Of a stretch of 22,028 nucleotides of DNA, positions 1-22,028 are shown piece by piece. Position 1 is the first letter of the stretch, and every line of letters begins with the position of its first letter. The DNA comes from a virus: positions 1-22,028 of IMG/VR virus record IMGVR_UViG_3300046753_000083, one strand, 5' to 3'. A program made the translations under genes and the position numbers. The notes under the pieces are model-generated. The model saw nothing but the letters and a program-made list of their open reading frames with translations. It was not told the origin of the DNA and searched no databases.

Positions 1-699
1 TAAGTCTTTATCTTCTAAATTTCGCAGATACTTGTTCATCTTATCTAAAACTCCACGGTTCCTGAGTTCCTTGAAAGCAAGGTTCTCAGGTGCATATTCA
101 CCACCTTTCTCAATGGCTGTGGATCTCATTCCCTTTAGTCTGCCTTTCATTCTCTTGAAGGTTGCAATATCATCAGACTTGGAGTTGATGAGATCCATGA
201 TTGCTCTTTCTAAGTCATAGACCTTATCCTTTACGGCTTGGGAGTTTGCGTCAAATTTGACTCGCTCTGGTTGTTGGAGCCATCCATTAGACTGGAGAGA
301 ATACACTCCCTGACCCTTTTTGAAGGTATCTTCCGCACTTTGTCCATAAAGTTCGACTGGTTGTCCTTTGACTGTGATGTCATGGGTTAATGCCCATAGC
401 TGCTTCTTCGATAGCAGATAATCGTCGACCAGTCCATCACACTTAACCTGGCTCTTGTCAAGCATCAGATGGAGATCTATGTCAGAGTACTTTGTGTAGT
501 TGTAATTTGCATTACCGCCAACAATGATTACATCCTTAATTGCCTTATTAGGGATGTTGGCAAACTTTGCCCACTCTTTCGAAATTTTATTTAGAGCTTG
601 CCAAACTTCAGGATCCAGTTTCTCTCCATCCCATAACTTAGGATTAAGAGTGTCATGAGACTGAAGAGTTGTTTTTAACTCACGAAGAAGAGCTCTCAT
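1..699 (-). CDS. Pol-beta-type nucleotidyltransferase-like protein, 3' end outside window
   Basis: The frame is open from an ATG at 699 to the window edge (233 codons, no stop), so the C-terminus is missing. Residues 61-75 carry the Pol-beta superfamily signature, a GG pair followed ten residues later by D-I-D (Asp73, Asp75). Glu116 in V-E-L is a candidate third metal ligand. Known families of this fold transfer a nucleotide to a protein, small molecule or RNA end; the substrate here cannot be read. The start overlaps the upstream stop by one base (TGATG), implying coupled translation. The N-terminus M-R-A-L-L-R-E resembles the short amphipathic leaders of neighbouring proteins. The superfamily call is fairly secure; function is unknown. 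Confidence 0.75.
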   Translation of the reverse strand, partial: MRALLRELKTTLQSHDTLNPKLWDGEKLDPEVWQALNKISKEWAKFANIPNKAIKDVIIVGGNANYNYTKYSDIDLHLMLDKSQVKCDGLVDDYLLSKKQLWALTHDITVKGQPVELYGQSAEDTFKKGQGVYSLQSNGWLQQPERVKFDANSQAVKDKVYDLERAIMDLINSKSDDIATFKRMKGRLKGMRSTAIEKGGEYAPENLAFKELRNRGVLDKMNKYLRNLEDKDL

Positions 700-1328
700 C
701 AGTCAGACTCGCCAGCTCTTGCCTTGTAAGGATTGTAGTCCTTATTATTGTCTGCGTAATTCTTTGCTCTCTTTGCGGCATCTGCCTTTTTCTCTTCAGG
801 ACTCTTGGGCTTACCTGGCTTAAAAAGTACATCTTTGTACTTATCCTTCATCATCTGAAAGGCTTTATTATCAGTTTCTTTAGCTTCATCAATGAGTTTA
901 CCAAGGGCATCTTCAAAACTGAAATCTTCTAATGCCATCTTACTGGCGTTTTCAACACCAACTTTCTTTGCTTTGTCCATCTGTTCCTTAGCTCGTTTCT
1001 CTTTTTGATCAGTCATGGGCATTACATCCACATAAGGATGCTGTTTGTTCTCATCCTCTTCACCTGCTGGTGTACCTCTATGCTCAGTAATTTCTTCTCT
1101 CCAGTCAGACTTCATTCTATCATAGGCTCTGTTGACTTCCATCGCCTTGTGTTCATTATACACCATTGATGCCTTCTCCTTAGTTTTAGACTTCTGAGCC
1201 ATTTGTCTCTGTTGAGCACTTCTGACTCTCATGTCTCTCTTCATGTCAGTGCTCTGAGCTGCTTTATCAGCAGCAGACTGTTCGATGGGATCCATACCCT
1301 CAGAGAAATGTAAGTGATTGAAATCCAT
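699..1328 (-). CDS. hypothetical highly charged helical protein
   Basis: A 209-residue product that I do not recognise. It is very rich in Lys, Glu, Asp, Met and Ala and should be largely helical. No membrane segment is visible. It begins M-D-F-N-H-L-H-F-S-E, similar in style to the leaders of neighbouring proteins. The C-terminal third is a run of short basic helices rich in K/A, with Asn/Tyr/Lys repeats near the end. An NATAAATA late motif lies 17 nt upstream of the ATG, and the stop overlaps the next start by one base. Late timing plus this composition would suit a head-associated protein, but that is inference. Confidence 0.8.
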   Translation of the reverse strand: MDFNHLHFSEGMDPIEQSAADKAAQSTDMKRDMRVRSAQQRQMAQKSKTKEKASMVYNEHKAMEVNRAYDRMKSDWREEITEHRGTPAGEEDENKQHPYVDVMPMTDQKEKRAKEQMDKAKKVGVENASKMALEDFSFEDALGKLIDEAKETDNKAFQMMKDKYKDVLFKPGKPKSPEEKKADAAKRAKNYADNNKDYNPYKARAGESD

Positions 1329-1345
1329 GAAGCTTTCTTTTATGT

Positions 1346-1353
1346 TATTTATC
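1346..1353 (-). promoter_or_regulatory. T4-type late promoter motif GATAAATA
   Basis: GATAAATA on the minus strand sits in the short gap before the 1328 start. It matches the NATAAATA form of the T4-like late promoter, which is recognised by a gp55-type sigma and needs no -35 box. It overlaps the stop codon of the upstream gene. Confidence 0.55.
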
Positions 1354-2548
1354 TGCTCTCTATATGAGAGATGCCCTCATCAGTTCCATCTTCATTAGCT
1401 GTTGAATATACATTTTTAGACCATAAAGGTTCACCAAATACATCATTGAGCATACCTTCGTCTACGCCCATTGTTGTTATCTGTCTACCTGGTTGAGATG
1501 ATGCTGGCATATGATTAAGATTTCTTCTATTAACACCTGGTTTAGCACCCCAAGCATTAACTGATGCATTCATTGGATTAATATCAAGAAGTCTCTTATT
1601 CCAATCATCAGTCTCTTCAGGAGCAAGGTAAAAGTTATTTCCATCATTATACCACTTCACATATTCCATTGCTTCTTCAATTGCTGAGTCACTAACATCT
1701 CTAATATCAACATGAGTGGGATCACGTCTTTCACCTTTATCTGTAAAAACTCTATTGTATTTTGCTTGTGAAACCAGATGAGCCATCATATCAATTGGTT
1801 TAGCATCACCATATTGATATGAATTTGAAGGATACCTTGATTGGTGCTGCCTCACCATCTGATTGAAGATTCCACCTTTATTATCCTGAAGATGTTCCAT
1901 GAAAGCTTCAAACTCATCAGGAAAAGCCTCTTTGAGTTCATCAGGTTTAAGAAATGGATTGTCTCCTCTCTGACTCACCTGATCAAGTAATCTATTTTGT
2001 GACATTGTGCCACCACCAACCAATTCTTTCAAATCAAAGTTGCCACCATTACTTCTACGTGATCCTAGTCCATAAGACATAAGATATGCTCTGGCAGCAG
2101 GATTATCACTGATGATATCAATAAATCTGTTTCTTCCGTCTTCCGTGTTTAAGTAATTATAATCACTTGTGAATAAATCTTTATTATCACTACCATTCAT
2201 CAACATCTTTCTAAATGATCCACGTGAACCAACTTGACTGTTGGCACTATTCACTTTAACAGGTACAGATGGATCTTTAGTTGCCTTTACAGAATATCCT
2301 CTGCTATTATTACCTTGCCTTTGAATGATATCTGTTTTTAATGTATTACTATCACCAAGTTGTTCAAATGTTGAATTTGGATTTATCTTCTGAAGCAGTT
2401 CTAATGTTCTGTCTTCAGCCATTGTGCCAAAGCCGCCATCATTGTGCCTATTAAACCTACCTTGTCCTTGTTGTCTTTGGTTGGCAAACGGTTCTTCGTT
2501 TATTTGTCGGTTTATTCTTGAAAAATCAATCATAGTATTGTACATCAT
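1349..2548 (-). CDS. hypothetical protein with possible PD-(D/E)XK-like signature
   Basis: A 399-residue protein with no confident family assignment. Residues 44-52 form a Glu-containing helix. It is followed by K-T-D-I-I (Asp73) and then Y-S-V-K (Lys88), the spacing of a PD-(D/E)XK nuclease core with Ser in place of the usual D/E before x-K. This is suggestive only. The rest is rich in Asn, Gly and Ser and contains no membrane segment. Starts are possible at 2548 (ATG ATG, 23 nt overlap with the upstream gene) or at 2533 (ATG, 8 nt overlap). The latter gives M-I-D-F-S-R-I-N-R-Q-I-N-E, which resembles a capsid-targeting leader. Neither start has a clear Shine-Dalgarno. Confidence 0.75.
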   Translation of the reverse strand: MMYNTMIDFSRINRQINEEPFANQRQQGQGRFNRHNDGGFGTMAEDRTLELLQKINPNSTFEQLGDSNTLKTDIIQRQGNNSRGYSVKATKDPSVPVKVNSANSQVGSRGSFRKMLMNGSDNKDLFTSDYNYLNTEDGRNRFIDIISDNPAARAYLMSYGLGSRRSNGGNFDLKELVGGGTMSQNRLLDQVSQRGDNPFLKPDELKEAFPDEFEAFMEHLQDNKGGIFNQMVRQHQSRYPSNSYQYGDAKPIDMMAHLVSQAKYNRVFTDKGERRDPTHVDIRDVSDSAIEEAMEYVKWYNDGNNFYLAPEETDDWNKRLLDINPMNASVNAWGAKPGVNRRNLNHMPASSQPGRQITTMGVDEGMLNDVFGEPLWSKNVYSTANEDGTDEGISHIESR

Positions 2549-3359
2549 GAATAAAGTTCTTAAACATTATCTCATCCTCTGTCACACAGATAAGGTGATT
2601 GGTACCACATCTGTGTACTCTTCCAATCAAACCTGATGAGAGAGACTCTACAATGTCACCAACCTGATATAAGTCACCATCACGATACATCTCTCTGATT
2701 AGTTCCTGGTTATATCTTGGTGCTACTTCCCAATCCTCATTCTTCTGTCCATACATCTGAAGAGCAGCAAATAGTCTCTTTGCTACATCTCCATTTTTAG
2801 GGAAGTTTTCCATAAATCCCTGACTATCTCCAGATTGAACCATTCTCCTCAATTTGGAGGCAGAGAGGTTCATAATAGGATCGTCAGAGTCCTCATCTCT
2901 CTCGCCAGCTGAGTGTGAATAGATGTTATCAAAATCATATAAGTTACCATTATACTTTCTCAACAAATCTTCCATACCTTGTTGTCTATCAGCACCACCT
3001 ACAAAGTGAAAGTTCTTATAACCTTCCTGATGAGCCTTTGTTGCTGAACCAAGAATGGTTCTCACACCCTCATCATCGTCCCACTTCTCAGCATGATCTG
3101 GAAATAATTCCTTTAGGAATCCAAGTTTAGCCTGGAATGGCAATGGATTCTTCTTAGGATCTTGTGATCTGGATGTATAAAACTTCTGATCTGCATTCTC
3201 ATTCTGAGCAATATCATTTGCCATGTTAAACGTGGCACCATGACCCATATGAGGTGGGTTGTGACGCCCAAACACCTCAACCACAGAGTCATTCATCCTC
3301 TTAGGTTTCAGTGCTTCTTGTGCGCCACCCGCTTGTTCGTAAAAGGATCTAAAACCCAT
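2526..3359 (-). CDS. HxGH-type nucleotidyltransferase-like protein with KOW-like tail
   Basis: 277 residues. The N-terminal half carries the nucleotidylyltransferase signature of the NMNAT/PPAT/cytidylyltransferase superfamily: V-E-V-F-G-R-H-N-P-P-H-M-G-H at 27-40, with His37 and His40 as the HxGH pair. F-V-G-G-A-D-R follows at 119-125 and a late L-S-A-S-K-L-R-R at 165-172 corresponds to the ISxSxxR-type motif. These enzymes join a nucleotide to a phosphorylated substrate; NAD salvage is one option, but the substrate cannot be assigned. Residues 231-273 form a compact beta-rich segment (Y-Q-V-G-D-I-V-E..., then L-I-C-V-T-E-D) that looks KOW/SH3-like. A late motif precedes the gene. The start M-G-F-R-S-F-Y-E resembles neighbouring leaders. 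Confidence 0.82.
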   Translation of the reverse strand: MGFRSFYEQAGGAQEALKPKRMNDSVVEVFGRHNPPHMGHGATFNMANDIAQNENADQKFYTSRSQDPKKNPLPFQAKLGFLKELFPDHAEKWDDDEGVRTILGSATKAHQEGYKNFHFVGGADRQQGMEDLLRKYNGNLYDFDNIYSHSAGERDEDSDDPIMNLSASKLRRMVQSGDSQGFMENFPKNGDVAKRLFAALQMYGQKNEDWEVAPRYNQELIREMYRDGDLYQVGDIVESLSSGLIGRVHRCGTNHLICVTEDEIMFKNFIHDVQYYD

Positions 3360-3378
3360 TATACCAATGTCTTTTTAT

Positions 3379-3386
3379 TATTTATT
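3379..3386 (-). promoter_or_regulatory. T4-type late promoter motif AATAAATA
   Basis: AATAAATA on the minus strand lies 19 nt upstream of the ATG at 3359 and matches NATAAATA. It overlaps the TAA stop of the preceding methyltransferase gene, so late transcription would start between the methyltransferases and the nucleotidyltransferase block. Confidence 0.55.
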
Positions 3387-4143
3387 ATTCAAAGAAAGAG
3401 ATAAGATTTGATGAACCTACTATTGAGCACTCATTGAACTTATCCTTGTCACGCTTTGAGATGTTGGTAATACGTTCTGTTGCTTCTTCAATGTATTTCT
3501 CAGATACATCAAATCCAATGTAATCATGTCCAAGTAGCTTTGCTGCAACACCTGATGTACCTGAACCATTATAAGGATCAAAGATGAGTCCAGGTTCTTG
3601 TAACACAGACTGGATACACCTGACTGGCAACTGAAGAGGATAGGGTGCAGGGTGATCATTCTTCAAGTCAGCACCAAACTTCCAGATAGAAGTATAGTTG
3701 GCACATTCACGTGGCAGACGTGGATGCTTCTTACCTTTACACAACCAGTAGATACGTTCATCTTGTTGAATGAACCTGTAACCTGAAATCTCAGGACCTG
3801 AACCTCTTGCCCAGATAATCTCCTCTCTGATGTGCCAGTATGTCTGCGTAAGCCACTGCCATGGTGAGATGGCTCCACCTTCAAAGTATCTTACCTTGTG
3901 GTTATAGAACAGAGAACCACCATCAACAGTCTTCTGATAGAGGGTATTCAGTAATTCAATCTGTTGATTCTGATAATCCTCTTCAGGTAGAGTGTCATCA
4001 AAGGTGTCATAATTGATTTTACGAAACAAACCACCACCCACACCACACTTGTTATAAGGTGGTGAGGTGACAGTTACATTGATAGAATTATCATCTAGAT
4101 CTTTAGCAAGTTCAACACAATTACCAAGACGTAAATCAATCAT
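3385..4143 (-). CDS. DNA methyltransferase, beta-class SPPY type (third of three)
   Basis: A 252-residue SAM-dependent DNA methyltransferase. Catalytic motif IV (T-S-P-P-Y, SPPY at 27-30) precedes the SAM-binding motif I region (D-P-Y-N-G-S-G-T-S-G at 189-198), the motif order of beta-class enzymes. SPPY is typical of N4-cytosine enzymes, but N6-adenine beta enzymes also exist, so the modified base is not certain. The segment between the motifs would hold the target recognition region. The ATG overlaps the upstream methyltransferase stop by one base (TGATG). No restriction endonuclease is visible nearby, so it is likely an orphan enzyme protecting phage DNA. Confidence 0.92.
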   Translation of the reverse strand: MIDLRLGNCVELAKDLDDNSINVTVTSPPYNKCGVGGGLFRKINYDTFDDTLPEEDYQNQQIELLNTLYQKTVDGGSLFYNHKVRYFEGGAISPWQWLTQTYWHIREEIIWARGSGPEISGYRFIQQDERIYWLCKGKKHPRLPRECANYTSIWKFGADLKNDHPAPYPLQLPVRCIQSVLQEPGLIFDPYNGSGTSGVAAKLLGHDYIGFDVSEKYIEEATERITNISKRDKDKFNECSIVGSSNLISFFE

Positions 4144-4931
4144 CAGAGGAGATTTGCCAGAGTATTATCATAACGCTGAATGCGCTCAGTTGCCATATCT
4201 ACGTATTCTTGATGCATTTCACAACCAACATAAGCACGATTATGAGTCACAGCAGAGACACCAGTGGTGCCAGAGCCAGAGAAAGGATCTAGAACAGTAT
4301 CACCAACAAATGAGTAATACTTTACGACTCTATCAGTCAGAGCAAGTGGATAAGGTGCTGTATGCTTTGATGCAGTCTCAGGATTGAATTGCCATACGTT
4401 TGAACGCTCATAACCATCAGCCACAAGAGACTGATCAAGAACATCACCTTTGTACTTTTTGAGTACATCAGAGACTTTACAAGTGGGCTTCTGCATCACC
4501 AGAATAGCCTCTGAGATGGTGTTGGGCTTATACATCACAGGCTTACGCAACTGAAAGAATGCACCATTACGATTAGGTGCTGCACCTTCAGGCTTAACCC
4601 ACTGAATATCATCAATGTATTTGAAGCCAACCTTCTCACAAAGATTGAAGATGTGGAATGGAATGGGCCAGCGAGTAGAGTCTTCTTTACTAGGCTTCTC
4701 TGGTGCTGAGATGACAGGTGATGAATTCACAATGAACATTCTGCCATCATCTAGAAGACGATAGACTTCAGAGAAGACTGACTCTAGAAAGTTCAGATAG
4801 TCTTCATACGTGGGCCATGTGGCGTATTCACGAGCATTATAATAAGGTGGTGAGGTGACAGCCATGTGAATACTCTTCTCATCAAGAGTCTTCATCATAT
4901 CTACACAATCACCATGTAAGATTTGAAACAT
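4143..4931 (-). CDS. DNA methyltransferase, beta-class SPPY type (second of three)
   Basis: 262 residues. T-S-P-P-Y-Y-N gives motif IV (SPPY 27-30), and V-L-D-P-F-S-G-S-G-T-T-G gives the SAM-binding motif I (DPFSGSGTTG at 215-224), followed by the G-C-E motif II region. The layout is that of the downstream enzyme, but the middle region is clearly different, so the recognition sequences probably differ. Transcription could begin at an extended -10 element just upstream (4954-4962). Its stop is coupled to the next methyltransferase start. As with its neighbours, the base methylated (N4-C or N6-A) is inferred from motifs only. Confidence 0.93.
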   Translation of the reverse strand: MFQILHGDCVDMMKTLDEKSIHMAVTSPPYYNAREYATWPTYEDYLNFLESVFSEVYRLLDDGRMFIVNSSPVISAPEKPSKEDSTRWPIPFHIFNLCEKVGFKYIDDIQWVKPEGAAPNRNGAFFQLRKPVMYKPNTISEAILVMQKPTCKVSDVLKKYKGDVLDQSLVADGYERSNVWQFNPETASKHTAPYPLALTDRVVKYYSFVGDTVLDPFSGSGTTGVSAVTHNRAYVGCEMHQEYVDMATERIQRYDNTLANLL

Positions 4932-4953
4932 AGTTACTTTGATTTACTCTTTT

Positions 4954-4962
4954 ATTATATCA
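4954..4962 (-). promoter_or_regulatory. extended -10 promoter candidate (TGATATAAT)
   Basis: Minus-strand TGATATAAT is an exact extended -10 (TGNTATAAT) 22 nt upstream of the second methyltransferase. No good -35 is visible at 16-18 nt. The flanking block (GGTTGAT ... AGTAAA) is repeated upstream of the first methyltransferase at about 5833-5860, suggesting shared control. Confidence 0.5.
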
Positions 4963-4964
4963 CA

Positions 4965-5819
4965 TCAACCAAAATCTAGACGACCACGATTCATGTGTTC
5001 ACCATTGATTTTCAAACACAACTCATGGAAGGTAGGATCAATCTCAAATCCAATGAAGTTTCTATCTACATCAAATGCTTGACGAGCTGTAGTACCTGAA
5101 CCCATGAATGGATCTAGAACCAAATCACCTTCTTTACTGTAGGTTTTGATAAGATCTAGAGCTAAACCAGGAGGCATCAGAGCAGGATGCTCATAGCAAT
5201 CACGATTGGTGTGAGTATTAGTATACGTCCAGATGTTAGTACGTACACCAAACTCAGGTGTGAGATAAGTTTTCTTATCTTTGCTTCTACCAACACGCTC
5301 ACCAGTGGTTTTACGTCCACCACCTTTCACATAAGCTTTACCAGCACCTTTGTTGGGCTTATCAACTAGGAGAGTGGTGGTATTGGGACGACCTTTAGAG
5401 AGAATGAAACAATACTCATAGATGTTGGAGTGACGTAATGATTTCACACCAGCAGCAAAGCGAGCAGCTGGTTTTGCATAGAGAAGGTTATCATGTAGAT
5501 TCAAACCTTGATCCATGAAGTACAAGCACTGACGAAAGGATGTACCTGTTTGAGAAGTACCATCCTCTTTCTTCTTACCATGAAGATTCACTACAGCATC
5601 AGCAACATTCCATGCAATCACACCACCAGGCTTCAGAGTACGAATCAAACCATCAGCAACCTGCTTGAATACATCAAAGTTCCAAGTGGATGAATCATTG
5701 TAAGTACGTAGATTATCATAAGGAGGAGATGTAACAACTAAATCTACAGATTCAGCATCCATCTTCATCATACCATCAATGTTGGACATCAGATGGACTG
5801 TATTGATATCTAAGCTCAT
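4965..5819 (-). CDS. DNA methyltransferase, beta-class SPPY type (first of three)
   Basis: 284 residues. Motif IV is T-S-P-P-Y-D-N (SPPY 31-34); motif I is L-D-P-F-M-G-S-G-T-T-A (DPFMGSGTTA at 236-245), followed by F-I-G-F-E-I-D. The central 150-195 region is basic and Gly/Lys-rich and may contact DNA as a target recognition segment. It is the first transcribed of three adjacent, divergent methyltransferase genes and has its own extended -10 promoter in the 37 nt gap upstream. The class call rests on motif order; the modified base and target site cannot be read from sequence alone. Confidence 0.93.
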   Translation of the reverse strand: MSLDINTVHLMSNIDGMMKMDAESVDLVVTSPPYDNLRTYNDSSTWNFDVFKQVADGLIRTLKPGGVIAWNVADAVVNLHGKKKEDGTSQTGTSFRQCLYFMDQGLNLHDNLLYAKPAARFAAGVKSLRHSNIYEYCFILSKGRPNTTTLLVDKPNKGAGKAYVKGGGRKTTGERVGRSKDKKTYLTPEFGVRTNIWTYTNTHTNRDCYEHPALMPPGLALDLIKTYSKEGDLVLDPFMGSGTTARQAFDVDRNFIGFEIDPTFHELCLKINGEHMNRGRLDFG

Positions 5820-5843
5820 AATATCATTGAGGTTTACTCATCT

Positions 5844-5852
5844 ATTATAACA
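5844..5852 (-). promoter_or_regulatory. extended -10 promoter candidate (TGTTATAAT)
   Basis: Minus-strand TGTTATAAT is an extended -10 (TGNTATAAT) 24 nt upstream of the first methyltransferase. It sits in a block strongly similar to the one at 4944-4970. No convincing -35 is present, so it could be a middle promoter or an extended -10 host promoter. Confidence 0.5.
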
Positions 5853-5856
5853 CAAA

Positions 5857-8403
5857 TCAACCTAAAAAGAAATAAGGACTAAATTCATTGCCCATCTTCA
5901 TTGCTTTACGATAGATTTTTCTCTTTGAGAATTCTTCAAGTTTACCTTTTGACTCAAGTTCTTGAAGCAATTTTACATACCTTAATTGTCTTACTTTGTT
6001 TCTAATAATAGCTCTAATGTTGACACCTGGTGTTCCACCCATCATCTCATCAGCTTCAGCTTTCTGCTCATCAGTAAAATTTAAATCATATGGATTTACA
6101 TTTCTATCTGTTGATCTTACTGGACTTTCAGGACGAAAATCTTGCATCTTATTATCAACTTCCATAAGCTTATCAATGAAGCTTGGAATATCTTCAATTC
6201 CTTTAGGTAATCTAGTTTTAAGTTTGAAATTACCATCATAATCTTGAACAGATTGGGCTAATTCTTTGATTTTATTAACCTCTTCTTCTGTGAATCTTCG
6301 TGCTAACTTTGCTTTCTTATTCTCAGAACCATCATTATTCATTTTTGGATCAATACCCAACATATTCTGAAGTCCACCAAATCTATCAGCGAATGATTCC
6401 AGAATTGGATTACCTTCTTCATCCATCATATCATTACCTTCTTCGTCCATTTTACCATATCCCAACATTTCAGTTACTTCTGGATCTGAAAACCAATCTT
6501 GAGGAATTGTACCCGCCTTTGCTCCACTTCCTTTAATTTTGCCTTCAAATTTTGCATTACCAGCAAAATCAAATGGTGTATTTTTATTTGCATTACCAGA
6601 GTGAATGATAGCTGGAATTTCAAAATCTGTATCATATGCATCATCTTTCATTTTCCATGCTAATGTAAATGCATCAGTAAGATCTGCAATATTATCCGCA
6701 TCTGTTCCCCATCTTTGTGAAGCAGAATCTGAATCCGTAATCAAATCCATTGTTGCATCATCAACCTTTTTATTATCTTCTTCATTACTCACATTACGAG
6801 TGAGAGCGTGAACTCCATTCTTACCAGGTTTTTTGAGTGAGATGTTGAATAATTTCTTAGCAATAATAGCATCACGTTTGATTTGCGCGACTGCCTTCAT
6901 CATCTTCTCTTTGTCACCATCCATCTGAAAATCTTCAACTGCATCTTGAAGTTTTTCTTGAATTTCTTCTGCTGCTCCCTGTGCCATCAAAACAACATCA
7001 GTTGGATCGTGGTGTTCAATAAAATTACCACTATCCATTCCCATCATCTCAAGTAATGATTCAGATCCAACATTATCAATTAATGCTTTGTTCAAAGAAT
7101 CGTAAGTGTGATTTCTAGCTTCTTCAGGTATATCAGTCATTCTCATGCCATCATTACCACCATCAGCTTTTGAAATACTGTAGGTTTCATTTAAATCAAG
7201 ATGAGGAAGTAATGATTGAACCATTTGTGCAGCTGCAGCTTCCCATTTCTTATTCAAACCACCTTTAGGAAGATGATCAGAAATGTGATCACTAAATGCT
7301 TGCACCTGTTCACGATATTCTTCAGGAATATCCTTTTCCTTCTTTCCAACATATTGTAGGATATCTGTATTGTAATCACCATTCAATACAGAGTATAATC
7401 CTTGCATGAATGCTGTTTCACCTATCAAATCAGTTTCATTTGCACCTTGAGACCATCTTATATCAGCATCTCTTTCATCTGGTTTTCTCTTTTTTGATCG
7501 TGATGTATTTGAAAGTGTTCTGGGTATTGAACTTGGTTCAGATGGAGGTGATGGTTTTGCGATTTGTGGAAATTCTTCATCCTTTTTGATATCTTTAATC
7601 ACTTTTGATATTACAGGTTTATTGATTGCTTCTTCACCACCAGCAGCATCAACTGCATCACTCATTCGTTGTGCTGTAGATTTTTTTTTAGATCCACCAC
7701 CTTCTTCCTCACCAGGAGGATTTGGACTTACTTGCAATTCACCTCTCATCTGAGCAAATGTCTTTCCTAATTTGGGTAATATACCCATCTTATCACGCAT
7801 TTCAGCATTATCACCAACTCCCTCTGCCATTCCAGGCAGTTCCATGTTTGGACCTTGATCTACAGTTCCACCAGAACCAATAGGATTAATACCAGAAGCA
7901 GGTGCTGCCTGCATTGGATTGTTTACATTATGAGTTGCATTTATTTGTTGATTTGCATTATACATCCTCATCTTAGTCTGATTCATAAACGAATCATAAC
8001 CAGCAGGTGCTGCTGCAGGAATTGCATCAGGAACTGCACCCTTCTCAAAGGGTGATTCAGGATGAGATGGTGGTGTGATTGCCAAACCTGTCATTGGATC
8101 ACTCCAAGTTGGTTTTGCATTCACTAAGTCAGAACCACCTGACCCATCAGATACTGCACCACCACTCATTCCTCTATTATCATAGAAGACTAGTTCACCA
8201 TTTACAGTGGCAGCAACCTTCTGTCCAGTCTCTGGATCAATATAACCACCACTACCATCAGATTGTAAACCTAGTTGTCTTGCTCTCTCAGCAGGAGAAG
8301 AACCAACAGCAGGATTACCAGTATCTAATGCTTCTTTTACAAAGTTACCAAGAAACTTAGGCTTCTCTTGCTCTCCTCTACTCCAGTTACTCCAGCGCGA
8401 CAT
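5857..8403 (-). CDS. large hypothetical protein, possible PD-(D/E)XK-like core, shares N-terminal module with the kinase-like protein
   Basis: 848 residues, no confident family. Residues 42-74 (G-L-Q...G-G-Y-I-D-P-E-T-G...T-V-N-G-E-L-V) match residues 18-50 of the kinase-like protein two genes upstream, a shared domain. Residues 80-310 are low-complexity (Gly/Pro/Ser/Asn, then basic) and probably disordered. The middle contains H-D-P-T-D-V-V-L (465-471), then a long helical stretch and I-S-L-K-K (521-525). This is reminiscent of PD-(D/E)XK folds in which x-K closes the active site, but the spacing is long and the call weak. The C-terminal half is acidic and helical. The N-terminus (F-L-G-N-F-V-K-E-A at 17-25) resembles a capsid-targeting leader. 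A virion-associated protein is plausible; the function is unknown. Confidence 0.8.
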   Translation of the reverse strand: MSRWSNWSRGEQEKPKFLGNFVKEALDTGNPAVGSSPAERARQLGLQSDGSGGYIDPETGQKVAATVNGELVFYDNRGMSGGAVSDGSGGSDLVNAKPTWSDPMTGLAITPPSHPESPFEKGAVPDAIPAAAPAGYDSFMNQTKMRMYNANQQINATHNVNNPMQAAPASGINPIGSGGTVDQGPNMELPGMAEGVGDNAEMRDKMGILPKLGKTFAQMRGELQVSPNPPGEEEGGGSKKKSTAQRMSDAVDAAGGEEAINKPVISKVIKDIKKDEEFPQIAKPSPPSEPSSIPRTLSNTSRSKKRKPDERDADIRWSQGANETDLIGETAFMQGLYSVLNGDYNTDILQYVGKKEKDIPEEYREQVQAFSDHISDHLPKGGLNKKWEAAAAQMVQSLLPHLDLNETYSISKADGGNDGMRMTDIPEEARNHTYDSLNKALIDNVGSESLLEMMGMDSGNFIEHHDPTDVVLMAQGAAEEIQEKLQDAVEDFQMDGDKEKMMKAVAQIKRDAIIAKKLFNISLKKPGKNGVHALTRNVSNEEDNKKVDDATMDLITDSDSASQRWGTDADNIADLTDAFTLAWKMKDDAYDTDFEIPAIIHSGNANKNTPFDFAGNAKFEGKIKGSGAKAGTIPQDWFSDPEVTEMLGYGKMDEEGNDMMDEEGNPILESFADRFGGLQNMLGIDPKMNNDGSENKKAKLARRFTEEEVNKIKELAQSVQDYDGNFKLKTRLPKGIEDIPSFIDKLMEVDNKMQDFRPESPVRSTDRNVNPYDLNFTDEQKAEADEMMGGTPGVNIRAIIRNKVRQLRYVKLLQELESKGKLEEFSKRKIYRKAMKMGNEFSPYFFLG

Positions 8404-8406
8404 TCT

Positions 8407-8425
8407 AATACCCTTTTCAGGTATT
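8407..8425. other. short inverted repeat before the 848-residue protein gene
   Basis: AATACC and GGTATT form a 6 bp stem with a 7 nt loop. On the minus strand the AAGGG Shine-Dalgarno-like bases of the gene starting at 8403 lie within the hairpin, so it could modulate initiation. No U-run follows, so it is not a good terminator. Confidence 0.3.
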
Positions 8426-8429
8426 TAGT

Positions 8430-8663
8430 TCAGATGTAAGCGGCAGCAATCTTAGCGTTCTTAGAGACATCACCATCTTTAGCAAGTTTGAATGCTTTCT
8501 CAAGCAACTCATTTGCTGCTTCCTTATCTGTCTTACGCAACTGCTTATACTCACCCATCATGGTAATGTACTTCTTATCATCAGCACCTTCACCATCTTT
8601 GACAGTGTGAGCTTTCTTCTTCTCATCTTTCTTCTCAGAGAGGAAGTTGTTTAGATCTTTCAT
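8430..8663 (-). CDS. small charged helical protein with capsid-targeting-like N-terminus
   Basis: 77 residues, no recognised family. The N-terminus M-K-D-L-N-N-F-L-S-E followed by a run of Lys/Asp/Glu closely resembles T4 capsid-targeting peptides (short amphipathic segment ending L-x-E, the gp21 protease cleavage pattern). The remainder is one or two long helices rich in Lys, Ala and Glu, as in packaged internal proteins. A good Shine-Dalgarno (AGGAG, 5 nt spacing) precedes the ATG, and a strong sigma70-like promoter lies at 8686-8714. It is placed between the two large proteins that share an N-terminal module. Confidence 0.78.
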   Translation of the reverse strand: MKDLNNFLSEKKDEKKKAHTVKDGEGADDKKYITMMGEYKQLRKTDKEAANELLEKAFKLAKDGDVSKNAKIAAAYI

Positions 8664-8685
8664 GGATACTCCTAATTACATACTT

Positions 8686-8714
8686 ATTGTATCATAGTTA
8701 GTCATCAGGGTCAA
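8686..8714 (-). promoter_or_regulatory. sigma70-like promoter (TTGACC-N17-TACAAT, with TG extension)
   Basis: The -35 TTGACC (8709-8714) and -10 TACAAT (8686-8691) are separated by exactly 17 nt, each one base off consensus, with TGA directly before the -10. The -35 lies within the end of the kinase-like gene. It would drive the 77-residue gene and possibly the following genes early or middle in infection. Confidence 0.6.
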
Positions 8715-10923
8715 TACCCATTGCTTTACGAATCTTGCCTGATGCTCCTGTACCTATCTGTCCTTTACCTCTCATTCTATTGATAAGACTATCAACTCTA
8801 CTTCTATTGCCCATCAAACCACCAGGTGTAGGTTCTTCTCTTGCTGCATCTTCAGGATACTCTGTATCCCACAACCCATCATAGAGTTCAGCAAGTCTTT
8901 CTTTTACAAAATCACCATCTCCTAGGTTAGGAAATACACTTGTAATCTTCTCTAATTCTTCCCTATCCATTCTGATATTACCACCCATCACACTGGAGAG
9001 AACTGATAAAGCGTTGTCATATCCTTCTTCATCATCCATATCACCTTCAAAAGAATCCATTATTCTCTCTTCAAATGCTGATCTTCTCTCAGTGATTCTA
9101 TCCATAATCTCCTGAGGTAGGTTAGAACCTGAAACTTGATGAGCAAGTTGATAGTCATTACCTTCTTCAAAGTCTAGTCCACCCAATGCTTCCATAAGAG
9201 CAGAGGTAGGATTATCATCAGCAAGTCCTAAGTCAAGGATTGAAACCTCACCTGTCTCAGGATCCACCATGATGTTACCACCATGCATATCATTGTGAGA
9301 GAAACCTGCCTTATGGAGTTCACCTCTTGCTTCCCAGAAACTCTTCAATGCTTTCTCTTGGATGTCAGGAGTCAAATCATTCCATACACTTGCAAGTTGT
9401 TCACCACCAGCAACACTCATTGCGTACTTACCCCAAGCACCAGGGAATCTCTTATCCCATGTTTGTGCTGTCTTAGGATCAAAGTAGTTTCCATCTGCAC
9501 CCCTTCTCATGTTTGAGTTGTCACCAGGATTATTATAAGCAGCAGATTGATTGATGAAAGGTCCATCAAATCTTGCATTGATAAGAGTAGGAAAGTGAGG
9601 ATTATCTTTCATTGCATACAGAGCTGCAAGTTCACCAGGTCCAATGTTTCCTGTCTTCACACCCACACCATCATCACCTAATGTGAATGAACCAAAAGCA
9701 CCTGAGGCAAGTGGACTTCTATCATCATACTGATCCAAATCAAAATCTGCATCCTGTACCAGTTCTCTTGCTGATGCATTGAGTCCTAATACATTCTCTT
9801 CATCAGTATCTTGAACCTTAGGAGTTCCTCCACCTAACCAACTTGGTGGTTCTGGTGAATCATCATCATAAGGGTACGAATCGTATCTAGAATCTTGATT
9901 TATCTTTCCATCAGAATCACGGTATTCATTGCTGCCAGTTCCACCTGCTAAATCCTGATCCTTCATCCATTTCAGACCTCTCTGATAGGCACCAGGACTT
10001 TGTGTATCCTTCTTTCTTCTAGCATTGAGTGCTCTAATAATTTGCCTGTCAAGAGGAAATTCTGGTTCAATACCTTTGTCAAATAAATCATCTGCTATCT
10101 TCTTAGCAGGTGCCTTTCTTTGTTTATCTTTATTATTTTTATTTAATCTTTTTGCTCTATCTGCTTTTTGTTGTGTGTTTAGAGGTACAAAATCACTACC
10201 AAGTCCTTGATCATCTTCAGTTGATGAAGATGAAGTAGGTGGTGTAACACCAGCATTGTTAGCAACTCTCTTAAGATAACTTTTCAGCCATGCTGAACCT
10301 CTACCTTGTGCAAACATTACATCATTTTTTGTTTCAGTACCTGGATTAGAGTTGTTGCCGTCAGCAAAATCTCTCACATTCTTAATGTGTTGCTTTCTAT
10401 CTCTATTGAACTCTGCTTCACTAATCCACTGCCGCATCTCACCCAGTTCCATGGCATTATCGCCATCTGGACCTGCTGTCCATCTTGCTGAGTTAGTTTT
10501 ACCAACAAACATGTCTTGAGGTAGTTCCTCAGTTGGCTGTCCATCAACACAAGTATCGCCATCAGGACCTGCTTCCCAACCTTTCTTCTCAGTAGGTCTT
10601 TGTGCTTGTCCCATTGCAGGTCCAATGTTCTCACCAGAACCTACAGGTGGCGCTACTGGTGCGCCAGCAGCTGCACCACCTGGTACTGCCATCTGTCCAC
10701 CAGCACCTGATTTAGTAGGTCCTTCATCTTCTCCATCACCCTTATACAACTCAGATTCAACATCACCTTCTACAGGCACCAGTTGATCGTTTACAGTCTT
10801 ATATTTTGCTTCACCAGTCTGTGGATCTGCCCAGTATCCAAACCCTTTATACTGTAAGCCCATTGCTACAGCATCTCTATGAGCCTTCTCTCCTTTACGT
10901 TCTAGAAACTGTTGTAGTCTCAT
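8698..10923 (-). CDS. large protein with protein-kinase-like domain
   Basis: 741 residues. Residues 400-590 carry a full kinase-like motif order: Gly-rich loop L-A-S-G-A-F-G-S-F-T-L (405-415), V-K-T-G with Lys423, a helix C candidate Glu431, catalytic loop H-N-D-M-H-G-G-N (543-550) and metal-binding D-L-G (564-566) in place of DFG. HxDxHxxN with DLG is closer to RIO/ABC1/LPS-kinase-like families than to classic Ser/Thr kinases. It could phosphorylate host or virion proteins, or another substrate. N-terminal residues 18-50 share a module with the 848-residue protein, and W-x-A-G-P-D-G-D occurs twice (116-123, 148-155). Residues 60-110 and 225-275 are low complexity. M-R-L-Q-Q-F-L-E is a capsid-targeting-like start. 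The start overlaps the upstream stop (ATGA). Confidence 0.85.
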   Translation of the reverse strand: MRLQQFLERKGEKAHRDAVAMGLQYKGFGYWADPQTGEAKYKTVNDQLVPVEGDVESELYKGDGEDEGPTKSGAGGQMAVPGGAAAGAPVAPPVGSGENIGPAMGQAQRPTEKKGWEAGPDGDTCVDGQPTEELPQDMFVGKTNSARWTAGPDGDNAMELGEMRQWISEAEFNRDRKQHIKNVRDFADGNNSNPGTETKNDVMFAQGRGSAWLKSYLKRVANNAGVTPPTSSSSTEDDQGLGSDFVPLNTQQKADRAKRLNKNNKDKQRKAPAKKIADDLFDKGIEPEFPLDRQIIRALNARRKKDTQSPGAYQRGLKWMKDQDLAGGTGSNEYRDSDGKINQDSRYDSYPYDDDSPEPPSWLGGGTPKVQDTDEENVLGLNASARELVQDADFDLDQYDDRSPLASGAFGSFTLGDDGVGVKTGNIGPGELAALYAMKDNPHFPTLINARFDGPFINQSAAYNNPGDNSNMRRGADGNYFDPKTAQTWDKRFPGAWGKYAMSVAGGEQLASVWNDLTPDIQEKALKSFWEARGELHKAGFSHNDMHGGNIMVDPETGEVSILDLGLADDNPTSALMEALGGLDFEEGNDYQLAHQVSGSNLPQEIMDRITERRSAFEERIMDSFEGDMDDEEGYDNALSVLSSVMGGNIRMDREELEKITSVFPNLGDGDFVKERLAELYDGLWDTEYPEDAAREEPTPGGLMGNRSRVDSLINRMRGKGQIGTGASGKIRKAMGIDPDD

Positions 10924-11186
10924 TCGCCATCACCAGAATCGTTATTACCTTGCTCCTCATAAGCATAAGGTGCACCATTCTGTCCATGTGAACCTAACAC
11001 ATTATAACCAGGTCCATTATCAGGCTTTCTGTCTTTACTATTATGTGCACCTACATCATCCTTAGCGGATTTAGGGACGCACATCATTTGTTTCTTATCC
11101 CACCTGTAACCATTTGGGCAGGAGGGTTTATCATTCACTGTGAAAGGTGACTCTACAAGAGACTCTAACCACTCGCTATAGTTCAT
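10920..11186 (-). CDS. small Cys-pair protein, hypothetical, possible packaged protein
   Basis: 88 residues, unknown function. It begins M-N-Y-S-E-W-L-E-S-L-V-E-S, an amphipathic leader with L-V-E fitting the T4-type prohead protease site. It then has a motif C-P-N-G-Y-R-W-D ... C-V-P-K (Cys23, Cys36) that might form a disulfide or small metal knuckle. The tail is polar, Gly/Asn-rich and probably disordered. The stop overlaps the kinase-like gene start by 4 nt (ATGA), so the two are translationally coupled. A late promoter motif lies 18 nt upstream of the ATG. Confidence 0.78.
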   Translation of the reverse strand: MNYSEWLESLVESPFTVNDKPSCPNGYRWDKKQMMCVPKSAKDDVGAHNSKDRKPDNGPGYNVLGSHGQNGAPYAYEEQGNNDSGDGE

Positions 11187-11204
11187 CTAACTGACGCTTT
11201 CTTT

Positions 11205-11212
11205 TATTTATT
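11205..11212 (-). promoter_or_regulatory. T4-type late promoter motif AATAAATA
   Basis: Minus-strand AATAAATA lies 18 nt upstream of the ATG at 11186 and matches NATAAATA. It overlaps the TAA stop of the upstream gene. It would place the Cys-pair protein and the kinase-like gene in a late transcript. Confidence 0.55.
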
Positions 11213-12404
11213 ACCAAGTTTTAGGTACAGTAAAATTCAAACGTGAGAACTCTAGTCTATCAATGAGTTTTACTGCTGACTTACCTGAAATTGCAACGAA
11301 TCCTTCGGGGGTGGTGACTTCATAATCACCAGAGGATGTAGCAACAAAGAGATTGAGTCTTGAAATCTTCTTCATCTTATCTACAAGAATGTTCTTTGCA
11401 ACTGCCAGATTCATGTAGGTTGCAATCAACATCTTGAATTGATTTTGCATCTTCTGATAGTTGTCAAGATGTTCAAGTAACTCTGCCATCTTCCTATCTT
11501 GAGACTTCTGAGTCTTTAACTTGTCAATCTGTTTCTTATACTCTTTCTCAAGATGTTTGGAGAAATCTGTGTATGCTTTCTCAACTGATGGTATTGACTG
11601 TCCTGCCTTCACATAGTTGTTGAAGAACTTCTTGAACTCAGTATCAATCTGTAACGTCCTCTTACCAGATTGAATAAAGTCAAGTACTCCTTTTGTTTGC
11701 TTTGCTGAACCTTCTGCCTTGTTCACTGCTGCATTGTATTTCTGAAGTTCACCTGAAGTAAAACTTGCTGCATTACCAATGTTCTTGAACTCTGCTTTCT
11801 GGATCCATACACCATTACTTGCTTTGAAATCACTATCTTTCACATTGAAACTTGATGTCATTGTAGGTAATGAATCACCATTGTATTTGGTGTGAAATAC
11901 AATACCAAGTTGAGCAGCAGAAATCTCTCTCTCCATCTTGCTTCCTACCTTTGCTGCGTAGGTGATGGTGTTAGGGCGGAAGGTTGTGTACCTCTCACCC
12001 TGAATTGTCTCTGTCTTCTTATCATCAGTGAACATCAAGTCACCTTGTAGAACTCCTTTGATTCCACACTCTTTGAGTAGATTATAAGAAGCAATCAACT
12101 TCTGTGCAAGAGCTCCACTGTATAGCTTATTAACATCTTCTACTGATTTACAAATCTTAGGATCGTTCTTATTGAATACTGACTTAGTACCAACAAAGAA
12201 TTTCCCATCTGCTGGATCAATACCACACACAACTGCGGGTGCACCATCCCACTTGGTGGTGACAGAGACACCAGCACCAGTATCTCCTGAGAGCATCTTA
12301 CCCATCTCTCTCAAGATGCTGATTGCTTGTTGAGCACCAGCAGTTCCCTTATTGATGATCTCATCCTCAATATGTTCGAGATGTGTGTTCTTACCAGCAG
12401 CCAT
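11211..12404 (-). CDS. KxDG-motif nucleotidyltransferase (ATP-dependent ligase-like) protein
   Basis: 397 residues. T-T-K-W-D-G-A-P-A holds the covalent nucleotidyltransferase motif I (Lys51-W-D-Gly54). Q-G-D-L-M-F (120-125) fits motif III, L-G-I-V-F (166-170) motif IIIa, E-G-F-V-A (367-371) motif IV and V-K-L-I-D (378-382) motif V. This is the order of DNA/RNA ligases and capping enzymes. A 185-residue insertion with a Lys-rich coiled-coil (about 275-325) separates IIIa from IV, so this is not a standard ligase. Proteins with a K-W-D-G-A-P-A core recur in T4-like cyanophages, usually as uncharacterised proteins. The ATG has a Shine-Dalgarno (GGGAG, 5 nt spacing). The ligation substrate is unknown. 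Confidence 0.8.
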   Translation of the reverse strand: MAAGKNTHLEHIEDEIINKGTAGAQQAISILREMGKMLSGDTGAGVSVTTKWDGAPAVVCGIDPADGKFFVGTKSVFNKNDPKICKSVEDVNKLYSGALAQKLIASYNLLKECGIKGVLQGDLMFTDDKKTETIQGERYTTFRPNTITYAAKVGSKMEREISAAQLGIVFHTKYNGDSLPTMTSSFNVKDSDFKASNGVWIQKAEFKNIGNAASFTSGELQKYNAAVNKAEGSAKQTKGVLDFIQSGKRTLQIDTEFKKFFNNYVKAGQSIPSVEKAYTDFSKHLEKEYKKQIDKLKTQKSQDRKMAELLEHLDNYQKMQNQFKMLIATYMNLAVAKNILVDKMKKISRLNLFVATSSGDYEVTTPEGFVAISGKSAVKLIDRLEFSRLNFTVPKTW

Positions 12405-12424
12405 GGGATCTCCCTTTCTTACCT

Positions 12425-12437
12425 AGTTATTATAACT
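12425..12437. promoter_or_regulatory. palindrome AGTTATAATAACT containing a -10-like TATAAT
   Basis: A perfect 13 nt palindrome (6+1+6) overlaps the stop of the 71-residue gene and contains TATAAT, oriented toward the ligase-like gene (minus strand, 12429-12434). No good -35 is seen. It could be a weak promoter or operator-like site. Confidence 0.3.
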
Positions 12438-12645
12438 CAACTACCTTGCTCTCTTTAGGGTATGATGCATAACTTAACTGAAACCCATTCAGGTGTTCAC
12501 GTGCCCAGAAGATGACTGCACTCTTATCTAAACCAGAGCAGAGTCCTTTACCATCACAGGTGGTTGCTGCCCATGTACCCCAACGTGTTAGAAACACGTT
12601 GAAGTCACCATTGTCATAAACTTCAAAGTCTGTTGGTAATTCCAT
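12430..12645 (-). CDS. small hypothetical protein
   Basis: 71 residues, not recognised. It is rich in aromatics, with an N-terminal beta-prone stretch (E-V-Y-D-N-G-D-F-N-V-F-L-T-R-W-G) and two cysteines (T-C-D-G-K-G-L-C) five residues apart. The central D-K-S-A-V-I-F-W-A-R-E-H-L looks like a single amphipathic helix. It overlaps the glutaredoxin-like gene end by 23 nt and lacks a clear Shine-Dalgarno, so its translation is probably coupled. It sits at the end of the replication and nucleotide-metabolism run. Confidence 0.72.
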   Translation of the reverse strand: MELPTDFEVYDNGDFNVFLTRWGTWAATTCDGKGLCSGLDKSAVIFWAREHLNGFQLSYASYPKESKVVEL

Positions 12646-12868
12646 TATGATTAAAGTATTGTAATGTTTCTTTTAGTGAACCAATGTGTTTGACTCCAAC
12701 TGCAATCTGAGGAAATGTTGCCTCCTCACCAAACTCATTTCTGAATTGCGATTCAGTGAAGTCTCTTCCTAGAACATACTCAACAAACTTATGTTCTAGG
12801 CTCTGCATCAAACTTACGGCACGATCACATTCTTGTGTACGATCTGAGTAAATGATTGCAAGACTCAT
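12623..12868 (-). CDS. glutaredoxin-like thioredoxin-fold protein lacking the CxxC nucleophile
   Basis: 81 residues, the length of phage glutaredoxins. The thioredoxin-fold cis-Pro motif T-F-P-Q-I is at 51-55, followed by H-I-G-S-L, as in glutaredoxin G-G segments. The active-site position, after Y-S at 7-8, reads T-Q-E-C (11-14) where C-P-Y-C is expected. The N-terminal nucleophilic cysteine is replaced by Thr and only the resolving-position Cys14 remains. Cyanophages commonly encode glutaredoxins that reduce ribonucleotide reductase or other partners. With this change, ordinary disulfide reduction is doubtful and a binding role is possible. The gene overlaps mazG by 4 nt (ATGA). Confidence 0.75.
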   Translation of the reverse strand: MSLAIIYSDRTQECDRAVSLMQSLEHKFVEYVLGRDFTESQFRNEFGEEATFPQIAVGVKHIGSLKETLQYFNHNGITNRL

Positions 12869-13275
12869 AGATCGTTAACCTCTCTATTCTCACTGTAGTA
12901 TGCATCAAACTCACCACCAGGATAACGCTTCTTCAGTTTCTCAATGTTCATATTGATAACCTCTTCCATGTCTGAATCAAGAGCAATGAGACACTGCATC
13001 ACGTACCAAAGAACATCGCCGAGTTCACGCTTCAGGTGATAGATGGTTTCATCATCCCACTTCTTACCTTGGAAGATAAGCTTCTTGACGATCTCCATCA
13101 CTTCACCACCTTCTGCATTGATACCAACGGCACCAGTCAGAAGACGTTCAATGTTAGCGCCCTTCTCATCAAGAGCCACCACTCTGTCACTAAAAGCGAC
13201 GAAATCACGAGATTCGTCAGAAGTAACAGCATTAACAAATTTTGAGTACTTTTCAAAATCAATACGTTTTGTCAT
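12865..13275 (-). CDS. mazG: MazG-like nucleotide pyrophosphohydrolase
   Basis: 136 residues, single MazG-type domain. E-G-G-E-V-M-E (55-61) and R-E-L-G-D-V-L (83-89; Glu84, Asp87) give the paired acidic helices (ExxE...ExxD) that bind Mg2+ in the all-alpha NTP pyrophosphohydrolases. W-Y after the second motif is also typical. Family members hydrolyse NTPs or dNTPs to monophosphate; cyanophage MazG was proposed to act on (p)ppGpp, though reported enzyme work favours dNTPs. The gene is in the replication region and overlaps both neighbours by 4 nt (ATGA), so it is co-translated. Motif spacing and length support a functional enzyme. Confidence 0.9.
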   Translation of the reverse strand: MTKRIDFEKYSKFVNAVTSDESRDFVAFSDRVVALDEKGANIERLLTGAVGINAEGGEVMEIVKKLIFQGKKWDDETIYHLKRELGDVLWYVMQCLIALDSDMEEVINMNIEKLKKRYPGGEFDAYYSENREVNDL

Positions 13276-13574
13276 AAGTCTAGAGTTTCTAATTCAGATT
13301 GCGGAAGTTGCTTAGCACCTTCATTTAGCGAGTTTTCTATACCCAGATTCTGGGCAGTAATGTTAACAGTTTTGGGGACTTCAGGAGGATAAACCTTTTC
13401 AACAATAGCATCAGGATACATCTCCTTCAGTCTAACTGCATCGCGGTATTGTCCACAACATCTTGTTCCTCCATCAGGAAGATACATCATATAATAGTGT
13501 GGAGCTTCCTGTTGGACAAGACTAGAAGCTGAAGTCTGCAAAGTTTTTAGATTTGAATTTTGGTTCATTGTCAT
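13272..13574 (-). CDS. hypothetical protein with C-C motif, overlapping the gp41 3' end
   Basis: About 100 residues, not recognised. The conserved-looking core (Y-M-M-Y-L-P-D-G-G-T-R-C-C-G-Q-Y, then D-A-V-R-L-K-E-M-Y-P-D-A) resembles small cyanophage proteins found beside gp41. The tail is acidic. The start is uncertain. ATGs at 13574 and 13568 overlap the helicase gene by about 50 nt and lie at a sigma70-like -10, while ATGs at 13490/13487 would start the core directly and lie downstream of that promoter. None has a good Shine-Dalgarno. The stop overlaps mazG (ATGA). Confidence 0.7.
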   Translation of the reverse strand: MTMNQNSNLKTLQTSASSLVQQEAPHYYMMYLPDGGTRCCGQYRDAVRLKEMYPDAIVEKVYPPEVPKTVNITAQNLGIENSLNEGAKQLPQSELETLDL

Positions 13575-14907
13575 TATACTTGAATTCAGGTTCTTTTTCA
13601 AGGATGTCATCTTGAGCTGATTGCTCAACGTCAAAGAGTCTCATCTTAGCTCTATCAATACCAACCACAAACTTACGGTGGGTATTGGCATCATTGTAAC
13701 GATTCTTCAGTTGCTTCACCATAATCTGTCCCATGGATTCTAATTCATCATTAGAGATGAGAGCAAACATCAAGTCAGCAGTTGCTGGAAGTCCAAATGA
13801 TTCACTGGTATCAGTCAATTCAACATCAGAGGATGAGAAACCTGAACGAGTGGTTTGTGTGGCTGAGACTATTGGAACTTGGTATTGAACAGCAAGTCCT
13901 CTAAGTTCTTCGGCAATACTCTTGACAACAGTATAGCTATTGACGTTGGAACCAGCACGATAGCGACTAGAGTTACATATGTTGAGATAATCAATGAATA
14001 TGATATCAGGGGTGAAATTTTGCTTAAGTTGCAATTCTTTGATGAGTGCATCAAAATGTCCTGAGTGAGCTGAGGCAGTTGGATACTCTTTGATGAAGAG
14101 TTTGCCCTGTGTTTTTGCCTGTATCTTACTTATCTTCGTCTCAAACATGGGACGAGGAATCTCTACAATGTCTTGGATGTTGGTGTTGAGGAGGTTTGCA
14201 TCAATTCTCTCAGCAATTCTTTCCTCTGCCATCTCAAGAGTGATGTAGAGAACGTTCTTCCCCTGCAAGAGGCAGGAGCTAGCGAACGAGCACATGAATA
14301 GAGATTTTCCGACGCCAGTACCAGCAAGTGCGATGTTGAGAGTTTTATTAGGGATGCCACCTTTTGTAACTTTGTCAAAGTATTCTAGTCCAAATGAAAT
14401 TCTTTCCTCCTTAGCGTGATAGAAATCGTATCTATCATCATAGTCGTTTAGATAATCATGTCCAACATGAGAATCAAAGGAGACAGCTAGAGCTTCTGAT
14501 AGTAGTTGAGGAATTGCACCACGATCTGATTCACCCTTGCCATCATGAATAGAGATGGACTCTAGAAGAGCCAGGTAAACTGCTCTCTCCTTACACCACT
14601 TCTCAGTCTCATTGATTAGAAAATCCACCTCCTTAGGCGGTTCCTCATTCCAGAGTTCGATGCAGGTGTTTCCAATTTCTTTGAACTCGTCATCGGTGAG
14701 ACCGTCAAGAGCTTCGATTCTGATGGCGAACTCCTGCTTTGATGGGCAGGTGTTGTATTGTTGAAAGTGTGAATCACTGAGCTCAAATAAAGTACGTCCG
14801 ATGGACGTCGTATAATATGATTCCTTAATGTATGGAAGTACTTTTCTGGCGTAAGTCTCATTCTGTGTTAATCCTCTAAGGATAGATAATTCAATTGCTG
14901 ATAGCAT
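13522..14907 (-). CDS. 41: replicative DNA helicase, gp41/DnaB type
   Basis: A 461-residue hexameric 5'-3' helicase of the replication fork. Walker A A-G-T-G-V-G-K-S is at 195-202 and Walker B I-I-F-I-D-Y-L-N at 302-309. I-T-L-E-M-A-E-E (222-229) and the region ending in S-A-T-Q-T-T-R match the DnaB-type RecA-fold motifs. The N-terminal 150 residues form the usual helical primase/collar-contacting domain. The acidic, Lys-rich tail after 430 is typical for gp41. The start overlaps the upstream oxygenase stop by one base (TAATG). It belongs with gp43 and uvsX in the same operon. Identification is secure. Confidence 0.96.
   Translation of the reverse strand: MLSAIELSILRGLTQNETYARKVLPYIKESYYTTSIGRTLFELSDSHFQQYNTCPSKQEFAIRIEALDGLTDDEFKEIGNTCIELWNEEPPKEVDFLINETEKWCKERAVYLALLESISIHDGKGESDRGAIPQLLSEALAVSFDSHVGHDYLNDYDDRYDFYHAKEERISFGLEYFDKVTKGGIPNKTLNIALAGTGVGKSLFMCSFASSCLLQGKNVLYITLEMAEERIAERIDANLLNTNIQDIVEIPRPMFETKISKIQAKTQGKLFIKEYPTASAHSGHFDALIKELQLKQNFTPDIIFIDYLNICNSSRYRAGSNVNSYTVVKSIAEELRGLAVQYQVPIVSATQTTRSGFSSSDVELTDTSESFGLPATADLMFALISNDELESMGQIMVKQLKNRYNDANTHRKFVVGIDRAKMRLFDVEQSAQDDILEKEPEFKYNDNEPKFKSKNFADFSF
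13573..13601 (-). promoter_or_regulatory. sigma70-like promoter inside the gp41 3' end (TTGAAA-N17-TATAAT)
   Basis: The -35 TTGAAA (13596-13601) and perfect -10 TATAAT (13573-13578) are spaced 17 nt apart, inside gp41 coding sequence. It points to the hypothetical protein, mazG, the glutaredoxin-like gene and onward. If used, the first downstream ORF must start below about 13566. Confidence 0.55.
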
Positions 14908-15434
14908 TAAGAGTAGTGAAGGTATGAAGACATAATGTATTTGGTGCCTTTAACTACAGGTAAACCTGCATGAGGGAACATCCACATGGGTGGGAATACT
15001 AGTATATCACCTTTCCTTGGTTTTATAAAGACGTCATCAAACTTTGTACCACCGCCTGTGAAATCATCATTGAGATAGAACAGGAATGATAATTGACGTC
15101 TTGCTGATTGATAGTTTCCAACATCAACATGTGTCTCAAAACACTCACCCTTCTCTCTGTATCTTTTGATTCTAAACTCCTCCAGAGCATGCAAACCAAG
15201 ATACTTAGCGTACTCTGGGTTGTCATCTTTGTAGAGTTCTAATGCTCTCTTGAGGTAATTGATGCAGAGAGGAACAATCTCTGGATGGTGTTCATTGATG
15301 TTGAGTTCAGTGAACCACTTGTATTCATCTTCTCTCTTAACATGAAAAGAGGATGAGTCCTCAAACAAAGCTGTGATGGAATCACAGAATGCTTCAGGAC
15401 ACACCCTATAAGTTTTTATTAGATTAGTTTGCAT
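14907..15434 (-). CDS. 2-oxoglutarate/Fe(II)-dependent oxygenase (prolyl-4-hydroxylase-like)
   Basis: 175 residues from the ATG at 15434. The iron triad is visible: His102 and Asp104 in T-H-V-D-V-G, and His155 in F-P-H-A-G-L-P-V. Lys165 in G-T-K-Y-I follows by ten residues as the 2-oxoglutarate anchor. L-S-F-L-F-Y-L-N-D-D and G-G-G-T-K-F are typical double-stranded beta-helix segments of P4H-like enzymes. These hydroxylate protein or nucleic-acid substrates; in T4-like cyanophages they sit near replication genes with unknown targets. A TTG at 15446 is an alternative, less likely, start. The ATG overlaps the end of a roughly 29-codon ORF. Confidence 0.92.
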   Translation of the reverse strand: MQTNLIKTYRVCPEAFCDSITALFEDSSSFHVKREDEYKWFTELNINEHHPEIVPLCINYLKRALELYKDDNPEYAKYLGLHALEEFRIKRYREKGECFETHVDVGNYQSARRQLSFLFYLNDDFTGGGTKFDDVFIKPRKGDILVFPPMWMFPHAGLPVVKGTKYIMSSYLHYS

Positions 15435-15513
15435 CGTTGTGATCAAAGTATATCAGGATGTCTTGTATCTCATCCTTCGTCAGTGTTGGGTACTCCTTCA
15501 TCCAGAACTGCAT
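15424..15513 (-). CDS. tiny ORF between uvsX and the oxygenase (29 residues)
   Basis: M-Q-F-W-M-K-E-Y-P-T-L-T-K-D-E-I-Q-D-I-L is followed by nine residues and TAA. A strong Shine-Dalgarno (GGAGGAGGAG) lies immediately 5' of the ATG at 15513; an in-frame ATG at 15525 is also possible. The product looks like a real short amphipathic helix-turn-helix (E-Y-P-T-L-T-K-D-E, then D-I-L-I-Y-F-D). It overlaps the uvsX 3' end by 44 nt and the oxygenase start by 11 nt. It could be a genuine micro-protein or a translational-coupling leader for the oxygenase. Composition and RBS argue for translation. Confidence 0.5.
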   Translation of the reverse strand: MQFWMKEYPTLTKDEIQDILIYFDHNDAN

Positions 15514-16522
15514 CTCCTCCTCCATAACTGAACTGTTGTCTGGCGACGGCGTCAAGCTTGTCAAGGACTTCTGGGGTGAAGTATTTTTCTGGGTCGGCGA
15601 GGATAGCTTTCGCATAAACCTTCTTACCGTCGAACTCATAACGCCCAGCCACGTTCTTCCAGAGTCCGCCTGCCTCACCGAGTTCAAGAAGTCCGTAGTA
15701 GGTGTCCAATCCTCTTTGATCATAATAAAGTCTCACTTCAACTTGTTGGTTCTCTTTACTTAGACGCGACTTAGCAGTCTTTGCGCGGATAATGTTTCCA
15801 ACAATTTCTTTTCCATCTTTCTCCTTTTTCTTGCTAAGGTAGATAATCGAACTTGCTGCATACTTGAGTCCAGAACCACCTCCCATCTCTTTAGTTGGTA
15901 CGTAAGCTCCGATGACGTCGTAAGTATGGTTGGTAACAATAAGCGGAACATCTGCTTGTCCTAGTTTGAGTGTGAGCATTCTGAAAGCACCTTTGACGAG
16001 TTGAGACTTCGTCATGTCTTTCACTTGTTTGTCAATGAGTGCGTCTCCAATCTCTTTCTCTGTGGAGAGCATTCCAAGAGAGTCAAGAACGAACATCATA
16101 GGCTGTCTATCAGCCTTGTCCAGTTTCATGTATTTATCTACAGATTGAAGAGCCTTGACTCTGAACTCTTCAATTGTAACAACATTCATTACAACAAAGC
16201 GAGAGGTATCGATATCACGCTCTTCAAGTAAGGAACGAGTAATAGCTGACTCAGTATCAAAATAGACGACAATCCCGTCAGGATTAGTATCCAGGAAGTT
16301 TCTGACAACTGCAAGAGCGAAGAAAGTCTTTCCTGTGGAACTTTCACCAGCGATAGCAGTAATCTTATTACCAGAAAGGCCGCCGTAGATGCTGCCAGAA
16401 ACAAGAGCGTTAAAGATATACGAACCAGTACTAACGTATCTTTCATCTTCTTCGATATCTTTTGCGAGAAGGGCGTATTCTTGTCCGACATCTTTGATTA
16501 GTGATTTTAGAAATGTGCTCAT
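15470..16522 (-). CDS. uvsX: RecA-like recombinase UvsX
   Basis: A 350-residue recombinase that loads on single-stranded DNA and drives strand exchange and recombination-dependent replication. Walker A G-E-S-S-T-G-K-T is at 59-66 and Walker B F-V-L-D-S-L-G at 144-150. V-V-Y-F-D-T-E-S-A (86-94) and the later I-V-T-N-H-T-Y region match the RecA/UvsX core. The N-terminal helix (M-S-T-F-L-K-S-L) fits the oligomerisation arm, and the acidic D-E-G tail is typical. The ATG overlaps the stop of a 53-residue ORF (ATGA); no separate Shine-Dalgarno is needed. Gene order gp43-small ORF-uvsX-oxygenase-gp41 is that of T4-like cyanophages. Confidence 0.96.
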   Translation of the reverse strand: MSTFLKSLIKDVGQEYALLAKDIEEDERYVSTGSYIFNALVSGSIYGGLSGNKITAIAGESSTGKTFFALAVVRNFLDTNPDGIVVYFDTESAITRSLLEERDIDTSRFVVMNVVTIEEFRVKALQSVDKYMKLDKADRQPMMFVLDSLGMLSTEKEIGDALIDKQVKDMTKSQLVKGAFRMLTLKLGQADVPLIVTNHTYDVIGAYVPTKEMGGGSGLKYAASSIIYLSKKKEKDGKEIVGNIIRAKTAKSRLSKENQQVEVRLYYDQRGLDTYYGLLELGEAGGLWKNVAGRYEFDGKKVYAKAILADPEKYFTPEVLDKLDAVARQQFSYGGGDAVLDEGVPNTDEG

Positions 16523-16680
16523 GGGTTGCAGCAGAGAGTAATAAGTTCGTAGTTGTTGAGGGATTCAAGATGTTTGCGATATTCATCTGGATCCCAATCT
16601 GGGTTGCCTTCACAATCAACCTGTACAGATTCGTCAATGATTTCTTTTCTCCTTTCTTTTGTAAGAAAATAATTTATCAT
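16519..16680 (-). CDS. conserved-type small protein between gp43 and uvsX (53 residues)
   Basis: The ORF runs from an ATG at 16680 to a TGA at 16519. It fits exactly between gp43C and uvsX with 4 nt ATGA overlaps on both sides. It starts M-I-N-Y-F-L-T-K-E-R-R-K-E, then has an acidic middle with D-W-D-P-D-E-Y and ends in T-L-C-C-N-P. No known fold is visible. It is too short for most length cut-offs, but the perfect coupling at both ends makes it almost certainly a gene. A role in replication or recombination is suggested by position only. Confidence 0.8.
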   Translation of the reverse strand: MINYFLTKERRKEIIDESVQVDCEGNPDWDPDEYRKHLESLNNYELITLCCNP

Positions 16681-17840
16681 GTGAAAAAATCAAATAGGGT
16701 TGCGGTTTTTTCTGATTGCCATCCAATGGTATCCAGAATAACCTGGAGTGGATCAATGAATGACTTTTGAAACATTGTATCATAATCCAAGAACTTATGT
16801 AAATCAAACTCAGGTGGTAATTCAGTAATGAATGACATAATGTTACCACCAGTTGGATTAGGAACTCTGAGGAAGACGAATCTAATCTTCTCACCATCTT
16901 GAATGATGTTGTACTTATTAGTCAGTTGATTCTGTCTCAGGAGGTGGTTGAACATGATACAACCTCTGATGTGAATGGGACATCCTTTCTTATACAGAGT
17001 AGAGACATCCATAAACTTAGAGATGTTATTACCTGTTCTTGGAAAGGCAATTACTTCAGGTGGTAGAGATTCAAACTCCTTACGTTTAGAAGCAACATAC
17101 TCAATGAGTTCCTCCTCTGTACCTTCCATAATAATCTTGAGAGACTCTTTGATGTAAGCACGACAAGGCTTAGGTGTTGAGGACTTGACAGCCTCAATAC
17201 CCATCATCTTGAGCTTAGGTTCCTCATACCTAACACCCTCATTGTCCCATACATTCAGGATGTATCGCTTCTTAGCAGTCCAGATACCACGTTCAGCAAT
17301 ACACTCTCGCTTCATCACGAGAGTCTCTTCATAACAGTTCAGGTAGTCAGAGAGCTCTTTGTATGACTCATCAATGAATGGTTCAATCTTATCCTGACAG
17401 AACTTGTTTAGAATGTCGACAGTTCTTTCGCTTGGTAAGCTACCGTTGGATGCAGCCCTATCCACAAGACTCCCAAGATTAAGGTAGATACTATCAGTAT
17501 CCGAAGCAACAACATAATCTGTATCCTTAGTACCCAACATCTTATTTACATACTCATTGAGCTTACGTTCAATCCAACGAATAGCAACCTGTCCTGTACA
17601 TGTGATAGCCTCAGCATTCTCAAGACGATAGTGCCTGAAGTAGTTGTTACCAATTGCTCCATACAACGAATTCAAACAGATCTTTCGCACCATCTGGAAG
17701 TTACTGAACTTAGTTACATCCTTCACAGTCTGAGCATGAAGTTCTAGTAGTTGTTCATTAGAGAGGTGAGATAAGTCTTTACCTGACTTTACAATCTCTT
17801 CTTGTGCTTCTTCACCAGCACCACCGATTAAATATCCCAC
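16677..17840 (-). CDS. 43B: DNA polymerase gp43, C-terminal fragment of a split gene (motifs B and C, thumb)
   Basis: A 387-residue C-terminal half of a family B polymerase. Motif B R-K-I-C-L-N-S-L-Y-G is at 52-61 and motif C S-D-T-D-S-I-Y at 113-119 (Asp114, Asp116 catalytic), then the thumb. The C-terminus ends T-L-F-D-F-F-T, matching the T4 clamp-binding tail. It starts at a GTG that shares its G with the TAG stop of the N-terminal half (TAGTG). A Shine-Dalgarno GAGAGG sits 9 nt upstream at 17850-17855, so it is translated as a separate chain. The first 45 residues replace part of the fingers region. Together with gp43N it should form one polymerase. Confidence 0.93.
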   Translation of the reverse strand: MGYLIGGAGEEAQEEIVKSGKDLSHLSNEQLLELHAQTVKDVTKFSNFQMVRKICLNSLYGAIGNNYFRHYRLENAEAITCTGQVAIRWIERKLNEYVNKMLGTKDTDYVVASDTDSIYLNLGSLVDRAASNGSLPSERTVDILNKFCQDKIEPFIDESYKELSDYLNCYEETLVMKRECIAERGIWTAKKRYILNVWDNEGVRYEEPKLKMMGIEAVKSSTPKPCRAYIKESLKIIMEGTEEELIEYVASKRKEFESLPPEVIAFPRTGNNISKFMDVSTLYKKGCPIHIRGCIMFNHLLRQNQLTNKYNIIQDGEKIRFVFLRVPNPTGGNIMSFITELPPEFDLHKFLDYDTMFQKSFIDPLQVILDTIGWQSEKTATLFDFFT

Positions 17841-19306
17841 TAGTTAATACCTCTCTTCTTCATCTCAGATTCCACATCAACTAACAACTGTTTATATTGT
17901 AGCATACGTTTCTTATAACCTACACGTTCTTCATACATCTTGATGACTAACTCAGGCATCATACCAGTCATAGTCTTATCATACAGGGCACCATTAGCTG
18001 CTACAGCATAATCACCAGGTGGATTGACTGTCTCTTTCTTATCAATCAATTTAAGATGATTCACATCAACATGTTTGTTGGGAATCAATGTCTCTGGTGA
18101 TACATTAAGAAATCTAATGAGTGAAGGATACAGTGAGTTCAAGTCAAAGGATACAATCCAATCATAAGCACCTGGTTTAGGTTCTTTAACATAAGCACCA
18201 ATAAATTGATCTGGTTTCTCATTGCTCTTCATCAATGGAAGGACAATGTTCTGTTTCTTCAGGTAATTATAGATGATGATGTCCCATAGTCTTACCTGTG
18301 CAAATGTATCAGTGTAGTTACACTTGGCATCATACGCCATCAACATCACCAAGTCAATGAGTTTCATCTTCTCTTCTAACCTGTCAACCAGATCCACGTC
18401 AACTAGGTTGTAATCAACGAACTTCTGCCAGTTGCCATCATAGAACTCTTTGAAGGTAGCAAACTCAGAGTGATCAAGTTTCTTCTGTCCTAACTCAACC
18501 TCAGCAATGTAATCAAGGCGATAAGATTCTTGGTTGGTATAGGTAAACTTCTTATAGATGTCAAGGTAGTCAAGAACTGAGACACCAGCAATGTCATAAG
18601 TCTGTTGCTTTCTACCAAACACCTCTACCAACTTCTCACTCACCATTCTCCAAGGTGAGATGTCTCTCATTTGATTCAAACCTAGGACATTACGTACACG
18701 ATTGACAATGAATGGGATGTCAAACATGTTCACATTCCAACCTGTAATCACTTCAGGTCCAACATCTTGCCACCATGCAAGGAATGTCTTCAATAGAATG
18801 ATTTCATCTTCACAATAGATGTACTCTACATCATCACGTGTAGGTGTATAAGGACGTGATCCAAAGGTAATCAGTCTCTTAGTATTAAAATTCTTGAGTG
18901 TGATGAGTAGGATTTCTTCTGTTGCTTCTTCAGGTTTAGGAAATCCATTCTCTGATGATGTCTCAATATCTAGAGACCAGAGTTTAATCTTATCAATGTC
19001 ATAGTTGATGTCTTCTGGATACTGTTCCGAGATGAACTGATACAGATATCTTTCAAATCCATACACCTTGGTGCCTGAGACATTGGAGTAGTCTTCAATG
19101 AATTGACGACACTCCTTCATTGAACCAGGTTGAATAGGTGACACAGAAACACCATCCAAGGTTTTAAACTTAGATGGTTTTTTAGACTGCAAAAAGAGGG
19201 TGGGTTGAAAACGGGTTTTCTCCATAAAGGATCCGCCCTTTTGATCATCCCAACCTCTCAGGAGTATTTCATTGCCGTACAAACGAGCGAAGGTATAGAA
19301 ACGAAT
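17840..19306 (-). CDS. 43A: DNA polymerase gp43, N-terminal fragment of a split gene (exonuclease and motif A)
   Basis: 488 residues from a proposed ATT start at 19306. It contains exonuclease motifs D-I-E-T (113-116), N-M-F-D (193-196) and Y-N-L-V-D (299-303), then polymerase motif A D-L-N-S-L-Y-P-S-L-I (388-397). The chain ends in the fingers helices (E-R-V-G-Y-K-K-R-M ... M-K-K-R-G-I-N) at a TAG, just before motif B would follow. The first in-frame TTG is at 19282, but an ATT at 19306 is preceded by AGGAG with 7 nt spacing and restores an R-F-Y-T-F start similar to other T4-like gp43 proteins. No ATG is available. A GIY-YIG gene lies divergently only 40 nt upstream. Confidence 0.92.
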   Translation of the reverse strand: MRFYTFARLYGNEILLRGWDDQKGGSFMEKTRFQPTLFLQSKKPSKFKTLDGVSVSPIQPGSMKECRQFIEDYSNVSGTKVYGFERYLYQFISEQYPEDINYDIDKIKLWSLDIETSSENGFPKPEEATEEILLITLKNFNTKRLITFGSRPYTPTRDDVEYIYCEDEIILLKTFLAWWQDVGPEVITGWNVNMFDIPFIVNRVRNVLGLNQMRDISPWRMVSEKLVEVFGRKQQTYDIAGVSVLDYLDIYKKFTYTNQESYRLDYIAEVELGQKKLDHSEFATFKEFYDGNWQKFVDYNLVDVDLVDRLEEKMKLIDLVMLMAYDAKCNYTDTFAQVRLWDIIIYNYLKKQNIVLPLMKSNEKPDQFIGAYVKEPKPGAYDWIVSFDLNSLYPSLIRFLNVSPETLIPNKHVDVNHLKLIDKKETVNPPGDYAVAANGALYDKTMTGMMPELVIKMYEERVGYKKRMLQYKQLLVDVESEMKKRGIN

Positions 19307-19346
19307 GGTCTTACTCCTAAATAATAATAACGAACGTTTAGAATAA

Positions 19347-19826
19347 ATGTATTCTATCTATCTCATACATTGTATCACAACTGGTAAGAAATATGTAGGG
19401 CAAACCAAAGGAAAGGTTGAGAATAGGGTACAACAACATTTCAACAAGAATACACCTACTCACTCACGTAGCCCACGCTTGTATCAAGCAATGGAGAAGT
19501 ATGGTAGAGAGAACTTCATTTGGGGTTTAGTAGAGCAGTGTGATGAGAGCTTAGCAAATGAGAGAGAATGCGATATAATAAGAGAATACGCTACATTTTC
19601 TCACGGATACAACTCTACTATTGGTGGTTCTACATTCAAAAAGCACTCACCTGAGACTAAAGCAAAGATGAGTGCTACTTGGAAATCAAAAGGTACTTCA
19701 AACCGTAAAGGTAAGAAGAATAGTGAGGAAAGTAATGCAAAAAGAAGGGCGACAATGCTTGCCAGAAAGGAGGCAGGACTTTATTGTGGTCGCCCTAAAG
19801 GTTCAATACCTTGGAATAAGAAATAA
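19347..19826 (+). CDS. GIY-YIG homing endonuclease with NUMOD3-type motifs
   Basis: A 159-residue free-standing homing endonuclease of the Seg/Mob type. The GIY-YIG core is seen as S-I-Y (3-5) and Y-V-G-Q-T (16-20), with Arg27 and His31 in N-R-V-Q-Q-H and a later acidic E-R-E-C-D with the G-Y-N-S-T-I-G-G segment. After residue 88, repeated K-K-H-S-P-E-T-K-A-K-M-S and G-K-K-N-S-E-E-S-N-A-K-R blocks are NUMOD3-type DNA-binding modules. It is the only plus-strand gene here, inserted between the operon genes and the split polymerase. No good Shine-Dalgarno is seen. Such genes spread by cutting endonuclease-free alleles of nearby genes, so gp43 is the likely target (inference). Confidence 0.93.
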   Translation: MYSIYLIHCITTGKKYVGQTKGKVENRVQQHFNKNTPTHSRSPRLYQAMEKYGRENFIWGLVEQCDESLANERECDIIREYATFSHGYNSTIGGSTFKKHSPETKAKMSATWKSKGTSNRKGKKNSEESNAKRRATMLARKEAGLYCGRPKGSIPWNKK

Positions 19827-19828
19827 TC

Positions 19829-20047
19829 TCACAGGTTCTTTTTACGTTGTTCCTGTAGATATTGTATCACATCTTCTCTGATTTGCATCAACTCATCATA
19901 ACAACCTTGGTTGCGTGCACACTGACGCAACCTGTGGTCTGCTTTTAGAACTGACTCAGTGAATAGTGTCAGACCATCAATATATTGGGTCTTCGATGTA
20001 CTTGGGTTCGTACTCATCGTCAGGCTCAGTAGGGATGTTATCTTCAT
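19829..20047 (-). CDS. small helical hypothetical protein, start uncertain
   Basis: Up to 72 residues. The convincing part begins near Y-I-D-G-L-T-L-F-T-E-S-V-L-K-A-D-H-R-L-R-Q-C and ends in a helix D-E-L-M-Q-I-R-E-D-V-I-Q-Y-L-Q-E-Q-R-K-K-N-L. It is an all-helical, charged protein with two Cys. ATGs at 20047 and 20017 both lie inside the upstream gene (71 or 41 nt overlap) and lack a Shine-Dalgarno; an ATT next to the upstream stop is also possible, as in gp43N. The gene converges on the GIY-YIG gene with 2 nt between stops. Function unknown. Confidence 0.62.
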   Translation of the reverse strand: MKITSLLSLTMSTNPSTSKTQYIDGLTLFTESVLKADHRLRQCARNQGCYDELMQIREDVIQYLQEQRKKNL

Positions 20048-20336
20048 TTAGGACAATAGGCTCAGCCTTCTTACGAGCTTCACTTATTTGTTTACTAAAC
20101 TTATTTGTGTACGCTTCAGCAACTGCCTCAGTTGGTTCACACATTGTCAGAAGAATGTCTGACTGTAGGAGGATGTGCTCATCAGGTGTATGCTCAGGCC
20201 ATCGCGTGAGCACCACCTTTTGCTTTCCTGAAATGACACAAGGACACAATAGATGTACCTTGGGTTCATATTCAAGTTGATCAGTCGCTGCTATTAGCGT
20301 CTGTCCCGTCTTCAACACTACTATCGCCAGGTCCAT
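19977..20336 (-). CDS. small beta-rich protein, paralogue of the upstream gene product (copy 2)
   Basis: 119 residues. It has the layout of the upstream product: I-V-V-L-K-T-G-Q-T-L-I-A (5-16), a variable middle, then L-Q-S-D-I-L-L-T-M-C-E-P followed by A-E-A-Y. The acidic, disordered tail is also shared. The N-terminal part looks like an Sm/SH3-type small barrel, but this is only a guess from pattern. The ATG at 20336 gives a 56 nt overlap with the preceding gene, encoded in a different frame. Function unknown; the position at the head of the replication operon suggests a regulatory or replication-linked role. Confidence 0.75.
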   Translation of the reverse strand: MDLAIVVLKTGQTLIAATDQLEYEPKVHLLCPCVISGKQKVVLTRWPEHTPDEHILLQSDILLTMCEPTEAVAEAYTNKFSKQISEARKKAEPIVLNEDNIPTEPDDEYEPKYIEDPIY

Positions 20337-20655
20337 CAGTCAAATCCATACTTGTTAGGGGTTCATCAGGTGTTACAATTTCTTTGTAACGTGTTGCTAC
20401 ATCATCACGTGGTTCAAGGATTGCCACAATGTGATCAGCCTTGATGGTGAATGATTGCTCATCAGAGAGGATACAGTATGGAAGGTATTGGATTGCAATA
20501 CCCTTCTCATCATTATCCTCAGTTGGTGCATAAGACACCAGACGTGGACGATCAAGCCAATACCCAATCAGCTCTTCTGTTTCTTTGTTCTCTACCTGCT
20601 TAGCGTCAGCAACGATATGCTGACCCAATGCGGTTACTAATACTTTTACGGCCAT
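20281..20655 (-). CDS. small beta-rich protein, paralogue of the following gene product (copy 1)
   Basis: 124 residues. V-L-V-T-A-L-G-Q-H-I-V-A-D (5-17), then G-Y-W-L-D-R-P-R-L-V, then I-K-A-D-H-I-V-A-I-L-E-P with a downstream R-Y-K. This order parallels the following gene, so the two are tandem paralogues. The Asp/Ser/Gly-rich tail is likely disordered. It may be a small Sm/SH3-like barrel, but that is not proven. It is the first gene behind a perfect sigma70 promoter and is therefore probably expressed early with the replication genes. Confidence 0.8.
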   Translation of the reverse strand: MAVKVLVTALGQHIVADAKQVENKETEELIGYWLDRPRLVSYAPTEDNDEKGIAIQYLPYCILSDEQSFTIKADHIVAILEPRDDVATRYKEIVTPDEPLTSMDLTDGPGDSSVEDGTDANSSD

Positions 20656-20666
20656 AATTGTTAGTA

Positions 20667-20692
20667 AAGCCTCCTTATTATACAGGAGGCTT
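20667..20692. terminator. 8 bp hairpin embedded in the operon promoter
   Basis: AAGCCTCC and GGAGGCTT form a perfect 8 bp stem with a 10 nt loop containing the -10 box. On the minus strand it lies 9 nt after the hsp20 stop and could end hsp20 transcripts, but only three Ts follow the stem (TTTACT). Its overlap with the promoter also allows an operator role. Confidence 0.4.
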
Positions 20693-20705
20693 GGTTAAAT
20701 GTCAA
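20677..20705 (-). promoter_or_regulatory. perfect consensus sigma70 promoter (TTGACA-N17-TATAAT)
   Basis: Minus-strand TTGACA (20700-20705) and TATAAT (20677-20682) are separated by exactly 17 nt, 12 of 12 consensus bases. The TGA of TTGACA is the hsp20 stop codon. Transcription would start near 20670 and lead into the two paralogues, gp43, uvsX and gp41. This is a strong early-promoter candidate using unmodified host RNA polymerase. Confidence 0.8.
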
Positions 20706-21115
20706 GTGATTGGAAGTTCTTTACGTTTCTGTTCTTCTGGAACAACGAGAGTGATAGGAATGATAAGCATTCCATTCTCATAACGTGGTGTGCCAACTTC
20801 AGCTTGATCTCCAAGCTGCCAGTTGCGACTGAATGTTCTCTGTGCAATTCCTCTATGGAGGAACTGACGTGTGTCTGCTGTTGGTGCAGTTGTGCTGACA
20901 CCTAAGACTCCACGATGAGTTGTGACACTAATGTCTTCTTTGGCAATTCCTGCCAAAGCAATATGCAACTCCTGAGAGAATTCATCAACCTTGATGATGT
21001 TGTATGGAGGGTAGTTGGAAGATGTGTTGTCCACTAGAGCATCTAGCCTGTGAAACATGTCTTCTACACCCAGTGTGACAGGAGCATAGCGCTCCCAACG
21101 TGTTAGGTTATTCAT
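20702..21115 (-). CDS. hsp20: small heat-shock protein, Hsp20/alpha-crystallin
   Basis: 137 residues from the ATG at 21115, chosen because a Shine-Dalgarno AAAGGAGA sits 5 nt upstream; an upstream in-frame extension to 21166 lacks one. The alpha-crystallin domain spans about residues 38-130, with E-L-H-I-A-L-A-G-I, R-G-I-A-Q-R-T-F-S-R and N-G-M-L-I-I-P. A P-E-E-Q-K-R-K-E-L-P-I-T tail carries the I/L-P-I oligomerisation motif. It holds unfolding proteins soluble and, in cyanophages, is a hallmark gene (role in head or baseplate assembly or host protein protection is unproven). A late promoter and leader hairpin lie upstream. Confidence 0.94.
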   Translation of the reverse strand: MNNLTRWERYAPVTLGVEDMFHRLDALVDNTSSNYPPYNIIKVDEFSQELHIALAGIAKEDISVTTHRGVLGVSTTAPTADTRQFLHRGIAQRTFSRNWQLGDQAEVGTPRYENGMLIIPITLVVPEEQKRKELPIT

Positions 21116-21137
21116 TTGGTTCTCCTTTAAAAGCAAG

Positions 21138-21170
21138 AAAAAAGTGAGTCCCTTACGGCAACTCACTCTT
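21138..21170 (-). terminator. hairpin with T-run in the hsp20 leader (intrinsic terminator or attenuator)
   Basis: AGTGAGT and ACTCACT (21161-21167 and 21143-21149) form a 7 bp stem, extendable by A-T and G-T pairs, with an 11 nt loop followed by TTTTTT. It stands 3' of the lysine-rich protein gene and directly after the late -10 motif, so it can end the upstream transcript or attenuate the hsp20 transcript. Confidence 0.6.
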
Positions 21171-21177
21171 ATTTATA
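21170..21177 (-). promoter_or_regulatory. T4 late promoter, perfect TATAAATA
   Basis: Minus-strand TATAAATA is an exact match to the T4 late promoter. It lies 54 nt upstream of the hsp20 ATG and would give a leader containing the hairpin at 21138-21170. Confidence 0.7.
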
Positions 21178-21201
21178 ACCTAATTTGAGGTGATTGTCAA
21201 A

Positions 21202-22028
21202 TTATTGATTTTGTACATTTCCATGGGGTTCAATGTTTCTGCCACTGACTTTACCAACACCCTGTCTCTTACGAGCACCAACGCCAAGTCCTTCACCTTT
21301 CCTCATTTTACGTGGCTTAAGAACCTTAGTCTTTTGAGCAGGTGCATCATAAACAGGCTTCTTAGGCTCAGGTTTTACTGATACTTTCTCTTCATCAGGA
21401 TTCTTGCGATTCTCTCTTCTCTCTTTTTGAGCTTTCCTAAACTTATCAAGATTCTCATCAAGAATGTCTTCAACAATGGTATCATACCAATCATCAGACA
21501 TGTGAGTCATGATGTTGATTGCAGATTCCTCATCATGTGCAATACCTTCACCAATCAGTGTAGCAAAGACTGCTTCTAGTTCCTCTTTCTTAGGACCATA
21601 ACGCTTATTCAGGTCTTGACGACGATCAGCCTCAAGTTTGTAAGCCTTGTTCTTAGTCTTGTTGTAAGCAGGCTTGGCGAATCTCTTCTCAAGTCCTCTC
21701 TTCTTATTGGACATCTCCTGTCCTTTCACTGCATCCTTCACCATGCCTTCAGAACCTTGAGTTGCCTTACGTACAACTTCCATCTTACGAGCTTGTGCAG
21801 GTCCATCACCATCACGTGACTTACCTTTCTGCTGATTCTTCATCTTATCAGCAGGAAGACTCTTATAACCTTCCATGTAAGCTGATGTGTAGTTCTCTTC
21901 ATTCTCATACTCAAATTCCTCTTTCTTAGAGGATTTCTTAGAAGAGTTACCCCAATTAGAAGCACCTTTAGCACGACACTTCACAAGAGCACCAGAAGCA
22001 TAAGCTGAAGGCCACACATCATAACGTG
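21202..22028 (-). CDS. lysine-rich virion-type protein with W-P-S-A-Y-A-S motif, 5' end outside window
   Basis: The frame is open through the right window edge, so the N-terminus is missing; a GTG at 22017 is only internal. The visible part begins R-Y-D-V-W-P-S-A-Y-A-S-G-A-L-V-K-C-R-A-K, a motif that recurs in cyanophage structural and uncharacterised proteins (recollection, not searched). Residues after about 95 are strongly basic. They are followed by a helical module, A-T-L-I-G-E-G-I-A-H-D-E-E-S-A, ending M-S-D-D-W-Y-D-T-I-V-E-D, and a Pro/Lys-rich tail. Composition fits a DNA- or capsid-associated protein; exact function is unknown. An intrinsic terminator-like hairpin follows the stop. 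Confidence 0.8.
   Translation of the reverse strand, partial: RYDVWPSAYASGALVKCRAKGASNWGNSSKKSSKKEEFEYENEENYTSAYMEGYKSLPADKMKNQQKGKSRDGDGPAQARKMEVVRKATQGSEGMVKDAVKGQEMSNKKRGLEKRFAKPAYNKTKNKAYKLEADRRQDLNKRYGPKKEELEAVFATLIGEGIAHDEESAINIMTHMSDDWYDTIVEDILDENLDKFRKAQKERRENRKNPDEEKVSVKPEPKKPVYDAPAQKTKVLKPRKMRKGEGLGVGARKRQGVGKVSGRNIEPHGNVQNQ

Follow-up and report, generated by a model that had tools for sequence, protein, structure and literature searches.

A block of minus-strand genes in a fragment of a T4-like cyanophage, whose kin are S-CRM01, S-CREM2 and S-N03, probably encodes enzymes that are directed to the phage head by short N-terminal tags and injected with the DNA. The fragment, a stretch of 22,028 nucleotides called the window below, carries three nucleotidyltransferase types (Pol-beta, HxGH and KxDG), all on the minus strand. 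According to the published virion table of S-CREM2, the counterparts of six block proteins (Pol-beta, HxGH, 848-aa, 77-aa, kinase and 88-aa) were all detected in virions, and several relatives begin with residues resembling the capsid-targeting sequence of T4. Short tags of this type would draw the HxGH, Pol-beta and kinase-like proteins and nearby small proteins into the prohead core, a gp21-type protease would trim the tags after a glutamate, and injection alongside the DNA would let the enzymes act ahead of any phage gene expression. That the window phage itself behaves in this way, with late synthesis, cleavage, injection and the enzyme roles discussed below, we infer. The features concerned are as follows, with the basis of each assignment in brackets.

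1..699, minus: Pol-beta-type nucleotidyltransferase (PF01909 below cut-off, phrog_36119, invariant residues, S-CREM2 gp156)
679..699, minus: propeptide-like N-terminus of the same, MRALLRE, 7 residues (L-[LIF]-x-E in lineage members)
699..1328, minus: 209-aa protein (WREE..HPYVDVMP common to S-CREM2 gp155)
1349..2548, minus: 399-aa protein (no relative in searches)
2526..3359, minus: HxGH (HIGH-superfamily) adenylyltransferase with C-terminal barrel (phrog_395, AlphaFold model, fold searches, S-CREM2 gp154)
2538..2660, minus: its C-terminal beta-barrel module, SH3/KOW-like (strands in model, profile)
3330..3359, minus: its N-terminal tag MGFRSFYEQA (shortened variant of the relatives' T4-type tag)
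5857..8403, minus: 848-aa protein (N-terminal part 44% identical to S-CREM2 gp12 over 151 aa)
8176..8274, minus: small module (GGYIDPETG) that the 848-aa protein shares with the kinase (seed copy of module profile)
8332..8352, minus: LGNFVKE, a tag-like stretch inside the 848-aa protein (by eye)
8430..8663, minus: 77-aa protein (S-CREM2 counterpart gp13)
8634..8663, minus: its T4-type tag MKDLNNFLSE (exact at 4, 7, 8 and 10)
8698..10923, minus: kinase-like protein, HNDMHGGN..DLG by eye (PF00069 and PF01636 below cut-off, S-CREM2 gp14)
10765..10863, minus: its small shared module GFGYWADPQTG (seed copy of module profile)
10894..10923, minus: its tag-like N-terminus MRLQQFLERK, a variant (N-terminus comparison)
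10920..11186, minus: 88-aa protein with CxxGYxWDxxxxxC module (S-CREM2 counterpart gp15)
11157..11186, minus: its tag-like N-terminus MNYSEWLESL (relatives MNFSEFLEAI, MNFTEFLKAT)
11211..12404, minus: DUF6267, KxDG RNA-ligase-like protein (PF19782, fold, N-termini and tree)

The sequence-only reading had placed the Pol-beta and HxGH types close together, with a third, KxDG type nearby and a kinase-like protein. The first two are where it saw them, the kinase-like protein (PF00069 4.7e-5, PF01636 1.1e-4, both below their cut-offs) lies at 8698..10923, and the KxDG type is present too, but 7.9 kb from the HxGH gene and outside the first 3,359 positions. Relatives of HxGH, Pol-beta and DUF6267 occur in 528, 45 and 468, respectively, of 50,697 phage records surveyed with duplicates included, so that the presence of these nucleotidyltransferases is more than chance. 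Pol-beta and HxGH stand together in only 8 of 93 Pol-beta loci, some of which are the same contig twice, and all belong to one lineage, to which this pairing is confined. More widespread is the pairing of HxGH with DUF6267: of 83 DUF6267 loci, 51 have HxGH, and in 40 of these it follows downstream at a distance of at most 656 bases.

The virion evidence comes from mass spectrometry of S-CREM2 (PMC10665884 Table 3), where the table gives unique peptides for gp154 HxGH (3), gp155 (5), gp156 Pol-beta (6), gp14 kinase (21), gp12 (28), gp13 (1) and gp15 (4). Eighteen of the 25 window ORFs compared have S-CREM2 counterparts at E<=1e-4; by that table, all six block counterparts were detected, against one of 12 others, itself a 30-residue match to gp160 (Fisher 3.8e-4, or 8e-5 without this match, with block boundaries drawn after the result was seen). 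The 209-aa protein did not recover gp155 in the S-CREM2 proteome search at 1e-4, while the one-against-one comparison gave 29 of 98 identical residues (E 1e-6); the 399-aa protein found no relative in Pfam, PHROG, the S-CREM2 proteome or related loci. The idea that the enzymes belong together thus holds for HxGH, Pol-beta and the kinase, whose counterparts are listed as virion proteins, and does not extend to DUF6267, whose counterpart gp87 is absent from the table (PMC10665884 Table 3). The virion presence of the counterparts suggests the stage of action, namely the moment of DNA entry.

Virion NMNAT-like proteins and kinases of cyanophages have been published before (PMC10665884, PMC9602691, PMC9146016); the window HxGH protein is a relative of those in S-CREM2, S-SCSM1 and S-SZBM1, and the window kinase of that in S-CREM2. 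The portions of these papers available to us name no targeting signal, and S-CREM2 Pol-beta is listed there as ‘hypothetical’. The shared T4-type tag and the virion Pol-beta member, the latter known from one phage only (S-CREM2), appear to be new relative to the literature searched.

Capsid targeting in T4, as far as the available text of PMC9026906 goes, uses residues 4 and 7 for targeting and 8 and 10 for processing. Our T4-type motif (aromatic or Leu at 4, F at 7, hydrophobic at 8, E at 10) was composed after viewing the N-termini of S-CRM01, S-N03, S-CAM3 and S-CREM2, and was run at three widths. Going by the S-CREM2 table, the strict form picks out 5 of 219 proteins, all five virion-detected and including HxGH and kinase, and none of the 24 structural or 167 undetected proteins; the middle width gives seven matches, six of them detected, and the loose form 17, only six of them detected. 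The fit at positions 4, 7, 8 and 10 is exact in S-CREM2 gp6, 13, 14 (tag MKRFDAFLTEE), 136 and 154, and in the 77-aa protein of the window; gp15, gp155 and gp156, all virion-detected by the same table, fit the motif at neither its strict nor its middle width. T4 itself has three matches among 565 ORFs, namely IPII, IPIII and gp61.1. The virion-detected HxGH protein of S-SCSM1 has an exact tag (MKSFLQFLKEA) and that of S-SZBM1 one a residue shorter (MRFRQFIIEA). With 2 of 803 S-SCSM1 ORFs matching, one virion-detected and the other not flagged, nearly all 45 virion proteins of that phage are without the motif. Across the loci, the strict motif occurs in 7 of 36 HxGH, 8 of 65 Pol-beta and 5 of 45 DUF6267 proteins, against 11 of 858 other ORFs.

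Within the window the strict motif is found in the 77-aa protein only, and the N-termini of the HxGH, kinase, Pol-beta and 88-aa proteins are variants. The HxGH tag does not match it, and the relatives carry MKNFSSFLTEA, MKGFSNFLIEA and MKLFNQFFKEA. In the Pol-beta protein, L-[LIF]-x-E directly precedes the conserved domain start in seven of seven lineage members compared, with upstream residues trimmed in L016 (inner ATG) and L002 (S-CRM01, annotated start further upstream); S-CREM2 gp156 begins MKKLISEL, with no match to the T4-type motif, and distant relatives have the fuller tags MHNFSEFIAE and MKNFKSFLTE. The internal stretch of the 848-aa protein corresponds to FASFMAEA in S-CREM2 gp12 and LDSFIKEA in S-CRM01, and the shared-module profile finds gp12, a non-seed, at E 1e-15. 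The window block did not stand out when scored with a profile built from DUF6267 and T4 tags: the highest window scores went to the gp41 helicase (6.8) and UvsX (4.6), and that of the HxGH protein (-1.3) was equalled or beaten by 37.7% of comparison S-CREM2 proteins. Nor did the profile separate the 28 non-structural proteins of the S-CREM2 virion table from the rest (p=0.12), and gp136, a strict-motif match, fell outside its top 25.

The likeness to the T4 internal proteins IPI, IPII, IPIII and Alt lies in the kinds of residues at 4, 7, 8 and 10 in several relatives and in a gp21-type protease in S-CREM2, whose gp21 homologue is 39% identical to T4 gp21 over 169 residues and is itself listed among the virion proteins (PMC10665884 Table 3), as are relatives of the block; the window ends short of the protease gene. 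Alt, too, is described in the available text as a head-packaged enzyme (PMC9026906). Unlike in T4, the putative cargo here comprises a kinase and nucleotidyltransferases; the window's own HxGH and Pol-beta proteins bear shortened or altered tags, and cleavage and ejection are predicted steps.

Loss of catalytic residues in homologues, which the sequence-only reading had named as a sign of purely structural roles, was looked for. The residues are kept in 71/71 Pol-beta relatives (G61, D73, D75 and E116 of G..DxD..E), 44/44 HxGH relatives (G31, P35, G39, H40, S166 and R171) and 63/63 DUF6267 relatives (K51, D53, G54, E367, G368 and K379), so the enzymes look catalytically intact at sequence level. 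The HxGH protein (GRHNPPHMGH; phrog_395 ‘cytidyltransferase’, 1.3e-64) has T in 35 and H in 9 of 44 relatives at position 37, and its family follows the HIGH-superfamily pattern GxxxPx(H/T)xGH with S....R; in the family alignment, PF01467 is matched by 23 of the 26 rows, though not by the window copy itself. Its AlphaFold model (pLDDT 84.5) has the HIGH-superfamily fold, closest in VIA to the PPAT 6b7a (152 residues aligned at Z 14.2 and rmsd 2.7). The modelled fold and the invariant GRxxPxxxGH and S....R of the phage family ally it with PPAT (CoaD) and the NMN/NaMN adenylyltransferases; it differs from them in the low identity of the structure matches (7-18%) and in its added N-terminal tag and C-terminal barrel. 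The barrel profile, seeded with the window copy and three others, finds the non-seed gp154 at E 3.2e-23.

A single programme of nucleotide attachment to host or phage macromolecules, as the earlier reading proposed, is not what these results point to. The HxGH fold is nearest to PPAT and NMNAT/NaMNAT, which adenylylate small cofactors, the DUF6267 model modestly resembles RNA ligases, and the Pol-beta/HxGH neighbourhood is lineage-specific (8/93 loci). Tentatively, and somewhat short of being likely, the HxGH enzyme would adenylylate a small molecule bearing phosphate, either a cofactor or a cofactor precursor similar to NMN or phosphopantetheine; Pol-beta and the kinase would modify components of the host or reverse its early defence. 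A narrower role, in which HxGH is an NMN adenylyltransferase that sustains NAD+, either in the face of defences that deplete it or to serve phage metabolism, seems rather unlikely. The S-SCSM1 relative is annotated as NMNAT and discussed as such in the available text (PMC9602691), Foldseek puts NaMN adenylyltransferases (NadD) first (E 1.7e-4), NMN/NaMN enzymes reach Z 12.9 in VIA, and weak sequence matches include NadR (E 0.17), but VIA ranks PPAT higher. Phage NadM-type NMN adenylyltransferases also differ in their NadV partner, which was missing from all six genomes related to the window phage in which it was sought (control rings positive in 6 of 14).

About equally doubtful is a functional pair of DUF6267 and HxGH for nucleic-acid end repair, with Pol-beta an unrelated neighbour. 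The frequent adjacency of the two genes described above would favour it, as would phrog_455, which covers both domains, and the presence of Pol-beta beside HxGH in one lineage only. The DUF6267 protein (PF19782, 1.4e-123; motif KWDGAP) shares KxDG and EG..K residues with the RNA ligases Naegleria Rnl and T4 Rnl1 and Rnl2; E367, G368 and K379 are what we take, by eye, to be ligase motifs IV and V. RNA ligases head the VIA list for its model (pLDDT 84.3), and RNA/DNA ligases fill nearly all 50 rows, but the best Z of 7.8 is modest; Foldseek found nothing at E below 0.001, and no sequence-profile match was seen to T4 Rnl2 or gp30. A short form of DUF6267, without the helical insert (about 110 profile positions), further distinguishes it. 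Against the pair, no ORF of the loci examined has both domains, the genes lie far apart in the window, and no RNA-repair enzymes with PPAT/NMNAT folds are known; the missing gp87 in the S-CREM2 table also speaks against it. The window DUF6267 protein is without a tag, and many relatives bear tag-like extensions (N-termini, tree).

The Pol-beta protein is 233 aa in the window, whose edge cuts the gene and leaves its 3' end outside; the full gene encodes 299 aa at L005:8001-8900, on a contig 100% identical over the window portion. Its match to PF01909 (NTP_transf_2; E=0.0046, 17.8 bits) does not reach the gathering cut-off of 21 bits, and in the family alignment nine of the 12 rows hit it at E<=0.01, the best at 5.7e-4. 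Its active-site pattern suggests kinship with MNT and the Pol-beta superfamily; sequence matches to MNT are weak (8xeh, E 0.65), and unlike them it belongs to a separate phage family, phrog_36119 (3.5e-91), with a conserved LNPKLWD start. S-CREM2 gp156 is 66% identical.

Head packaging has its own competitor, in which abundant infected-cell enzymes co-purify with virions and the N-terminal likeness is that of an ordinary amphipathic helix, and this we consider improbable. The S-CREM2 authors allow for contamination or co-purification in the available text (PMC10665884), RegA carries a virion-protein flag in the S-SCSM1 record, residues 3-16 of the HxGH model form a helix, and the window's own tags are weak. 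Yet 11 of the 12 other S-CREM2 counterparts, including both polymerase parts, UvsX, gp41, MazG, Hsp20 and small unknown proteins, go undetected in the published table, which lists all five strict-motif proteins, and the tags of these five fit T4 positions 4, 7, 8 and 10, beyond simply forming a helix. The making of NDP-sugars for glycan synthesis, proposed in the available text of PMC7824862 for some cyanophage HIGH enzymes that may be another family than the window HxGH, is highly improbable, with no glycosyltransferase annotated beside the HxGH gene in S-CREM2 or S-N03 and virion packaging ill-suited to a biosynthetic role.

If tag-directed head packaging is correct, part of the enzymes injected by T4-like cyanophages could be predicted from their first ten residues, in common viruses of oceans and lakes, and one could test where the tag arose and how it is exchanged. 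Proteins listed as ‘hypothetical’, the Pol-beta family among them, would be candidates for effectors that act in the opening minutes of infection, and the internal-protein strategy worked out in T4 with Alt and the IPs would extend to nucleotidyltransferases and kinases. A far more speculative and quite improbable extension would have T4-like phages of seas and fresh waters deliver a ready-made repair kit for nucleic acids or nucleotides. In it, Pol-beta would add nucleotides to the ends of RNA, alongside HxGH and the KxDG RNA-ligase-like protein, which bears a tag in many relatives; an interchangeable tag of ten residues would direct all three to the head, and they would repair defence-cut tRNA or drained cofactors before the first phage transcript. 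Among the matches listed, 588 of 600 pattern-matched stretches encode a Pol-beta relative.

The best-supported account of this fragment of a T4-like cyanophage, and one that we consider probable, is that a block of enzymes is carried in the phage head and enters the cell along with the DNA. The block comprises the genes for a Pol-beta-type nucleotidyltransferase, an HxGH protein (a HIGH-superfamily adenylyltransferase), a kinase-like protein and proteins of 848, 77 and 88 residues, all on the minus strand; its enzymes would be packed into the phage head, a T4-type N-terminal targeting sequence (tag) would be cleaved, and injection together with the DNA would follow. The presence of relatives in virions is published and the tag common to some relatives is reported here; we infer packaging for the window phage itself, and likewise cleavage and injection. 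Entry of kinases and NMNAT-like proteins into the host with the DNA has already been proposed for the cyanophages S-CREM2 and S-SCSM1 (in the available parts of PMC10665884 and PMC9602691), and in the available part of the T4 review PMC9026906 it is suggested that a variety of proteins can be packaged by T4-like phages by means of targeting sequences. A literature search on capsid targeting in cyanophages found that review only, and in the searches made no paper was found that connects cyanophage proteins with the T4 targeting sequence.

The window of 22,028 bases is a viral record, and the isolates closest to it are S-CRM01, S-CREM2, S-N03, S-H34 and S-B68; from DUF6267 to a small heat-shock protein it has the gene order of S-CRM01, a T4-like cyanophage from freshwater. 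The sequence-only reading named three nucleotidyltransferase types (Pol-beta, HxGH and KxDG), and each of them is present:

1-699, minus strand, Pol-beta-type protein
2526-3359, minus strand, HxGH protein
8698-10923, minus strand, kinase-like protein, between the HxGH and DUF6267 genes
11211-12404, minus strand, KxDG protein, DUF6267 (RNA-ligase-like)

The same reading held that loss of catalytic residues in homologues would indicate purely structural roles; in alignments of distinct relatives these residues are invariant in all three families, viz. G61, D73, D75 and E116 of Pol-beta (71/71), G39, H40, S166 and R171 of HxGH (44/44, the first H of the motif being replaced by T in 35) and K51, D53, G54, E367, G368 and K379 of DUF6267 (63/63). 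Judged by sequence, all three proteins look active. The HxGH model (pLDDT 84.5) has a HIGH-superfamily fold, with NaMN adenylyltransferase as the top Foldseek match (E 1.7e-4); VIA-align has PPAT at the top, with Z 14.2 over 152 residues at an rmsd of 2.7, and gives Z 12.9 for NMN adenylyltransferase. Because of this fold the acceptor of the adenylyl group would most likely be a small molecule. NadV, the standard phage partner in NAD salvage, is absent from all six related genomes. Ten long marine HxGH relatives match DUF5824 (eight) or HNH_3 (two) at E<=0.01, some of these hits lying under the curated cut-off.

The putative ligase assignment of DUF6267, for which no literature was found, rests on motif and modelled fold: the model (pLDDT 84.3) best matches a Naegleria RNA ligase at a modest Z of 7.8, the matches after it being almost exclusively RNA and DNA ligases; Foldseek alone gave no match below E 0.001, sequence-profile comparison gave none to T4 Rnl2 or DNA ligase, and a PDB sequence search returned chance-level matches only. 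Comparison of Pol-beta with T4 nrdC.11 was without match, and its weak matches in the PDB are MNT proteins; that it attaches nucleotides to proteins, as first suggested from the sequence, is possible. A contig identical to the window across three compared genes (L005) extends beyond the window's left end; the full-length Pol-beta that it encodes (L005:8001-8900) ends in a CxxGxxW module and a Gly-rich tail, neither of which is seen in the 10 further proteins of alignment A2. A Pol-beta relative (33%) on a Cyanobium MAG contig (L194:1285-2235), with a signal-peptide-like N-terminus and adjoining a dapB-like gene (both by eye), is possibly a host-side relative.

An obligate pairing of Pol-beta with HxGH was dropped because the two genes adjoin in only 8 of 93 Pol-beta loci, every one in the window's lineage. 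The more widespread neighbours are DUF6267 and HxGH: the HxGH gene is present in 51 of 83 DUF6267 loci, many of them so short that its absence means little, and lies <=656 bases downstream in 40 of the 51. The family phrog_455 spans both domains and suggested a fusion, and no ORF with both was found among the compared loci.

The virion evidence comes from mass spectrometry of S-CREM2, as given in the available part of PMC10665884 (Table 3). When 25 window ORFs were compared with all 219 proteins of S-CREM2, counterparts were found for 18. Listed there as detected are the counterparts of Pol-beta (gp156), HxGH (gp154), the kinase (gp14) and the proteins of 77 (gp13) and 88 residues (gp15), as is gp12, whose likeness to the 848-residue protein is limited to the N-terminal part; none of the 11 counterparts of DUF6267, glutaredoxin, MazG, gp41, UvsX, Hsp20, three small proteins and the two parts of the polymerase is. 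The 274-residue protein at 21202 matches the detected gp160 across 30 residues only, and with block boundaries set after the virion result was known, Fisher's test of block against other genes gives 3.8e-4 with this match counted outside the block and 8e-5 with it omitted. The 209-residue protein weakly resembles the detected gp155. HxGH relatives in S-SZBM1 and S-SCSM1 are likewise reported as virion proteins in the available parts of PMC9146016 and PMC9602691; for S-CRM01 virions, that of PMC10665884 cites Dreher et al. 2011. The virion-detected gp12 (L097:7704-10313), which shares ~150 N-terminal residues with the 848-residue protein, is annotated as Cas9; a Pfam scan of it found no domain at E<=0.05.

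Several relatives carry similar N-termini on dissimilar proteins. In S-CREM2 these are MKNFSSFLTEA (HxGH), MKRFDAFLTEE (kinase), MKDLHSFLTEQ (77-residue family) and MKDFDSFLEEF (SAM hydrolase), and in S-CRM01 MKLFNQFFKEA, MKKLDQFLTEK and MISFDQFLSEK; T4 IPII and IPIII begin MKTYQEFIAEA. In T4, according to the available part of PMC9026906, targeting depends on residues 4 and 7 and processing on residues 8 and 10, and these are the positions common to the cyanophage tags (aromatic or Leu at 4, F at 7, hydrophobic at 8, E at 10). A strict T4-like motif is matched by 5 of the 219 S-CREM2 proteins, all virion-detected, and by 0/24 structural and 0/167 undetected ones; a middle motif has 7 matches and a loose one 17, with 6 detected in each case. 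The detected gp15, gp155 and gp156 match neither the strict nor the middle motif. T4 has three strict matches in 565 ORFs, IPII, IPIII and gp61.1, IPI and Alt not being matched; gp61.1 (L101:18966-19130, 54 aa) starts MKTFKEFIKED, a good fit to the targeting sequence. S-SCSM1 has two in 803, the virion-detected HxGH protein and an unflagged 106-residue protein.

Across viral loci, which include near-copies and were counted after merging rows identical in the first 25 residues, the strict motif is found on 7/36 HxGH, 8/65 Pol-beta and 5/45 DUF6267 N-termini versus 11/858 other ORFs, and a relaxed motif on 10/36, 25/65 and 17/45 versus 58/858. Two of the 11 control matches are relatives of the kinase in the block, and two of six more that were scanned have enzyme domains: a RimK-like ATP-grasp protein (MEKFKSFITEE; L037:1703-2701) and a HAD-phosphatase-like protein under the Pfam cut-off (MKSFNTFLVEA; L030:10170-10775).

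Within the window, the 77-residue protein has an exact tag (MKDLNNFLSE), HxGH (MGFRSFYEQA) and the kinase (MRLQQFLERK) have weaker ones, Pol-beta has only MRALLRE and DUF6267 is without a tag. In Pol-beta of the window and its lineage relatives, L-[LIF]-x-E immediately precedes the domain (seven compared, two hand-trimmed to that point). Some DUF6267 relatives bear tag-like extensions, MKFNQFITEAKEDKN and MLSFKQYLNEDKN; among the 63 rows of the DUF6267 tree 20 are tag-like, 20 have another extension and 23 none, labels that may be wrong in both directions since starts were taken from the longest ORF. Well-supported branches of this tree, which has long end branches (SCREM2, L004, L105), require at least four changes of the 'no extension' label.

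A tag profile trained on DUF6267 and T4 ranks gp154, gp14 and gp13 highest among the 219 S-CREM2 proteins, with the undetected gp54 fourth, gp6 fifth and the strict-motif gp136 outside the top 25. Scores of the 28 non-structural virion proteins, which we suppose to be mostly tail proteins, could not be told apart from those of the rest of S-CREM2 (p=0.12), and the profile fails as a marker of the window block, gp41 and UvsX outscoring every block protein. These failures slightly lowered our confidence in head packaging.

Between the HxGH and 848-residue genes, at 3385-5819, lie three methyltransferase-like ORFs in a row (TSPPY motifs, by eye) for which no S-CREM2 counterpart was found at E<=1e-4. 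The DNA polymerase gene (16677-19282) consists of two ORFs overlapping by one base; it is also split in S-CREM2, where a small gene separates gp40 from gp42, and the S-CRM01 polymerase is annotated as a single gene. Immediately upstream of it, on the plus strand, lies a GIY-YIG-like ORF (19347-19826; motif by eye).
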